From assembly GCA_937922655.1 (NCBI GenBank), contig CALAJH010000001.1, positions 186,001-250,000 on the forward strand: a stretch of DNA of 64,000 nt, in the 5' to 3' direction. Shown piece by piece: positions 1-64,000 of this stretch (position 1 is its first letter; every line of letters begins with the position of its first letter). The notes beneath the pieces are model-generated. The model was given only the letters and a program-made list of their open reading frames with translations. It was not told the DNA's origin and did no database searches. This DNA is from an uncultured Bacteroidia bacterium. GTDB taxonomy: Bacteria > Bacteroidota > Bacteroidia > J057 > CALAJH01. The position numbers were made by a program, and so were the translations under genes.

Positions 1-197
1 CGCTCAAAATCGAGAAATATGTCGTCGTCGTTTTTTCCGTTCAGCGACTCGAAATTAATATCGCCGGACGCGACGGCTTTTTTACCGACTTCGATAATCA
101 CATCGCGGTCGCAATAAAGCAAAACCTCTTTTCCTTCGTTTTCACGGTTGAAGTAATGCCGAAAAAGGACGTTGCACCAGTCTTGATTGGAGGGCAT
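1..197 (-). CDS. Hypothetical protein, N-terminal fragment (runs off the left edge)
   Basis: An open frame runs leftward from ATG at 197 to the window edge, giving 65 visible residues that begin MPSNQDWCNV and include an acidic patch NGKNDDD. No stop codon occurs, so the C-terminus lies outside. I do not recognise the family. A TAAATTTG element (RC of 220-227) sits about 25 bases upstream and fits a Bacteroidota -7 box, which supports a real start here. It faces away from the hairpin-rich region at 281-508. Confidence 0.5.
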   Translation of the reverse strand, partial: MPSNQDWCNVLFRHYFNRENEGKEVLLYCDRDVIIEVGKKAVASGDINFESLNGKNDDDIFLDFE

Positions 198-280
198 GGC
201 GTTTATTGTCTAGCATTGCAAATTTAAATCTTTTGACTTTGTGCGATGTTTGAAACATGTGGATAAGTACGATTTTTTTA

Positions 281-508
281 CCCCGAATTCGTTGGTAAAA
301 TACGAAATTAACGAGAAAACATCGGGGCGAATGCGAAATCGCGTAAGACGAGACGAGCGTCGTTTGACCTATCTCGTTTTACGACGCGTTTTATGAAGAG
401 CCCGGTCTTTTGCACATAAAACGCGTCGCCCGTAACCGGAGCATCGCATTTTTTAGTTGCGTTCAAATCTTCAAAAGGCGTTATAATTCTGCTCAAACCG
501 CCTTTTTT
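281..508 (+). ncRNA. Candidate structured non-coding RNA ending in an intrinsic terminator
   Basis: The 369 bases between the left-edge gene and the reductase hold no convincing ORF but a run of nested and adjacent inverted repeats. These are CCCCGA (281-286)/TCGGGG (322-327) with an inner TTCGTT/AACGA pairing; GCGA-AA-TCGC (333-342); GTAAGACGAG (343-352)/CTCGTTTTAC (373-382, one mismatch); and a perfect 14-base pair of arms at 382-395/415-428 around a 19-base loop. A terminator follows at 473-508. The stems abut almost without gaps, as in a folded RNA. I see none of the signature motifs I know for RNase P RNA, SRP RNA or tmRNA. Orientation is set by the T-run of the terminator. No clear promoter was found, so this could also be a structured leader or a DNA element. 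Confidence 0.4.
473..508 (+). terminator. Rho-independent terminator closing the structured region
   Basis: AAAAGGCG (473-480) pairs perfectly with CGCCTTTT (499-506) across an 18-base loop, and six T residues run 503-508. The T-run follows the stem only on the + strand, so it ends rightward transcription coming from the hairpin array and separates it from the reductase gene starting at 567. Confidence 0.6.
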
Positions 509-566
509 CTCCCGCGTAAATGTATAATTAACATAAGTTTTTTTTCTTTGAGAAAAATATGCCCTG

Positions 567-1160
567 ATGTCTTCCAACGAAAAGAAAATCTTGGTTCTGG
601 ACGGAAATCCCAAAACAACGAGTCTGAGCCATTCGATAAGCGAGGCGATAGTCGAAGCGCAAAACAACGTCGGTCGCAAAGTCGAATATTTGCGTCTGAG
701 TGAACTGAATTTCGACCCGAATTTAATCGGCGGTTATCAATACGAGTCGGTGCAACCGTTCGAGCCGGATTTGGAACGGGTTCGTCGAGCGGTTTCGGAT
801 TGCAACGTCTTGGTCATCGTTTACCCGACGTGGTGGGGCGGCATGCCCGCCAAACTCAAAGGCCTTTTCGACCGCGCGTTCACCAGCGGCTTTGCCTACA
901 AATACCACAAAAAAGGGCCGTTTTGGGACAAACTGCTTCAAGGACGAAGCGCCTACGTTGTTACAACGATGGACGCGCCCGGTTGGTGGTATTGGCTTTA
1001 CTACCACAACAGCAGCTTACTCCAATTCCGAAAGCCAATATTGTGGTTTTGTGGCTTTTCACCCATAAAAACAAAAATTATCGACAAAGTACGCTTCCGA
1101 ACGCGTGAAGATTTGGCCGAAAAAATTAAGGCCGTGGCCCAAGCGTCGCTTAAAATTTAA
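567..1160 (+). CDS. NAD(P)H-dependent oxidoreductase, flavodoxin-like fold (KefF/NQO family)
   Basis: This is a 197-residue cytosolic protein of the Flavodoxin_2 family, which uses FMN or FAD and NAD(P)H to reduce quinones or similar acceptors. The N-terminus ILVLDGNPKTTSLSHSI (about 8-24) is the phosphate-binding loop of the flavodoxin fold. YPTWWGGMPAKLKGLFDR (86-103) is the hallmark segment, and GWWYWLYY further on matches the substrate-side loop. Length is normal for the family. ATG at 567 is the only sensible start. It converges on the reverse transcriptase and the small ORF fragment at 1157-1352. The physiological substrate cannot be told. Confidence 0.85.
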   Translation: MSSNEKKILVLDGNPKTTSLSHSISEAIVEAQNNVGRKVEYLRLSELNFDPNLIGGYQYESVQPFEPDLERVRRAVSDCNVLVIVYPTWWGGMPAKLKGLFDRAFTSGFAYKYHKKGPFWDKLLQGRSAYVVTTMDAPGWWYWLYYHNSSLLQFRKPILWFCGFSPIKTKIIDKVRFRTREDLAEKIKAVAQASLKI

Positions 1161-1352
1161 TATTCGGGCCGAAAGTACAACGATTGTTGCGCGACCGGTT
1201 TGCCGTCCTGTAATTTAAAATTCGCACGTATGCGTCGTGAAAATCGCGGCGTGAAACCGGCAACGATAAAATCCATATCGACTCGAGAAAACAAAGTCTT
1301 TAAAGGGAATGGTTTGGGTCCATGCCGATTTTTCACCGTTACCCGTCGTACC
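1157..1352 (-). pseudogene. Possible gene remnant downstream of the reverse transcriptase (SnoaL/NTF2-like C-terminus?)
   Basis: Past the RT stop codon, a different frame stays open for about 64 codons to TAA at 1157-1159. Its end, including RIRANFKLQDGKPVAQQSLY, reads like real protein and recalls the last strands of SnoaL/NTF2-like proteins, which often have an ARFxFxDGKI segment. There is no ATG at a sensible place other than an internal one near 1273, and the frame continues into the RT gene where it is a shadow. It may be a truncated remnant or noncoding. The family resemblance is weak. Confidence 0.2.
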
Positions 1353-2915
1353 CTATGATTTCTTAGGTTTGGGCGCCACGATGATTCCATGGCTTGCAAG
1401 TTCTTGATTAAGTTTTTGGTCGAGTATTTTCGCCGCATTCCTAAACTGTTTTTTAATTTTAGGGGGTAGATTGGGGTCGTAAGGATTCATGATTTTGGTG
1501 GCTTTTTTGACGTAGTCGGCAAAGTTGAACTTTCTTTTTTTCTTCGAAGGCAAAGTCGGCGCCGTTTTGCTTGCGGCGTCGGGGGAGGGACCGGCGCTTT
1601 CCGAGGAAAATTTGCTTTTTGCCTTGGGGTGGGCAACAACGAAACGACGCAACAGCCCGCGTCGAAACAACCTGTATTCATGATAGGGTATGGTAACGGT
1701 TGCGCTTTTGACGCGCACGACGAACTTCATGCGTTCAAGTTTTTCGTTGGCCAACTCTTCCTCCAACGCCTTGAGGATTCTTTGTCTTAATGCATAGACG
1801 GCCTTTTCGACGCTTTTTTTCATTTTTCGTTGCAGGCGGGCGAGCGTCGAATCCCGCAGGCGTATGTCTTTGCCGTCGAAAAGAAAACCGAGGTATTGGA
1901 TGTCGCTTTTTCGGCGCTTGGGTGGATTCTCCGTGATTTTGGCTATCGAAACGCCGTCTTCGTTTTTTTTGCAATAAAATCGTTCGCTTTTGGAGTCGTT
2001 GATTTCCAAACAAATCTTGGCCAGTTCGTTTTTTACGGCTTGTTGTACGGACCGCGCCCTGTTTTTGGGAACAACGAGCAAAATATCGTCGCAGTAGCGG
2101 CGATAAATCCCTGATTTGCCGACGGCCGACAACATCTTTTCGTCAAAATCCATCATATAAACGTTGGAAAGAACGGTGGAAATGGACGCTCCCTGAGCAA
2201 TGCCTTTGAAAGTGTTTTTGTGAATGGTAATTTTGCCTACCTCCGCCAAGAATTTGAGTTTTTGGGGCGTGCAGTAAATTTTGCGTTTTTTGTTGGCGGA
2301 CGCGTCGGGGTCGTCGTTGGCAATCGTATCCAAAGTTTGCGTCAGTTCCGTTTTGTCCACGCACTTGTATTGGGTCAACGAGCGAAAAACGTTGTAATAA
2401 TCTTCGGGAAGCTCGTCGGAGCGCAAAAGTTTTTTGAGCGCCGCCTTGAGCGTTTTGTGGTCGAGCGAATCGAAAAAAGAACGGACGTCGAAAGTGAACA
2501 CCACGCATTCGTTACGATTTTTGATGAGTTCGAACGCTTCTTTGGCATGTTGAATATGGTCTTTGGACGGCTTGAACGACCGAAAAGCCAACACCGCTTG
2601 CGACATGCGGGGGTTTTCGGCAAGCGTACGTTCGTATTTATCCAAAATCAATTTGAAGTAATAGGCGTAAACCAAGGCATCGACATGGCCCGGATAAGCG
2701 ATGGGGCGTTCTTTACAAACGAATTCCCATTGCCCGTTCTCGGCTTTTTTGCGCTTTTTTTTAACTTTTATTTCGCGGATAAAAGGTAGAAACTTGTGTT
2801 TTGCCACCCATTTCGGGTCGTCTATCGCGTGACGGCTTTCCGATGCTCGAAAGCGACGGTCGAAATGCAAATACGGCGGGCAATGAAATTCCGCCAAAAA
2901 ATCTTCGCGTTTCAT
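1353..2915 (-). CDS. Stand-alone reverse transcriptase, antiviral Abi/UG type (possibly DRT2-like)
   Basis: From ATG at 2915 this encodes 520 residues. Motifs in order are: KERPIAYPGHVDALVY (about 68-83) and AVLAFRS before the palm; FTFDVRSFFDSLDH (140-153, first catalytic Asp); a charged insertion near 200-215; GIAQGASISTVLSNVYMMDF (238-257); RRYCDDILLVVP (272-283, catalytic YCDD); and QYLGFLFDG (340-348). A Lys/Ser-rich linker and a basic helical tail with NFADYVKKATKIM follow. No maturase X or HNH domain is present, so it is not a group II intron protein. The motif wording resembles bacterial defence RTs such as DRT2; that subgroup is inference. A longer frame opens at 3026, but the -7 box at 3024-3031 argues for the 2915 start. 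The 5' leader is only about 100 bases. Confidence 0.8.
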   Translation of the reverse strand: MKREDFLAEFHCPPYLHFDRRFRASESRHAIDDPKWVAKHKFLPFIREIKVKKKRKKAENGQWEFVCKERPIAYPGHVDALVYAYYFKLILDKYERTLAENPRMSQAVLAFRSFKPSKDHIQHAKEAFELIKNRNECVVFTFDVRSFFDSLDHKTLKAALKKLLRSDELPEDYYNVFRSLTQYKCVDKTELTQTLDTIANDDPDASANKKRKIYCTPQKLKFLAEVGKITIHKNTFKGIAQGASISTVLSNVYMMDFDEKMLSAVGKSGIYRRYCDDILLVVPKNRARSVQQAVKNELAKICLEINDSKSERFYCKKNEDGVSIAKITENPPKRRKSDIQYLGFLFDGKDIRLRDSTLARLQRKMKKSVEKAVYALRQRILKALEEELANEKLERMKFVVRVKSATVTIPYHEYRLFRRGLLRRFVVAHPKAKSKFSSESAGPSPDAASKTAPTLPSKKKRKFNFADYVKKATKIMNPYDPNLPPKIKKQFRNAAKILDQKLNQELASHGIIVAPKPKKS

Positions 2916-3023
2916 GCATTGTATCGTAAAAAGTGAATCAGTCGTATCGAATTCGTTCGGAAATAAATCCGTTTTAGTATGGAAAAAGTAGTGTTTTGGT
3001 TGGCGGGTTTCCAATACCCCCTC

Positions 3024-3031
3024 CAAATTTA
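3024..3031 (-). promoter_or_regulatory. Bacteroidota -7 element for the reverse transcriptase
   Basis: Read on the - strand this is TAAATTTG, a perfect TAnnTTTG. Transcription would begin near 3017, leaving a leader of roughly 100 bases before the RT ATG at 2915. No good -33 TTG was seen at the usual spacing. It lies 13 bases from the oppositely directed box at 3045-3052. Confidence 0.45.
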
Positions 3032-3044
3032 GCCAAAGTATTTT

Positions 3045-3052
3045 TAAATTTG
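3045..3052 (+). promoter_or_regulatory. Bacteroidota -7 element for the tlpA-ndh-folA operon
   Basis: TAAATTTG is a perfect TAnnTTTG. A start site near 3059 leaves about 55 bases before the tlpA ATG at 3114, which supports that start over the in-frame one at 3054. The -33 element is not obvious. Confidence 0.45.
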
Positions 3053-3113
3053 CGTGGCTTTAATAAAAAATAATCGGCACGAAATTTGTCCAATTTGCGA
3101 AAAACCGAATATA

Positions 3114-3602
3114 ATGGCAATCCAAACAATTTTTTCAATTCTTACGGCGTTTATGACGGCAACGGGCATCGCGAACGCGCAAGAGGTAAAAAAAATCAAA
3201 ATCGACCCGCTCTTGGAGCGTTTGGCCAAAACCGACGGGAAAACGCTCGTCGTCAATTTTTGGGCGACGTGGTGCAAGCCCTGCGTCAAAGAGCTTCCTT
3301 ATTTTGAACAACTCAACGCCGACTACGCCGACAAAAACGTCCGTGTTCTTTTGGTTTCTTTGGATTTTCCCGAGGACTACGAGGGCAAGCTCAAAACCTT
3401 TGTCAAATCGAAAAATTTGCGTTCCGAACTCTTTTGGCTCGACGAACCCAATCCCAACGATTGGATAAACAAAATCGAACCGACGTGGCAAGGCGCCATT
3501 CCCGCCACCCTGATTGTCAAAAAAGACGGTAAATTCGCACAATTTCATTCCGGAGAGTTCGATTACGCGTCGTTGAAAGCGTTCGTCGAAAAGCATTTAT
3601 GA
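3114..3602 (+). CDS. TlpA/ResA-like thioredoxin-fold protein, exported
   Basis: This 162-residue protein has a signal peptide (residues 1-22, ending GIANAQ) followed by a thioredoxin fold with WATWCKPC (50-57). The CxxC is the redox-active pair used by TlpA/ResA proteins for periplasmic thiol-disulfide exchange. The segment AIPATLIV carries the cis-Pro of the fold. An in-frame upstream start at 3054 would bury the signal peptide behind 20 odd residues, so ATG 3114 is preferred. The stop overlaps the ATG of the NDH-2 gene by four bases, indicating translational coupling. The partner protein is unknown. Confidence 0.85.
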   Translation: MAIQTIFSILTAFMTATGIANAQEVKKIKIDPLLERLAKTDGKTLVVNFWATWCKPCVKELPYFEQLNADYADKNVRVLLVSLDFPEDYEGKLKTFVKSKNLRSELFWLDEPNPNDWINKIEPTWQGAIPATLIVKKDGKFAQFHSGEFDYASLKAFVEKHL

Positions 3603-4882
3603 AACGCGCCCGGGTCGTGGTGGTCGGCGGCGGCTTTGCCGGTCTGACGCTCGTCCAAAAACTTAAAGACGCACCCGTGGACATAGTCTTGGTGGACAAA
3701 TCCAACCATCATCTTTTTCAACCGTTGTTGTATCAAGTGGCGGTGGCGGCCTTGTCGCCGGGAGACGTGGCCACGCCTTTGCGTACCATATTTCGTCGCC
3801 AAAACAACGTCGAAATTCGTTTGGACGAGGTTGTAGCCGTGGACAGAAGCCGGCGCGAGGTGCATTTGCGCAGTCGCGAAACGCTTGGCTATGATTGGCT
3901 GGTTATGGCGCCGGGTAACGAGCCGAGTTATTTCGGCAACGACCATTGGCGTGAAATGGCTCCGGGTCTCAAAACCATCGAGGACGCCCTCACCCTGCGA
4001 GAAAAGCAAATCCTTGCGTTGGAAATGGCCTTGTGCGTTTCCGACCCCCACGAACGCAAGCGCTTGCTGACGACCGTCGTCGTCGGCGGCGGGCCTACGG
4101 GCGTCGAAATGGCCGGTTCTTTGGCTGAAATCGCCCGAAAAAACGTTGAAAAGGATTTTCGCGGCATTCGCGCCGAAGAAATACGGGTCGTGCTCATAGA
4201 CGGCGGCGAACGTTTGTTGGCCGGTTTTCCCGAAGAACTTTCCATGCGCACCCTGGAGGATTTGCGCGAGTTGGGAGTGGAAGTGCGACTTAATACCCGC
4301 GTCGATAAAATCGACGAAGATTCGGTGTGGGCCGGCGGAGAACAAATCGCCGCCGGAAACGTCGTTTGGGCCGCCGGCAACATCGCCGCCCCCGTGCTCA
4401 AAACCCTCGATTGCGAACTCGACCGTGTCGGCCGGGTCAAAGTGGAAAAAGACCTGAGCATCCCCGGCGACGGGCGCGTTTTCGTTCTCGGCGACGCCAT
4501 GTGCCTCGAAACCGAAAACGGTACGCTTCCCGGCGTGGCGCAGGTCGCCATGCAATCCGGCGCTTACGTCGCCGAAATCATCAAGGACAACATTCCCGGC
4601 GACCGTAGAAAACCCTTCAAATATTTCGACAAAGGCTCGATGGCCACCATCGGGCGGGCAAGGGCCGTCGCACACATCGGAAAACTCAAAATCGGCGGCT
4701 TTTTTGCATGGGCGATATGGGCCTTGATTCACGTCGCCTTTTTGATACAGTTTCGAAGTCGGGTTCGCGTCATGCTCGAATGGATGTGGTATTACCTGAC
4801 CTTTTCCCCCGGCGCCCGATTGCTTTATCGTTACAGAATTTTTCGGGAACGAAAAAGGCGCGTTCCAAACGGGTCAATATGA
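3599..4882 (+). CDS. ndh: Type II NADH:quinone oxidoreductase (NDH-2)
   Basis: A 427-residue FAD-dependent enzyme that oxidises NADH and passes electrons to quinone at the inner face of the membrane without pumping protons. The FAD-binding loop VVVGGGFAGLTLV lies at residues 5-17, the NAD-binding loop VVVGGGPTGVEMAG near 159-172, and the second FAD motif GRVFVLGDA near 292-300. A hydrophobic stretch IGGFFAWAIWALIHVAFLIQF near 365-385 and a basic tail fit membrane attachment as in other NDH-2 enzymes. The gene overlaps tlpA and folA by four bases on each side, so the three are one operon. Confidence 0.9.
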   Translation: MKRARVVVVGGGFAGLTLVQKLKDAPVDIVLVDKSNHHLFQPLLYQVAVAALSPGDVATPLRTIFRRQNNVEIRLDEVVAVDRSRREVHLRSRETLGYDWLVMAPGNEPSYFGNDHWREMAPGLKTIEDALTLREKQILALEMALCVSDPHERKRLLTTVVVGGGPTGVEMAGSLAEIARKNVEKDFRGIRAEEIRVVLIDGGERLLAGFPEELSMRTLEDLRELGVEVRLNTRVDKIDEDSVWAGGEQIAAGNVVWAAGNIAAPVLKTLDCELDRVGRVKVEKDLSIPGDGRVFVLGDAMCLETENGTLPGVAQVAMQSGAYVAEIIKDNIPGDRRKPFKYFDKGSMATIGRARAVAHIGKLKIGGFFAWAIWALIHVAFLIQFRSRVRVMLEWMWYYLTFSPGARLLYRYRIFRERKRRVPNGSI

Positions 4883-5328
4883 CCACCCTTGTCGCCGCAG
4901 TCTCCGAAAACGGCGTCATCGGACGCAACGGAACGCTGCCGTGGCGCATCCCCGAAGAGTCGCGCTTGTTTCGACGACTGACTTGGGGCGGCACGCTGGT
5001 CGTCGGCAAAAAAACTTTTGAATCTTCGGGTTTTCCCTTGCCCGGACGCAGGCACATCGTCGTCAGCCGCAAAAACGAATTTACTCTCAACGGGAACGAA
5101 AACGTTTTTGTGATTGGCGGCGCGGAAATTTACCGTTTGTTTTGGCCGAAAATCAACGCCGTCTATTTGTCCCTGATTCACGCGGAATACGACGGGGACG
5201 TGCGCTTGCCCGACGAAATATTTACCCTCGCTTCAAAAAAAAATCCGAAATTTTCGCTTGTCGAGCGGCGGTTTTATGCCGCCTTGCCCGTTCCGTTTAC
5301 TTTTTTTCGCTTTCGGCGGAACGAGTAA
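4879..5328 (+). CDS. folA: Dihydrofolate reductase
   Basis: Starting at ATG 4879, which overlaps the ndh stop as ATGA, this gives 149 residues, slightly short for DHFR (about 160). GVIGRNGTLPWRIPEES (about 12-28) is the folate/NADPH-binding N-terminus with the catalytic acidic residue region, VVGKKTFES is the cofactor phosphate loop, and VIGGAEIY is the conserved C-terminal NADPH motif. The frame is open upstream to 4708, but that part only shadows ndh. No thyA is adjacent. The 3' end overlaps the convergent queF gene by 32 bases. Confidence 0.9.
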   Translation: MTTLVAAVSENGVIGRNGTLPWRIPEESRLFRRLTWGGTLVVGKKTFESSGFPLPGRRHIVVSRKNEFTLNGNENVFVIGGAEIYRLFWPKINAVYLSLIHAEYDGDVRLPDEIFTLASKKNPKFSLVERRFYAALPVPFTFFRFRRNE

Positions 5329-5719
5329 CAACGGGACTTTCGGCCACGGTCGTAACGTCGAAACCGCCCCGGGTGTTGTAGCGCATCGTCAATTTGAGGC
5401 GTTTGGGCTTCAAAAGACGCATGAGCTGGTCAAATATCACGTCGGTAACGGGTTCTTGGAATATTGCGTCGTCGCGAAAGGAAAACAAATAATATTTGAG
5501 GGCTTTGAGTTCGACGCACAGTCGGTCGGGTACGTATTCGATGACGAGTTTGGCGACGTCGGGAAGGCCCGTTCCCGGGCAGACGGCGGAAAATTCCGAT
5601 GTTTCGATGATTATCGTTTGGTCGTGGCGGTTTTGTAGTTCGAACGTTTTCAGAATTTGAAACTTGGATTCCAAATCAAGGTTGGAACGGGTGTCGGCAA
5701 TGATAATTTCGCGGCTCAT
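5297..5719 (-). CDS. queF: NADPH-dependent 7-cyano-7-deazaguanine (preQ0) reductase
   Basis: A 140-residue type I (unimodular) QueF that reduces preQ0 to preQ1 in queuosine synthesis. AVCPGTGLPD (45-54) holds the catalytic Cys47 and Asp54, and CVELKALKYYLFSFRD (68-83) is the QueF motif that binds NADPH. The following FQE replaces the FHE common in the Bacillus enzyme. The frame stays open upstream to 6859, but only as an antisense shadow of the helicase gene, so ATG 5719 is the start. Its end overlaps folA tail to tail. Confidence 0.9.
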   Translation of the reverse strand: MSREIIIADTRSNLDLESKFQILKTFELQNRHDQTIIIETSEFSAVCPGTGLPDVAKLVIEYVPDRLCVELKALKYYLFSFRDDAIFQEPVTDVIFDQLMRLLKPKRLKLTMRYNTRGGFDVTTVAESPVVTRSAESEKK

Positions 5720-5848
5720 TGTTTGTAGGTCGGACTCGTAAAACGACTTGCAAGATAAAATAAGTTCCCGAAGACGGGTCGGTTTTAAGAAAAAGCGTAA
5801 TGGCTGTAAAAGTTTGTAACGTTGTGGGCAAAAGGTTAATTTAGGGGC

Positions 5849-8800
5849 GTGAACCCGGAAACGTTGGCATGGGAATGGGTGCGCGGCCGCGAGGAGAATT
5901 ATGGTCCGCACGAATGGTTGGATTTGCTCAAACGCGCCTTGGAGTCGGCGTGCGCCGAGGCCATTGCCTTTTTGCCGGACGCCTACGCCCACGCCGCCTT
6001 TCTCAAACGCACCGGACGTTTTCGGCCCGAGTTCGTTTCGTTGATTTACGCAACGCTCGCACGGCTCCACGACGCGGTGGCACCCGACTTTTTTTCCACG
6101 CCGGCGCCGCAAATCCCCGACGCCGTCGGTGAAATTGTTTTGACACTCGGCGGCACGGAGGCACGACGGGTCTACGAACAAACCCAAACGTTTCCCAACG
6201 AACCTTATTCCCTGCTCCCACCCCGCCCCCTCCAAGCCGACCTCCGCAAACTCGATTTGACGATTGAAACCGTCGAAAACAGCCAAGTTTCGGGTACCGA
6301 CCGTTTCGGCAACGACGTCGTCGTAAGCTTTGACCATCCGGTTTGTCTTTCGGGAAGAAACGTCGAATATTGGTTCCGGCCGGGCAGCCGCGTGCTTTTC
6401 CACAAACTCGAATTCATCGACGCGTACGCCTTCCGAACGGGAGAGGATACGCTTTTCGTTCTCGAACCCGACTATCTTGTCAATGTAACGGACATGGCGG
6501 AGGCGGCGGCGCAAAACCCCGCCGCCGATATGCTCAGACGGTTTTACAACCTCGAACCGCCGCAGCGTTCGAGGCTCGTCGGCTCGATGATTAACGCCAT
6601 GTTGGACGAATGGCTCTGCCGCCCCGACGCCGATGTTTCCGACGTCGTTGCAAGCGTCAATCGTCAATACGCCTTTGCTTTGGCCTACGTTCAACTCAAC
6701 GGCGGTACGGGCGGCGACTTCGCCCAAACCCTCAAAGACGTCAACGACGCGCTCTATCAACAAAGCGCCACTTTGCACGCTTTGGCCCGACGGCTGCACT
6801 CTCAAAATTACCGAATATGGCTCGAACCGAGCTTCATTTCCCCGCAATTCGGCTTGCAAGGACGCATGGACGTGCTATTGACCGAGGACGAGCGCCCCGA
6901 ATTTAAAACCATCATCGAACTCAAATCCGGCAAACCGCCCAAACCCGAAATCGAACACGTCCGTGCCGAACACCACTACCAATTGACGGGCTACGACCTG
7001 CAACTGGACGACGGACGGCGCGTGGGCAATTCTTGTGTTTTTTATTCCCGAGAACCCGATTTGGGACGGGCGACGCGTACCGTAAACTCGAAAACAAGCG
7101 TTAAACGCGCCGTACTGGCCGGAAGAAACCGTCTGGTGCGTTCCGAATTTCGTTTGTGCGACGACGACTACGCCGAACTCGAATCGGCCCGCGAATCCAT
7201 CCCCCTCGAAGTACCGAAATACCAAGAAACCGACGCCGCAGCTTTCCATCAAACGCTGACGGGCTTGTCGGAATGGGAACTGGCGTATTTTTACGCGTTT
7301 ACGGGCTTTATAGCCCGAGAACACCGCCACGCCAAAATCGGCGTCCAACGCGACGGCGGCGAAGGACAGGCCGGACTCTGGCGCAAAACCCTGCCCCAAA
7401 AATGCGCCGATTTTTCCGCCCTCGCCCAACTCGAAATCGATTTTTCCCGCTCCAATCCCGAACGTTCGCATTATTGTTTGCTCCGAAAAACGGAAACGGC
7501 GCGTTTGCCCGCCGCCTTTCGCGCCGACGACGCCGTCGTCGTTTACGAACAAAGCGCCGGCCCCGTGGGCGCACAACTGCTCAAAGCCACCCTCCTCGAA
7601 ATCGACGACCAAACCGTCGTCGTCGCTTTACGCAACAAACAGTTCGACTCCCATTACCTCGCCTCGGGGCGTTATTGGGTCATGGAACACGATTTCATGG
7701 AAAAAAACGACCGCGCGCTTTACCAAAGTTTGTTTCGTTGGGCGCACGACGGCAACGCATACAAGCGTCGGGTGTTTTTGGGTTTGGAACGCCCGCGTTT
7801 TGCCGACCCAAACGCCGCGCCGCCGCCTTACCTCAAACGCCCCGAACAAATCGCGCTGTTTCGCCGGGCGTTGGCGGCCAAAGACTATTTCTTGGTGCAA
7901 GGCCCTCCCGGAACGGGAAAAACCTCCCTCCTGCTCAAAGCGCTCGTCGATTATTTGTACCGAAACACCCAAGAAACAATCGCGCTCTTGGCTTACACCA
8001 ACCGCGCCGCCGACGAAATTTGCGAACAGCTTTTGGCCCTTGATTTGCCGTTTTACCGCCTCGGATTTTGCCGAATGGAGAACGTACCGACGGAAAAAAA
8101 ACTTTCCCGCACCTTGTCTCCCGAACAAATCCACGACTTTCTTTTGAACGTTCGGGTCGTAGTTTCGACCGTCGCTTCGTTCGCCGGCAAACTCAACGAC
8201 TGGAGCTTTAAAAAATTTCATACGGCGATAATCGACGAGGCGTCGCAACTTTTGGAACCGCATTTGTGCGGGGCGCTCACCCGTTTTGAAAGGTTCGTTT
8301 TAATCGGCGACGAAAAGCAGTTGCCCGCCGTCGTCGCCCAACCCGAATCGGGAAGAAAACCTCCCGAGGCTCTGGAAAAAGCTTTGAGCGCGGCGGGAAT
8401 CCGGGATTTGGGCCGGGCGGTCTTCGACAGGATTTTGGCGCGTTGCCGCGAAAACGGCTGGCACGAGGCTTACGGAATGCTTACCGCCCAAGGACGTATG
8501 CATGAAGAGATCGCCCGTTTTGTGGGCAAAAGGTATTACGACGGACGTTTGGAAGTCGTTTCCGAACGGCAAACCCAAACGTTCGCCGCTCATGCCCCCG
8601 ATTCTTCCCTGAGCCGTTCGCGGGTAACGTTTATCCACGTCCCCTCGGAAAAAACGCATAAAATCAACCGAAAAGAAGCGGAGCTGGCGGCAAAAATCGC
8701 CGGAAAAATCCGGGGCCAAGTAGGAATCATTTCGCCGTTTCGGGCGCAAATCGCGGAAATCGTTCGCCGCCTCGACCCCGAAATTCGCCCGCAGGTAACG

Positions 8801-9073
8801 GTCGATACCGTCGAACGTTATCAGGGCAGCCAACGGGAATTTATCGTTTACAGCGTTTGCGCCAATCACCCCTCGCAACTCGAACTTTTGTCCTCGCTCA
8901 ACGACGACGGTTCGGTAGACCGAAAATTGAACGTCGCGCTGACCCGCGCCCGTGAGCAGGTTATTCTTTTGGGCGACGCGACGATATTGTCCCAAAGTCC
9001 GCACTACGCCGCAGTTATCGAGTACGCCCGCGAAACGGGAGGGTTTTGGCAGGCGGACGCGTTGAAAATATAA
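5849..9073 (+). CDS. Dna2-like protein: PD-(D/E)XK nuclease fused to an SF1 helicase
   Basis: A 1074-residue protein starting at GTG 5849. In the first half, GRMDVLL followed by IIELKSGKPP (about 345-365) is the D...ExK core of a PD-(D/E)XK nuclease of the Dna2/RecB kind. The C-terminal half is an SF1B (UPF1/DNA2-like) helicase: GPPGTGKTSL Walker A (about 685-694), IIDEASQLLEP motif II (about 793), GDEKQLPAVV motif III, VDTVERYQGSQRE and LNVALTRAREQVILLGD motifs V-VI. It probably cleaves and unwinds branched or flap DNA. Single gene with no partner; it sits between a reverse transcriptase and Zorya, so a defence role is possible but unproved. Repair is the default reading. Confidence 0.85.
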   Translation: MNPETLAWEWVRGREENYGPHEWLDLLKRALESACAEAIAFLPDAYAHAAFLKRTGRFRPEFVSLIYATLARLHDAVAPDFFSTPAPQIPDAVGEIVLTLGGTEARRVYEQTQTFPNEPYSLLPPRPLQADLRKLDLTIETVENSQVSGTDRFGNDVVVSFDHPVCLSGRNVEYWFRPGSRVLFHKLEFIDAYAFRTGEDTLFVLEPDYLVNVTDMAEAAAQNPAADMLRRFYNLEPPQRSRLVGSMINAMLDEWLCRPDADVSDVVASVNRQYAFALAYVQLNGGTGGDFAQTLKDVNDALYQQSATLHALARRLHSQNYRIWLEPSFISPQFGLQGRMDVLLTEDERPEFKTIIELKSGKPPKPEIEHVRAEHHYQLTGYDLQLDDGRRVGNSCVFYSREPDLGRATRTVNSKTSVKRAVLAGRNRLVRSEFRLCDDDYAELESARESIPLEVPKYQETDAAAFHQTLTGLSEWELAYFYAFTGFIAREHRHAKIGVQRDGGEGQAGLWRKTLPQKCADFSALAQLEIDFSRSNPERSHYCLLRKTETARLPAAFRADDAVVVYEQSAGPVGAQLLKATLLEIDDQTVVVALRNKQFDSHYLASGRYWVMEHDFMEKNDRALYQSLFRWAHDGNAYKRRVFLGLERPRFADPNAAPPPYLKRPEQIALFRRALAAKDYFLVQGPPGTGKTSLLLKALVDYLYRNTQETIALLAYTNRAADEICEQLLALDLPFYRLGFCRMENVPTEKKLSRTLSPEQIHDFLLNVRVVVSTVASFAGKLNDWSFKKFHTAIIDEASQLLEPHLCGALTRFERFVLIGDEKQLPAVVAQPESGRKPPEALEKALSAAGIRDLGRAVFDRILARCRENGWHEAYGMLTAQGRMHEEIARFVGKRYYDGRLEVVSERQTQTFAAHAPDSSLSRSRVTFIHVPSEKTHKINRKEAELAAKIAGKIRGQVGIISPFRAQIAEIVRRLDPEIRPQVTVDTVERYQGSQREFIVYSVCANHPSQLELLSSLNDDGSVDRKLNVALTRAREQVILLGDATILSQSPHYAAVIEYARETGGFWQADALKI

Positions 9074-9074
9074 C

Positions 9075-10667
9075 TTATTTGGGGTTCAACCGTTCGGGGT
9101 TGGCAAACTGCAGAGTGGAAACCCGACCCGTTTCGGGATGGTAAACACGGACGAGGTGGTTGTTGGTGTCGGCGATGTAGAAGAGTCCGCCGAGGATGGC
9201 GACGTCGTTGGGTTCGTTGAACCGGGATTTTTCGGCGGGGCCGTCGGTATAGCCGCGTTCGCCCGTACCCAAGAACGTGGAAAGCGTTTGGGTTTTGAGG
9301 TCGAAAACTTTAATTTTGTGATTGTAGGTGTCGGCGATGTAAATTTTTTCGTCGTGGTAATGGGCGCCGATGCAATGCTGGAGTCGGGCGGCGGGATATT
9401 TGCCGTCCACGTCTCCAAACTCGAACAGACCTTCTCCAACAAGGGTTTTAACGTTTTTGTCGTCGAGTTTTCGGAGGGCGGAAACTTCGCTGTCGGCGAA
9501 ATAGAGGCCGTCGGGGGCGGGGGAAATACCCGAGGGTTGGGCAAGGGCGGCGGAAAGTCGAGGACCGTCGATAATATCCTCTCGTCCGGAGCCGGCATAA
9601 TTTTCTATGCGTCCGGTTTGGGGATTGAATTTCCAGATTTGATGGGGTCCTGCCATGGCGATGAAAAGTTCGCCGTTGTAAAACGCCAAATCCCACGGGG
9701 AATTGAGGGCGGTTTGTCGTCCGGGGCCGCCCGAGCTTTCGCGCCGGTTTTGCACGCCCGTGCCGGCCACCGTCGTTACCGTGCGGGTTTTAAAGTCGGC
9801 GCGACGGATAAGATGGTTTTCGGTGTCGGCGATATAAAGCGCATCGGCGCCGGGGTCGTAGGCCGTGCCATGAGGACGGAAAAATCGGCATTCGTCGAAA
9901 CCGCCGTCCGCGTTGCCCTCTTGGCCCGAACCGATGACGTCCAAGACCTCGCCTCGGGGCGTACAAACGACGATACGGTCGTGGTTCGAATCGGTGATGA
10001 AAAGCCGTTGACCGTCGGTCTCGATTTTACTCGGAAACGACAAGAGTCCTCCCCTGCCTTTGTCGCGTTCGAGAGGAAAAGAGATGCGTTCTTTGTTGAG
10101 TTTTCCTTTTTTTTCAAAGACTTCGGAGATGTTTTGGATGTAGGCACGAAAAGTTTCGTACAACCCTTCGCCCGACGCCTGCCCCACGACCTTTCCCTCG
10201 GGGTCAATCAAGACAAAAGAGGGCCACGCGCGAATGCCGTATTCGCGCCAGAGTTTGAAGTCGCCGTCGGCGACGACGGGGTGTTCGATGTCGTAACGCA
10301 AGACGGCCTGACGGATGTTTTCGGAATCGCGTTCGTTGTCGAACTTGGCCGAATGCACGCCGACGACGACAAGTTGGGGAAATTCGCGCTCGAGTTTTTT
10401 GAGGTCGGGTAAAACGTGGATGCAGTTGATGCAACAATAAGTCCAAAAATCGAGTAAAACGATTTTTCCGCGCAAGTCTTTGAGTTGAAGGGGTTGGTCG
10501 GTGTTGAGCCACGGGAGATTGGCGGGGAATTCGGGGGCGCGTAGCGTGCCGACGTATCGCGATTCGTCCATGTTGTCGGGATTTTTTTTGAGGTTTTGAC
10601 ACGCGGCGACGGACGGCAAAAGGGCCGTCAAAAACATGCGTCGAAGCGTAGCGAAAAAGGGCGTCAC
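9075..10667 (-). CDS. Thioredoxin-NHL repeat lipoprotein (NHLRC2-like)
   Basis: From GTG 10667 the product has 530 residues. The N-terminus, TPFFATLRR then a hydrophobic stretch ending SVAAC, looks like a lipoprotein signal with Cys as the lipidated residue; ATG 10637 is an alternative but loses the basic n-region. A thioredoxin-like domain follows with TYCCINC near 77-83, the distinctive motif of NHLRC2-type proteins, then six-bladed NHL propeller repeats such as HGTAYDPGADALYIADTENH and GGLFYIADTNNHLVRVY. It is expected in the periplasm or outer membrane. The biochemical role of this fusion in bacteria is not settled. A divergent prenyl synthase gene starts 110 bases upstream. Confidence 0.8.
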   Translation of the reverse strand: MTPFFATLRRMFLTALLPSVAACQNLKKNPDNMDESRYVGTLRAPEFPANLPWLNTDQPLQLKDLRGKIVLLDFWTYCCINCIHVLPDLKKLEREFPQLVVVGVHSAKFDNERDSENIRQAVLRYDIEHPVVADGDFKLWREYGIRAWPSFVLIDPEGKVVGQASGEGLYETFRAYIQNISEVFEKKGKLNKERISFPLERDKGRGGLLSFPSKIETDGQRLFITDSNHDRIVVCTPRGEVLDVIGSGQEGNADGGFDECRFFRPHGTAYDPGADALYIADTENHLIRRADFKTRTVTTVAGTGVQNRRESSGGPGRQTALNSPWDLAFYNGELFIAMAGPHQIWKFNPQTGRIENYAGSGREDIIDGPRLSAALAQPSGISPAPDGLYFADSEVSALRKLDDKNVKTLVGEGLFEFGDVDGKYPAARLQHCIGAHYHDEKIYIADTYNHKIKVFDLKTQTLSTFLGTGERGYTDGPAEKSRFNEPNDVAILGGLFYIADTNNHLVRVYHPETGRVSTLQFANPERLNPK

Positions 10668-10776
10668 GGCGATATAACGCCTTGTTTGCCGGCGACGTTC
10701 AAGAAAAGGAATTAAATCGTGGACGCGGGGGTTATTTGACACAACGATAATTCGTAAATTGCGGCGAAAATCCCGA

Positions 10777-11751
10777 ATGAACGCGACGTTGGACCAGATA
10801 CAAACGCCGATTGCGCGGGAATTGGTCGAGTTTGAAAAACATTTTCGGGCGGCGGTCAGTACCCGGGTGGCGTTGTTGGACAAGGTGATGCAATATATAT
10901 TGCGTCGCAAAGGCAAGCAAATGCGTCCGATGTTCGTGTTTTTAAGCGCGGGGACGGTGGGGGAAATCGGCCCTGCGGCCTACCGGGCCGCCGCCCTCAT
11001 CGAACTGCTTCACACCGCCACGCTCATTCACGACGACGTGGTGGACGACGCCGACGAAAGACGCGGCTTTTTTTCGCTCAACGCCTTGTGGAAAAACAAA
11101 ATCGCCGTGTTGGTCGGGGATTTTTTGTTGTCGCGCGGGTTGTTGACGGCCCTCGAAGCGGAGGATTACCGGCTCTTAAAAATCGTTTCAACGGCCGTCA
11201 AAATGATGAGCGAAGGCGAACTCTTGCAAATGGAAAAATCACGTACGCTCAATATCGACGAACCGGTCTATTTCGAAATTATCAGGCACAAAACGGCGTC
11301 GTTGATAGCGGCGTGTTGCGAATCGGGGGCGGCGGCGGCGGGAGCGCCCGACGACGTCGTCCAAAAAATGCGCGACTTCGGAGAAAACGTCGGCATGGCC
11401 TTTCAAATCAAGGACGACCTTTTCGACTACGGCGGCGCCGACGCCGGCAAGCCCGTCGGCATCGACCTCAAAGAAAAAAAAATAACCCTGCCGCTCATTC
11501 ACGTGATGAACCAATGTTCGTGGACCGAACGCAGAAAATTGATTCAGGTCGTCAAAAACCACAACCACGACAAGAAAAAAGTGGCTTGGCTCACCCGGTT
11601 CGTGCGCGAACGCGGGGGAATGGATTATTCCGTCAAGACGATGAACGAATACACGGACAAAGCTTTGAAAATACTTTATTCTTTTCCCGAAAACCCGTCG
11701 CGAAAAAGTCTGCAAGATTTAGTGGAATACACCGTCAAGCGCAACAAATAA
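10777..11751 (+). CDS. All-trans polyprenyl diphosphate synthase (IspB/octaprenyl type)
   Basis: The 324-residue enzyme condenses isopentenyl diphosphate units onto an allylic diphosphate to make the quinone side chain, most likely for menaquinone here. The first Asp-rich motif is HDDVVDDADERRG (about 85-97), the second IKDDLFDYGG (about 211-220), and GKQMRPMF is the diphosphate-binding segment. ATG 10777 is chosen; a frame six codons longer lacks support. The chain length of the product cannot be read safely. A small DUF1569 gene follows after 14 bases, probably co-transcribed. Confidence 0.88.
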   Translation: MNATLDQIQTPIARELVEFEKHFRAAVSTRVALLDKVMQYILRRKGKQMRPMFVFLSAGTVGEIGPAAYRAAALIELLHTATLIHDDVVDDADERRGFFSLNALWKNKIAVLVGDFLLSRGLLTALEAEDYRLLKIVSTAVKMMSEGELLQMEKSRTLNIDEPVYFEIIRHKTASLIAACCESGAAAAGAPDDVVQKMRDFGENVGMAFQIKDDLFDYGGADAGKPVGIDLKEKKITLPLIHVMNQCSWTERRKLIQVVKNHNHDKKKVAWLTRFVRERGGMDYSVKTMNEYTDKALKILYSFPENPSRKSLQDLVEYTVKRNK

Positions 11752-11765
11752 AACAAATAAAAATC

Positions 11766-12218
11766 ATGGCTCTGCCCAACATCCATCATCCCAAAGAATA
11801 CGCGGAATTAAAAAAGCGAATCGAAAACTTGAAGGCCGATTCGCCGCGTCGGTGGGGAAAGATGACCCCGTCTCAAGCGTGTGTACATCTTCACGACGCC
11901 ATCCGGGCCGCGTTGGGGGAAATCACCCTCAAAATGAAGGGCAACTTCGTCACGGAATGGATTGGCAAAACCTTCTTTTTAACAAAAAGAAACTGGCCGA
12001 AATCCTTGCCCACGGCGCCGGAAATGCTTTCGACGCCGGCCTCCGAGGATTTTGAGGCCAATCGTCGCTTGTTGCTGGAAACGCTCGAACGGGCGATAGC
12101 CAAAGGCAAAGACGGGAATTGGGCAAAGAGCCCTATTTTCGGAAAATTGTCGGGAGAAAAGTGGGGCGAGGCGCTGTACAAACACGTGGATCATCACCTT
12201 CGACAATTCGGAGTGTAA
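11766..12218 (+). CDS. DUF1569 family protein (DinB-like helical bundle)
   Basis: A 150-residue protein beginning MALPNIHHPKEYAEL. WGKMTPSQACVHLHDAI (about 27-43) and the C-terminal HVDHHLRQFG match the DUF1569 pattern, in which spaced His residues form a metal site like that of DinB proteins. Function is unknown for the family. The frame stays open far upstream, but only as a shadow of the prenyl synthase; ATG 11766 lies 14 bases after that stop codon. Confidence 0.75.
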   Translation: MALPNIHHPKEYAELKKRIENLKADSPRRWGKMTPSQACVHLHDAIRAALGEITLKMKGNFVTEWIGKTFFLTKRNWPKSLPTAPEMLSTPASEDFEANRRLLLETLERAIAKGKDGNWAKSPIFGKLSGEKWGEALYKHVDHHLRQFGV

Positions 12219-12265
12219 GCGTGGTGATAAACGAAAGGTCGATAAGGCGCTTGTTGCCAAAGCGT

Positions 12266-12547
12266 TTAACGCCCTGCCGCAAGCGCCTTGATGCGGTCCA
12301 TGATGCCCGAGGCAAGGTTGCCGGATACTTTTACGGCGCTCAGCCCGTTTTTAATCACTTTTCTAAATTTGCGCTCGATGTTGTACTGCTCCATGCAGTA
12401 TTCGCAGTCTTCGACCATCTTTTCGACTTCTTTTTCTTTTTCGGGATCGAGTTCGCCGTCGAGAAGCATTTCGAGTTTTGTGATAATCTCTTCGCACTCT
12501 TCTTCGGAATACGGGGAACCGTTACGATGTACGCCGACTTTTACCAT
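12266..12547 (-). CDS. Putative anti-sigma factor (zinc-finger-like, His missing)
   Basis: A 93-residue acidic helical protein, 45 bases downstream of an ECF sigma gene. LEMLLDGELDPEKEKEVEKM and CEYCMEQ resemble the ZAS-type anti-sigma fold of RsrA/ChrR, where HxxxCxxC binds zinc. Here the position four before the first Cys is Met, so the canonical His is absent and zinc or redox sensing is doubtful. It lacks a membrane segment and is probably a soluble regulator that holds the sigma factor. ATG 12547 is used; an upstream in-frame Met would overlap the spacer. Confidence 0.65.
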   Translation of the reverse strand: MVKVGVHRNGSPYSEEECEEIITKLEMLLDGELDPEKEKEVEKMVEDCEYCMEQYNIERKFRKVIKNGLSAVKVSGNLASGIMDRIKALAAGR

Positions 12548-12592
12548 ACTTTTTGTATTGACTAAATAAAAACAACGAAGCAAAAATTAAGT

Positions 12593-13234
12593 TCAATCTT
12601 CGACGTCGTAACCCATCGAAAGGGCGTACTCCATCAGCATTTCGCGCAACATTTTACGGGCGCGGTGGAGCCGGGAGCGAACGGTTCCGATAGGGATGTC
12701 GATGATTTGGGCGATTTCTTCGTAAGTAAACTCTTCGACGTCGCAAAGAATAATGACGGCGCGGAAATCGACGGGCAAAGCGTTGAGGGCCGAGGACACT
12801 TCGTCGCCAATGAGTCCGCGAAACATTTTTTCTCGCAAATCAATCGAGTCGGAATACGAGGCTTTGCCGGTGTTGAGAAAGTTTTCGGCCTCTTCGTAAT
12901 CAATTTTGCTGGGTTCTTTGGAAACCTTGCGATAATTGTTGATGAAAGAGTTTTTGAGAATGCGGAAGAGCCACGCCTTGGCATTCGACCCGCGCTCGTA
13001 AGAACCCAAAAAACGGTAAGCTTTAAGGTAAGTGTCTTGTACGAGGTCGTTGGCGTCGTCTTCGTTGCCCGAAAGCCGAAGGGCGAAGTGGAAAAGGGAC
13101 TTGAGGTGGGGAATCATCTCCCGCTCAAAGAGTTCGTCGTCGCGGACGAAATCGTCGGCGCCGGCTAGGGGTTTTTCGATTGCTTCGTCGGTCGTTTGCG
13201 GTTCCACAACAGGAATTAAAGCGGTGGTGTTCAT
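12593..13234 (-). CDS. ECF-family RNA polymerase sigma factor
   Basis: This 213-residue protein carries sigma region 2 (GNEDDANDLVQDTYLKAYR, about 57-75, then NAKAWLFRILKNSFINNYR) and region 4 (FTYEEIAQIIDIPIGTVRSR plus LHRARKMLREML, about 170-205). The roughly 40-residue N-terminal extension is variable. Its ATG overlaps the ppk1 stop codon by four bases and the anti-sigma gene follows, so the three form one transcription unit. By family, it recruits RNA polymerase to a stress regulon when the anti-sigma lets go. The inducing signal is unknown. Confidence 0.9.
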   Translation of the reverse strand: MNTTALIPVVEPQTTDEAIEKPLAGADDFVRDDELFEREMIPHLKSLFHFALRLSGNEDDANDLVQDTYLKAYRFLGSYERGSNAKAWLFRILKNSFINNYRKVSKEPSKIDYEEAENFLNTGKASYSDSIDLREKMFRGLIGDEVSSALNALPVDFRAVIILCDVEEFTYEEIAQIIDIPIGTVRSRLHRARKMLREMLMEYALSMGYDVED

Positions 13235-15246
13235 AGCGTATGCGTCTCGGTTCTTTTTCGCGCCTCGTTCAAGAAAAAAGATTGCGCTGAGAAATCGGGA
13301 TGAGGATTTCGTCGGTAAATTCCATCCGGATGGAGTATACGTGCTTTGGCCGTATCTTGTTGCATGATTTTCAAAATATTGTATACCCGCGCCTTCGTCT
13401 CCTGCCCGTCTACGGGATACACAACCTCAATTCTACGATTTAAGTTCCTACGCATCCAATCGGCGCTTCCGGCGTAAATCCGATGCTCGTCGCCAAACTT
13501 AAAAGAGTAAATTCTGCAATGCTCCAAAAATCTGCCCACAATACTGCGCACCTTTAAATTGTCGTATATCGGTACAAGACAACAAATGCCGCGCACCGTC
13601 AAATCCACGTTCACCCCCGCCGCCGCCGCGTTGTACAACCATTGAATCATCTCGGGGTCGACCAAAGAATTCATGACCAGTTCGATTTTCGAGGGATGTT
13701 CGGGAGTATGAAATTCGATGCATTTTTGTATGAGTTCGACGAAGTTTTCACGGATATTTGCGGGGGCGACGAAAATTTTTCTCCAGTTTTTTTGTTCGCT
13801 GTATCCCGTGAGGACGTTGAAAAGTTCGGCGACGTCGGCCCCGAGGGCGGGGTCGCAGGTCAAAAGACTGATGTCGGTATAAAGGAGGGCGGTTTTTTCG
13901 TTGTAATTGCCCGTGCCGAGGTGGAGGTAGGGCCGAATGGCGCCCTGTTCGTTGCGCAGGATGAGCGTCATTTTGCAGTGGGTTTTGAGGCCCATGATGC
14001 CGTAAACAACGATAACCCCCGCTTGTTCGAGTTCGCGCGCCCAATAAATGTTGGTCTGTTCGTCGAAGCGGGCCTTGATTTCAATGAGGGCCGTAACTTG
14101 TTTGCCGTTTTCGGCGGCGGTTTTGAGCGCATTGACGATGGGCGAACGCCCTCCCGTTCGATACAACGTTTGTTTGATGGCCAGAACGTTGGGGTCGGAT
14201 GCGGCGCTCGTCAGCAGTTGGGTGACGTGGGCAAAGCTGTCGTAGGGATGGTGGAGAATGAGGTCGCGTTCGCGGACGGCGGAAAAAATATCGGGTGCGG
14301 CGACGATGTGTTCGTTGGGTGCGGGCATAAAAGGCGGGTCTTTGAGGGCGGGCAGGTCGATTTTTTCCGGCAAGCCGAACAAGGCCTCCAATCCCAGGTA
14401 GCCCCCCACGGGATAAACGTCCTCGGCTTCGAGGTCGAACTCGTCAATCAAAAACCGGAAATGTTCGACGTCCATGCGCTCGTGGTACTCCAAACGTATG
14501 ACCGCACCCAAACGCCGCTTTTTGAGTTCGCTTTCGATGAGCGTGAGCAGGTCTTCGGCCTCGGCCTCGGCGATGTCCAAATCGGCGTTGCGCGTCAAAC
14601 GAAATTCGGCCATTTGCACCGGCTCCATGCCCGGAAACAGCTTTTCGATGTGTTTTTCGACGATGGTTTCAACGGCGACGAAGACGTGTTTGTCGCTTTT
14701 GGGCGAAAAAAAACGGGGGATGGGCGGGGGAATGGGAACCACCGCCCGACGAAACGCGCCGTCCTTGCGCAACTCGACCAAAAGGTTGAGGTTCAAACCG
14801 CGCAACTGCGGTACGGGATGGGCGGGGTCGACGGCCAAAGGGGTCAATATCGGAAAAACCCGCTCGATAAAGAAAGCGTCGGCCTCGGCGCGTTCGGAGG
14901 CGTTCAAATCCGAATAACCGCAAAGCCGAACGCCGTGCGCCGCCAACGCCGGCAATATTTTCAGATGCAACGCGTCGGCCTGACGGTCCAACAACGGCAA
15001 AAGGGCCGAGTGAATCGCGGCGATTTGCATGCGCGGGGTCATGCCGTCCATCGAAACCTCCCCGATGCCCGCATTGACTTGGGTGCGCAGGCCCGCCACA
15101 CGAACCATGAAAAATTCGTCGAGGTTGTTGCTGAATATCGCCAAAAACTTCAAACGCTCCAGCAACGGGTTGCTTTCGTCTTCCGCCTCCTCAAGCACCC
15201 GCTCGTTGAAGCGTATCCAACTCAGTTCCCGATTGATGTATTCCAT
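13231..15246 (-). CDS. ppk1: Polyphosphate kinase 1
   Basis: A 671-residue enzyme that makes inorganic polyphosphate from ATP. The N-terminal ELSWIRFNERVLEEAED and NNLDEFFMVRVAGLR are typical, as are the middle HPYDSFAHV and RTGGRSPIVNALKTAAENGK, and HLGTGNYNEKTALLYTD holds the autophosphorylated His. Length is close to normal (about 690). Transcription probably starts from the promoter at 15254-15282. Coupling by a four-base overlap to an ECF sigma gene ties polyphosphate supply to a stress regulon, which is an inference from layout. Confidence 0.93.
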   Translation of the reverse strand: MEYINRELSWIRFNERVLEEAEDESNPLLERLKFLAIFSNNLDEFFMVRVAGLRTQVNAGIGEVSMDGMTPRMQIAAIHSALLPLLDRQADALHLKILPALAAHGVRLCGYSDLNASERAEADAFFIERVFPILTPLAVDPAHPVPQLRGLNLNLLVELRKDGAFRRAVVPIPPPIPRFFSPKSDKHVFVAVETIVEKHIEKLFPGMEPVQMAEFRLTRNADLDIAEAEAEDLLTLIESELKKRRLGAVIRLEYHERMDVEHFRFLIDEFDLEAEDVYPVGGYLGLEALFGLPEKIDLPALKDPPFMPAPNEHIVAAPDIFSAVRERDLILHHPYDSFAHVTQLLTSAASDPNVLAIKQTLYRTGGRSPIVNALKTAAENGKQVTALIEIKARFDEQTNIYWARELEQAGVIVVYGIMGLKTHCKMTLILRNEQGAIRPYLHLGTGNYNEKTALLYTDISLLTCDPALGADVAELFNVLTGYSEQKNWRKIFVAPANIRENFVELIQKCIEFHTPEHPSKIELVMNSLVDPEMIQWLYNAAAAGVNVDLTVRGICCLVPIYDNLKVRSIVGRFLEHCRIYSFKFGDEHRIYAGSADWMRRNLNRRIEVVYPVDGQETKARVYNILKIMQQDTAKARILHPDGIYRRNPHPDFSAQSFFLNEARKRTETHTL

Positions 15247-15253
15247 ACGTTGG

Positions 15254-15282
15254 CAAAATTATTCAAATTAACATTTCGCCAA
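15254..15282 (-). promoter_or_regulatory. Bacteroidota promoter of the ppk1 operon
   Basis: On the - strand, TTG (15282-15280) is followed after 18 bases by TAATTTTG (15261-15254), a full TAnnTTTG match. The ATG of ppk1 lies only eight bases past the -7 box, so the message would have almost no leader. Confidence 0.5.
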
Positions 15283-15383
15283 CAGACCTCGTCCAAAACC
15301 CGGATTGTTTTTGCCGAAAAAATCTTTCAACGGCTTCCGACAAACCAACGACTTGCGCCGGCATCCGTCCGCAAACCCAACGC

Positions 15384-16307
15384 CTACAAATCCTCCTCGG
15401 AACGAAACCGAATATTGGATTTATAAATTATTCGCCGTTTGCGGGCAAGGTATTTGTACTCGTTCGTTTCTTTAATTTTCGCCGCATGATTCGCATCCAC
15501 TTCCGCATGACATACCGCGCACAAACATTCCAAATTATTGATGCGGTTGTCCAATTTGTTTCCGTTGCGATGATGTACGTGTACGCACGCTTTTTCCTCC
15601 GGAACTTTCGGGTCGGGAGAAAAACCGCATTTTTCGCACGTAAAATTTTTCGATTCGCGAAACTTTCGGCTCAAAAACGTCCAATTAAACGAATAACCGT
15701 CGGAAACGAGGTAAGTATGTTTTTCTTCGTAAATCCGAAAATAACTTTGGTCGTTGAGCAGTTCCTTGGTGGTTTCGTGGCGGGATAAAATTTCTCTTTT
15801 GCAAATTTTGCAAATAGGAAGGTAATCGAGTTGAACTTTTACCGGTCGAAATTCCTCATCCTCATCCTCATATCCAAACATTCTATTTCTTTTATAGGAC
15901 CAAACCTTGTCCCTATCGGTAATGCTAACCGATTGGGAGCTTGACCAAGTGTAACGTTCGCGTCCGATTTGAACCAACTTATCGCAATGGGTAATGTGCG
16001 CTCTTGGCCGGCCGTGGCTTTCCAAATAATATTCGGACAAATACAAATAACCCGGTTGATACTCGGTGTATCCGTCGTATTCCAGTCGCATCCAGTAAAA
16101 TCCGTTGTCGGAAATCAACCTGTTTAACGACCGTAAATATTCATATTCGTTTTCCCCTTCGATTTCAACGACTTCGTTTTCGACTTGGTAAAAACGAATG
16201 TTTTTTCTTAGATTTTCCAAGTCCACGACGACGCCCATCTCTTTGAGCTTGGCGTCGAGACGGACAAATTGGAACTTAAACGAAGGAATTTTTATGTCGA
16301 GCGTCAC
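15384..16307 (-). CDS. zorE: ZorE, HNH endonuclease of a type II Zorya system
   Basis: A 307-residue protein starting at GTG 16307. The C-terminal half has two zinc knuckles, CKIC (166-169) and CEKC (224-227), then the HNH core HVHHRNGNKLDNRINNLE (243-260) and CAVCH (263-267). The N-terminal 160 residues are not recognised and may be the sensor or coupling part. By the Zorya model, the nuclease attacks invading DNA when the ZorAB motor is triggered. It overlaps zorB by four bases (GTGA), and the A-B-HNH order defines type II. The residue assignment is clear, the system assignment rests on all three genes. Confidence 0.85.
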   Translation of the reverse strand: MTLDIKIPSFKFQFVRLDAKLKEMGVVVDLENLRKNIRFYQVENEVVEIEGENEYEYLRSLNRLISDNGFYWMRLEYDGYTEYQPGYLYLSEYYLESHGRPRAHITHCDKLVQIGRERYTWSSSQSVSITDRDKVWSYKRNRMFGYEDEDEEFRPVKVQLDYLPICKICKREILSRHETTKELLNDQSYFRIYEEKHTYLVSDGYSFNWTFLSRKFRESKNFTCEKCGFSPDPKVPEEKACVHVHHRNGNKLDNRINNLECLCAVCHAEVDANHAAKIKETNEYKYLARKRRIIYKSNIRFRSEEDL

Positions 16308-17008
16308 GGATTAGTGATGGAAAATTGGTTTTGGAGGCGTTCGATGACCGATTCGGATTTGGTAATCAATCGAAATTCGACGCGACGCGAGTATTCGTTG
16401 TTGATTTTTTTACCCGTTTCGTAGGCGTAATTTTTGTCGTCGTCGAGCGGTCGGGCGAAAGAATAACCGTTGGCGGTCAAAATGGCTTGAAGTTTGGAAT
16501 TGAAGCACGGGCAACGCCGCATATACGCCAACACCTCGCGGGAACGCGCATGGGAAAGACTCATGTTTTCCATGTACGAATCCTTGCCCGCGCCAAAGGA
16601 AACGGTGTCGGTATGCCCTTCGATACGCACTTCCACAAGTTTGGAATAGATGGTGTCTTCCATGAGAATGGCGAAATACCGAGGGGTAAATTCGTCCAGA
16701 ATGGCTTTAAACCTGTCCGTCAAATCGGCTTTCCCCGTGGCAAAAAGCGTCTGTGGGTCGTTGAACCGAACGCTCAAATCACAACTGATTTCCATATTCC
16801 CCCATTTCTTTTTTTCGTTTTCAAACTCGTTTTTCAAACGTATGCATATGTTGTTTTTGAAGCTTTTGTATTCTTCCAAAATCTTTTTTTTGTTTTCTTC
16901 CTGTTCTTTTACCCTGCTCAAAAACGAAACGGAAATAAAAAGAAAGACCATCATAAGCAGGGTCATAAGGTCGGCGTAAGCGGGCCAATAATGTTCTTTG
17001 TGCGCCAT
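16304..17008 (-). CDS. zorB: ZorB, MotB-like peptidoglycan-binding motor subunit of Zorya
   Basis: This 234-residue protein has one N-terminal membrane segment (about 12-31) with Asp13 in AYADLMTLLMMVFLF, placed like the proton-carrying Asp of MotB/ExbD. A charged linker leads to an OmpA-like domain with VEVRIEGHTDTVSFG, LSHARSREVLAYM and EYSRRVEFRLI, which grips peptidoglycan. Flagellar MotB is unlikely: no flagellar genes are near, and the upstream partner has the long tail of ZorA. It starts two bases after zorA ends. Confidence 0.88.
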   Translation of the reverse strand: MAHKEHYWPAYADLMTLLMMVFLFISVSFLSRVKEQEENKKKILEEYKSFKNNICIRLKNEFENEKKKWGNMEISCDLSVRFNDPQTLFATGKADLTDRFKAILDEFTPRYFAILMEDTIYSKLVEVRIEGHTDTVSFGAGKDSYMENMSLSHARSREVLAYMRRCPCFNSKLQAILTANGYSFARPLDDDKNYAYETGKKINNEYSRRVEFRLITKSESVIERLQNQFSITNP

Positions 17009-17010
17009 CG

Positions 17011-18462
17011 CTATTTTTGTTCAAGACGCTCGATGTAAGCGGACATAAGCTCGTCCAACGTTTGGAAAACGCCGGTGAGATTGTCGGCGTAGGTTCTGTT
17101 CCATTCTTTGACCGTCGTTTTCATGGATTCCCGAAGTTCTTCCTGCGTGCGAACAACGATGTTCACGGCCTCCTGCATTTCCGCACGGTATTTTTTCCAA
17201 ACGTCGGACTCAAAGTTGCGCATATCCTCGATGGATTTCACCAAACGAACCGTCGTATCTTCCAAGCCTTTGAATTGCGAACTCCAAACTTTGATTTTAT
17301 CGTTGAGGGCGTTGGTTTGTTCGAGTTGTTGCGTGGCCTGACGCATAACGACGACCATTTTTTCGGCGACTTCGGCCAAAGGTTTTTCGTCATAAAGGAG
17401 TTTTTTGAGTTCGGCGACCATCGCGGCCAATTGTCCGTTGGGACCGGAAAGCGCGGCGTTGTAGCTCGATATTTCCTCCAAACGTTCGTGTACGACTTCG
17501 ATGCCGTTGATATACTCCCGGTAACGCGACGCCAGCAACTCCATCGACGCCTTGTTTTCGACTTGCCACTGCAACATGTTTTGAACGGCGGCGTTCAATT
17601 CTTGAAAGTTTTCTTTGACCAAACGATCGACAATCGCGGACATTTGTCGATTGAACTCTTCGGTCGCGGACTGCATGACCTTCACCAACGCCTCGGTGTT
17701 GTTTTTTTGCAATTCGGCGCCCAAACCCTCCAACAACGCTTTGTTTTCAAGGTGATGTTGCTCGGCTTCGTTTTTCGCACGTTCGAGAGTGTCGCGAATC
17801 GAGCGCAGATTTTCTTTCTGTTCTTCCCTACCCAAATGCACCTGTTTGAGGAGGATTTTGTCGATATGGCTTAGGGCGTTAAAATGTTCGGTTTGATTGT
17901 CGTTTAGGATTTTAACCTCTTGCGCCACCCGTTGAAGTTCAACGCGCAAAAGCTCGTTGCCGCGTCCGATTTCTTCGACAACGGCTTGCAGGATTTTCTC
18001 GGTTCGCGAGTCGTCGCGGATTTCGTTGTGGATGACTTTGTTGGCCTCGTTGATGAAGCGAAAGTTGTCGGAAAGCTGTTTGTTTTGAAAGTCGATTCCC
18101 GTGTTCAGACGAGTGAGTTCCGAGGTGATTCTTTGCGCAAATACGAGGAGGGAGTCGTCCTTTTCTTCTTTTTTTTGCGCATAATTTCGATTCCAAACCT
18201 GAAATCCTATCGAGGCCGCCACCCCTAGAATCGAACCGACGAACGCCAATTTCAAACCGTCGAGCAGGTTGGAAATGCTGTCCAAATTTTTGTGATCGTA
18301 TTGGTAGAGCCCAATCGTCACCCCCACCATCGTCAATACCAGTCCCAAAAGCGGAAATATACCCGGGATAATTTCAATAGAGTAACGGTCTTTTTTGCGG
18401 TATCTCGTAACGGCAAAGGCGACGGCCGCAAGCATTATTAGTATGGCTATTATTTCAAACAT
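17011..18462 (-). CDS. zorA: ZorA, MotA-like proton channel subunit with long coiled-coil tail
   Basis: A 483-residue protein with three membrane segments (about 2-19, 33-54 and 68-89), including a MotA/TolQ/ExbB-like GLKLAFVGSILGVAASIGFQ. From about 95 to the end it is almost wholly charged coiled coil, the feature that sets ZorA apart from MotA. By the known Zorya model, the ZorA5-ZorB2 complex is a proton-driven rotary motor whose cytoplasmic tail senses invasion and passes a signal to the effector nuclease. First gene of the operon, behind a near-consensus promoter at 18501-18530. Confidence 0.88.
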   Translation of the reverse strand: MFEIIAILIMLAAVAFAVTRYRKKDRYSIEIIPGIFPLLGLVLTMVGVTIGLYQYDHKNLDSISNLLDGLKLAFVGSILGVAASIGFQVWNRNYAQKKEEKDDSLLVFAQRITSELTRLNTGIDFQNKQLSDNFRFINEANKVIHNEIRDDSRTEKILQAVVEEIGRGNELLRVELQRVAQEVKILNDNQTEHFNALSHIDKILLKQVHLGREEQKENLRSIRDTLERAKNEAEQHHLENKALLEGLGAELQKNNTEALVKVMQSATEEFNRQMSAIVDRLVKENFQELNAAVQNMLQWQVENKASMELLASRYREYINGIEVVHERLEEISSYNAALSGPNGQLAAMVAELKKLLYDEKPLAEVAEKMVVVMRQATQQLEQTNALNDKIKVWSSQFKGLEDTTVRLVKSIEDMRNFESDVWKKYRAEMQEAVNIVVRTQEELRESMKTTVKEWNRTYADNLTGVFQTLDELMSAYIERLEQK

Positions 18463-18500
18463 CGTTGATAGTGAACGGATTTAAAAGCTTAAATGCCGCG

Positions 18501-18530
18501 CAAAAATAGCAATAATTCGGCGGTTTACAA
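18501..18530 (-). promoter_or_regulatory. Near-consensus Bacteroidota promoter of the Zorya operon
   Basis: On the - strand TTG (18530-18528) and TATTTTTG (18508-18501) are separated by 19 bases, the textbook spacing for the primary sigma factor of Bacteroidota. Transcription would start near 18494, about 30 bases before the zorA ATG at 18462. The strong match suggests steady expression. Confidence 0.7.
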
Positions 18531-18689
18531 CGGTTGATAATGAAAAAAATATCCACAGGCCTATATTGATTTACCGTATTTGTCGGCTTTGAGTAAAGAT
18601 TATTCTTTGGCGCCTTATATTCGTCAATACCCGGGATATTGTTTTTAACCTACGCGATTTTTCATCGCTATCGTTTGTACGCCTCAAAA

Positions 18690-18722
18690 TTTGCCTGTTG
18701 AAACAAATATTGCTTAATTTAC
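18690..18722 (+). promoter_or_regulatory. Bacteroidota-like promoter of the M43 metalloprotease
   Basis: TTTG (18690-18693) and TAATTTAC (18715-18722) are 21 bases apart. The -7 box departs from TAnnTTTG at the last two bases. The gene starts 25 bases downstream. The rest of the 284-base gap between zorA and this gene shows nothing else I can name. Confidence 0.4.
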
Positions 18723-18746
18723 CGAACAGTTCAACCGCACAAAAAA

Positions 18747-20834
18747 ATGAAGACGTTTTTGCTTTTCATTGTCTGGATTTTTTCTTTTGGGGCGTTGAAA
18801 GCGCAAACCGAGCCTTGCGGCACCATGGCCTTGGACAGCATCCGCCGGGCTTTAGACCTGTCCTTGGGGACGCTTGAAGATTTTGAGGAATGGTTGGCGC
18901 CGTGGATAGCCAAAACCCGGAGACAGGATTCGTTGAGGCGGATGAACAAATCCGCCGCCGTCGTTTACAACATCCCCTGCGTCTTTCACATCGTCTACGA
19001 AAATTCGTCGCAAAACATCTCCGACGCCCAAGTCTTGTCCCAGCTTCAAGTCTTGAACGAGGATTTCAAACGCCTCAACGCCGACACCGTCAATACTTTG
19101 TCGGAGTTCCGGCCCGTAGCCTCGTCCGTCGAAGTTAATTTTTGTTTGGCCCAACAAGACCCCAACGGCAATCCGACCACGGGCATCAACCGTTACAACA
19201 TTACCGGCGGGCCGTGGACCTCGACCGACTTCGACGCGCAGGTCAAACCGCAAACCGTTTGGAATTCAAGCGAATATCTCAACATCTGGGTGGCCAACCT
19301 CAACGGACTTTTGGGTTACGCACAGTTTCCTAACAATTCGGGCTTGGCGGGAATGCCGACCAACGGCGGCGGCGCCAACACCGACGGCATCGTTTTGCAA
19401 TATACGAGCGTCGGCCGGCCGCCGGCCAACCCCTTCACCAACAACAACAATTTGGGCCGTACGGCGACGCACGAGGTCGGCCATTACTTAGGCTTGCGCC
19501 ACATCTGGGGCGACGGCGGATGCTCGGCCTCCGACTATTGCAACGACACGCCCGATTCCGACCAAGCCAACTACGGCTGCCAACTTACGCGCGTTTCCTG
19601 CGGTTCGTTGGACATGGTGCAAAACTACATGGACTATTCGCGCGACAACTGCATGAACCTTTTCACCCGAGACCAACGCACGCGCATGATAACGGTCATG
19701 CAAGTGGCGACGCGCCGCGCGTCGTTAAACAATTCGCCGCGTTGCAACCCTCCGGTCTTGACGCCGGGCGCGGCCTTCGACCTCCATCCCGCCCGGGCCT
19801 GCGTCGGCCTTCCCGTTCGATTCACCGACCGTTCCACCCGCAACCCCACCGGCCGGCTATGGACGTTCGTCGGCGCCAACCTCGAACAAAGCACGGCGCA
19901 AAACCCAAGCGTCGTCTATTACACTCCCGGGGTTTATCCCGTGACCTTGGTCGTTTCCAACGCCTACGGTTCCGATACGCTGACCCGGAACGCGGTCGTC
20001 GTCGAAGGGGCGACGCCCTTGCCCTACACCGAAACCTTCGAAGACGGCGCCCCCGGTTGGACGGTGGACAACCCCGACGACGGAATCACTTGGACCATCG
20101 CCACCATCGGCGGCACCACCCCCGGCAACCGCGCCGCCAAAATGGACTTTTACAACTACAACGCCGTCGGCCAACGCGACGGTTTGCTTTCCCCCCCCCT
20201 GGATTTTCGCGACGTCGCCACTTGTACGCTCTCTTTTCAACACGCCTACCGCCGTTACAACACCTCGTCCACCGACTCGCTGATTATCTACGCTTCGTCG
20301 GACTGCGGGGCGACGTGGACGCGGCTCTTCGCCCGAGGGGAAAGCGGTCAGGGAACGTTCGCCACGCAAACCACGTCCACCAACGCTTTTACCCCCTCGC
20401 AAAGTTCGCAGTGGTGCGGCGGGGGTACGGGTTCGGGTTGTTTTACCGTTAATTTGAACGCCTTTGCAGGCCAAGCCCGCGTTCGCTTAAAATTTGAAGC
20501 CTTCAACAACTACGGCAACAACCTCTATTTGGACAACATCAACATCGCCGGAACCCCCGCCGCAAGAACCGTTTGGCCCGGCGACGCCGACGACAACGGA
20601 AGCGTTACCCTTACCGACACCTATCTTGCCGCCGCAGGGTTCGCAACCGTAGGCAACGCACGCAGCGCCGTAGGAACCCTGTGGCAAGCCTATCCCGCTC
20701 CCTCGCTTTGGACAAGGGATTTCATCGTCCAAAATCAATTCGTCAACGCCCGAAGCGTCGACGCCAACGGCGACGGAACCGTCAATTTGTTCGACGTCGC
20801 GATAACCATCCTACATCGGGGTTTGACGCGATAA
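18747..20834 (+). CDS. Secreted M43 (pappalysin-like) metalloprotease with dockerin-like C-terminus
   Basis: A 695-residue exported protein: signal peptide (1-20, ending LKAQ), a metzincin catalytic domain with HEVGHYLGLRHIWGD (about 242-256, three zinc His and the catalytic Glu), the downstream MDYS Met-turn, a PKD-like domain (about 345-425, TPGVYPVTLVVSNAYG), and a jelly-roll-like segment (about 430-600). The last 88 residues start WPGDADDNGSV and end DANGDGTVNLFDVAITILHR: two EF-hand-like loops as in dockerins, and a near relative of the tail of the protein at 51402-52229. There is no T9SS type A sorting domain, so this tail may serve for sorting or docking. Confidence 0.85.
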   Translation: MKTFLLFIVWIFSFGALKAQTEPCGTMALDSIRRALDLSLGTLEDFEEWLAPWIAKTRRQDSLRRMNKSAAVVYNIPCVFHIVYENSSQNISDAQVLSQLQVLNEDFKRLNADTVNTLSEFRPVASSVEVNFCLAQQDPNGNPTTGINRYNITGGPWTSTDFDAQVKPQTVWNSSEYLNIWVANLNGLLGYAQFPNNSGLAGMPTNGGGANTDGIVLQYTSVGRPPANPFTNNNNLGRTATHEVGHYLGLRHIWGDGGCSASDYCNDTPDSDQANYGCQLTRVSCGSLDMVQNYMDYSRDNCMNLFTRDQRTRMITVMQVATRRASLNNSPRCNPPVLTPGAAFDLHPARACVGLPVRFTDRSTRNPTGRLWTFVGANLEQSTAQNPSVVYYTPGVYPVTLVVSNAYGSDTLTRNAVVVEGATPLPYTETFEDGAPGWTVDNPDDGITWTIATIGGTTPGNRAAKMDFYNYNAVGQRDGLLSPPLDFRDVATCTLSFQHAYRRYNTSSTDSLIIYASSDCGATWTRLFARGESGQGTFATQTTSTNAFTPSQSSQWCGGGTGSGCFTVNLNAFAGQARVRLKFEAFNNYGNNLYLDNINIAGTPAARTVWPGDADDNGSVTLTDTYLAAAGFATVGNARSAVGTLWQAYPAPSLWTRDFIVQNQFVNARSVDANGDGTVNLFDVAITILHRGLTR

Positions 20835-20847
20835 ATCTAGCGACGAG

Positions 20848-22275
20848 GTGTCTTTTCGTAAATTTATCGAGGAAACGCCGCTTGTCAAGCGTATTCCCGC
20901 GGGGTTGTGGTACGCGGCGGCGGCGACGGCGTTGCTTGTCTGGCAGTTCGCCGCCTACCGGCTGAATCTTCGGCTTTTTCCCGTATTGGGAGGGGCGGCG
21001 TTGGTGTTGGCGATTTTGCTCACCGACGTCAAACGACTGTGGCTTTTGGCCGTTTTTCTCACCCCGTTTTCGCTCAACCTCGAAGATTACATCGAAGGCG
21101 CGGCCGTGGTTTTGCCCACCGATTTGTTCGCCCTTGCCCTTTGCGGTTTTGCGCTGTTAAAACCCGAATTTCGCAGTCGAACGTGGAAAAGCCCCGTCGG
21201 ATTCGCGGTTTTCGCGTACATGGCGTGGCTGTATTTGTGCGTGTTTTTTTCCGCTCGGCCGTGGGTGTCGTTGAAGTTTTGTTTGTCGTACTCGTGGCAT
21301 TTGGCGGCGTTTTTGTTCGTTTCGGTGTATTTTTTCAAAGACAAACGCAACGTCGAAAGGGCGTTGGCGCTTTTGACGGCGGCGGCCTGTATCGTGGCGG
21401 TCTACACGCTGGTTCGACATGGACGAACGGCTTTCGCCTTCGGACAATCCTACGGGGTCATGCAACCGTTTTATAAAGAACACACGGCTTATGCCGCGTC
21501 GTTGGCGGCGGTGTGGGGGTTTGCGCTCGTTTTCGCCTTTCATCGCCGAAGCGTCCGTTACGCTTTGGCCGCGCTGATATTGACGGCGGCGATAATTTTT
21601 TCTTATACGCGCGGCGCGTGGCTGGGCATGGCCGCATGGTTGGTTTTGTGGGCGGGCATATGGATGTGGCGCAAGCGTCGCAAAGCGTTGTTGGGCATGA
21701 TTGCGGTTTTTGTCCTAGGCGCCTTTGCCGTCGGGCAAATGGAGACGGACAAAAACGAAAAAACCGATTATAGAAAATCCTTGGGCGACCGCATCGTTTC
21801 GACCTTCAACACGGGTACGGACGTTTCCAACCGCGAGCGTTTCAATCGTTGGGTGGCGGCGGTGAAGATGGCGTACGAACGGCCGGTCTTCGGCTTTGGT
21901 CCCGGAACCTACGCCATGGAGTACGCCCCCTATCAAGAATCCCGCTATCGCACCAAAATCAGCACCAACCAAGGCGACGTCGGTTCGGCGCACAACGAAT
22001 GGCTTTTGGCGCTGTCGGAGTCGGGCCTGACGGGCATGCTGTTATTGACCCTGATGTTTTTAACGCCGTATTTCATGGCGCTGCGGGCCGTTTTAAACGG
22101 GCGGGAACGGGTTTTACATTTGGCCGCCCTTGCCGCGATGACCACTTTCTACGTTCACACCGGCGTAAACAACTTTCTGGACCAGGACAAGGTGAACGTT
22201 CCCATATTTCTTTCTTGGGCCGTGGTCGTGGCCTTGTGGCAAAACGACGCCGGCCAAACTCGCGAACGGGAATAG
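20848..22275 (+). CDS. O-antigen ligase/Wzy-like polytopic membrane protein
   Basis: This 475-residue protein has about ten hydrophobic segments. The long periplasmic loop contains RFNRWVAAVKMAYERPVFGFGPGTY, typical of the O-antigen ligase (WaaL/Wzy_C) family, with HNEWLLALSESGLTG after it. Such enzymes transfer or polymerise lipid-linked sugar chains on the outer side of the inner membrane; T9SS organisms also need glycans for anchoring A-LPS. It begins with GTG at 20848, 13 bases after the metalloprotease stop, so co-transcription is likely. The exact substrate is unknown. Confidence 0.75.
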   Translation: MSFRKFIEETPLVKRIPAGLWYAAAATALLVWQFAAYRLNLRLFPVLGGAALVLAILLTDVKRLWLLAVFLTPFSLNLEDYIEGAAVVLPTDLFALALCGFALLKPEFRSRTWKSPVGFAVFAYMAWLYLCVFFSARPWVSLKFCLSYSWHLAAFLFVSVYFFKDKRNVERALALLTAAACIVAVYTLVRHGRTAFAFGQSYGVMQPFYKEHTAYAASLAAVWGFALVFAFHRRSVRYALAALILTAAIIFSYTRGAWLGMAAWLVLWAGIWMWRKRRKALLGMIAVFVLGAFAVGQMETDKNEKTDYRKSLGDRIVSTFNTGTDVSNRERFNRWVAAVKMAYERPVFGFGPGTYAMEYAPYQESRYRTKISTNQGDVGSAHNEWLLALSESGLTGMLLLTLMFLTPYFMALRAVLNGRERVLHLAALAAMTTFYVHTGVNNFLDQDKVNVPIFLSWAVVVALWQNDAGQTRERE

Positions 22276-22299
22276 AGCGCAAGACGCTTGCCCGACGGA

Positions 22300-23319
22300 C
22301 TAATATTGGAGTTGGTCCTTGACCTTTCGCAAAAGCTCCAAAAACTTGGTTTCGGTTTCGGCGGGGGAAAGGCGGCTGCGTCCGCCGGCGGCGTTGTAGT
22401 GGCCGCCGCCTTCGAAGTTGGCGGCAAAGTCCCGTGCGGAAAACGCCCCCCGGCTCCGAAAACTCATTTTGACCATGTCTTTGCGTTCGGTCATCAACAC
22501 GCCGAAATTAACTCCTTCCAAATAAAGGGTAAAATTGACGAGGCCTTCGGTATCGCCTTCTTCAAGGTTGAAGCGTTCGGCGTCTTGAGCGGTGAGCATA
22601 ATGTAGGCCGTTTTGTATTCGGGCAAAACACACAAACGGTTTAAGAGGGCAAAGCCCGTCATGCGAAGCCGGTTTTCGGTGTAACTGCCGTTGATGCCTT
22701 CGTGGACTTTGTTGATGTCGGCGCCGGCGGCAATGAGGTCGGCGACCACCCAATGGACTTCCGGGGTCATGCGCACCTTGAACGAAACGGTGTCGGTCAA
22801 GATGCCGCTGTACAGGCAGGTGGCGGCGTCGGGCGAAATGCCTTCTTGCCGAATCAAGCGGTAAACGAGTTCGGAGGTCGAACAGGCGGCGGGGTCGCGA
22901 TAAATGTAGGCCGCAAACGGCTCGAAATCCAAATGATGGTCTATGTGAACGACGCGTTTGCCGGCGTTTCTTACCGCTTCGTTGAGGGGTTCGACCCTAT
23001 CGAGCGTGCCGAAATCAAGACAAAACACAATTTCCGCGTTTTCGATGGCCCAATTCGCGCGTTCGAGGTCGCTTTCGGCATCGAACACCGTTTCGATACC
23101 CGGAAAATAGTTCAAAAAACGGGGCGCGGGATTGGGCGTAATCACCGCCACCCGACGCGTGTAACGCGACAAAAAATGCGCCAAACCCAACGACGAACCC
23201 AACGAATCGCTGTCGGGGTTGCGGTGGGACAAAATAACGACCGATACGTCGTCTTTGAACAAAGAAAAAATTTTTGTTTTGACTTCTTCCACGGCATGAA
23301 AATTTCGGTTTAAAACCAA
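22300..23319 (-). CDS. nrnA: DHH-family phosphoesterase, NrnA-like (nanoRNase / pAp phosphatase)
   Basis: The 339-residue protein has the DHH order SHRNPDSDSLGSSLGL (about 31-46), CLDFGTLDRV, HIDHHLD (about 125-131, DHH motif) and a DHHA1 domain ending FEGGGHYNAAGGRS. NrnA degrades two- to five-base RNAs and 3'-phosphoadenosine 5'-phosphate in the cytosol with Mn2+. The open frame starts with TTG 23319; GTG ten codons on is an alternative, and I cannot decide. It stands alone between two convergent or unrelated genes. Confidence 0.85.
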   Translation of the reverse strand: MVLNRNFHAVEEVKTKIFSLFKDDVSVVILSHRNPDSDSLGSSLGLAHFLSRYTRRVAVITPNPAPRFLNYFPGIETVFDAESDLERANWAIENAEIVFCLDFGTLDRVEPLNEAVRNAGKRVVHIDHHLDFEPFAAYIYRDPAACSTSELVYRLIRQEGISPDAATCLYSGILTDTVSFKVRMTPEVHWVVADLIAAGADINKVHEGINGSYTENRLRMTGFALLNRLCVLPEYKTAYIMLTAQDAERFNLEEGDTEGLVNFTLYLEGVNFGVLMTERKDMVKMSFRSRGAFSARDFAANFEGGGHYNAAGGRSRLSPAETETKFLELLRKVKDQLQY

Positions 23320-23373
23320 AAGGGGTTATGACGCATAATGCCAATGTTGGCACGAAATGCAAATATAACGAAA

Positions 23374-23793
23374 TTAGTTGTTTGCAAGCAACGCCTTTTG
23401 GGCGTTGAAAAGTTCGTTTCCCCACGCGACGACGAATTCTTCGATTTCGTCGCGAATTCGTCGAATGTCTTCGAGTGTTTTTCCTTTGGGGTCGGCGAAA
23501 TTTTGGTCGGAACGGAATTTTGCGGCTATCAACGGACAATCGTCGCCGCATCCCATGGTGCAAACCGCAAAACACTCTTGAAACTCGCCGACGGATTTGG
23601 AACGCTGTTCGGAGATGTCAATGCCGATTTCGCGCATAACCTCGACCACGTCGGGATTCAAGCGTCCCGAAGGACGCGAACCCGCACTCGCCGCCCGCAA
23701 AGGCGAATCCCCGAAATGTTTGCGAAAAAACGCCTCGGCCATCTGACTGCGCCCCGCGTTTTCCACACAAACGAAAAGTACGACGTCGCTCAT
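23374..23793 (-). CDS. arsC: Thioredoxin-type arsenate reductase / low-molecular-weight phosphatase
   Basis: A 139-residue protein with the LMW-PTPase P-loop CVENAGRS (9-16) and further cysteines in CTMGCGDDCP (78-87), which could be the resolving pair of thioredoxin-coupled ArsC (staphylococcal ArsC uses Cys10, 82 and 89). DPKGK matches the catalytic Asp loop. It reduces arsenate to arsenite or acts as a Tyr phosphatase. Its start overlaps the end of sbcD by four bases. No arsenite pump or ArsR gene is nearby, so the arsenic role is inferred from residues only. Confidence 0.75.
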   Translation of the reverse strand: MSDVVLFVCVENAGRSQMAEAFFRKHFGDSPLRAASAGSRPSGRLNPDVVEVMREIGIDISEQRSKSVGEFQECFAVCTMGCGDDCPLIAAKFRSDQNFADPKGKTLEDIRRIRDEIEEFVVAWGNELFNAQKALLANN

Positions 23794-25016
23794 GATTTCA
23801 TGTTTGTCAATTGTCGAAAAATATGTAAAGTCGCCTCGTCGGGCGGAATTTTGTATTTGTATTCGTAATATTTGATGAAATGTTCTTCGACGCTAAGGCG
23901 GTGGAAAGCCGCGGCGTCGGGCGCGATGTCTTCTTGCGAAACGGTGCGATAGGCCGGGATGATTTCCGTAATGTAGGCGTGGCTCGCGTGCAAGGCGTTG
24001 AGTTCGGCGGTCGAAAGCGGATTTTCGCCCGAAACGGTGATTTCCACGTAATCCTCGGGGTGGAGACGGAGCTTTTCGAGGGCCTCGTCGGCGCTTTGGG
24101 CATGGATTCGCGTCAAAGGGCGCCCTTTCGTTAAGCAAACGGGCTTCCATTCGGGCGCTTGGCCCGGTTCGAGTTCGAGCAAAAGCACGTATTTTTTTTG
24201 TCCGGCCTCGCTCATCGAATACGCCAACGGACTGCCCGAATACACCACGGGAACGGGCCTGCCGTAGGTTCCGGATTTGCCGTCCAAAATTTGATAACGA
24301 TGCAGATGGCCAACGGCGCAAAACTGGATTTGTTCGGGAACGTTGAGTGTGGAAACGGCGCACGAACCGCCGACGTAGTTTATCGTTCGCTCCTCTTTGG
24401 CGTCAGGTTCGGCGGGCTTGGGACCGGTGGCGGGATGAAAATACAAGTGGGTCAAAAGCACGTTTACCCCGTTGTCGTCGCAAAACTTATCCGCGGTTTG
24501 CGCCCACATTTCGCGGAGGGTGGCGTTGATGCCCTCTTCGCGTTCGCTTTCCATGAATTTTCCCAGCGTCAATTCGTTGGCATAGGGCGTGGTCAGCACG
24601 CGCAAAGGCACCCCGGAAACAAGAATTTCGACAAAGCCGGGAGCGCTTCTTTCGACGATTTTCGCGTCTTCTCTTTGAATTTCCGAGGCGGGATAACCGT
24701 AGAACAACACCCCCCATTTTTGGGCGAAATACCGGTGCGCCTCGATAAGGGCCGGAGAATCGTGGTTGCCCGCGACGGCCAAAACGGGCCGCCTCCCGCC
24801 GTCGGACAAGCGTTCCATGGTTTGGCCCAACAAATCCATCGCCGACGGCGACGGATTTGAAACGTCGTAAACGTCGCCGGCCAACAAAACCACGTCAACC
24901 TTTTCGTTTTCGGCGATTTCGACGATTTCGGCCATCACCTCCCGCTGCTCTTCAAGACGCGAAAACCGCCCCAGCCTCTTGCCCAAATGCCAATCGCCCG
25001 TGTGTAATATCCGCAT
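23790..25016 (-). CDS. sbcD: Exonuclease SbcCD subunit D (Mre11-like nuclease)
   Basis: A 408-residue calcineurin-like phosphoesterase with all metal-site motifs: HTGDWHLGK (5-13), LAGDVYD (about 45-51), AGNHDSP (about 81-87), LTHLYFHP and GHLHRYQ. SbcD/Mre11 with SbcC/Rad50 opens hairpins and trims double-strand ends. SbcC normally follows in the same operon; here an arsC-like gene does, so sbcC must lie elsewhere or be absent. The 311 bases upstream hold a hairpin and an orphan ORF. Confidence 0.9.
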   Translation of the reverse strand: MRILHTGDWHLGKRLGRFSRLEEQREVMAEIVEIAENEKVDVVLLAGDVYDVSNPSPSAMDLLGQTMERLSDGGRRPVLAVAGNHDSPALIEAHRYFAQKWGVLFYGYPASEIQREDAKIVERSAPGFVEILVSGVPLRVLTTPYANELTLGKFMESEREEGINATLREMWAQTADKFCDDNGVNVLLTHLYFHPATGPKPAEPDAKEERTINYVGGSCAVSTLNVPEQIQFCAVGHLHRYQILDGKSGTYGRPVPVVYSGSPLAYSMSEAGQKKYVLLLELEPGQAPEWKPVCLTKGRPLTRIHAQSADEALEKLRLHPEDYVEITVSGENPLSTAELNALHASHAYITEIIPAYRTVSQEDIAPDAAAFHRLSVEEHFIKYYEYKYKIPPDEATLHIFRQLTNMKS

Positions 25017-25072
25017 CGTTCAAATGAAAACGTATCAATTAAGTAAGTGGGGATTGAAAAGCCCTTAAAATT

Positions 25073-25303
25073 TTATTGAGTCCAATAGCGTGAAGCGATT
25101 GTGTTTTCTTGCAGCTTGTCCGCCGGTCGTTGTCCGCCTTTAAACGCGCTTAACGGCGCCGTTGGCCAATTTTGATAGAATTTAACGGTTCCGAAAGTTT
25201 GTGTTTGTAAAGCGTAAAAGTCCGGTTTTAGAATCAATTCCATTGGATAGCGCAAGTCTTGAAGATTTGCGAATCGCGCGGCCGGCGGAAATCCCCAAAC
25301 CAC
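25073..25303 (-). CDS. Orphan small ORF of unknown function
   Basis: A 76-codon open frame from GTG 25303, with an ATG at 25243 that would give 56 residues ending NTIASRYWTQ. It is in the same frame as the S46 peptidase and starts 25 bases after that stop codon. I recognise no family and see no ribosome-binding site. It may be noncoding; its first part overlaps the inverted repeat at 25268-25313. Confidence 0.2.
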   Translation of the reverse strand: MVWGFPPAARFANLQDLRYPMELILKPDFYALQTQTFGTVKFYQNWPTAPLSAFKGGQRPADKLQENTIASRYWTQ

Positions 25304-25313
25304 GCGATTCGCA
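25268..25313. repeat. Perfect 11-base inverted repeat (hairpin)
   Basis: TGCGAATCGCG (25268-25278) is repeated inverted at 25303-25313 with a 24-base GC-rich spacer. It sits 15 bases past the stop of the S46 peptidase. There is no T-run on either side, so it is not a standard terminator; an mRNA 3' end stabiliser or a copy of an interspersed repeat is possible. Confidence 0.55.
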
Positions 25314-25327
25314 CCGTCGGTACAAAG

Positions 25328-27538
25328 TTATCGGCCGACGACGTTCATTTCTTTTATCAAGTGCGTGGCGCCCGCGTACTTGTCGATGATGAAAAGTACG
25401 TAGCGAATGTCGACGTTGATGGTGCGTTTGAGTTCAGGGTCGAAGACGAGGTCGCCGGTCATGGCTTCCCAGTTGCCGTCGAAAGCCAAGCCGATGAGTC
25501 GGCCTTTGCCGTCAATAACGGGACTGCCCGAGTTTCCGCCCGTGATGTCGTTGTCGGTAATGAAGCAGACGGGCAAACGACCGGTTTGGTCGGCGTAGCG
25601 TCCGTAGTCCTTTTTCGCGTAAAGTTCGCCGAGGCGTTGGGGAACAACGAATTCGGGGTTGGAGGGGTCTTCTTTTTCCATGACGCCGTCAAGGTAAGTG
25701 ATGTAGTCGTATTGGACGGCGTCCATCGGCTTGTAGTCTTTGACTTTTCCGTACGTGAGGCGAATGGTGGAATTGGCGTCGGGATAAAACTTTTTGTTGG
25801 GTTGCCATTCGCGCAAACCGGCGGTGTAGACTCGCCCCCATTTGGTGACTTCCATTTCGTAGGCGAGATACGGGGGGCGGACTTTGGTGGTCACGTGTTG
25901 AAGACAGGCGTTGGCGAACGACCACGCCGGGTCTTTGGCCAATACCGAATACTCCGGCTTTTTGAGGAAGGCTTCCATTTTGGCTTTGTCGGCAAAAATG
26001 GATTTGGCAAAAACAGCGTCGGCAAATTTGTTGAAGTCGCCCTTGTATTGTTTGACGACCACGTCGTTGAAGACCGCCGGCTGTTGGTCTTTGGGGATGT
26101 CGTCGTAGTACATTTTCAGGATTTTGGCAAAGACCTTTTTGTCGGTGGGGGGGTAGTAGTCTTTGAAGTGTTCGTCGACGGCTTTTCTAAATTCGGCGAC
26201 GGCTTTGGCGATGGCTTCTTCGTTGCGGGCGATTTTTTTGTCTTGGGGCAGGGTTTGGGACAAGGCTTGGGATTGAAGTGCGAAGCTCAATATTTCGGGT
26301 GCAAAAAGCGCCTCGTTGATATAAACGAAGTTGAGGGCGTAGGGTCTGAAGTTTTCGACGGCTTTTTTGAGGTTGTCCACGACCGAGCCGTATTTGGCTT
26401 GGCGTTCGGGATTGGCCGCCGCCCAAGCGTTGAATTCTTTTTCCAACTTTTGTTTTTGCTCGACGGTTCTCAGGCGTTTGAGGCCTTTGTTTTGACCGAT
26501 GAAATATTTCCAGTAGTTGGCGATGCGGGCGTATTTGGAGGCGTATTGGATGCGCACCGCCGGATTGGCGTCCATATCTTCCTTCCAAATTTTGAGGCGG
26601 GTGTCGCGCAAACGAATACGGGCGGGATTGGTCAATTCTTGAGCCATTTTGATGGATTCGGAAACCAAATATCGGGTGGTACGGCCCGGGAATCCGAATA
26701 CCATCGCAAAGTCGTTGGGTTTGACGCCCTCAATCGAAACGGACAAAACGTGTTTGGGTTTGTGGGGAACGTTGTCTTTGGAATAGGCGGCGGGTTTTCC
26801 GTCTTTTCCCGCATATACGCGGAAAAGGGAAAAGTCGCCCGTGTGCCGGGGCCACATCCAGTTGTCGGTGTCGCCGCCGAATTTGCCCACCGCCTCGGGC
26901 GGCGTACCGACCAAGCGCACGTCCGTAAAGTCCTCGTAGACGAACAAATAATATTCGTTGCCATAGAACATATCCTTGACCATGGCCCGATAATGGGTGC
27001 CGGCGGTGGCGTTTTTGACGATTTCGGCCGAAAGTTGTTGAACTTTGCTCGAACGTTGGTCTTCGGGGAGGTCGGCGGGGATTTCGTTTTTGAACCGTGC
27101 CGTAACGTCTTCCATTCTGACCAAAAACGAAACGCTCAGGCCTTCGCACGGCAATTCGGCCTCTTTGTTTGCGGCCCAAAAACCGTTGGTGAGGTAGTCG
27201 TTTTGAACGGTGCTGTGGCTTTGAATGGCGTCGTAACCGCAGTGGTGGTTGGTCAGAATCAACCCCTCCGAACTGATAATTTCGCCCGTACAAAAACCGC
27301 CGAACCACACGATGGCGTCTTTGAGCGAAGATTGGTTGGCGCTGTAAATCATTTCGGGCGTTAATTCAAGGCCCATGCGCTTCATTTCTTCGTGGTTTTG
27401 CCCGATGAGCAGGGGCAGCCACATGCCCTCGTCGGGCGGACCCGGTAGGGGCGACTTCGGTTCCCGGGCGTGGAGCGTCGTCAGCGCCAAGGCCAACATC
27501 GGCGCCGCCCATAAACTTTTCAATATCCTTTTTTTCAT
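25328..27538 (-). CDS. S46 family dipeptidyl-peptidase (DPP7/DPP11 type)
   Basis: A 736-residue exported serine peptidase. After a signal peptide (1-24, ALALTTLHA), GLILTNHHCGYDAIQ (about 93-107) holds the catalytic His and GGNSGSPVID (about 665-674) the catalytic Ser; the Asp lies in the DNWMWPRH segment. DPP7 and DPP11 remove dipeptides from oligopeptide N-termini in the periplasm and feed amino acid catabolism in asaccharolytic or protein-eating Bacteroidota. DPP11 has Arg and DPP7 Gly at a residue near the Ser; I could not place it with certainty. It ends NVVGR, a normal family end. Confidence 0.92.
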   Translation of the reverse strand: MKKRILKSLWAAPMLALALTTLHAREPKSPLPGPPDEGMWLPLLIGQNHEEMKRMGLELTPEMIYSANQSSLKDAIVWFGGFCTGEIISSEGLILTNHHCGYDAIQSHSTVQNDYLTNGFWAANKEAELPCEGLSVSFLVRMEDVTARFKNEIPADLPEDQRSSKVQQLSAEIVKNATAGTHYRAMVKDMFYGNEYYLFVYEDFTDVRLVGTPPEAVGKFGGDTDNWMWPRHTGDFSLFRVYAGKDGKPAAYSKDNVPHKPKHVLSVSIEGVKPNDFAMVFGFPGRTTRYLVSESIKMAQELTNPARIRLRDTRLKIWKEDMDANPAVRIQYASKYARIANYWKYFIGQNKGLKRLRTVEQKQKLEKEFNAWAAANPERQAKYGSVVDNLKKAVENFRPYALNFVYINEALFAPEILSFALQSQALSQTLPQDKKIARNEEAIAKAVAEFRKAVDEHFKDYYPPTDKKVFAKILKMYYDDIPKDQQPAVFNDVVVKQYKGDFNKFADAVFAKSIFADKAKMEAFLKKPEYSVLAKDPAWSFANACLQHVTTKVRPPYLAYEMEVTKWGRVYTAGLREWQPNKKFYPDANSTIRLTYGKVKDYKPMDAVQYDYITYLDGVMEKEDPSNPEFVVPQRLGELYAKKDYGRYADQTGRLPVCFITDNDITGGNSGSPVIDGKGRLIGLAFDGNWEAMTGDLVFDPELKRTINVDIRYVLFIIDKYAGATHLIKEMNVVGR

Positions 27539-27771
27539 CGAAATACGTGGTCGGGTTGCAAACCGTTAAGGATTGTGCGTTGTAAACGCCGCCGTTAAAA
27601 CGGCGCGTAAAAATAAGAATAATTTTAATGCATCCCCGCCAACAACCTTTTTTTGCAACCCAATTGCAAAAATACGCGCCGACGCTTGCGCTACGGCCTC
27701 CCCCGATGCTTTTCAATTATTTGTCTTAAATTTGCATCGGCATTGACCGCAAAACAATAAAAGATTATACT
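27539..27771. other. Intergenic region with two hairpins and a -7 box
   Basis: Between the S46 peptidase and the large adhesin. It holds CGCCGTT-AA-AACGGCG (about 27591-27606), a second hairpin TTTTTGCAA/TTGCAAAAA (27650-27658/27664-27672), and TAAATTTG (27727-27734), a perfect -7 box for the rightward gene at 27772. No -33 element is clear. No gene seen. Confidence 0.45.
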
Positions 27772-30700
27772 ATGTTCAAAACTATTTGGCTGACAGCCTT
27801 GGGAATATGCTACGGCGCCGCCGCGTTTGCACAACCTCAAAAATGGCTCAACACCACCAATGCGCAATGCGGAATGCGTTCGGGCGACGTCGACGTCAAG
27901 TTTACCGCCCTGACCGTCGAAGCCGTGGTGTACTTTGAACAAACGCCGACGAACGGGTACGTATCCATCGTTTCCAAACACGCCAACGCGAACGCCTCCG
28001 ACGCCAATTACGTTCTTCGTCCCGACCGTTTTCAGTTCGTCACCGGTACCAACACGCTCGTTACCGTAAACAATACTTGTGCTTTGCAAACGGGAAGGTG
28101 TTATCACCTTGCCGGCGTTTACGACGGACAATACGGCTATTTTTACGTCAACGGATGTTTGGTCAATCGCGTCCCCGCGACGGGCAACCTCCGGCAAAAC
28201 AACGTGAACGTCGGCGTCGGCTTCCGCTCCAACAACGCCGAGCTTTTCCGGGGCTATATCGACGAGGTGCGCATATGGGCCAAGGCCCTTTCCCGTCAAG
28301 AATTAAGGCAAGGCATGTTTCGTTCCCTGAACGCCGCCGAACATCCCGATTTGCGGGCATACTTTGATTTCGACGACTACGAGGGCGGCAATACGGTGGT
28401 CAATTTGACGAACGAAGTCGGCTTTGACGGCGTGCTGTGTACCGCCGTCGTTTCGGACAATGAATTGTGCGGAGAAAATCCGCAGTATTCCCAAGAATTT
28501 CGGGCGTTCAACAACGGACCGGGATGCCGAAACGGAACCCTCACCTTGGGCGTCGAACCCTCGATTCCCGGCGCCGTTTACCAGTGGTCGGGACCGGGGA
28601 ATTTTTACGCCACCGGCGAATCCATCGCCCTCCTAAACTTTAACGCTACCCAAATCGGCGTTTATCGCGTCATTCGCACCACCGACTGTTGCGTCGATAC
28701 CGCCTACACCCAAGTCTACATGCTTTGCGAACAGGTGCCGATTTCTTCTTCGGCGCCCCAACCCGACCTTGCCATGGGGGGCTTTGCCACCCCCATTTGG
28801 ACCACCGTCATTCTTCCCTGCAACGATACCGTCACGGGCAACTACGTCCCATGGCCGAACATCTCCGCCAACGCCTATCCGCCGTCGATTCAAGTGGGCG
28901 GAAGCTGTACGTTGGTGGCTTCGGGCGGGGCGCAAACCTACGTCTGGGAACCCGGCGGTTATACCGGAAACGTCGTTACCGTCAATCCCACCCAAACCAC
29001 CACTTACACCGTCTATGGATACAGCAACGGTTGCGTAACGATGCGTACCGTAACGGTGTTCGTCGATTGTCCGCAAATCATCGCGTCGAGTTCGTCGAGC
29101 GTCGTTTGTCAAGGCGAGCAGGTGTTGCTGTCCGTGGCCGACGCAACGTTGTACAAAGTCTACGTGTGGGAGCCGAACTACAACCTCAGCTCTCCCAACG
29201 GCGCGTATGTTTTCGCCGTCATGGACACGACCGTCACCTACACCCTCACAGGCTACACGCCCGAAGGCTGTTCGAACCAAACGACGATATCCGTCCAAGT
29301 CGGCGACGGCGTTTCGGGGATTTTCGCCTCCCAAACCCACGTTTGCGAACAAACCCGTGTGGAATTGACGGCCGTCGGCAACAACCTGCAATGGTACCAC
29401 AACGGCGAAGCCATCCCCGCGCCTTCGCCGTTGCCGTGGATTGTTTACCCCACGCAAACGGAAAGTTACCGCGTAACGGGCGTGGATTTTTGGGGTTGTC
29501 CTTTCGACCGTTCGGTGCGCATCGACGTTACGCCGGCGCTGAACGTTTCGGCGACGAGTGCGAGCGTATGCCCCGGACAAACGGCGACGCTCAGCGCCGC
29601 CGGCGCCGACGACTACGTGTGGTTTCCGGGCGGACTGACGGGGGCAAGCATCGAGGTTTCGGCCCAACAAACGACGGTCTACACCGTCGTCGGCACGCGC
29701 GAAGGTTTCTGTCCCGATTCGGCTTTTGCGACTTTGGCCGTAGGCCCTTTTCCCTTTGGTACGTCGCCGGCGACGAGGAACGTTTGCAACTACCAAAGCC
29801 CGACCCTTTCGGTAACCAATCCCCCCGCCGGCGCCACGTACGTCTGGGAACCGGCAACCTACCTCAACACCACCGTCGGACCCGAAGTAACGGTGCAAAC
29901 CCCGCAGGCCTCCATCACTTACACGGTCGTGGGTAATTTGCCCGACGGTTGCGAGGATATTCGTACGTTTTCGCTTTCGGTAACGGGGACGATCGAGGTG
30001 CAAGTGCAGGCCTTGCAGTCGCAGGTGTGCCGGGGCGCCTCGACGATATTGACCGCTTCCGGCGCCTTGAGCTACATTTGGTTTCCCGGCGGACACGTCG
30101 GCCCCTACGTCGACGTCGTTCCCACCGAAACGACCACCTATACCGTCGAAGCTTTTGGCAACGAAATTTGCCATACCCTCGCCACCGTAACGGTAACCGT
30201 CGTGGACGCGGCGAACATCGCCTTGGAAAGCGACGCGCTCTTTATTTGTCCCAACCAACCCGTTCGTTTGTGGGGACGGGGCGGGGTAACGTACCATCTC
30301 AATCCGGGCAACGTGTTTTTGGCCGAAGGCGAAACGCTCACCGTACGCCCCCAACAAACGACCAATTATACGCTCGTCGGAACGTCGGCGTTCGGATGTT
30401 CGGCCGTGGCCCAAACAACCGTCAACGTTTTGCCGCCCGCATTTTTACAGCCGCCCGTCGTCAACGGTCGGGATACGGTTTGCCTCGGCTCCGACGCCGT
30501 TTTTACCGCCGAACGGCCGTTGCTTTGGGAACCCTACGGCCTTGTCTCCGCTCAATTGGTTTTACCCAACGTTCAACAAACGACAACCTTCACCGCTTAC
30601 GAAATCGAAGGTTACGAATGCCGGGGGTATGTCGTCAAGACCGTCCGCGTCGCCCAACCGATACAAACGTCCATCGTCGGGCCGTCGGTCGTTTGCAACG

Positions 30701-32928
30701 CAAGCACGATAACCTTGTCGGCGCGAACGACCCGCAACGGGGTCGTCGAACCCGCCAACCGGTTCGAATATCTATGGAACACCGGAGCGACGAGCGCAAG
30801 CATCAACGTTGCCGCCGGGGGCGTGTATCGCGTGCGGGTCATCGACCGTTACGGTTGCGAGGCCGAATCCGAACATTCGGTCTATATGCCGCCATTGCCA
30901 ACGCTGGATCTGCCGATACAAACGGCCTGTTTGAACGGAGCGCCCGTTCCGATTTCGTTCTCGCCTCCCGGAGGAACTTTACGCATCAACGGCACGCAAG
31001 TGTCGACGGGCGTGTTCAACCCCGGATTTTGGGGCGTGGGAACGCACACGATAAGCTATCGCTACGTTACGCCCGAATCCTGCGACTACACCGTCGCAAG
31101 AACGATTCGCGTGGTGAACCCCGCGCTAAACGTTTCCATGGGTACCACTTGTGCCAATGCCGACCCGTTCCCGATAAGTTTTTCTCCCCCCGAGGCCGTA
31201 TTGCGCATCAACGGACAAAGCGTCGCGCCGGTTTTCGACCCCACGGTTTGGGGGACGGGTACGCACGTCGTTTCGCTGACCAACCCTTTGCAAGACGGCT
31301 GTTCGTATCAATTGACGTTCAACGTGACAGTGGGGCCGGCCACGCTGACGGCGACGACAAGCGTTCTCCAAGCCTCGTGCGCCCAATGTTCGGACGGCGG
31401 TGTGCACATCACGCCGTCGGGCGGCACGGCGCCTTATCGCTTCTCCTTGGACGGACAAAACTTTTCTTTGGGCTATCAGTTCCATGGATTGGCGCCGGGC
31501 AATTATACGCTTCACGTCCGCGACGCAAACGGATGCAAATTTTCCACGCCCTTCCGGGTGACGGTATGCGCCACGCCCCAAGAATTGAACGTCGAAACCA
31601 TGAGCGCGACGTCGGTTCGACTAAGTTGGCAGAACGTCGGCGGGCCTTTCTCGCTCCGTTTTCGTCGCGTGGGAACGCCCGCATGGTCGGTCATGAACAA
31701 CTTGCAAAACCCCTCGATAGTATTGACGGGACTTTCGCCCGGCGCGACGTACGAATTTTACGTGGTTACGGCGTGCGGTACGGCAAGCGCGATACGAAGA
31801 TTCACCATGGGACAATACCCGGCCTGCCCGTCGCCGCAGTTTTCGGCCGTCGTCGTGACGACGACGGAAGTCGGTGTTTCGTGGAACGCCGTTGCGGGCG
31901 CCGCGCATTACGAAATCGTCTTGGTTCCCGACGGCGGCGGCGAACCGACGGTGCATACCACCACCCAAACTTCCCTTACCCTTGCCGTACCTTCGCCGAC
32001 GTTTACGATACGTTTGCGGGCGTTGTGTACCGAAGGGAACGTTTATTCGCCGTGGACGGAGCGAGTCGAAACGGCGGCCGCGTGTCCCCATGCCGTCAAT
32101 ATCCGCTTGCAATGCCAAAACGGCCTATGGCGGGCGAGCTGGGAATCGTCGGGGGGACTTCCGGATTTTTGGACGGTTTCATGGCGCTCGTCGAACGCGG
32201 GCAACGAATGGATTAACGCGACGGTTCACGGCACGGCGTTCAACTTCACCTTGCCCGCAACGTTGGGCGCGGGCCTGACGTATTCGTTTCGGGTTCGGGC
32301 GCGTTGCGGGTCGTTTTTCGGGCCGTGGTCTTCGACAACGACGTTTTTCAACGACTGCACGACCGCCGAAGCCTGTCCCAACGCCCTGAACATCCGCGTC
32401 GAATGTGAAAACGGCCAATACGTGGCCCGTTGGACGACCGCGGGCGGCGGCGCCCCCGAATACTGGACGCCCATGTGGCGGCGGAACGTGCCGGGAGAAA
32501 ACTGGATTAACGCCACCATCGCGGGCAGTCAATTTTTTTACGTCCTTCCCGACCTTGCGGCCAATACGAACCATCAATTTCGCCTGCGTTCGCGTTGCGG
32601 AACGACGGTTAATTCGCCGTCGCCCGTAACGTCGTTTACCACGAATTGCGGGGCGAAATTGGCGGAAAACGGCGAATTTCGAGCGAGACTTTATCCCAAT
32701 CCCGCCGACGCAAGCGTAGAAATCGAATTTTTCCATCCACAAGACGAAAACGTGCGCATTGTGCTTTTCGACGCGTTGGGACGCCGGGTATTTACGCGCG
32801 AGGTGGAGGCCTTCGCCGGAGCAAACCAAGTCGACCTTGATTTGTCCCTTGTCGCTCCGGGCGTGTATTTGGCCGTTATCGAAACGGCCGGAGAAAGGTT
32901 GAGTTTGGGCCGACTGATTAAAAACTGA
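27772..32928 (+). CDS. Giant secreted adhesin-like protein: LamG, PKD/Ig-like, SprB and Fn3 repeats, T9SS sorting domain
   Basis: A 1718-residue exported protein. In order: signal peptide (1-20, AAAFAQ); a LamG/concanavalin-like domain (about 28-200; FRGYIDEVRIWAKALS is its hallmark); a long series of Ig/PKD-like repeats of about 85 residues, each with a Cys, a YxW(E/F)PG core and TTTYTVxG followed by GC; two related HYR-like repeats; one SprB-like repeat (GGTAPYRFSLDGQ, APGNYTLHVRDANGC); and Fn3 and Fn3-like modules. The final 80 residues (ARLYPNPADASVEIEF to LSLGRLIKN) are a type A T9SS sorting domain, so it is carried over the outer membrane and anchored. A role in adhesion or gliding is inferred. 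Confidence 0.88.
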   Translation: MFKTIWLTALGICYGAAAFAQPQKWLNTTNAQCGMRSGDVDVKFTALTVEAVVYFEQTPTNGYVSIVSKHANANASDANYVLRPDRFQFVTGTNTLVTVNNTCALQTGRCYHLAGVYDGQYGYFYVNGCLVNRVPATGNLRQNNVNVGVGFRSNNAELFRGYIDEVRIWAKALSRQELRQGMFRSLNAAEHPDLRAYFDFDDYEGGNTVVNLTNEVGFDGVLCTAVVSDNELCGENPQYSQEFRAFNNGPGCRNGTLTLGVEPSIPGAVYQWSGPGNFYATGESIALLNFNATQIGVYRVIRTTDCCVDTAYTQVYMLCEQVPISSSAPQPDLAMGGFATPIWTTVILPCNDTVTGNYVPWPNISANAYPPSIQVGGSCTLVASGGAQTYVWEPGGYTGNVVTVNPTQTTTYTVYGYSNGCVTMRTVTVFVDCPQIIASSSSSVVCQGEQVLLSVADATLYKVYVWEPNYNLSSPNGAYVFAVMDTTVTYTLTGYTPEGCSNQTTISVQVGDGVSGIFASQTHVCEQTRVELTAVGNNLQWYHNGEAIPAPSPLPWIVYPTQTESYRVTGVDFWGCPFDRSVRIDVTPALNVSATSASVCPGQTATLSAAGADDYVWFPGGLTGASIEVSAQQTTVYTVVGTREGFCPDSAFATLAVGPFPFGTSPATRNVCNYQSPTLSVTNPPAGATYVWEPATYLNTTVGPEVTVQTPQASITYTVVGNLPDGCEDIRTFSLSVTGTIEVQVQALQSQVCRGASTILTASGALSYIWFPGGHVGPYVDVVPTETTTYTVEAFGNEICHTLATVTVTVVDAANIALESDALFICPNQPVRLWGRGGVTYHLNPGNVFLAEGETLTVRPQQTTNYTLVGTSAFGCSAVAQTTVNVLPPAFLQPPVVNGRDTVCLGSDAVFTAERPLLWEPYGLVSAQLVLPNVQQTTTFTAYEIEGYECRGYVVKTVRVAQPIQTSIVGPSVVCNASTITLSARTTRNGVVEPANRFEYLWNTGATSASINVAAGGVYRVRVIDRYGCEAESEHSVYMPPLPTLDLPIQTACLNGAPVPISFSPPGGTLRINGTQVSTGVFNPGFWGVGTHTISYRYVTPESCDYTVARTIRVVNPALNVSMGTTCANADPFPISFSPPEAVLRINGQSVAPVFDPTVWGTGTHVVSLTNPLQDGCSYQLTFNVTVGPATLTATTSVLQASCAQCSDGGVHITPSGGTAPYRFSLDGQNFSLGYQFHGLAPGNYTLHVRDANGCKFSTPFRVTVCATPQELNVETMSATSVRLSWQNVGGPFSLRFRRVGTPAWSVMNNLQNPSIVLTGLSPGATYEFYVVTACGTASAIRRFTMGQYPACPSPQFSAVVVTTTEVGVSWNAVAGAAHYEIVLVPDGGGEPTVHTTTQTSLTLAVPSPTFTIRLRALCTEGNVYSPWTERVETAAACPHAVNIRLQCQNGLWRASWESSGGLPDFWTVSWRSSNAGNEWINATVHGTAFNFTLPATLGAGLTYSFRVRARCGSFFGPWSSTTTFFNDCTTAEACPNALNIRVECENGQYVARWTTAGGGAPEYWTPMWRRNVPGENWINATIAGSQFFYVLPDLAANTNHQFRLRSRCGTTVNSPSPVTSFTTNCGAKLAENGEFRARLYPNPADASVEIEFFHPQDENVRIVLFDALGRRVFTREVEAFAGANQVDLDLSLVAPGVYLAVIETAGERLSLGRLIKN

Positions 32929-32988
32929 ACCGCAAACGCATACGTCGATTTTTTTTCACGGCTTTTCGGCGGACTAAGCGGCGTTTGC

Positions 32989-32996
32989 TATATTTG
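32989..32996 (+). promoter_or_regulatory. -7 element for lpdA
   Basis: TATATTTG is a perfect TAnnTTTG. A TTTT at 32963-32966 lies at about the right distance but is a poor -33 element. The lpdA ATG follows 17 bases later, implying a very short leader. Confidence 0.4.
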
Positions 32997-33013
32997 CGTC
33001 GATAATCGAAAAA

Positions 33014-34408
33014 ATGGAACAGAGCTTTGACTTGGTCGTCGTCGGTTCGGGCCCCGGGGGGTACGTGGCGGCGATACGCGCCTCGCAGTTGGGTATGAAA
33101 ACGGCGGTCGTCGAACGGGAAAATTTGGGCGGCATCTGTCTTAATTGGGGTTGCATCCCGACGAAGGCGCTGTTGAAAAGCGCGGAGGTCGCCGAATATT
33201 TCAAACACGCGGGCGATTACGGCTTCGAGGTTTCGGGCGTAGGCATGCAATTCGACAAAATTATTTCCCGGAGCCGGGGCGTGGCCGACAAAATGAGCAA
33301 AGGGGTGCAGTTTCTTTTCCGCAAAAACAACATCGTCCCCGTTTTTGGCACGGGCCGTTTGACGGCGCCCAACCGCGTCGAGGTCAGGCTCAACGACGGC
33401 GGAACGACCGTTTTGACCGCGCCACACGTCATCGTGGCGACGGGAGCCCGTTCGCGCAATCTGCCGGGTATGGAAATCGACGGCCAACGCATCATCGGCT
33501 ACCGCGAGGCCATGACGCTTTCCCAACGTCCGAAGTCGATGTTGGTCATGGGCAGCGGCGCCATTGGTACCGAGTTCGCCTATTTTTACAACGCCATCGG
33601 CACGAAAGTTACGCTCGTCGAATATTTGGACCGTATTCTTCCCAACGAGGACGAAGAGGTTTCCAAACAATTAATGCGCATTTTCAAAAAGAACGGCATA
33701 GAAATCATGACGGGCGCGAAAATTACGTCGGTGGAAAAAAAAGCGTCGGGCGTTCGGGCGGCGATAGAAACGGGCGGCAAAGTCGAATATCACGAGGCGG
33801 ACGTGTTGTTGTCGGCGGTGGGCATCGTGGCCAATGTGGAAAACCTTGGTTTGGAGGCTTTGGGCGTGGCGATGGACAAAGGCAAAATCAAGGTCGACGA
33901 ATACCTTCGCACCAACGTTGCGGGCGTTTACGCCATCGGGGACTGCGTACCGGGAGCGGCGTTGGCCCACAAAGCCTCGGCCGAAGCCTTGGTTTGCGTC
34001 GAAAAAATCGCCGGCCACCATCCCCAACCCCTCGACCATTCCAATATTCCCAACTGCGTATATTGCCAACCCGAAGTGGCTTCGGTCGGTTTGACGGAAA
34101 AAGCCGCCCTTGAAGCGGGTTACGAACTCAAAATCGGAAAATTTCCCTTCACGGCGTCGGGCAAAGCGACGGCCGCGGGCAAACCCGACGGCTTCGTCAA
34201 ACTGATTTTCGACGCCAAATACGGCGAACTGCTCGGCGCCCACCTGCTTGGCGCCAACGTTACCGAAATGATAGCCGAACTGGTCGTAGCCAAAAAATTG
34301 GAAACCACGGGCCACGAAATCATCAAATCCGTCCATCCCCACCCGACGATGTCCGAGGCCGTGATGGAAGCCGCCGCCGCCGCTTACGGAGAAGTCATTC
34401 ACCTCTAA
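33014..34408 (+). CDS. lpdA: Dihydrolipoyl dehydrogenase (E3)
   Basis: A 464-residue FAD flavoprotein that reoxidises dihydrolipoamide in 2-oxoacid dehydrogenase or glycine cleavage complexes and makes NADH. VVGSGPGGYVAAIRAS binds FAD, GGICLNWGCIPTKALL (about 39-54) holds the redox Cys pair, VMGSGAIGTEFAYF binds NAD, YAIGDCV is the second FAD motif, and HPHPTMSEAVMEAA (about 443-456) has the catalytic His-Glu pair. All key residues are present. E1 and E2 genes are not nearby. Confidence 0.95.
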   Translation: MEQSFDLVVVGSGPGGYVAAIRASQLGMKTAVVERENLGGICLNWGCIPTKALLKSAEVAEYFKHAGDYGFEVSGVGMQFDKIISRSRGVADKMSKGVQFLFRKNNIVPVFGTGRLTAPNRVEVRLNDGGTTVLTAPHVIVATGARSRNLPGMEIDGQRIIGYREAMTLSQRPKSMLVMGSGAIGTEFAYFYNAIGTKVTLVEYLDRILPNEDEEVSKQLMRIFKKNGIEIMTGAKITSVEKKASGVRAAIETGGKVEYHEADVLLSAVGIVANVENLGLEALGVAMDKGKIKVDEYLRTNVAGVYAIGDCVPGAALAHKASAEALVCVEKIAGHHPQPLDHSNIPNCVYCQPEVASVGLTEKAALEAGYELKIGKFPFTASGKATAAGKPDGFVKLIFDAKYGELLGAHLLGANVTEMIAELVVAKKLETTGHEIIKSVHPHPTMSEAVMEAAAAAYGEVIHL

Positions 34409-34420
34409 ACCATGCATGCA

Positions 34421-34963
34421 ATGAAAAGCCTGACGGTCGCGACGGCGGCGCTGTTCGCCGTCGCGACCGTCCACGCCCAGAAAAAAGAAAAGTGGACGTC
34501 CCAAAAAATCGAGGACGTGCGCAAAGAATGCCTTACGGGACTGGAAGCGATGGGAATTCCCGCCAACGACAAAACAAGCAGGGATTTTTGTCAATGCGTG
34601 GTCGAAAAAGCCCAAAAACGCATCCCCAAACCGTCCGAACTCACCCCCGAAACTTATCAAGTGGAATTGATGATGGCGGGAGCCGATTGCGGCAACATCC
34701 TTGGGGAAATTTTTGAAAAAAACGAAAATTTCAACGCCGTCCTTGAAGAGTTTACCCAAAGCTTTGCCGCCACCTTCAACGCCTCGTTTCTCGAACAGTG
34801 CATCGAAACGGTACAACAACGTTACGACGAAACGAAAGCGAAACAAATTTGCCAATGCATATTGGACAAAATTTTGGAAAAACACGGTTCGGACTTTATG
34901 CAAATCATGAACATCGACGAGGAGGAGATATTCAAAATCACCGAGGCATGTTCGGGAGAATAG
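34421..34963 (+). CDS. Secreted Cys-rich protein of unknown function with an internal duplication
   Basis: From ATG 34421 it has 180 residues: a signal peptide (ALFAVATVHAQ) and two similar halves. Each has one Cys, then about 20-30 residues later a CxC: ECLTGLEAMG with FCQCVVEKAQ, and QCIETVQQRY with ICQCILDKIL. The pattern suggests a small helical fold held by disulfides, duplicated once. An upstream ATG at 34412 is also in frame. It follows lpdA by 12 bases and may be co-transcribed. I do not know the family. Confidence 0.7.
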   Translation: MKSLTVATAALFAVATVHAQKKEKWTSQKIEDVRKECLTGLEAMGIPANDKTSRDFCQCVVEKAQKRIPKPSELTPETYQVELMMAGADCGNILGEIFEKNENFNAVLEEFTQSFAATFNASFLEQCIETVQQRYDETKAKQICQCILDKILEKHGSDFMQIMNIDEEEIFKITEACSGE

Positions 34964-35082
34964 CCCCCCAATTGTCTTTTCAATTGCTCCGTCCGTGTTT
35001 GTAAAAGTCCCGGGCGCTTGGGCCTAAAATCCCACACTTGTTTCCCGAATAAAAAAATCTTTTTCATCGGCAAAATTCTTAG

Positions 35083-35090
35083 TAACTTTG
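35083..35090 (+). promoter_or_regulatory. -7 element for the PpiD-like gene
   Basis: TAACTTTG fits TAnnTTTG. A T-rich stretch near 35060 could serve as the -33 region. It would give a leader of about 50 bases before ATG 35146. Confidence 0.4.
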
Positions 35091-35145
35091 CCGCAATTTT
35101 TGTAAAAATCGGGTCCGAAGCCCAAACACACGATATACAACGAGA

Positions 35146-37272
35146 ATGGCCGGCGTTATAAATAGCATACGCAGCAGAGGAACGATGCTGATGATTATCA
35201 TCGGCTTGGCAATGGTTACGTTTATTATGACCGACTTCCTCTCCCAAATCTACATGGTGGTTTACGGGGGGGAAATCCAACGCGACGAAGTCGGGCGCAT
35301 CGGCGGTAAAAAGCTGACCTATACCGAATACGCGCAACGACTCAAAACCGACATGGAAACCGCCGCCCGCACCAACCAAGGTTCGATGGACGACATGCAA
35401 CGCAACCAAATCGCCAATCAAGTTTGGGAGAAGTTCGTCATCGACCGCACCTTCGGCGAGGAATACCGCGCATTGGGCATCGAGGTCACGGACGCGGAAC
35501 TGAAAGACATGCTCACGGGTCCCGACCCCGACCCGCAAGCCGTACAATGGTTCGGCGGTAAAGAAAACGTTTCCGTGGCCTACACCCAAGCCAAAAACAA
35601 CCCTCAACTTCGCGAGCAACTCAAACAAATCGAAGAATATCTTTCGACGACCAAACAGCAAAACAAGTACGCGGCGCTTTTGCGCAACGGCACCTTCGTC
35701 TCCAAAGCCGAAGCCGCCCGCAAATACAAAGACGAAAACACCAAATACAACATCTCGTTTTTGGCCGTCAATTACAACGCCATCCCCGATTCCGCCGTCA
35801 AAATCACCGATGCCGACTACACCCAATACTACCAAGAAAACATCGAACTGTTTAAGCAACCGCGCAAAGAGGCGTTGATTAAATATGTGATTTTCCCCAA
35901 AACCCCTACGCGCAGGGATACGTTGGCGGTCATGGAAATGCTCGAAGGCATGAAAAAAGAATTTGCTTTGGCCGAAGACGACTCGGCTTACGCCGCCGCC
36001 CGCTCCAACAGCGAATTCGTTCCGCCAAGCGAAATCCAAAATCCCGCCGACTTGGATTCCGTCACCAAATCCAGAATCAAAGGCGTGGGCGTGGATTCGG
36101 TCGTAGGCCCGTTCCTTGACGGAAAAAGCGTCAAATTGATAAAGGTGGCCGAGCGCCGTTCCGACCCCGCACGGCCGTTCGTCAAAGTTCGGCACATCCT
36201 CGTCGTCCCCAAAGGCCCCAAAACCGAGGACACCACCGAGGCCCTGACCAAAATCATCAACCTCAAATTCCAACTCGACGCCGACAAATCCAAGTTCGAC
36301 GAAATTGCCACCGCCGAATCCCAAGACCAAAAAACCAAATTCAAAGGCGGAGACTTGGGTTGGTTCAAATACGGAACGTACGGCGACGAATTCGACGCCG
36401 CCGTCGCCAAAGCCGAAAAAAACAAAATTTTCGGCCCGATAAAATCCAAAGCGGGCTTTCATTTGTACGAGGTTACCGACCGCAGCACGGAGGGGATTCG
36501 TTTGGCGACCATCGTTTACGACATCGAACCCAGCGGCCAAACCTTGGACAGCCTTCGCAAAACGGCCGACGGCTTCATCCGCGAAACCGAAGGAAAAGCC
36601 GCCCTCTTTGACAGCGTCGCCCAAAAACGGAACTACCAAGTTCAATTCAGCCAACCGATTTCGTCCGGCGGCTCTTTCATCGCCGGAATACAAGGCACGG
36701 GCGCGGTATCGGCAATCGCACGTTGGGCGTTGAACGGAAAAGAAAAAACGGTTTCCGAACGCCTATTCGAAGCCGACAACGCCTTGGTCGTCGCCATGAT
36801 TCACCAACTCAACGAGGAGGGCTACAAACCTTTGGCCAACGTCAAAGACCAAATCAAAAGCAAAGTGGCCGAAAAAGCCAAAGCCAAACTCATTCTTGAA
36901 AAACTTTCCAAAATTCCCCCGGGCGATTTTGAGACCATGCGCAACGCCTACGGACAAGGAGCGTTCGTGAGCAAGGCCGACAACATCAGCTTCTTGTCCG
37001 GCTATGTGCCGGGCGTGGGCAACGACCCCAAACTCATTGGCGCCATATTCAAACTCAAAAAAGGACAAACGTCCAAACCCATCGTCGGTTCGACGGGAGT
37101 ATACATCGTCAAAGTGGAGGACGTTGTCGAACCCCAACCGCAGGACGAAAAAATGGCCGAAGAGTATCGTTTAGGCCTGCAAACTTCGAAACGTTCCCAA
37201 ATTTTGAACAAAGCCAATCAAGGTTTGCGCGACCACGCCCAAATCAAAGACTACCGTTACAACTTTGAATAA
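35146..37272 (+). CDS. PpiD-like peptidyl-prolyl isomerase / periplasmic chaperone
   Basis: This 708-residue protein has an N-terminal membrane anchor (about 13-32, MLMIIIGLAMVTFIMTDF), a SurA-N-like helical region, a parvulin domain with VRHILVVPKG (about 347-356) and GGDLGWFKYG (about 402-411), and a second, degraded parvulin-like region near 600-670 (GYVPGVGNDPKLIGAIFKLK). PpiD helps fold proteins leaving the Sec channel. The length and membrane anchor favour PpiD over SurA. A stem-loop at 37288-37326 follows the stop codon. Confidence 0.85.
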   Translation: MAGVINSIRSRGTMLMIIIGLAMVTFIMTDFLSQIYMVVYGGEIQRDEVGRIGGKKLTYTEYAQRLKTDMETAARTNQGSMDDMQRNQIANQVWEKFVIDRTFGEEYRALGIEVTDAELKDMLTGPDPDPQAVQWFGGKENVSVAYTQAKNNPQLREQLKQIEEYLSTTKQQNKYAALLRNGTFVSKAEAARKYKDENTKYNISFLAVNYNAIPDSAVKITDADYTQYYQENIELFKQPRKEALIKYVIFPKTPTRRDTLAVMEMLEGMKKEFALAEDDSAYAAARSNSEFVPPSEIQNPADLDSVTKSRIKGVGVDSVVGPFLDGKSVKLIKVAERRSDPARPFVKVRHILVVPKGPKTEDTTEALTKIINLKFQLDADKSKFDEIATAESQDQKTKFKGGDLGWFKYGTYGDEFDAAVAKAEKNKIFGPIKSKAGFHLYEVTDRSTEGIRLATIVYDIEPSGQTLDSLRKTADGFIRETEGKAALFDSVAQKRNYQVQFSQPISSGGSFIAGIQGTGAVSAIARWALNGKEKTVSERLFEADNALVVAMIHQLNEEGYKPLANVKDQIKSKVAEKAKAKLILEKLSKIPPGDFETMRNAYGQGAFVSKADNISFLSGYVPGVGNDPKLIGAIFKLKKGQTSKPIVGSTGVYIVKVEDVVEPQPQDEKMAEEYRLGLQTSKRSQILNKANQGLRDHAQIKDYRYNFE

Positions 37273-37287
37273 AATGTTTTAACAATA

Positions 37288-37326
37288 ATACGGGGCGGCC
37301 TGCGTAACAAGCGGGTCGCCCCGTAT
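37288..37326 (+). terminator. Stem-loop after the PpiD-like gene
   Basis: ATACGGGGCG (37288-37297) pairs perfectly with CGCCCCGTAT (37317-37326). No T-run follows, so it may be a weak terminator or a processing stem; the glycosyltransferase gene begins ten bases later and would start just behind it. Confidence 0.45.
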
Positions 37327-37335
37327 GCGTCATCC

Positions 37336-38883
37336 ATGTTTTCCGTCTCTTCGCCGATATTTTTTGTCGTCCTGCTGGCTTTTACGTTTTTGGCGCGTTG
37401 GCCGACATTCGACGCGAGGCATTATCCCACCGACGAATCTTTGTATTTGGCGGTAGGGGAACGTTTGGCGAACGGGGGCGTCTTATACCGCGACGCATGG
37501 GAAAACAAACCTCCGCTCATGTTGTGGTTTTACGCGTTGAACGTCGTCGTCTTTGGAAAAAACGCGGTTTGGGCCGTTAGGGTTTGGGCTTGTTTGATTT
37601 TGGCGTGGAGCGCGGTGCGTTGTTATCGTTTGGCCGAGGAATACAAATTTATCTCCGGCCGGGATGCGGCGTTTACCTTTTTGTTCGTCGCCGTATTTTC
37701 AACCCCATGGTACGCCGCGGAACTCAATTGCGAACTTTTTATCCTGCCCATGGCCATCGAGGCCGTTCGACTGACGGCCAAACACTGCGTAGACGACAAA
37801 CGACGCTGGGAACATCTATTTTTTGCCGGCGTTTATTGCGGCGCGGCGTTTTTTTCCAAATATCAGGGACTACACATAACGATGGCGTTGTTAATTGCGC
37901 TGTTCGTCGTTTCGACTCCGACGTCGGCCGATATAACGACTTTTTTCGGCGGGATTACGGCCGTCGCCGTCGTCGTACTTTCGATTTTATATTCCAACGG
38001 GGCATGGGCGGACTTTTGGGATGTGGGCGTGGTCTACAATTTGGATTACATACGACTGCCGGGCAACCCGGGCGATAACCAAGCGGATTCTTTAATCGAA
38101 TACTTAAAGATTTGGGGATTGCCGTTTGCCGCGGCGCTCGCCGGAATATGGGCCTTTCGCGCGGGATTTTACCAAATACCCATCCGGCAAAGAAAATTTG
38201 GCACTTTGATGATGATTTGGTTTGTCCTCGCACTTGCCCCGCTTTTTGTAGGCAGGGTATACCTCCATTATTTTTGGTTTGTTTTGCCACCGGTTTTATT
38301 TTGGGCGCCGACTTTCGTTTTCGGAAAATTTCAACGTTCGTATCCCAAGTTGTCCATATTGACCTATGCGTCGTTTTGGGCGATTCCGGTGGCGTCGGGT
38401 CTGCTGTATTTCATCGTCGCCGATACCGAGCGTTACGCGCGTTTTGCAAGAGGGTTTCGCCCCGGCGGTTGGGTCGAATCCGTCTACGACAAACTTCATC
38501 CCGACGCCGAATTGACCGAACTTAAACGTACGGTGGACGAGCTTCGCGCCCGCGGAGTCTCGTCGGCGCTCGTCACGGGTTTCCAACCCGAACTTTACCG
38601 CTATCTAGAACTTAGCCCGGAAACCAAATACACCAATTTCGGCATCGCATACTTCAAGGCCGAATGGCGAAGCGAAGACGCTTACACACCCATTTCCGAC
38701 GTCGAAACCCAAGCCGATTTTTTCGCTCAACTTTATCCCCGTTCGCCCAAGCTAATCATTGACCCCGATGGAATTTGGGAATCCATGCGGCAAAAACTAC
38801 CTCCCGTCATCGACAACTACCGACAAATCCCGGTCGGAAAGTACACTCTTTACCTTCATCCCAACGTCAAATGGGAAAAATGA
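37336..38883 (+). CDS. GT39/ArnT-like membrane glycosyltransferase
   Basis: A 515-residue polytopic protein with around ten membrane segments. The first external loop contains YPTDESLYLAVGERL (about 34-48); the Asp-Glu pair after the first membrane segment is the usual catalytic feature of dolichyl/undecaprenyl-linked mannosyl- or aminoarabinosyl-transferases (PMT/ArnT superfamily). The C-terminal 120 residues are soluble and periplasmic. Donor and acceptor are unknown; T9SS bacteria glycosylate many exported proteins, which is one candidate use. Confidence 0.7.
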   Translation: MFSVSSPIFFVVLLAFTFLARWPTFDARHYPTDESLYLAVGERLANGGVLYRDAWENKPPLMLWFYALNVVVFGKNAVWAVRVWACLILAWSAVRCYRLAEEYKFISGRDAAFTFLFVAVFSTPWYAAELNCELFILPMAIEAVRLTAKHCVDDKRRWEHLFFAGVYCGAAFFSKYQGLHITMALLIALFVVSTPTSADITTFFGGITAVAVVVLSILYSNGAWADFWDVGVVYNLDYIRLPGNPGDNQADSLIEYLKIWGLPFAAALAGIWAFRAGFYQIPIRQRKFGTLMMIWFVLALAPLFVGRVYLHYFWFVLPPVLFWAPTFVFGKFQRSYPKLSILTYASFWAIPVASGLLYFIVADTERYARFARGFRPGGWVESVYDKLHPDAELTELKRTVDELRARGVSSALVTGFQPELYRYLELSPETKYTNFGIAYFKAEWRSEDAYTPISDVETQADFFAQLYPRSPKLIIDPDGIWESMRQKLPPVIDNYRQIPVGKYTLYLHPNVKWEK

Positions 38884-39216
38884 ACGACGATTTGACGTCT
38901 TGAATTAACAACGATACGAAACTTTCAAGCCGACCGGTTTGCGTTTTCCGTCCGCTTGGTTCTTGTCGATTTCAAGCGTGAAACGTTCCGAAACAAACCG
39001 ACACGGCCCAAACTTGCATCCCAAAAAACATTTTTTTGTGATACTTTATAAATTTTTTTTATATTTTTTTCATTTGCAAGAATTTTAAGATTTACCTTAA
39101 TTTCATTCAAAGGTTTTTACGTACAAATTAATAAGTTAGCCACATAGAAATATTCCAAATACCTAAAAATTATACATTTTAAGGGCGGCCACGTAATTTT
39201 ACGACAAATTTATTGC
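38884..39216. other. AT-rich intergenic region upstream of the TonB receptor
   Basis: The 333 bases are clearly AT-richer than both neighbours, especially 39030-39200. A short hairpin AAAAAACATTTTTT lies near 39016-39030. TAATTTTA near 39194 is a poor -7 box for the receptor. A 61-codon frame on the - strand here has no coding look. I see no riboswitch or operator. Confidence 0.4.
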
Positions 39217-41403
39217 ATGAAAATATTTTTGTTTTTTATTTTAACGTGGCCGGGAATGGACGCACTGTACGCTCAAAGCGATCTGCACGTCTACGTAAAC
39301 GACGCGGAGACCCAAGAAGCGCTTTTTGGCGCGGCATGCACCATAGAAAATCTAAAAATCGGCGCCTACACCGACGACGCGGGTTACGCCTTCATTCCGG
39401 GCGTACCGACGGGAAGTCATACGTTGAGTATTTCGTTGGTCGGTTATTCTCCGCAAAAACTGACGTTTGAGAAATCGGCGAACGATGATACGATTCGCAC
39501 GGCCTTGTCGCCGGCAACGATGCAACTTGCGGAGGTAAAAATCTCTTCGACGCGTTCGGACAAAAGTATTTCCGATATTCCGACGCGCGTCGAAGTGCTG
39601 ACCGCCGAAATCGACGAAGGCTTGGCCATGGACCCCAGCCGGGTGCAACACGTTCTCACCCACAGTACGGGCGTTCAAGTGCAAGCGACCTCCGCCGCCT
39701 CCGGTTCCGCCAACGTCCGCATACAAGGCTTGGACGGGCGCTACACGCAAATTTTGGTGGACGGTTTTCCGCTTTACGGAGGATTTTCGGGCAGTTTGAG
39801 CATTATGCAAATACCGCCGCTCGATTTAAGACAAATCGAGTACGTAAAGGGTGCGGCGGCTACGCTTTACGGCGGCGGCGCCATTTCGGGCCTCATCAAC
39901 CTGCTTTCCAAAACCCCCGGCGAAGAAGACGAAACGCTCCTTCACCTCAACGCTTCGACGACGGGCGCCTACGACGTCAACGCCTTCGTTTCCCGCAAAC
40001 ACGAGCGTATCGGTTATACGCTCATGACTTCTTTGCACCGACAACACCGTTACGACCCCGACCGCGACGGCCTTTCGGATTTACCCGACGTCGTAAAGTT
40101 CGCCGTTCAACCCAAAGCGTTTTTTTATTTTGGGCAAAAGGCGCGGCTGACGTTGGGAACAGGGGTTACGCATGAAACCCGTGCCGGCGGCGACCTTCGC
40201 CGCATCGACGGCCACGCCCCCGACAGCACCCATTTTTTCCTTGAAGCCGGAAAATCCACCCGCATCACCCCGCAATTACGCTTCGAATATTACGTCGCCG
40301 ACGGCCAAACCCTTACCGTCAAAAACGGTTGGAACGTCTTTGACCGCAGCTTGAACGTCGTCGGAGACCCAAGTTTACGCGAATACCGATTTTCGGGGTT
40401 GCAATGGGGTTCGTTTACCGAGATATCCTACCTTTTCGACCGCGGAATCCACAACGTCGTTGGAGGGGTAAACCTTTTCAGCGACCGGTTCCAAGAACGC
40501 CGCCGCGAAACCGACGCCTTGCGCAACGAAACCCATCTAACCGCGGGTCTGTTCGGCCAATACCAAATTTCACCCGTAAAATGGTTTGCCGGAGAGTTGG
40601 GTTTTCGTGGAGATTATCGTTTCGACGGAGGGTTTTATCCGCTGCCGCGTTTGTCGTTGTTGTTCAAATTTGCAAAAAAATTCAGCTACCGCATTGGCGG
40701 CGGCATGGGCTACCGCCCCGCAACGGTCTTCAACCAAGAAGCGGAACAGCGCGGTTATCGCAACGTCAGGCCCATAAGTTACGCCGCAACCCGTTCCGAA
40801 CGTTCTTACGGAGGCAACATGGACTTGGGTTACAAAACCCCCATCGGTTCCAAAGCCTTTTTCACCCTCAACCAAATGCTTTTCTACACTTACCTTGCCA
40901 ACCCGCTCATGTTCGCCGCCGACGACAAAGGTTATTTTTACCTTAGCCCTTCGGGAGCATGGGTGTACAGTCGGGGAACGGAAACGCAAATCAAAATCGG
41001 CTACGGGCCGTTCACCTTCTTTTTGGGATACACGTTCACCGACACGCGCGCCGTAGAAAACGGTGAAAGCCGGGAGTTTACCCTTACCCCCCGCCACAGC
41101 GTCAAGGGCGACCTGCTCTTTCTCTTGCCCGGGAAATGGCGGGCCGCCGTGGACTACGAATACAAGGGACCGCAACGCCTTTCCGACGGCGGTTACACGC
41201 CCGGATTTTGGATGTTCGGGGTCATGGCCGAACGCACCCTCGGACGCTTTACGATCTTCGTCAATGCGGAAAACGTAACCGACCGTCGCCAAACACGTTA
41301 TGTTTCCTTGCGCGAAGCCCCTTACAATACCTCGCAATTCACCGAAGTTTGGGCGCCGCTCGACGGTTTTTATTTCAACGGCGGGCTGAAAATTAAGTTC
41401 TAA
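39217..41403 (+). CDS. TonB-dependent outer membrane receptor
   Basis: A 728-residue protein: signal peptide (ALYAQ), carboxypeptidase-regulatory-like domain (about 23-100, AYTDDAGYAFIPGVPTGSHT), plug (about 115-225; VRIQGLDGRYTQILVDGFPL, YVKGAAATLYGGGAISG) and a beta-barrel to the final GGLKIKF. It takes up a ligand across the outer membrane using TonB energy. No SusD partner is adjacent, so it is not a polysaccharide-locus SusC; iron, haem, cobalamin or copper are possible. The HemS gene at 53065-54138 hints at haem use in the organism, but that is not linkage. Confidence 0.85.
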   Translation: MKIFLFFILTWPGMDALYAQSDLHVYVNDAETQEALFGAACTIENLKIGAYTDDAGYAFIPGVPTGSHTLSISLVGYSPQKLTFEKSANDDTIRTALSPATMQLAEVKISSTRSDKSISDIPTRVEVLTAEIDEGLAMDPSRVQHVLTHSTGVQVQATSAASGSANVRIQGLDGRYTQILVDGFPLYGGFSGSLSIMQIPPLDLRQIEYVKGAAATLYGGGAISGLINLLSKTPGEEDETLLHLNASTTGAYDVNAFVSRKHERIGYTLMTSLHRQHRYDPDRDGLSDLPDVVKFAVQPKAFFYFGQKARLTLGTGVTHETRAGGDLRRIDGHAPDSTHFFLEAGKSTRITPQLRFEYYVADGQTLTVKNGWNVFDRSLNVVGDPSLREYRFSGLQWGSFTEISYLFDRGIHNVVGGVNLFSDRFQERRRETDALRNETHLTAGLFGQYQISPVKWFAGELGFRGDYRFDGGFYPLPRLSLLFKFAKKFSYRIGGGMGYRPATVFNQEAEQRGYRNVRPISYAATRSERSYGGNMDLGYKTPIGSKAFFTLNQMLFYTYLANPLMFAADDKGYFYLSPSGAWVYSRGTETQIKIGYGPFTFFLGYTFTDTRAVENGESREFTLTPRHSVKGDLLFLLPGKWRAAVDYEYKGPQRLSDGGYTPGFWMFGVMAERTLGRFTIFVNAENVTDRRQTRYVSLREAPYNTSQFTEVWAPLDGFYFNGGLKIKF

Positions 41404-41456
41404 ACAAAACACAATTAACGAACGTAATTCGAGTAAAAATTTTTTTCGCAAAAATA

Positions 41457-41488
41457 TTGCGCAATATAGAGCTTGCGTTGTAATTTTG
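41457..41488 (+). promoter_or_regulatory. Promoter of tRNA-Gln (and possibly prs)
   Basis: TTG (41457-41459) and TAATTTTG (41481-41488) are 21 bases apart, close to the Bacteroidota consensus. The tRNA begins 37 bases after the -7 box. As prs starts 16 bases after the tRNA, the same promoter could drive both. Confidence 0.55.
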
Positions 41489-41525
41489 CATCGCAATTGT
41501 CAAGGAAACGACGCAATTGCGGATT

Positions 41526-41596
41526 TGCCCGGTCGTCTAATGGTAGGACAGCAGATTTTGGTTCTGCGTGTAGGGGTTCGAATCCTCTCTGGGCAA
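41526..41596 (+). tRNA. trnQ: tRNA-Gln (anticodon TTG)
   Basis: The acceptor arms TGCCCGG and CTGGGCA pair with one G-U. The anticodon stem GCAGA/TCTGC encloses the loop TTTTGGT, giving anticodon TTG. The T arm AGGGG-TTCGAAT-CCTCT is standard. CCA is not encoded. Length is 71 bases. Confidence 0.93.
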
Positions 41597-41612
41597 CAAA
41601 ATCCCTTGTAAG

Positions 41613-42554
41613 TTGGGAATATCCGCTCCACCCTTCGTTGTTTTTGGCGGCTCCGCAAGCCAAAGTCTTTGTTGGAATATTGCCCAAAGTGGAGAAATCA
41701 CATTAGGCGAGATAAAATTGACCCGTTTTAGCGACGGGGAAATGCGTCCTCGTTTCGAGCAGTCGGTACGGGGACTGAACGTTTGCCTGATTCAATCGAC
41801 TCATCCGCCGGCGGAAAACTTGCTGGAACTATTAATGATGATAGACGCGGCCAAACGCGCTTCCGCCAAAAGCATTACCGTCGTTACGCCTTATTTCGGA
41901 TACGCCCGTCAAGACCGCAAAGATGTTCCACGCGTTTCGATTGGCGCCAAGTTAGTGGCGGACATGATTTCCACCGCCGGCGCCACCAGACTCGTTACCA
42001 TCGACCTTCACGCCGGACAAATACAGGGTTTTTTCGACATTCCCGTAGACAACCTCGAAGCGTCGTCGGTGTTTGTGCCGTACTTTCTCGAACAGGATTG
42101 GAAAAATTTGTGCATTGTTTCTCCCGACGCGGGGGGCGTACCCCGCGCCAGAATTTTCGCCCGCCACCTCAAAGCCGACCTCGCCCTCGTTTACAAATAC
42201 CGCGAAAAAGAAAACGAGGTCGGTTCCATGCAACTCATAGGCAACGTCGCGGGCAAAAACGTCGTTATCGTCGACGACATTCTCGACACGGGCGGGACGT
42301 TGTGCGCGGCGGCGGACCTGCTCGTCAAACAAGGGGCTTTGTCCGTTCGCGCCGCCATTACCCATCCCATCCTTTCGGGCAAGGCCGTCGAACGCGTCGC
42401 CCAATCGGCATTGTCCGAAGTTTACGTTACGGACACCATCGCCGGCGCCCAAAGACACGAAAAAATCAAAGTCCTGACCATCGCGCCGCTCTTTGCCCTT
42501 GCGCTAAAAAAAATCCACGGCTACGAATCGGTTAGTTCGCTGTTTTTAAGTTAA
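41613..42554 (+). CDS. prs: Ribose-phosphate pyrophosphokinase (class I PRPP synthase)
   Basis: A 313-residue enzyme that makes PRPP from ribose 5-phosphate and ATP. VFGGSASQSL, KLTRFSDGEMRPRF, YFGYARQDRK (ATP loop), DLHAGQIQGFFDIPVDNL, SPDAGGVPRARI and IVDDILDTGGTL (PRPP loop) are all present. No ATG fits the N-terminus; TTG 41613, 16 bases after tRNA-Gln, is the best start, so it may be expressed from the tRNA promoter. Its 3' end overlaps the convergent divergent-class paralogue by 23 bases. Confidence 0.92.
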   Translation: MGISAPPFVVFGGSASQSLCWNIAQSGEITLGEIKLTRFSDGEMRPRFEQSVRGLNVCLIQSTHPPAENLLELLMMIDAAKRASAKSITVVTPYFGYARQDRKDVPRVSIGAKLVADMISTAGATRLVTIDLHAGQIQGFFDIPVDNLEASSVFVPYFLEQDWKNLCIVSPDAGGVPRARIFARHLKADLALVYKYREKENEVGSMQLIGNVAGKNVVIVDDILDTGGTLCAAADLLVKQGALSVRAAITHPILSGKAVERVAQSALSEVYVTDTIAGAQRHEKIKVLTIAPLFALALKKIHGYESVSSLFLS

Positions 42555-43440
42555 GCAGGGCCTCGGCGTAAACCTCAACCACCGAACAAACAAAAAAGAA
42601 GTCGTCGCAAATCAAATTTTCCACCCGGGCGTGGGAATCGGTAAACGCAACGGCGTTTAAAACGCGAGAATCCTTTAATCTCTGCACCGAACCTTCGGGC
42701 AAAACCCCGTGAGTGGCGACGGCAAACACTTTGTCCGCGCCCGCGTCGAGATAAGCCCGCGCCGCGTCAATCAACGAACCGCCCGTGCGAATCATGTCGT
42801 CGTAAACGACGACGGTTCGCCCTTTGACGTCGGCGTTGATACCGATGAGCGAGGTGTGGGCGCCCGAACGACGCTTGTAGGCAAACGCGGCGTCGCAACC
42901 GATTTCCCGACTCAACGACGCCACCCACGCCGCCCGTCCCGAATCCGTCGACGCCAAAACAAAATTTTCCCCTCCAAAACGCCGACAAGCCTCGATTATC
43001 ACCGATTTGGCGTAAAGATGCCGGGTACGCAAGCGCGCGTCGAAGTAATACGGCAGACCCTCGGTGTGCAAATCCAAGAACCACAATCGAACGCGGGCGG
43101 GAAGCGCGGAAAAAATCACGGCGCGGGTCTTGGCTTTGACCACTTCACCGGCTTTAACCGCACGCTCCATCGTCGAATAACCATAGTACGGCACGCAAAT
43201 CGTCAGTTCGGGCGCGCCCATTTCGATAAGCGCGTAAGCGAGGTCGAAAAGTTCGAGCGTCTCCTCGTCGGAAACGGTACCGCCGACCAAAACCGTTTGA
43301 CCGTCGGGAACGGACAGGATGCGGTGATAGCGTTCTCCATCGGGAAAAACCGTGCGTTCAATTTCCCCCCAAACGCCCCCGACGGCGTCGCAGAGCCGCC
43401 GTCCAAACGGTACATAGGACTGCGTGGAAAAAAATGTCAT
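42532..43440 (-). CDS. Divergent PRPP synthase-like protein
   Basis: This 302-residue protein has the fold and order of PRPP synthase but altered motifs. VFPDGERYHRI replaces FSDGE; YYGYSTMERAVKAGEVVKAK replaces the YARQDRK loop and recalls the plant class II form; LDLHTEGLPYYFD matches the His-containing strand; STDSGRAAW replaces SPDAGG; and VYDDMIRTGGSL keeps the PRPP-binding loop. It may make PRPP with different control, or be a regulatory paralogue. Its start overlaps the tyrS stop by four bases, so the two are co-transcribed, and its end overlaps prs tail to tail. Confidence 0.75.
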   Translation of the reverse strand: MTFFSTQSYVPFGRRLCDAVGGVWGEIERTVFPDGERYHRILSVPDGQTVLVGGTVSDEETLELFDLAYALIEMGAPELTICVPYYGYSTMERAVKAGEVVKAKTRAVIFSALPARVRLWFLDLHTEGLPYYFDARLRTRHLYAKSVIIEACRRFGGENFVLASTDSGRAAWVASLSREIGCDAAFAYKRRSGAHTSLIGINADVKGRTVVVYDDMIRTGGSLIDAARAYLDAGADKVFAVATHGVLPEGSVQRLKDSRVLNAVAFTDSHARVENLICDDFFFVCSVVEVYAEALLNLKTAN

Positions 43441-44714
43441 GGTTCAAAAACAACAATATGATGCTTCTTCTTCCCCGATTGTATGAATAAATAACGCCCC
43501 GCCAAAAGTTCGTCGAAAACGGGAACATGGTCGGGCGAAGAAATTTTGATTTTGTTGATTTTCAATCCTCCGCCTTGTACCAATCGCCGGGCTTCGGATT
43601 TGGACGGCGCCGCCCCCGATTCGGCCAACAAATCCACGACGTTTTTTTGAGCTTCGAACCACGAGCGATTCAACGTAGCCGACGGCACGCCTTCAAAAAT
43701 TTGTCCGAACTCCTTGGGCGAAAGCCTTTCAAGCGTTGAAAAAGGGGCGTCGCCGAAAAGCGCGTCCGTGGCGGCCAGCGCCGTTTCGAGCGCCGGCTTG
43801 CCGTGCAAGCGTTCGGTAAGCTCGACCGCCAACATTTTTTGGGCGATGCGCAAATGCGGTTCGGCCGCATGGCGTTCCAAGGCGGATTCAATCTCTTCCC
43901 GGCCCTTCAAACTAAAAATTTTAAGCAGGCGTGAAATGTCTTCATCGGCGGCGTTCAACCAAAATTGATAAAACTTGTAAGGCGAAGTGCGTTCGGGGTC
44001 GAGCCAAACGTTTTCCCCCTCGGATTTGCCGAACTTCGAGCCGTCGGCACGGGTTAAAAGCGGCGCCGTCAGTCCATGCACTTCCCCACCCGTCAATTTT
44101 CTGACCAACTCGATACCCGTGGTAATATTTCCCCACTGGTCGGAACCGCCGACCTGCAACCGACATCCGTAATGTTGATAAAGATGGTAAAAGTCGTACC
44201 CTTGCAAAAGTTGATAGCTAAATTCGGTAAACGAAATGCCGGACTCCAACCGATTTTGTACCGAATCTTTGGCCATCATATAATTAATGGAAAAATGTTT
44301 TCCGACGTCGCGCAAAAAGTCCAGAAACGTGAATTGCGCAAACCAGTCGTAATTGTTGAGCACAAGCAGTTCGGGGCCGTCGGGGTCGTAGGCGACAAGT
44401 TTTTCGAGTTGGGCGTGAACGCCGGCTTGATTGGCGCGCAGGGTGTCGAGGTCGAGTAATTTTCGTTCTTGGGATTTTCCGGAGGGGTCGCCCACCATTC
44501 CCGTCGCGCCGCCGACTATGGCTATCGGCCGCAAACCGTACCGACGGCAATGGGTCAAAAGCATGACAACCACCAGATTGCCGACGTGCAACGAAGGCGC
44601 GGTGGGGTCGAAGCCGGCGTACGCCCCTACCCCCGGCACACTCCAACAATTTTCGATGCCCGGCGTGGAATCTTGGTAAAGTCCGCGCCATTTGAGTTCT
44701 TCGAGCAGATTCAT
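43437..44714 (-). CDS. tyrS: Tyrosyl-tRNA synthetase
   Basis: A 425-residue class I synthetase that charges tRNA-Tyr. AGFDPTAPSLHVGNL holds the HIGH-like motif (HVGN), VGGSDQWGNI binds tyrosine, SKFGKSEG is the KMSKS loop, and an S4-like RNA-binding domain with SEARRLVQGGGLKINK closes the protein. ATG 44714 begins seven bases after a terminator T-run, so almost no leader is left between tRNA-Met, terminator and start codon. A longer frame to 44783 only reads through the tRNA. Confidence 0.95.
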   Translation of the reverse strand: MNLLEELKWRGLYQDSTPGIENCWSVPGVGAYAGFDPTAPSLHVGNLVVVMLLTHCRRYGLRPIAIVGGATGMVGDPSGKSQERKLLDLDTLRANQAGVHAQLEKLVAYDPDGPELLVLNNYDWFAQFTFLDFLRDVGKHFSINYMMAKDSVQNRLESGISFTEFSYQLLQGYDFYHLYQHYGCRLQVGGSDQWGNITTGIELVRKLTGGEVHGLTAPLLTRADGSKFGKSEGENVWLDPERTSPYKFYQFWLNAADEDISRLLKIFSLKGREEIESALERHAAEPHLRIAQKMLAVELTERLHGKPALETALAATDALFGDAPFSTLERLSPKEFGQIFEGVPSATLNRSWFEAQKNVVDLLAESGAAPSKSEARRLVQGGGLKINKIKISSPDHVPVFDELLAGRYLFIQSGKKKHHIVVFEP

Positions 44715-44720
44715 GGAACG

Positions 44721-44744
44721 AAAAAGCCCGCCGGCGCGGGCTTT
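44721..44744 (-). terminator. Rho-independent terminator between tRNA-Met and tyrS
   Basis: AAAGCCCGC and GCGGGCTTT (44723-44731/44736-44744) form a nine-base perfect stem with a four-base loop, and on the - strand five T residues follow. It ends the tRNA transcript. Because tyrS begins seven bases later, the stem may also shape tyrS expression by read-through. Confidence 0.75.
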
Positions 44745-44747
44745 ATG

Positions 44748-44821
44748 TAGCGAGAGAGGGACTCGAACCCTCGGCCTCAGCATTATGAGTGCTGCGCTCT
44801 AACCGGCTGAGCTATCTCGCC
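44748..44821 (-). tRNA. tRNA with CAT anticodon (elongator Met, or Ile2)
   Basis: On the - strand GGCGAGA pairs with TCTCGCT (one G-U), the D arm is AGCTCAGCCGGTTAGAGC, CAGCA/TGCTG encloses the loop CTCATAA with anticodon CAT, and the T arm is GAGGGTTCGAGTCCCTC. Length is 74 bases, with no encoded CCA. The acceptor suits elongator tRNA-Met; lysidine-modified tRNA-Ile with the same anticodon cannot be ruled out. Confidence 0.9.
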
Positions 44822-44860
44822 CCGTTTGCGTCGCAAATTTACGAAAATTATTTCCGCAAA

Positions 44861-46117
44861 CTATTCCGTACTCAATTTTTGCCGATGTACGCGAGCGCCA
44901 AAAATTGCTTCAACGACATAAACGCCTCGAAGCGTCTCAGGCAATGGAATTTGTGTCGGACCGTCGGCGTCAAAAGTTTTTTCCATCACCACCCGCCCCG
45001 TCAAGTCCAACAACCGAAACGTCGCCGGCCCAACTTCGGGTAAGGAAACGGTAACCGAACCCGATGCAGGGTTGGGGTATATCGATACGGGCGGCTGAAA
45101 TTCCATACCTTCACGTCCAAACAAGCTTATCGTTTGGTCGCCGACGATATTGTTCGAGGGTGTACATGAAACGTTGTTCACCCAACGACAAAGCCTTTGA
45201 CGAATAAAGTCGTAGGCTTGCGCGGCGCGAACGGCATTATAAGGATAGAGATGACCTTCGGTGGAAAAAGTCAATAAGTCGGCGCAAACGCCCACTTCGC
45301 GGGCGGCGTAAACGTAACGTCCCGAACCGTCCATGACCAACGGAGGTTGAACAATGCCGAACAGGGGCTCGTCGGTGTCGTAAGGAACGATGTCGTCCAA
45401 GGCGCCGTGCACGGCAATAACGGGCGCGTCGCCGGTTTCAATCCAGTCGCGACGGGCAACGGCGCCACTGTATGCTATAACGCCGGCCACTTTCCACGAC
45501 GCGGAAGCGTAATTGCCGGAGGCGCTGTTGATGCCTCCCATTTGATTCAAAATCTCGGGGTCGGCAATCTGGGCAAATTCTTCGGCCTTGTCCAAATACG
45601 CAAGGTGCAAACCCGTTACCGCTCCGGCCGAGTAACCCGCAAAATAGATTTTGTTGGGGTTGATTTTGAAATGCACGGCGCGTTTGCGCATAAACCGTAC
45701 GGCCCCCCGAGCGTCTTGCAACGCCCGTATCACCGCCCGAATCATATCTTCGGATTTTGTCGGCTCCAACGCCCCCAAACGATAGCCAATCGAAACGGTA
45801 ACATAACCTTTACGGGCAAAATAATTGCAAAAATCCACGGCCTCGGGCAAACGCTTGTCGCCGGCGACAAACGCGCCCCCATGCATATAAACAATGCAAG
45901 GACGATTGACGGCGTTGTCGAAAGCGGGAGTGTAGACGTCGAGTTCCAACCATTGAGGCAAACCCAAATAGTTGTTTGCCACGGCGTAAACCGCCGTGGT
46001 ACGGTTCACGACGGGAAACAAATCGGCCATGTACCGCGCGTTGGAAGCACATTGGGCCTTCAACGTTCCCGCCGCCGACAACCCAACGATAATTAGTGTA
46101 AACAAGTGTTTTTTCAT
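44861..46117 (-). CDS. Secreted alpha/beta-hydrolase (esterase) with T9SS sorting domain
   Basis: A 418-residue protein: signal peptide (AAGTLKAQ), an alpha/beta-hydrolase domain with YMHGGAFVAGDK (oxyanion loop, about 77-88), FAGYSAGAVTGLHLA (nucleophile Ser, about 158-172), and a likely Asp/His pair in GALDDIVPY and TEGHLYPY. The order resembles type B carboxylesterases and feruloyl-esterase-like lipases. The last 75 residues (VSIYPNPASGSVTVSL onward) are a type A T9SS sorting domain, so the enzyme acts outside the cell or on its surface. Substrate unknown. Confidence 0.85.
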   Translation of the reverse strand: MKKHLFTLIIVGLSAAGTLKAQCASNARYMADLFPVVNRTTAVYAVANNYLGLPQWLELDVYTPAFDNAVNRPCIVYMHGGAFVAGDKRLPEAVDFCNYFARKGYVTVSIGYRLGALEPTKSEDMIRAVIRALQDARGAVRFMRKRAVHFKINPNKIYFAGYSAGAVTGLHLAYLDKAEEFAQIADPEILNQMGGINSASGNYASASWKVAGVIAYSGAVARRDWIETGDAPVIAVHGALDDIVPYDTDEPLFGIVQPPLVMDGSGRYVYAAREVGVCADLLTFSTEGHLYPYNAVRAAQAYDFIRQRLCRWVNNVSCTPSNNIVGDQTISLFGREGMEFQPPVSIYPNPASGSVTVSLPEVGPATFRLLDLTGRVVMEKTFDADGPTQIPLPETLRGVYVVEAIFGARVHRQKLSTE

Positions 46118-46225
46118 GCAGCCGCTTGTTAAGGCTGTAAATTTAACGATAAAAAGAACGGAATTATAAACGCAAGACTTAACAAAATATTAAAATCAAA
46201 ACGCGCTTTTTTCCCGCCCCAAAAG

Positions 46226-46252
46226 CAAAAAGCCCGCACAAGGCGGGCTTTT
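46226..46252 (-). terminator. Rho-independent terminator of the cohesin-like operon
   Basis: AAAAGCCCGC and GCGGGCTTTT (46228-46237/46243-46252) form a ten-base perfect stem with loop ACAAG; five T residues follow on the - strand. It lies 22 bases past the stop of the 1696-residue gene. Confidence 0.8.
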
Positions 46253-46273
46253 CGACAAAGATTCGAGACCGAA

Positions 46274-49200
46274 TTATTCGAGGCTCATTTTGACGGTGCG
46301 CGTCATTTCACCCATACGGAACTCTACAATGTAAAGGCCGCGGACGTAATTGGAAACGCTGACGGGAACGACGTTCAAACCGCTTTCCACCGCAAATTGA
46401 TTCGCAAAAATCGTGCGCCCGGCAAGGTCAAGGACTTTTACCGAAGCCAAACCGGGATTTTCGGCGTCGAAGCGGATGGAGAATTCACCTTGGTTGGGGT
46501 TGGGGTAAACGCTCAGCACGGCGGGTTCGGCGTCGGCAAGTTTCGCGCCGCCCTGCGTTACGAAGAGCTGAGACGCCGGCCATGCCAACGTCGTGGCGCC
46601 GCAACGCGTGCGTACACGGTATTCGTACGCGGTATTCGGCAACAAACCGGAGATGGTTTGGGAAGTCGCGGGAGCCAAAACGTTTATCGACGTCCATACG
46701 CCCGTAACGTTGGCACGTTTGTATTGAACGTGGTAGTGCGTCGCTTGGCTGACGGGAGTCCAATTGACAACCGCGGAGGTCGAGGTAACGTTGGTAATCC
46801 AAAATTCGGGATTGACACAACCGACAAGTTGGCCGGAGGTCGTCGTAAACGTAATGGTAATACTGAAAGTCGAGGGCGTGCCGCCTTCGCAAAGCGTTTG
46901 CACCTGCGCCACATAACGCGAATTGGCTTGCAATCCCGTCAATACCAGGCTGTTGCTACCCGTGGTAATAATCGTCCAGTTGGCTTGCGTCAGCAAACGA
47001 TATTGCACGACATAATTAATGCCTTCGGCGACGGGGTTCCACGACAAGGTAACTTGGTTGGAGGACAAGTTGGAAACCTGTACGTTTTCCGGCGCGGGGC
47101 ATTGGTCGACCACTTCGAGGTTGTAGGCAAACGACTGCGAACAGCCTGCGGCGTCCGTAGCGGTGACAACGTACAAGCCGGCATAAAGGTTTTCAAAAAC
47201 GCCCGTCTCGTTCGACTCCGAACCAAGCGTATAAGTAAAGCCACCCACTCCGCCCGTAGCGGTCACGGAAATCGAACCGTTGTTTTGGGTGATGCTCGTA
47301 GGACCTTCGGCGGAAACCAAAGCGACGCTAATTGCGGCGCCGACCACCACTTCATAGCTTGCGGTATAGAAACAGCCGTTGGATTCACCGGAATAGGTGA
47401 CGACATGCGTTCCGGGGCCGGCCAATACGGGGCTGAATTCGTCGCCGTCCACTCCGGGGCCGCTGAAGGTACCGCCGGCCGGTTGTCCCGAAAGCGTGGT
47501 ACGCGCGCCGTTCGCACAGTAGAATGCGTTCAAACCAAAGACGGTAACAACGGGGTCCGCGGTAACTTCAATCGTTACGGACGTGGAATAGGTACACGGA
47601 CCGGAAACCCCCGAATAAGTGATGGTGTAGAGTCCCGTTTCGGAAGGGATAAACGTACCGTCCATGCCGACGGCCCCTTCGGGTTCGGAGGTAAACATAC
47701 CGCCGTCAATCGTCGCACCGAGTTGGATGTTCGAATTGGCCAAGCAAATCGCTTCGGGAGCGCCGGTAATCATGGGCATGGGTTGTTCGTAAACCGTAAC
47801 CCCGATTTCGTTGGAAATCAATATCGGGCATTCAAAGTAGGATACCGATACGGCGTAAACCCCCGAAGTTTCGACAACCAATTCGCTGCCAAAAATACCC
47901 AAAGGCTCGCCGTTCGCCCACCATTGAATAACCGCGCCATCGAGGTCGGTCATGGCGGAAAGAGTTACCGAACCGCCTTCACATATTTCCGTCGGGCCGC
48001 CGGCCGAAATCATAGCCACTTGCGGACAAAGCGGGAGGAGAGTGGTGAAGACCGTCGGGCAAGCGTCAAGCATGACTTGGTCGAAGTCTTGCGGGATGGC
48101 CATCGAATTGACGATGGTAAAGGGCGCCGACGTCGCGATGGACGGATTGGGATTGACACGGAAACGAATAGTGTATACCAATCCCGTTTCGGTAACGGAG
48201 GCGTCGGGCGGGGTCGCCGCAAGCATCACTTCCACCGAAGAGCCGTTGTCCATAGCCATAGCCGTGGCGTTGGGAATAAAGTCGCCGGCGGTCGCGCTGA
48301 CGAATTCAAGATAAGCGTTGTCGTAAGCAAGCGTGGCCGTGACGGCGTTAAACGCAACATTCGAACCCGTAACCACGATTTGTACGTCAAATTCGCTGTT
48401 CGGCTCGACTTCCGCCGGGGCATTGACGCAAATGCTTCCTTGCGGAACGAACTCTATCACCTCGATGGTAATTTCCGCCATGCCAAAGCAACCGTTGGCG
48501 TCTTCGCCGTAAACGCTAAAGGTCGTCGTTTCCTGCAAACCCACCGTATTGACCGTTTGACCGAACGCTTCAACCAATAGATTGTCGGGATACCATTCGT
48601 AGAAAACACCGCCCGAGGCCGTGAGTGTAACGCTTTGACCCGTGTAAACCGTCGTCGAAGAAGCGGAAACCTCAATTTGCGGAGCGGGATTGACAAAAAT
48701 CGTAAACTCTACGACCGACGAACATCCCAATTCGTTGTAGCCGATGACCGAATAGGTTGTCGTTTCGGTGGGATAAAAGAATGTAAAGTCGCCTTCTTCA
48801 CCATTCGACCACAGATAGAAATCGGCGCCAATCGCTCCCACTCCGGCTATATCACCCACGCAAACAACGCCCGGCGAAAAGACTTCGATTTCGGGATTTG
48901 CCGCGACGTTGATGGTTACTTCCTCGATGTCAAGACAGCCAATTTCGTTCTGACCGTAAACGACGTAAGTCGTGGATTCGTTGGGAGAGACGGTGATTTC
49001 ACTGCCTTCGGCCATCATTTCGCCAAAAATCCAGAGATAAGAGGCTCCGGGTTCGGCGCCAACCGCCGTCAGCGTTACGCTTTCGCCTTGACAAATGGTG
49101 TTGTCTTGGTCGGAAGAAAGAATTTGTACATCGGGGTCGGGATAAACCGTTACAATCGTCGAGGCTAGCCCAAAACATCCATTGGCATCGATACCAACGA

Positions 49201-51364
49201 CGGTATATTCATACGTTCCGGGTTCGGCGGGATAGTCGACAATAAATTCACCTTCCGTGGTAACAATATCGCCACCCCAATCGTATATGCCATTTTCACC
49301 GGCGCCCGTGGCGGACAAAATCACGCCCAAGCTAAGGCAGGTTTCGGGAGTAAGGTTAATGATGGAAATTTCGGGATTAGGCAACACCGTAACTTCAAGA
49401 CCAGAAGATACAATGGCGTCGCAACCGTCTTTCAAAACTTGTAGATAATAAACACCCGCGGCGGTGGCGGTATAAGAGGCGCCGGTGGCTCCGTTAATGG
49501 TCGTCAAACCATTGCCGACATCGACCCACCATTGGAAAGAAGCGCCCGCATCATCGGTGACGGCAAACAAATCAACGGAACCTCCGTTGCAGAACGAGCT
49601 TTCGCCTTGATAAGCAATCTCGGCCAAAGAGGGACAAGTACCTTCCCCAACAAAAACGATGGTAAAGCAATCGGTGCCTTGGCATCCGTTGGCGTCGGTA
49701 CCCGTTACACAAATCGTAACTTCGCCCGGTTCGTCGGACATGCCCGTAATCGTTTCTCCTTCTTGGCCCGTAGACCAAACATAGCTCACGGCCCCGGAAG
49801 CGGTGAATTCAACTTCTTGTCCGACCAATGCGGTCGTCGGGCCGTTTATCGTTACGGTAGGGTTCGGATTGACGGTAACCGTCACCGTGGCGCCGCTACT
49901 GCAACCGTTGGCGTCCGTACCGACGACCGTAAAAGTGGCGGTAGCTTCGAGGGTAACGTCCACTTCGGAACCTTCGACAAACTCTACACCGTCCGTCCAT
50001 ACAAAATCGACGTTGCCGACGGCGGTAAGCGTCGTCGTGCCTCCGGCGCAAATCACGGACGGCTCGGCAAAGGCGGAGAATTCAGGCAACGGATTGACAA
50101 TCACTTCGATGCCGTTGGTAATCAAATCATCGCAACCTTCTTTAATCACTTGCAAGACGTAAACGTTGGAAGCGGTGGCTTCATAAGTCGGGGACGTGGC
50201 TCCCGGAATGGGGGTAAGGCCGCCGCCGGCCGTCCACCACTGATAGCTTGCGCCCTCGGAATTGATTATTTCGCCCACCAAAATCACGCTTCCGCCTTCG
50301 CAGAAAGTCGTCGGCCCTGTGGCAAAAATCGCGCCCTCGGGGCATTCGGTCACAGGGATGTCGATGGTAATGTAGGTCGTACCGCAGGTATTGTTAAGGT
50401 CGGTGTAGTTGGCGTCAAGGGTCGTTCCGGACGTAGCCTCGCCGTCGGTTACAATGAACATATCGGCGACGGTCGTAGAAGTCGGGTTGGGATTGACTTG
50501 GAAAACAATGGTAAAGAGTACGCCGCCGGGGCCGTTGCCGGAATTTTCACCCGAAATCAACACGTCCACTATACCTAAAGCGTCGTTGATGGTCGGAGGA
50601 ACTTCTTCGAAGTCGGAGATATACTCGTCCGAACGGGTAACCGACAAAGCGTTTAGGTAGATGGTGTTGTAGCGGATTTGGACGGCGATGGAGGAAAAGT
50701 CGCGGTCGGCGTTGTCGATGCGGACGGTAGCCGTAAAACTTTCACCCGCGCCAACCGTCGAAGGAGCAAGAATACACAGCTCGTTGACTTGGAGAACGTT
50801 GCAGTTTCCGCCAATACAGGTTTCGTCACCTTGTGCGTCAAGGAACAATTGCTGTTGTGATTCGCCGACGATTTGGACGGCCTCAGCGTTGGAGAGCGCA
50901 ATGAACGACGTGGTTTGCAAAGGCGCGGAGGCTTTACAGCGCAATTGAAGATTGAAAGCCAAACCCGTGGCTACGGGCACAGGGTTCGGATTTCCACCGA
51001 TGCCTTGACGACCGACCAAAAGTTGAATCAGGCCAGAGGAGTTCACGGGCCCCATTGACGGACCGGACGGCACGTTAATATAGCTGATATTGTTGGTGCC
51101 GCCGTCGAAAAAGCCGCCGCCCAACTGGATAACCGTGCTTTTCGTGTTGGAAGTTATCTCGAAATGATTAGGGTCGAAGGTGATGTCCACCCGAATCGCG
51201 TTCAGATTCTCGATGGTGCCATTGAGGACGACGGGAACCAAAAAGGTTTCGCCCGGATTGACCACGGCGGGCGCATCGGCGATATATGCCAGTTGTGCCC
51301 GGCTTAACGCTCCCGTACAACAAAATACAAAGAGGCTAAGCCATAAACATAGAAATTTTCTCAT
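46274..51364 (-). CDS. 1696-residue secreted protein with three cohesin-like modules, PKD/SprB/Fn3 repeats and T9SS sorting domain
   Basis: After the signal peptide (about 1-24) come three cohesin-like beta-sandwich modules: about 25-193 (VNPGETFLVPVVLNG, IRVDITFDPNHFEI), 194-333 (VGAGESFTATVRI, AVQIRYNTIYLNAL), and about 975-1115 (PAEVEPNSEFDVQIVVTG, TATLAYDNAYLEFV). PKD/Ig-like repeats with a GC and TTTxxVxG signature lie between and after them, then a SprB-like repeat (VTATGGVGGFTYTLG), two Fn3 domains and a type A T9SS sorting domain (LSVYPNPNQGEFSIRF). The shape recalls a scaffoldin: several cohesin-like modules on a surface anchor. Ligand binding is not shown. It follows the 275-residue cohesin/dockerin-like gene by 37 bases. 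Confidence 0.82.
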   Translation of the reverse strand: MRKFLCLWLSLFVFCCTGALSRAQLAYIADAPAVVNPGETFLVPVVLNGTIENLNAIRVDITFDPNHFEITSNTKSTVIQLGGGFFDGGTNNISYINVPSGPSMGPVNSSGLIQLLVGRQGIGGNPNPVPVATGLAFNLQLRCKASAPLQTTSFIALSNAEAVQIVGESQQQLFLDAQGDETCIGGNCNVLQVNELCILAPSTVGAGESFTATVRIDNADRDFSSIAVQIRYNTIYLNALSVTRSDEYISDFEEVPPTINDALGIVDVLISGENSGNGPGGVLFTIVFQVNPNPTSTTVADMFIVTDGEATSGTTLDANYTDLNNTCGTTYITIDIPVTECPEGAIFATGPTTFCEGGSVILVGEIINSEGASYQWWTAGGGLTPIPGATSPTYEATASNVYVLQVIKEGCDDLITNGIEVIVNPLPEFSAFAEPSVICAGGTTTLTAVGNVDFVWTDGVEFVEGSEVDVTLEATATFTVVGTDANGCSSGATVTVTVNPNPTVTINGPTTALVGQEVEFTASGAVSYVWSTGQEGETITGMSDEPGEVTICVTGTDANGCQGTDCFTIVFVGEGTCPSLAEIAYQGESSFCNGGSVDLFAVTDDAGASFQWWVDVGNGLTTINGATGASYTATAAGVYYLQVLKDGCDAIVSSGLEVTVLPNPEISIINLTPETCLSLGVILSATGAGENGIYDWGGDIVTTEGEFIVDYPAEPGTYEYTVVGIDANGCFGLASTIVTVYPDPDVQILSSDQDNTICQGESVTLTAVGAEPGASYLWIFGEMMAEGSEITVSPNESTTYVVYGQNEIGCLDIEEVTINVAANPEIEVFSPGVVCVGDIAGVGAIGADFYLWSNGEEGDFTFFYPTETTTYSVIGYNELGCSSVVEFTIFVNPAPQIEVSASSTTVYTGQSVTLTASGGVFYEWYPDNLLVEAFGQTVNTVGLQETTTFSVYGEDANGCFGMAEITIEVIEFVPQGSICVNAPAEVEPNSEFDVQIVVTGSNVAFNAVTATLAYDNAYLEFVSATAGDFIPNATAMAMDNGSSVEVMLAATPPDASVTETGLVYTIRFRVNPNPSIATSAPFTIVNSMAIPQDFDQVMLDACPTVFTTLLPLCPQVAMISAGGPTEICEGGSVTLSAMTDLDGAVIQWWANGEPLGIFGSELVVETSGVYAVSVSYFECPILISNEIGVTVYEQPMPMITGAPEAICLANSNIQLGATIDGGMFTSEPEGAVGMDGTFIPSETGLYTITYSGVSGPCTYSTSVTIEVTADPVVTVFGLNAFYCANGARTTLSGQPAGGTFSGPGVDGDEFSPVLAGPGTHVVTYSGESNGCFYTASYEVVVGAAISVALVSAEGPTSITQNNGSISVTATGGVGGFTYTLGSESNETGVFENLYAGLYVVTATDAAGCSQSFAYNLEVVDQCPAPENVQVSNLSSNQVTLSWNPVAEGINYVVQYRLLTQANWTIITTGSNSLVLTGLQANSRYVAQVQTLCEGGTPSTFSITITFTTTSGQLVGCVNPEFWITNVTSTSAVVNWTPVSQATHYHVQYKRANVTGVWTSINVLAPATSQTISGLLPNTAYEYRVRTRCGATTLAWPASQLFVTQGGAKLADAEPAVLSVYPNPNQGEFSIRFDAENPGLASVKVLDLAGRTIFANQFAVESGLNVVPVSVSNYVRGLYIVEFRMGEMTRTVKMSLE

Positions 51365-51401
51365 CTTGTTAAATTATATATCGATGACTTGGTATTCAAT
51401 T

Positions 51402-52229
51402 TTAGTGGGTTAAACCAAAGTTTTGGAGCACGGCGATAATATCGGCGGCACTGATTTGACCGTCGCCGTTACAATCCAAATAGCGGTTGTTTACGCCAAG
51501 AGTCGAGGTTGCCCACGGCGCGGGCGCGATTTTTGCCGACCATGTTACGCCTTGTTGGTCGCCGGCACGAGCGTTGCCCAAAACGCCGGGGTTTTGTCCC
51601 GCCAAAAGCAAAGAATAATCCAAAGCGTTGACTACGCCGTCGTTGTTGGCGTCGCCGGGCCATACGTAATCGACGCCCGAGGAGACGGTCAAATCTTGAC
51701 TGTCGCCGGTGAGATTGACTTCGTAAAAAAGATTGTCGATGTAGCGGACGTTGGATACGGAAACGGCGCCCACGGAACCGTTTGTCGCGTCGTCACGGAC
51801 TTTGAGCGTAAACGTACCCACAAGCCCGTTTACCGAGGCGAGGGCGTTGCCCAAAACGGCAAGGTTGAAAACGGCGGTACCCGAAGCGAGCGCGGAACCG
51901 TCGTAGTCTTCGTAAAATCCCGGGGTTGTGGCCGAACCGCCCGAACCCGTACCGCTGTTCACCGCACCCAATATCGAACCGGAATAATCGCGCACCAACG
52001 TTCCCCCCGTTCCCGTAACCTCGAATACCGAAGGGTCGAATTGAAAGGTAAACGACAATCCGCGGAAATTGGAAATAGGCCCGTTAAGGGTGATGGGAAC
52101 GTTGACGACCGTCCCCGGGGCCGCGTCGTTGGGCAGGTCTATGGCCAACTGCGCCCGGCTTTGAGATGCGCTCAAGCCTACAAAGGCCAACGCAACCCAT
52201 GCAAATAGAACTAAGCGTAAATGCCTCAT
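51402..52229 (-). CDS. Small secreted cohesin-like plus dockerin-like protein
   Basis: From ATG 52229, 275 residues: signal peptide (about 1-27, SQSRAQ); a cohesin-like module (about 28-180; PGTVVNVPITLNG, LSFTFQFDPSVFEVTG); then an 88-residue tail with two EF-hand-like loops, WPGDANNDGVVNALDYSLLL and DCNGDGQISAADIIAVLQNF, ending GLTH. The tail matches that of the M43 protease at 18747-20834 in both loops, the GNAR and W..APAPW spacer and the GLT end. Long spacing between the loops (about 45 residues) differs from classical dockerins. First gene of a two-gene operon with the 1696-residue protein. Confidence 0.8.
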   Translation of the reverse strand: MRHLRLVLFAWVALAFVGLSASQSRAQLAIDLPNDAAPGTVVNVPITLNGPISNFRGLSFTFQFDPSVFEVTGTGGTLVRDYSGSILGAVNSGTGSGGSATTPGFYEDYDGSALASGTAVFNLAVLGNALASVNGLVGTFTLKVRDDATNGSVGAVSVSNVRYIDNLFYEVNLTGDSQDLTVSSGVDYVWPGDANNDGVVNALDYSLLLAGQNPGVLGNARAGDQQGVTWSAKIAPAPWATSTLGVNNRYLDCNGDGQISAADIIAVLQNFGLTH

Positions 52230-52347
52230 ATTTGAATAACTATTGTCTATTGTATCTAAAATAATTGAGCGGTTTCGACGTTTGGTCGAAATTCGGGTAA
52301 ATTTAGGCAATTTCCAATTACCAAAACCCAAACAACGACGAAACGAT

Positions 52348-52923
52348 TTATTTTTTCGACGAATCTTGTTTTTGGGGGCGTGCAAGCACCGCCCAGTGGC
52401 CGTCAATCGGCTTAAGCCATGCCTCGTCCGTCGCCCCGTTTCGATAGGTTTCCATCAAGCGCCGGGTTTCGGCTTCCGTTGTGTCAAAAAACGGAAAATA
52501 GGCGAGCATGACGTCGTAAGGCTCGTTGTGGAATAAATCGAAAAGAAAGCAAACGGCCCGAGGCGAAGCGTTCATTCGCAAGCGTGCCACGTCGATGGCA
52601 AACATCAACTGCTCAAACTCCGTTTCCCGAGGACGCAAAGAGTCGGTTACGTCCGGACTTGCCGCGCGGTATTCGATTTTTCTCGACTTCTCAAAATTTT
52701 CTATTTCCAACGGAAGGCCCAAGGGATTCACCCGCCCCGTCATCGCCACCAACTTTTCCAACTCGGCACGATTCCATTTCAGCCGCTTTTCGTGATACTT
52801 GACCACGCGGGGAACACTGCTTTTGTAATATTGATATATCGAAAAGGGAATAACCAGCCCCAATACGGCCAGTATCGAGAGCGCCAGCAACAGGTGCTTA
52901 AAAGTAAAACTGTTTTTTTTCAT
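52348..52923 (-). CDS. Membrane-anchored hypothetical protein
   Basis: A 191-residue protein with one N-terminal membrane segment (about 10-30, LLLALSILAVLGLVIPFSIY) and a mostly helical, charged periplasmic part. No catalytic motif or family was recognised. It ends DSSKK. The gene stands alone, 119 bases before the cohesin/dockerin-like gene and convergent to nothing, so context says little. Confidence 0.65.
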   Translation of the reverse strand: MKKNSFTFKHLLLALSILAVLGLVIPFSIYQYYKSSVPRVVKYHEKRLKWNRAELEKLVAMTGRVNPLGLPLEIENFEKSRKIEYRAASPDVTDSLRPRETEFEQLMFAIDVARLRMNASPRAVCFLFDLFHNEPYDVMLAYFPFFDTTEAETRRLMETYRNGATDEAWLKPIDGHWAVLARPQKQDSSKK

Positions 52924-53013
52924 ACTTTTATTTTCCCCGTTGCAAAATTATTATTTTTAACGTCGATTTGCAATGCTTTATGGAATTTTTGTCAAAACAC
53001 TATTGCCACGCGC

Positions 53014-53046
53014 CTAAAAAAATACGGGGGCATGATTCGCCCCCGT
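53014..53046 (-). terminator. Rho-independent terminator of hemS
   Basis: ACGGGGGC (53024-53031) and GCCCCCGT (53039-53046) pair perfectly around a seven-base loop; on the - strand the stem is followed by TATTTTTTT. It lies 18 bases past the hemS stop. Confidence 0.8.
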
Positions 53047-53064
53047 CCCCGATTGTTGGCAAGT

Positions 53065-54138
53065 TTATGCGTAGGTGAGCTTGGGAATGAACGAGTTGGC
53101 GATATCCCGCCATGCGGCAAGTTCGGGCAAACCGGGCTTGCGTTTTCCGAAGAGTTGAACGACGAGATTGCGGTTGGCGTCGTAGACTTCCAAGCCCGTA
53201 ACCGTTCCGTCCACCGTCGGTTTTTGCACCCAATAGATTTGGTCGAGCAGATCCTCGCGCACGTGAAGGTTGAAAATTTCATCCAAGACGTTGTACCAAG
53301 GTTTTCCCCCCTGTTCCATGGAAAAGGTTTTGTGGATGTGGCCCGAATAAATTTGAATCACTCCCGGACTGCCGACAAAGACCATTATCGGCGTTTGGGT
53401 TTGCCGTGCGGCTTCCATCACCTTGACGAAAGCGTCTTTTTCCACCGGCCAAGCAAAGCGTTCCCTCGCCGCTTCAAGCGCCTGCAAACGACCGAAGCCA
53501 AAGCGACGCAAGAGCATGAAAAAGTCGTGGGTGTCTTTGAGATGGGCCCAAGCATCCAAAAAACCGTCCACGTCGAGTTCGGAAAGCGGTTTTTCAACGG
53601 CGGGAGCGGGCGCAGGCGAAACGCACTGGAATACGCCTTGGTCCTCCGAACGAAAATCGGCCTTGATTTTTTCGTAACCCTCCGGGATTTCGGGATAAAC
53701 TTTATGAACCGCCGTACCGTCGACGTCGAAAAACTGCAAACTCCTACGGACGGCTCCATCCTTGCCCGCCTCTTCGAGGGCAAAACCATAATGCCAACGG
53801 TTCATGAACAAACGCAAATCGATGAGTTCGTCCACGATTTGACCCACGCCATGTTCAAAAAACGCCGCTTTGCGATATTCGCCTTTAATTTCGGTAACGA
53901 CGGCCTCGTTGCGGGTGAGGGCCATACACCTGCCCAATTCGGGCAGGCGCAAAACGACCTCTTTCCAGTCGCCGGCAAGGCGCGTGGCGTTCTCGCCGCA
54001 TTTAAGCGCGACCAATTGCGCCTCCGAAACCCCGTACCGAAGGGCAAAATCACGTATGCGAACGTTCGGTTGTTGTTGGGAGTCGTAGAGCCAACGAGCC
54101 TTCAATTCCAGCGCATCGGCCAACGTTTCGTATTTCAT
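53065..54138 (-). CDS. hemS: HemS/HmuS-type haem-handling protein
   Basis: A 357-residue cytosolic protein of two similar HemS domains (about 20-170 and 190-350). ALRYGVSEAQLVALKCG, LPELGRCMALTRNEAVV and the repeated HKVYPE/HKTFSM-type segments fit. GHIHKTF holds a conserved His near the haem pocket. Family members bind haem after import, and some release iron from it. No haem transporter genes are adjacent; the DegT gene upstream ends 12 bases before and may share its transcript. Confidence 0.88.
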   Translation of the reverse strand: MKYETLADALELKARWLYDSQQQPNVRIRDFALRYGVSEAQLVALKCGENATRLAGDWKEVVLRLPELGRCMALTRNEAVVTEIKGEYRKAAFFEHGVGQIVDELIDLRLFMNRWHYGFALEEAGKDGAVRRSLQFFDVDGTAVHKVYPEIPEGYEKIKADFRSEDQGVFQCVSPAPAPAVEKPLSELDVDGFLDAWAHLKDTHDFFMLLRRFGFGRLQALEAARERFAWPVEKDAFVKVMEAARQTQTPIMVFVGSPGVIQIYSGHIHKTFSMEQGGKPWYNVLDEIFNLHVREDLLDQIYWVQKPTVDGTVTGLEVYDANRNLVVQLFGKRKPGLPELAAWRDIANSFIPKLTYA

Positions 54139-54150
54139 TGTGTGTTCGGA

Positions 54151-55386
54151 CTATTCGGAAAGGTATTGAGGTGAAGAATACGGGGCGCGTGCAATTTCGG
54201 CGGCTAAAACGTCGCGCACCGCCGTCTGCTCCTCTTCGGTGAGGTTGGAGCCGGAGGGTAAGGCCAGACCGGAATCGAACATGCGTTGCGCGGCCGTATC
54301 GCCCCAATATTCGGCGCCTTTAAACAGCGGTTGCGTGTGCAAAGGCTTCCAGAGCAGACGGCTTTCGATGCCGGCTTCGGCAAGGGCGTTGTACAATCTT
54401 AACGGGGTAATGCCGTGATTCAGGGCCTCGCGCGTCAGATGAACGGTCGTCAGCCAACGGGTGCAATGCACGTTTTCCGGCTCTTCAAGTAAAACGAGCG
54501 GCAGGCCGGCCAACAGCCGTCGGTACGTCTCAAAAACTTTTCTTCTTGCGGCAATGCGACCGTCCAAAACGCGCAGCTGCGCACGCCCGAAAGCCGCGGC
54601 CAAACCATTCATCCGATAAGAATAACCCACATCGCCGTGTTCGTACCACGCCACACGCTTGCGGGCGTGCGCCGACAAACGACGCGCCTCACCCGCAAAC
54701 GAATCCGATTCGGCCAAAACGGCGCCGCCGCCGCCCGTAGTAATGATTTTGTTGCCGTTGAACGACGTGGCGCCGATGCGCGACATCGTACCCGCATACC
54801 GACCGCGATACGTCGCCCCCAACGACTCCGCCGCATCCTCGAAAAGCATCGCCCCATAACGACGACACAAATCCAAGATGTCGTCCATGTTGGAAACCAT
54901 GCCGTAAAGGTGGGCGACCACCACGCGCGGAGCGCGGCGATTGCGGCGGGCGCGGTCGTAAAGCACCCATTCAAGCGCATTCGCGTCTATGCCGTAATCG
55001 GTCCACGACGCACCGACAAAAACAGGCTTCGCGCCGATATACAGCAACGGACTTACGGTGGCCACGTAGGTAAACGTCGGAACGACGACCTCGTCGCCCG
55101 GTTTGATGCCGCCAATCAAATAAGCCAGATGCAGCGCCGCCGTTCCCGAAACCGTGGCCATCGTGCTTGCGCATCCGCTTACCTGAGCCAATTCACGCTC
55201 AAAAGTAGAAAGGTAAGGGCCGACGGGCGCCACCCAATTCGATTCCATAGCCTCGCGTACAAAATCCATCTCGTTACCGCTCAAGTGCGGCGGCGAAAGA
55301 TGAACTTTGTATGCCGAAACGGGAAGGTCTATCGCCGGCGACGAACTCAAAACCGGCGCCCTGTCGTTTCTCCTTATTTCTACCAC
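54151..55386 (-). CDS. DegT/DnrJ/EryC1/StrS-family PLP aminotransferase
   Basis: A PLP enzyme of up to 411 residues that transaminates nucleotide-linked keto-sugars for surface glycans. HLSPPHLSGNEMDFVREAME (about 29-48) is the family start, GTAALHLAYLIGGIKPGDEV and FEDAAESLGA bind PLP, and SFNGNKIITTGGGG holds the Schiff-base Lys. The start is uncertain: GTG 55386 lies at the predicted transcription start, an AAGGAG stretch follows it, and TTG 55350 would begin a more usual N-terminus. It may serve the same glycan route as the O-antigen ligase and glycosyltransferase in this window. Confidence 0.87.
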   Translation of the reverse strand: MVEIRRNDRAPVLSSSPAIDLPVSAYKVHLSPPHLSGNEMDFVREAMESNWVAPVGPYLSTFERELAQVSGCASTMATVSGTAALHLAYLIGGIKPGDEVVVPTFTYVATVSPLLYIGAKPVFVGASWTDYGIDANALEWVLYDRARRNRRAPRVVVAHLYGMVSNMDDILDLCRRYGAMLFEDAAESLGATYRGRYAGTMSRIGATSFNGNKIITTGGGGAVLAESDSFAGEARRLSAHARKRVAWYEHGDVGYSYRMNGLAAAFGRAQLRVLDGRIAARRKVFETYRRLLAGLPLVLLEEPENVHCTRWLTTVHLTREALNHGITPLRLYNALAEAGIESRLLWKPLHTQPLFKGAEYWGDTAAQRMFDSGLALPSGSNLTEEEQTAVRDVLAAEIARAPYSSPQYLSE

Positions 55387-55390
55387 GCCT

Positions 55391-55422
55391 CAAATTTAAG
55401 TCTAAAATCCCGTTTGCCCAAA
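55391..55422 (-). promoter_or_regulatory. Consensus-like promoter of the DegT-hemS unit
   Basis: On the - strand TTTG (55422-55419) and TAAATTTG (55398-55391) are 20 bases apart, a full match to the Bacteroidota primary promoter. The predicted start near 55385 favours a start codon downstream of GTG 55386. The remaining 300 bases up to guaB hold only a doubtful 45-codon frame (ATG 55605 to TAG 55742, + strand) and no other clear signal. Confidence 0.65.
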
Positions 55423-55729
55423 TTTTAACGCCCCGCACGCAATCGAAGACGCTTGACTTAGGATTTTTTATTTGGGCTACCCAACTCTTGGTCGTACATT
55501 CGTCGCCATCCGTAGATTAGGCAATTGTCGAACGTTTGTCAATTCATAAACCCCGAAGACGAAAAAACCATTTCATTATCGGCCCAAAAAGCAATATAAA
55601 TTTGATGAAGGCCTTTGTCCCAAACGCGATTCGAAGGCTCGTACGACAATTAAACGAACTTTACCCCCTACTCCGTTGTTGTTTTGTACAAACCGGAGGC
55701 AAGGTGAAACCCAAACGAAACCGGCCCGC

Positions 55730-57259
<1,530 letters not shown>

Positions 57260-58342
57260 TTATTGTTTTTTCGGTGCGGGAGAAGGCGCTATCGCATCCT
57301 TCATGTCCGCTTTGAAGTATTGACCCACTTGCGATAGGTTCTCCATTTCTCTGCCCGGGCAGTCGATGTCCGTTTTGAATTCAAGATAATAAAATTGGCG
57401 GAAAGGCAGTTTTTTAAACTTCAAACCACAAAGAATCGGGGGAATGGTGGCGGCGATGACGTCGTCGTTGGTGCGAAAAATGCGAAGTTCACCCACGGTA
57501 CCGTCGGGCATGACGGTCAGTTCGGCCAGCACGTGGGCCAAACCGCAAACGTTCGCGTTGCGCAAATGCGACTTGATGTAAATGGCCATGGCCAAGTCGC
57601 CCTGATAGTATTCCGGGGCTTTAAGTTTGGGGCCGGGCATATTCCCCGGCGATTTTTCGTGTTCGTAACCCGGGGTAAGGTTGCCGCGACTGACGTAAAT
57701 CGGCGGGGGAAGGTCGATGGGTTTAAGCTTTTTCTCCAAGTCGGGACAAAGGGTGGTAGGGTCGGCGCCCGAGGCGCCGGAAGCCGTTGGACGAGGCGTG
57801 TCGGAGGTCGAACGGCTCGTGCTGACCCCGCCCGAACCGCCTTTGTCGCGCGTGTCTATCACATCGGCCTGACCCGGTTTTTCGACCTTGGGCTTGGAGG
57901 CCGTGGGCTCGACCCAACCCGCCGGCGCCGCTATCGTTGCATATTTGTTGTCGTTGGGCTTGTTGGGGCAGGCGGGCAACTTCAAATTGACGATGCGGAA
58001 AAACGTCGGCTTGTCGGACTTTTTCCACTTGACGTACTTGAGCATGTCGCCCACCGCCTGACGAACACATTCGTTTTTTCCCGACAACACGCGCGTACTT
58101 GTAACATAACCGTCGTCGTTGACGAAAATCTGCACTTGCAAATTTTCATTTTGGCCGACGGCGTCGGCGCCGCAACACGTGGTCTTGGTTTTGAGCTCTT
58201 CGGTTAAATAGTCGTTGAGCGACGTTTTTCCGTCGTCGAAAAGTCCGGTTTCCCTGTCGCACACCGCCGTGGTAACGTCGATTTGCGCATAAGCCGGGCC
58301 GCCGATGAGCGCCCACAGGCAGATAAGTCCAATGTATTTCAT
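57260..58342 (-). CDS. Secreted protein of unknown function with TonB-C-like halves
   Basis: From ATG 58342 it has 360 residues: signal peptide (GGPAYAQ), an N-terminal domain whose QVQIFVNDDGYVTSTRVLSG (about 72-91) resembles the TonB/TolA C-terminal fold, a Pro/Ser/Thr-rich linker (about 155-200), and a second similar domain with VLAELTVMPDGTVGELRIFR (about 270-289). Cysteines occur in pairs across both halves. There is no membrane anchor beyond the signal peptide, so it is not a classic TonB. A promoter-like TTG-18-TAAATTCG pair lies at 58415-58387. Confidence 0.7.
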   Translation of the reverse strand: MKYIGLICLWALIGGPAYAQIDVTTAVCDRETGLFDDGKTSLNDYLTEELKTKTTCCGADAVGQNENLQVQIFVNDDGYVTSTRVLSGKNECVRQAVGDMLKYVKWKKSDKPTFFRIVNLKLPACPNKPNDNKYATIAAPAGWVEPTASKPKVEKPGQADVIDTRDKGGSGGVSTSRSTSDTPRPTASGASGADPTTLCPDLEKKLKPIDLPPPIYVSRGNLTPGYEHEKSPGNMPGPKLKAPEYYQGDLAMAIYIKSHLRNANVCGLAHVLAELTVMPDGTVGELRIFRTNDDVIAATIPPILCGLKFKKLPFRQFYYLEFKTDIDCPGREMENLSQVGQYFKADMKDAIAPSPAPKKQ

Positions 58343-58386
58343 ACCCGGGTAATGGATGATCGTAAATGGAAACCCATTTATAGGCG

Positions 58387-58415
58387 CGAATTTACGCACT
58401 TTTGTTGATTGTCAA
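58387..58415 (-). promoter_or_regulatory. Promoter-like pair upstream of the TonB-C-like gene
   Basis: On the - strand TTG (58415-58413) and TAAATTCG (58394-58387) are separated by 18 bases; one base of TAnnTTTG is off. The gene starts 45 bases downstream. Confidence 0.4.
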
Positions 58416-58526
58416 TCCGAAACGAAATGATTTTTTGCCAACCGGACGTTTGTTTTGCCGATTCAGGGACGCAAATTACTAAAAAAATTGCATTGCGTTC
58501 AAAAACCGCAACGGATCAAGGAAAAT

Positions 58527-60587
58527 TTATCCTTCGACGACAAAATCCGGCGTCCGCCCATAAGGAACGTCGCCCGACGCACGTTCTTTCGGCAGGTGAA
58601 AAACCGTTTTCGCTTCTTTTAAGGCGTGGGGGTGGCGCGTGCCGTCGGGCTCAAATTCGCACCCCGGCAAAATATGTCCATCCCCGCCCGCCAAACAACG
58701 CCTGTCGGTATCGAAAACAACAAAAACGCGCGTGGCGTAAGGCGCCAATTCAACGACGTCGCCGCGATTGAACGGCTTGGGAAGGCCGCCCGAAAAACGT
58801 CCGCCCGCGTCGTAACCCGCGGACAAAGGGTGCGGCGCGGGAAAATACGCCCGATTTTCCCACCGAATCCACGCTTGGGCCTCGTCGCCCAATTTTACCC
58901 TCTTTCGAGCGGCGGTCAAATTGACGAACGCCGCATAACGCATGCCGTTTTTTTCAAACGACAACGCATATACGTCGTCTTCAACGAGCCGATAATCGTA
59001 ACTTGTCAGCGGACGATGGGGAAAATGCATCTTGTACAAACGCGACAAATCGGGGCCGTAACGCGAAGGCTCGTCGGAGGTGAAAAGCAAATCGCCGCAG
59101 ACGACGTTAATCCAATAATTGGAAAAACGAAGCTCGTGGGGAAGCCGGGTTTTGTAGTCGCGCAACAAAAACACGTCGGGGTCGTGGCCGACGCCGGGGG
59201 CGAGCCACAAACGCGTGCGAACGATAACGTTGCGCAACGCGTTGAGCGTGGAAATACGTTCACGGTTGCCGAGAAATTTGCCGATTTTGAGGTCGGCAAC
59301 GGGGCCGACGTCCGGCCCCATGCGCCAATAATCAAAAGGCTTGCCGACTCCCCGGCACGGGATGCCGCAGGCCAAAACGGACGCGCGTTTGTCCACCGCC
59401 CGGCCGATTTGTTCCAATGCCGCAAGCAAACGTTCGCCCCTTGTGATTTTTTCCTCTCCTACGCCCGGCGCGTAAAGAAAGTCCAATTTCAAAAAATCGA
59501 AACCCCATTCGTCGATGACGCGGTCGAAAATGCGGCGAAGCTCGTCGTCGTCGGGGTCGTAACGATAAAAATAGGGTTTCGACCCTCCGGCCCACATCGG
59601 ATTGAACCCCGCAACGATTTTACGTTTGAGTCGTCCGAAAGCCTCCGAACCCTGTTGGCAAACAAAAGGCGCCAACCACAACCCCGCCTTAAATCCCGCA
59701 TCCTTAATCGCCCGGGCCAAGCGCCCCATTCCACCCTTGAACTTGTCGTTTTCGCGCCAATCGCCTATGGCGCGTTGCCAACCGTCGTCGATTTGGAAAA
59801 CGTCGATGGGAAAGCCCGAGTATTCGTCGATAAGACGCAAAATCAGATTTTCGTCGATGCGGTTGTAAAAATTATACCAAGTCGTAAAGCCGGTGAGCGG
59901 ACGCGAAAAATCACGTCGCGGTTCGTAAAACCGCCAAAACCATCGAAAACGCATCGTTTCGCCCGGTTCTACGACCCGTCCTTCCACATCCGCCGCCGCG
60001 CTCAAAATTCTTTGCGCGTCGTCCCACTGAAAATAACCGTACGCGTCGGACTCGAACGCGGCGGAAAAAGCGCTTCCGTCGGGCAAACGAAACATTGTTT
60101 TTTGATGGGCGACAAGGCCGCCGGCATCAACCCAAGCATAGTCGCCGTACGGCAAGGAAATCGAACGCAAAAACCGACGCAAAGGACGAATTTTTTCCCG
60201 CAAATCAAGTTCTTGCGTCATCGTCCACCCTTGAAAACCGTTGACCGTCATTCGAGTTCCCTCGGGAAAACGAACCACCGCCCAAAAACGAAGTTTGCGC
60301 AAGACCAGCGGCGCCCGTGCAACAAATTTCACCGTCCGGCCTCCGTCAATGAGTTCGCACCACGCTTCGAGATGCTTACATTCAAGGCCGTCGTCCAAAA
60401 CAAAGTCGTGCCGAAAGTCTCTTCCGTCCGCAACATACTCGACAACGCAACGGCGAAAATCAAATTCGTTTCCCGGAACGAAAATCGGCGGAGGAGCGGC
60501 GGGATAGGAAAAAGAAAAGTCGGCGCCCGGCGAATCGGAAGAGGAAACAATCGAAAAACGGGAAAGAAAATCCGAACGCCGACTCAT
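58527..60587 (-). CDS. Alpha-galactosidase-like glycoside hydrolase, GH36 family
   Basis: A 686-residue protein with an N-terminal beta-sandwich and a TIM barrel. TTWYNFYNRIDENLIL, PIDVFQIDDGWQRAIGDW and GFDFLKLDFLYAPG (nucleophile Asp in LKLDF) are GH36/GH-D clan motifs; GPDVGP with the following loop should hold the acid/base Asp. No signal peptide is seen, so it works inside the cell on imported alpha-galactosides such as raffinose-type sugars. No transporter or regulator is next to it. Substrate inferred from family only. Confidence 0.85.
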   Translation of the reverse strand: MSRRSDFLSRFSIVSSSDSPGADFSFSYPAAPPPIFVPGNEFDFRRCVVEYVADGRDFRHDFVLDDGLECKHLEAWCELIDGGRTVKFVARAPLVLRKLRFWAVVRFPEGTRMTVNGFQGWTMTQELDLREKIRPLRRFLRSISLPYGDYAWVDAGGLVAHQKTMFRLPDGSAFSAAFESDAYGYFQWDDAQRILSAAADVEGRVVEPGETMRFRWFWRFYEPRRDFSRPLTGFTTWYNFYNRIDENLILRLIDEYSGFPIDVFQIDDGWQRAIGDWRENDKFKGGMGRLARAIKDAGFKAGLWLAPFVCQQGSEAFGRLKRKIVAGFNPMWAGGSKPYFYRYDPDDDELRRIFDRVIDEWGFDFLKLDFLYAPGVGEEKITRGERLLAALEQIGRAVDKRASVLACGIPCRGVGKPFDYWRMGPDVGPVADLKIGKFLGNRERISTLNALRNVIVRTRLWLAPGVGHDPDVFLLRDYKTRLPHELRFSNYWINVVCGDLLFTSDEPSRYGPDLSRLYKMHFPHRPLTSYDYRLVEDDVYALSFEKNGMRYAAFVNLTAARKRVKLGDEAQAWIRWENRAYFPAPHPLSAGYDAGGRFSGGLPKPFNRGDVVELAPYATRVFVVFDTDRRCLAGGDGHILPGCEFEPDGTRHPHALKEAKTVFHLPKERASGDVPYGRTPDFVVEG

Positions 60588-60736
60588 TTACGTTGCAAAG
60601 CAATTAATTAACGATGAAACACGACGCACCCCTAGAAACTTTAAAACACGTCACGCTGATTTTTCACCGGGTCTTGTTTTCCTAGATGCCGCCGTACCGT
60701 CGGGACGGAAAACAAGCGGCGAACCCGCTTGCGAAC

Positions 60737-61132
60737 CTATTTGGAAGCGTCGATGGCGGCTTGAATGATTTTAATCAATTCTTCGGCGCGCCACGGCTTG
60801 CGGATATAGGCGTGCAAGTTGGCATGCTTTTTTGCGTTTTCGACGGCCGACTCGTCGGCTTGACCCGTCAATAGAATGGTGGCGGCTTCGGGAAAACGTT
60901 TGTGCAAGTCAATCAAAAATTTGTCTCCTTTGGTCATGGGCATAAGCCAATCAGAAATAACGACAATGAATTTGTAGCCGTCTTCCGTCAATTCATCGAT
61001 GACTTCCCAAGCCTCATCCACGCTTTCGGCAATTTCGTAAGCATAAGACGGACCGAAATGCTTTTGCAATTGCTGCTGCAGACTGTCGAGAACGATTTTC
61101 TCGTCGTCCACACATAATATAGCCAACTTCAT
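60737..61132 (-). CDS. Single-domain response regulator (receiver only)
   Basis: A 131-residue CheY-like receiver. CVDDEK (7-12) holds the Mg2+ acidic pair, Asp61 in VVISDWLMP is the phosphorylation site, Thr89 in LLTGQAD and Lys112 in IRKPW complete the active site. There is no output domain, so it acts through protein contacts. It lies 134 bases downstream of the large histidine kinase on the same strand and is probably its target. ATG 61132 is used. Confidence 0.9.
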   Translation of the reverse strand: MKLAILCVDDEKIVLDSLQQQLQKHFGPSYAYEIAESVDEAWEVIDELTEDGYKFIVVISDWLMPMTKGDKFLIDLHKRFPEAATILLTGQADESAVENAKKHANLHAYIRKPWRAEELIKIIQAAIDASK

Positions 61133-61266
61133 TGCCAATTCTACCGACTCAATACCGTGTAAATACGGCCGCAATATTACACAAAAAACAAATGCTTACC
61201 CCCCCTTTGCCGTAGGAAATATCCCATCCTTCAATTATTCACATTTGTTTAAGACGCTTGAAATGT

Positions 61267-64000
61267 TTAGGACACGGGCAAGGTAACGGTGAAGGTCGTT
61301 TGTCCGGGTACGGATTCGACATCGATTTTTCCGCGATGTTTGTCGATAATTTTTCGGGAAATGTCGAGGCCGAGTCCGCTTCCCTCGCCTTGGGGCTTGG
61401 TGGTAAAAAAGGCGTTGAAAATTTTGTCCATGATTTCCGGGGGAATGCCGGAACCGGAGTCGGTGATTTTGACCACGACGTTGTTGTCTTTGTGTTTGGC
61501 TTCGACGCGCAACTCGCCGGCGTTGTTCATCGCTTGCAAGGCGTTGTGAATCATATTGGTCCAGACTTGGTTGAGTTCGTCGGGATGCCCCATAATGACG
61601 GGGAGGTTGGGGTCGAAGTCTTTGACCAACTTGACGGCCTTCATTTGGTTGCTGTACAAAGTCAGTACGGTTTCGAGTCCTTTGACGACGTCGGTTTCGA
61701 CGGGGTCTTCGGATTGTTGTTTGTGCGAATAACTTTTGAGGGCGAAAACGATTTTTTGGGTCTTGGCCACGGCCAAACCGATGTTGCTCAGGTTGAGTTG
61801 CATTTTTCCGACCATCGCAACCATTTCCATCAGCTCATGCGCGGTGGGTAATTTAAAGAGCGGGAGGAAAGGGTCGAGGTCTTTGAAAAGACCGATTTTG
61901 ACAAGGTCGCGCGAAAGGTTGTCGGCGTCGGCCACGCCCGCCGCCTCCAAAAATTGACTGATTTCTTTACGATATTGACGCTCTTCGCGGCTGGAAAGCA
62001 CGACGGCCTGTTCGGTCGAACGCCGTATCATGTCGAAGAACAGCGCTTTTTCTTTGTCGGTCAAAGCGTTGAAAACGCCGGGATAGGACTTTAGAACTCT
62101 CGGAAGAAGCTCTTCGAGGTTGGCGTTGGCGGCGTTGATGGCGCCGATGGGCGTGTTGATTTCGTGCGCAACGCCGGCAATCAACTGACCGAGAGCCGCC
62201 ATTTTTTCCGACTGTACCAGTTGGTCTTGGGTTTTGGTGAGATTTTCGTAAGCGGCGGCCAATTCTTGATTGCTTTTTTCGAGTTCGGCTTTTTGTTTTT
62301 GAACTTCGGCCGTACGTTCCTTGACGATTTTTTCCAACTCTTCCTTTTGCCGAACAAGCCGGGCGGAATTGAGCTTGACGGCGCCGAAAACCACGCCGCC
62401 GAGCGCAACGGCAAAGAGAAGCATGGCCCAAACGGTTTTGTACCACGGCGTGGCTATCGCAAAAGCAAAAACGTACTCTTTGCTTACAACCCCGACGCCG
62501 TTTTTGGCCTGCAAACGAAATTTGTAGTTTCCGTTGGCTAGGCCCGCAAACTTGACTTCGGCTTGGGTTTGCCAAGGCGACCATTCGGTTTCGCCCGAAC
62601 CCTCGAGCAGATAACGATATTGCGTCCCATCGGCGTTAAAATACGAGGGAAAGGCAAAAGAGATTGCAACGGCGTTGAGAGAAAAAGGAAAGGTCGGTGT
62701 TTGGTCGGTTGGTTGAAAATATACGGGCGCGTTGCGTGCACCGCTCCACGCACCGCCGAAATACACCGAATCCCGTCCAATAACGATGCTCCGAATCAAG
62801 ACGGAAAAGTCTTTGTTGGGGGAAAACTCGCGTTTGCGGTCGTAACGCATAAGCGCCTCTTGATGTGCGACCCACACGCGTTCGTCGTTCAAAAAGAAGG
62901 CTTCGGGCTTTTTGTTGAAAACGTTGATGGGCAGGGCGTCGTCGAACTTAAAGTCGCTTGCTTCGAGCGTAGCCAAGGTCAAACCCGTAGGCGTAAAAAG
63001 CCAATAGCGCGTGTCGGACTCGGAATAAAAATCACGGGGCGCGGGGCCGAAAACCTTGGTATACTTTTCGTTCAAAACGAATTTGTTGTCGCCGGGCAAA
63101 AAGTCAAACATGCCGGACTTTGTTTGAAAAGCGGGTTTGCCGACAATTTTACGGACGTAAACCGCGCCGTCGCTCAATCCGTCCTTGCCGCCGTATCTGA
63201 CAACCGTACCGCCTTTGACCCACGCCAGCCCGTGCGAACTTGTGCCCAACCACAAATTTTCCCCGTCTTCAACAACGGAAACGGCCTCAAAATTTACCCC
63301 CTCGATGGGGCCCAAGTCTTTGACGCCGCCCGCATCGGCCTGAAAACGGTTCACGCCCTTGGCATGACAAACGTAAAAACGTCCCGCTTGTCGGGAATCG
63401 GAAATCGAAAAACAAGGGATGTCGTTGAGATAAAGGGTTTTGGCGCCGCCGGTAACGTCGTAAAGCCCTTGGTTGGTGGCGGCGACCAATCGCGAACCGA
63501 TTTTTTTGAGCGACAAAACCTCGGCGTTCAAACCCGCGCCGGCAAATCCGCCGCCCGCCACCTCGCCGACAAAAAGACCCATGAGCGTGCCAACGTACAG
63601 TTTTGTGCCGTCTTCGACGATGGACGTGATTTTTCCCGAAATTCCCGAATAGCTGAAAACGGGCAACGAGGGCCGGACAAGCGTAAGACCGTAAGCGTGG
63701 GCTATCCACGCGCCGTTTTCGGCGTCGAGAAAAACGCTGTATATTTCATCGGACGGATAACCGCCCGCCTTGGAATAACGGTTCAACACCGCGCCCGTCG
63801 ACGACAAATGCATCGCGCCGCCACTATACGTCCCAATAAGCATGGAACCGTCCTTACCCATCGAGCCCGTGAAAATACCCGCGTTACGAAAGAGGTCGTT
63901 GGCGCCGCCGCTCATCGGCAAAAATTTGCCGCCCGAAGCGCCAACGAACATCCCTTCGTTCTCCGTACCGACGTAAACTTTGCCGTCGGGGGATTGGGCC
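61267..64000 (-). CDS. Beta-propeller sensor histidine kinase (N-terminus outside the window)
   Basis: The open frame runs from TGA-side end 61267 to the window edge, about 910 residues visible. The N-terminal part is a propeller of repeats (SPDGKVYVGTENEG at the edge, GWIAHAYGLTLVRPSLPVF), then a Y_Y_Y domain (LLEGSGETEWSPWQTQ), one membrane helix (about 515-540), a coiled coil, HisKA with LIAGVAHEINTPIGAINAA (phospho-His) and HATPase_c (NQVWTNMIHNALQAMNNAG, GSGIPPEIMDKIFNAFFTTK, GEGSGLGLDIS). The ligand sensed by the periplasmic propeller is unknown. ATG 63951 is internal; reading continues in frame to 64000. Confidence 0.88.
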   Translation of the reverse strand, partial: AQSPDGKVYVGTENEGMFVGASGGKFLPMSGGANDLFRNAGIFTGSMGKDGSMLIGTYSGGAMHLSSTGAVLNRYSKAGGYPSDEIYSVFLDAENGAWIAHAYGLTLVRPSLPVFSYSGISGKITSIVEDGTKLYVGTLMGLFVGEVAGGGFAGAGLNAEVLSLKKIGSRLVAATNQGLYDVTGGAKTLYLNDIPCFSISDSRQAGRFYVCHAKGVNRFQADAGGVKDLGPIEGVNFEAVSVVEDGENLWLGTSSHGLAWVKGGTVVRYGGKDGLSDGAVYVRKIVGKPAFQTKSGMFDFLPGDNKFVLNEKYTKVFGPAPRDFYSESDTRYWLFTPTGLTLATLEASDFKFDDALPINVFNKKPEAFFLNDERVWVAHQEALMRYDRKREFSPNKDFSVLIRSIVIGRDSVYFGGAWSGARNAPVYFQPTDQTPTFPFSLNAVAISFAFPSYFNADGTQYRYLLEGSGETEWSPWQTQAEVKFAGLANGNYKFRLQAKNGVGVVSKEYVFAFAIATPWYKTVWAMLLFAVALGGVVFGAVKLNSARLVRQKEELEKIVKERTAEVQKQKAELEKSNQELAAAYENLTKTQDQLVQSEKMAALGQLIAGVAHEINTPIGAINAANANLEELLPRVLKSYPGVFNALTDKEKALFFDMIRRSTEQAVVLSSREERQYRKEISQFLEAAGVADADNLSRDLVKIGLFKDLDPFLPLFKLPTAHELMEMVAMVGKMQLNLSNIGLAVAKTQKIVFALKSYSHKQQSEDPVETDVVKGLETVLTLYSNQMKAVKLVKDFDPNLPVIMGHPDELNQVWTNMIHNALQAMNNAGELRVEAKHKDNNVVVKITDSGSGIPPEIMDKIFNAFFTTKPQGEGSGLGLDISRKIIDKHRGKIDVESVPGQTTFTVTLPVS

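Follow-up and report, generated by a model that had tools for sequence, protein, structure and literature searches.

A cohesin-dockerin system linked to T9SS sorting tails, in a split form, in the genome of an uncultured Bacteroidia bacterium

Results and Discussion

Two neighbouring genes for a putative adaptor and scaffold

Do two adjacent cohesin genes of an uncultured Bacteroidia bacterium belong to a cellulosome-like surface assembly, and if so, which proteins would be attached to it? These genes lie in the window, by which we mean the whole stretch of 64,000 nucleotides that was analysed (C1:186001-250000, in a 3.58 Mb assembly with a completeness estimate of 100%). An earlier note on this DNA had assigned to one operon a cohesin-plus-dockerin-like protein and another of 1696 aa, which combines three cohesin-like modules with a T9SS sorting domain; both open reading frames were confirmed, and both proteins exceeded the Pfam cut-offs. 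We refer to the former protein as P2 and to the latter as P1.

51402..52229, minus strand: P2 adaptor, 275 aa, with a signal peptide (..SRA/Q), one cohesin and a C-terminal dockerin, without a T9SS tail
51684..52166, minus strand: P2 cohesin, matched by a profile made purely from the fused cohesins of relatives
51405..51665, minus strand: P2 dockerin, with which the protein ends, ..NFGLTH
46274..51364, minus strand: P1, scaffoldin-like, 1696 aa, with three cohesins, Ig_7 repeats, an SprB-like repeat, two fn3 domains and a T9SS type A tail
50810..51316, minus strand: P1 cohesin 1, approximately residues 17-185
50369..50782, minus strand: P1 cohesin 2, from the cohesin searches of the genome
48041..48436, minus strand: P1 cohesin 3, from the same searches
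46286..46510, minus strand: P1 T9SS type A sorting domain (TIGR04183)
44861..46117, minus strand: esterase of BD-FAE type, the downstream neighbour of P1, which itself has a T9SS type A tail and lacks a dockerin

The genes for P2 and P1, both on the minus strand, are separated by 37 bp. P2 scored 42.2 bits for Cohesin and 31.1 bits for Dockerin_1, and P1 scored 57.8 bits for Cohesin (three stretches) and 39.4 bits for Por_Secre_tail, all of them above the gathering scores; the tail of P1 also scored 36.6 bits with TIGR04183. Cohesin 1 of P1 is the weakest by Pfam and is clear in the local profile, of which it is itself a part. Pfam found no CBM in P1 or P2, and promoter and terminator scans gave results near chance level. 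The neighbouring esterase is probably outside the complex.

Cohesins of the whole genome

We then searched the whole genome for cohesins in two ways, one of them in six frames, and found five cohesins on three proteins. Two of these are P1 and P2 in the window, and the third is encoded on contig C44, where its gene adjoins a dockerin-tailed gene (dockerin at C44:36482-36739).

C44:38067-38852, minus strand: C44 anchor, 262 aa, a single-cohesin protein with a signal peptide and a T9SS tail (TIGR04183, 33 bits)

All three proteins score above 24.1 bits, the gathering score of Cohesin (PF00963), and the tails of P1 and the C44 anchor pass the TIGR04183 cut-off for a T9SS type A sorting domain. 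The cohesin-like modules proposed earlier were thus borne out against PF00963, and the window cohesins are also tied to the cohesin fold by a profile search against PDB sequences, in which a profile from the five cohesins of the genome retrieved cellulosomal cohesins of solved structure (best 3l8q, E 3.2e-10). Among 14 control genomes, a cohesin was found in Methanosarcina only, which speaks against a chance result.

A variant dockerin at the end of 23 proteins

Plain Pfam dockerin counts were dropped, as 9 of the 14 control genomes gave weak matches at E <= 10; given this noise, we used a profile derived from the genome's own module. It detected 23 intact dockerins at E 1e-25 to 1e-42, the profile being made from these same copies, and one degenerate dockerin. 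All 23 intact copies, which are spread over many contigs and have no internal stops, are protein-terminal, with 0-2 aa remaining; they belong to 22 cargoes and the P2 adaptor. None of the 23 dockerin-tailed proteins has a C-terminal T9SS tail, in a genome with 134 T9SS-tail matches. Most of them have a signal peptide, and the residue past the cleavage site is often Gln. The degenerate copy (C55:41897-42082, also L249:9904-10296) has one TGA stop and is a decaying member of the family.

The consensus of the module comprises approximately 87 residues (VWPGDANNDGxVxxxDxFLxAxxYGxTGPARxxxGTLWQAYxAxxxW..GxxVNxxxLDANGDGxVNLFDVAxTVxNRGLTR), in which two canonical calcium loops (F-hand) surround a conserved insert with two tryptophans. 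When compared with dockerin type I (PF00404), both DxNxDGxxxxxD loops are present in the alignment and a relative's model shows two helices, but the size is approximately 87 instead of 60-70 residues, with an insert between the loops, so that the module is a variant. P2 lies above the Pfam dockerin cut-off, and many other members lie just below it. The 22 cargoes share a conserved end, RG-x-[ST]-[RH], and the P2 dockerin is a divergent copy within the set (..ADIIAVLQNFGLTH), ending as in the relatives described below.

The earlier note had pointed to a single dockerin-like metalloprotease at some distance from the operon, and we found it 25.4 kb away.

18747..20834, plus strand: M43 metallopeptidase (Pfam M43) with PKD and a dockerin tail, 695 aa
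20571..20831, plus strand: C-terminal dockerin of this M43 protease, ..HRGLTR

The set extends well beyond that proposal, with 22 dockerin cargoes instead of one and the single-cohesin T9SS anchor on C44. The suggestion that the assembly is possibly aimed at protein would fit the five of 22 cargoes that are peptidases by Pfam (M43 twice, an S8 subtilase, one trypsin-like and one C25-like), but it is too narrow, as the remaining cargo is mixed. This includes a PETase-like hydrolase, a GSDH dehydrogenase, a copper monooxygenase domain, a weak heparinase-like match, SBBP propellers, and CUB, LRR, Reeler and fn3 proteins (CUB, LRR and fn3 being of adhesion type). Pfam showed no cellulase or CBM among the dockerin proteins, and no glycoside hydrolase family above the cut-off except for a match to the C-terminal domain of GH85 within fn3 repeats. 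Elsewhere in the window, a DPP7-type S46 peptidase (25328-27538, minus strand) is adjacent to a T9SS-tailed laminin-G/Ig_7/fn3 protein of 1718 aa (27772-32928, plus strand); together with the dockerin-tailed peptidases, this pair fits a protein-degrading lifestyle. The window also contains a Reg_prop/Y_Y_Y sensor histidine kinase (61267-63951, minus strand), adjoining a weak melibiase-like match at 58527-60587.

The same dockerin in a fused form in relatives

Next, we looked for the same dockerin in relatives. Samples at the class, order and phylum level were used together with a scan of named genomes, which gave 327 confirmed loci, of which 80 were fetched. Most of the relatives are Bacteroidota, joined by some members of KSB1, Balneolales and Melioribacter. 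In 141 of the 152 complete cases, the dockerin is followed by 200-290 aa (median 248); the local profile found a cohesin in 121 of these 141 stretches, and all of the 78 stretches that were aligned contain Por_Secre_tail. A terminal dockerin characterizes 23 of 23 cases here and 1 of 152 elsewhere (p 7e-28, a value that ignores relatedness). The spacer between dockerin and T9SS tail is a Pfam Cohesin in 12 of 18 class and order members, it matches the cohesins of this genome at 94.7% in hhalign, and its structure model resembles solved cohesins (best TMt 0.79). The AF2 model of the homologous module in a relative (pLDDT ~95) likewise has a cohesin fold, all 50 listed Foldseek matches being cohesins. 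As read from these alignments and profiles, the relatives encode cargo, dockerin, cohesin and T9SS tail as one chain. The dockerin-cohesin-T9SS tail block (for example, L188:5001-5999) is a widespread C-terminus of very different proteins in Bacteroidota, with 327 loci confirmed in one scan, and it is possibly a self-docked stalk ahead of the sorting domain.

The sole terminal dockerin among these 152 cases occurs in G316/SKYG53, a member of the same order, and is of the split type with 54% identity. That genome also encodes P1-like proteins with a single cohesin, which continue up to a T9SS-like tail, and it is possibly an intermediate or an independent case. The split form is thus known from one lineage, with 22 copies here and one in one distant relative. 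In the phylum sample, dockerins and cohesins co-occur (25/31 vs 72/265, p 9e-9), but we set this aside as proof of pairing, because many pairs share one chain and the genomes are related.

We also searched the examined loci of this genome with a profile made from fused cohesins only. It matched P2 (E 9.8e-13) and the C44 anchor (1e-10), and left the P1 cohesins unmatched; judged by these profiles, the P1 cohesins are of another subtype than the fused ones. The C44 anchor is what remains when the cargo-dockerin part is removed from the fused protein, and the cohesins of P1 would take the divergent dockerin of P2. At its helix 2 end, the dockerin is NYGLTH-like in fused relatives and NRGLTR-like in the 22 split copies, which is possibly a compensating change of the interface. 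Given that the split dockerins are altered at this position, the cohesin-dockerin pairing may have drifted.

A dockerin in place of the T9SS tail

Two cargo families were compared with their relatives. Among 30 relatives of the GSDH cargo, 26 have a T9SS tail at the end (20 by profile and six by eye) and none ends in a dockerin. For the M43 gene of the window, all 12 complete relatives have a T9SS-type tail (eight by profile and four by eye), and again none of the 12 ends in a dockerin. The alignments of many further M43 relatives stop at approximately residue 605, right before the start of the dockerin, and their total length is similar. In the two cargo families examined, the dockerin occupies, by alignment, the position of the relatives' T9SS tail.

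Predicted docking in a relative

To assess docking, we considered AF2 models of the fused protein of relative L188. The dockerin-cohesin-tail model showed a pLDDT of 91.8 and a pTM of 0.71, and dockerin-cohesin alone showed a pLDDT of 92.8 and a pTM of 0.85, with linker residues 84-87 below 50. By simple calculation, undocked domains should give a pTM of at most 0.62, and docked ones a pTM of 0.69-0.88. Given the pTM of 0.85, the placement of the dockerin on the cohesin is confidently predicted in the fused protein of this one relative. Foldseek listed only cohesins for the docked model and was uninformative on the interface. The docking predicted in the fused relative supports binding between such modules; binding here would depend on calcium, and the pairing of particular cohesins with particular dockerins in this genome would follow the subtypes described above.

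Proposed mechanism and its alternatives

The sequences establish, at their own level, the module identities, the terminal position, the absent T9SS tails, the fused relatives and the two families with a replaced tail. Based on these, we propose that cohesin-dockerin surface display on a T9SS base has taken the place of T9SS tails on the cargo, and we consider this reading probable. Approximately 22 exported proteins would have the variant dockerin at the end, with the T9SS type A tail gone, and this dockerin would plug into a cohesin on T9SS-tailed proteins. The carriers would be either the minimal C44 anchor or the three-cohesin P1, reached via the P2 adaptor, which would act as a bridge to P1, and their T9SS tails would anchor the assembly outside the cell. 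In origin, the chain of cargo, dockerin, cohesin and T9SS tail, whole in relatives, would have been split in this genome. The direction would be from fused to split, as we take the fused form to be older because it is broadly distributed. In the simplest account, the cargoes would have lost the sorting tail and would rely on cohesin-T9SS carriers to be attached at the surface.

How, then, would the cargo leave the cell? T9SS cargo passes the SprA channel CTD-first, and a CTD-less fusion served as the control in secretion tests (PMC10994853); therefore, dockerin cargo needs a carrier or another route. We tentatively suggest, at somewhat less than an even chance, that the T9SS signal is provided in trans: the cargo would fold in the periplasm and join a cohesin carrier there, and the pair would cross the SprA channel. 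Few carriers would then serve approximately 22 cargoes, in a hitchhiker secretion derived from a split dockerin-cohesin-sorting-domain module. Co-export of cargo through T9SS with a cohesin partner is a plausible and attractive hypothesis. It counts against the overall proposal that five cohesins for 22-23 dockerins are few, and a monomeric anchor would have to be abundant. Our literature search turned up no relevant report of T9SS cargo that lacks a CTD or takes its export signal in trans.

Alternatively, the cargo may exit by vesicles, lysis or an unknown exporter and then be caught outside by T9SS-anchored cohesins. This is a version of our best explanation that differs in the export step alone and has classical cellulosomes as its model. 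The same parts list would serve it, and a CTD-anchored scaffoldin with C-terminal-dockerin enzymes has been proposed for Ca. Stygibacter, according to part of its description (PMC8542988). However, no other outer-membrane export route was identified and the relatives of two cargo families use T9SS tails, so that capture outside the cell seems rather unlikely.

We also considered the possibility that the dockerin variant is a new T9SS sorting domain, which either the translocon itself or an outer-membrane protein devoted to this task would read, and that the cohesin proteins are unrelated adhesins. Its exact C-terminal location on 22 diverse cargoes, the conserved RG-x-[ST]-[RH] end and the position of the relatives' T9SS tail would suit such a tag. 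In the relatives, however, the dockerin lies within the chain, ahead of a normal T9SS tail, so it is not the tag there; several members are Pfam dockerins with calcium loops, and AF2 docks the module on a cohesin. This makes a new sorting domain improbable. It is likewise improbable that the two domain types are structural only, forming a stalk or an adhesive surface with no pairing between proteins: dockerin and cohesin in the same chain of relatives could make a rigid stalk, but here the modules are on separate chains, P2 excepted, and a partnerless terminal dockerin on 22 unrelated cargoes would be left unexplained. Finally, it is hardly conceivable that frameshifts in annotation or assembly removed the cohesin-T9SS parts after each dockerin, as the single degenerate copy with its TGA might suggest, since 23 separate loci stop at the same residue without internal stops, the whole genome has only five cohesins, and the six-frame search found none directly past the dockerin stops.

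Comparison with known systems

The genome contains a large and coherent cohesin-dockerin system tied to the secretion machine of the Bacteroidota themselves. Cohesins and dockerins have been described as lacking in the cellulolytic Bacteroidetes genomes studied (PMC5831590, PMC6247017), and in the open-access literature that we searched, neither the fused ending nor the split nor the tail replacement was described. The fused ending in hundreds of relatives and the split here would amount to a testable shift of the secretion tag from cargo to carrier. Should export in trans prove true, T9SS would be able to export protein complexes; either way, the system would provide a new variant cohesin-dockerin pair, together with a modular means of displaying proteins on Bacteroidota.

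The cellulosome-like surface assembly of the earlier note stands in so far as a T9SS-anchored scaffold with dockerin partners is the best reading. A scaffoldin with several cohesins and proteins bearing dockerins, enzymes among them, are present, whereas a cellulose-binding module and cellulases or hemicellulases are not seen in the parts examined; strictly speaking, it is no cellulosome, because no cellulase and no CBM were seen. Clostridial and ruminococcal cellulosomes share with it the cohesin fold, the dockerin with two calcium loops, an adaptor with cohesin and dockerin, a multi-cohesin scaffold and a single-cohesin anchoring protein. They differ in that they are anchored to a Gram-positive wall, whereas here T9SS tails are found on a Bacteroidota cell, the dockerin insert is long and the cargo is mixed.

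Among known systems, the complex proposed in silico for Ca. Stygibacter (Cloacimonadota) comes closest, as far as the consulted part of PMC8542988 describes it. It has a cohesin scaffoldin with a CTD for surface attachment and enzymes with a signal peptide and a C-terminal dockerin, including S8 and C25 peptidases; unlike the present system, it belongs to another phylum, its 3755-aa scaffoldin has CBM2/3 and few enzymes are named. Neither a fused form nor a replaced tail nor a cohesin-T9SS anchor on its own appears in that part of the description. It also mentions the Planctosome of freshwater Planctomycetes, a cellulosome-like system of another phylum proposed for polypeptide degradation, and our comparison follows this mention (PMC8542988).

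T9SS type A cargo (Por_Secre_tail, TIGR04183) resembles the dockerin cargoes in its protein families, its signal peptides and the C-terminal position of the module, but here the dockerin replaces the sorting domain, which other proteins carry. In Tat hitchhiker export, a signal-less partner is carried by a signal-bearing one, although the machine and the membrane differ from those of T9SS. By analogy, we hypothesize that a similar kind of export may operate in this genome, with the cohesin proteins as the signal-bearing partners.
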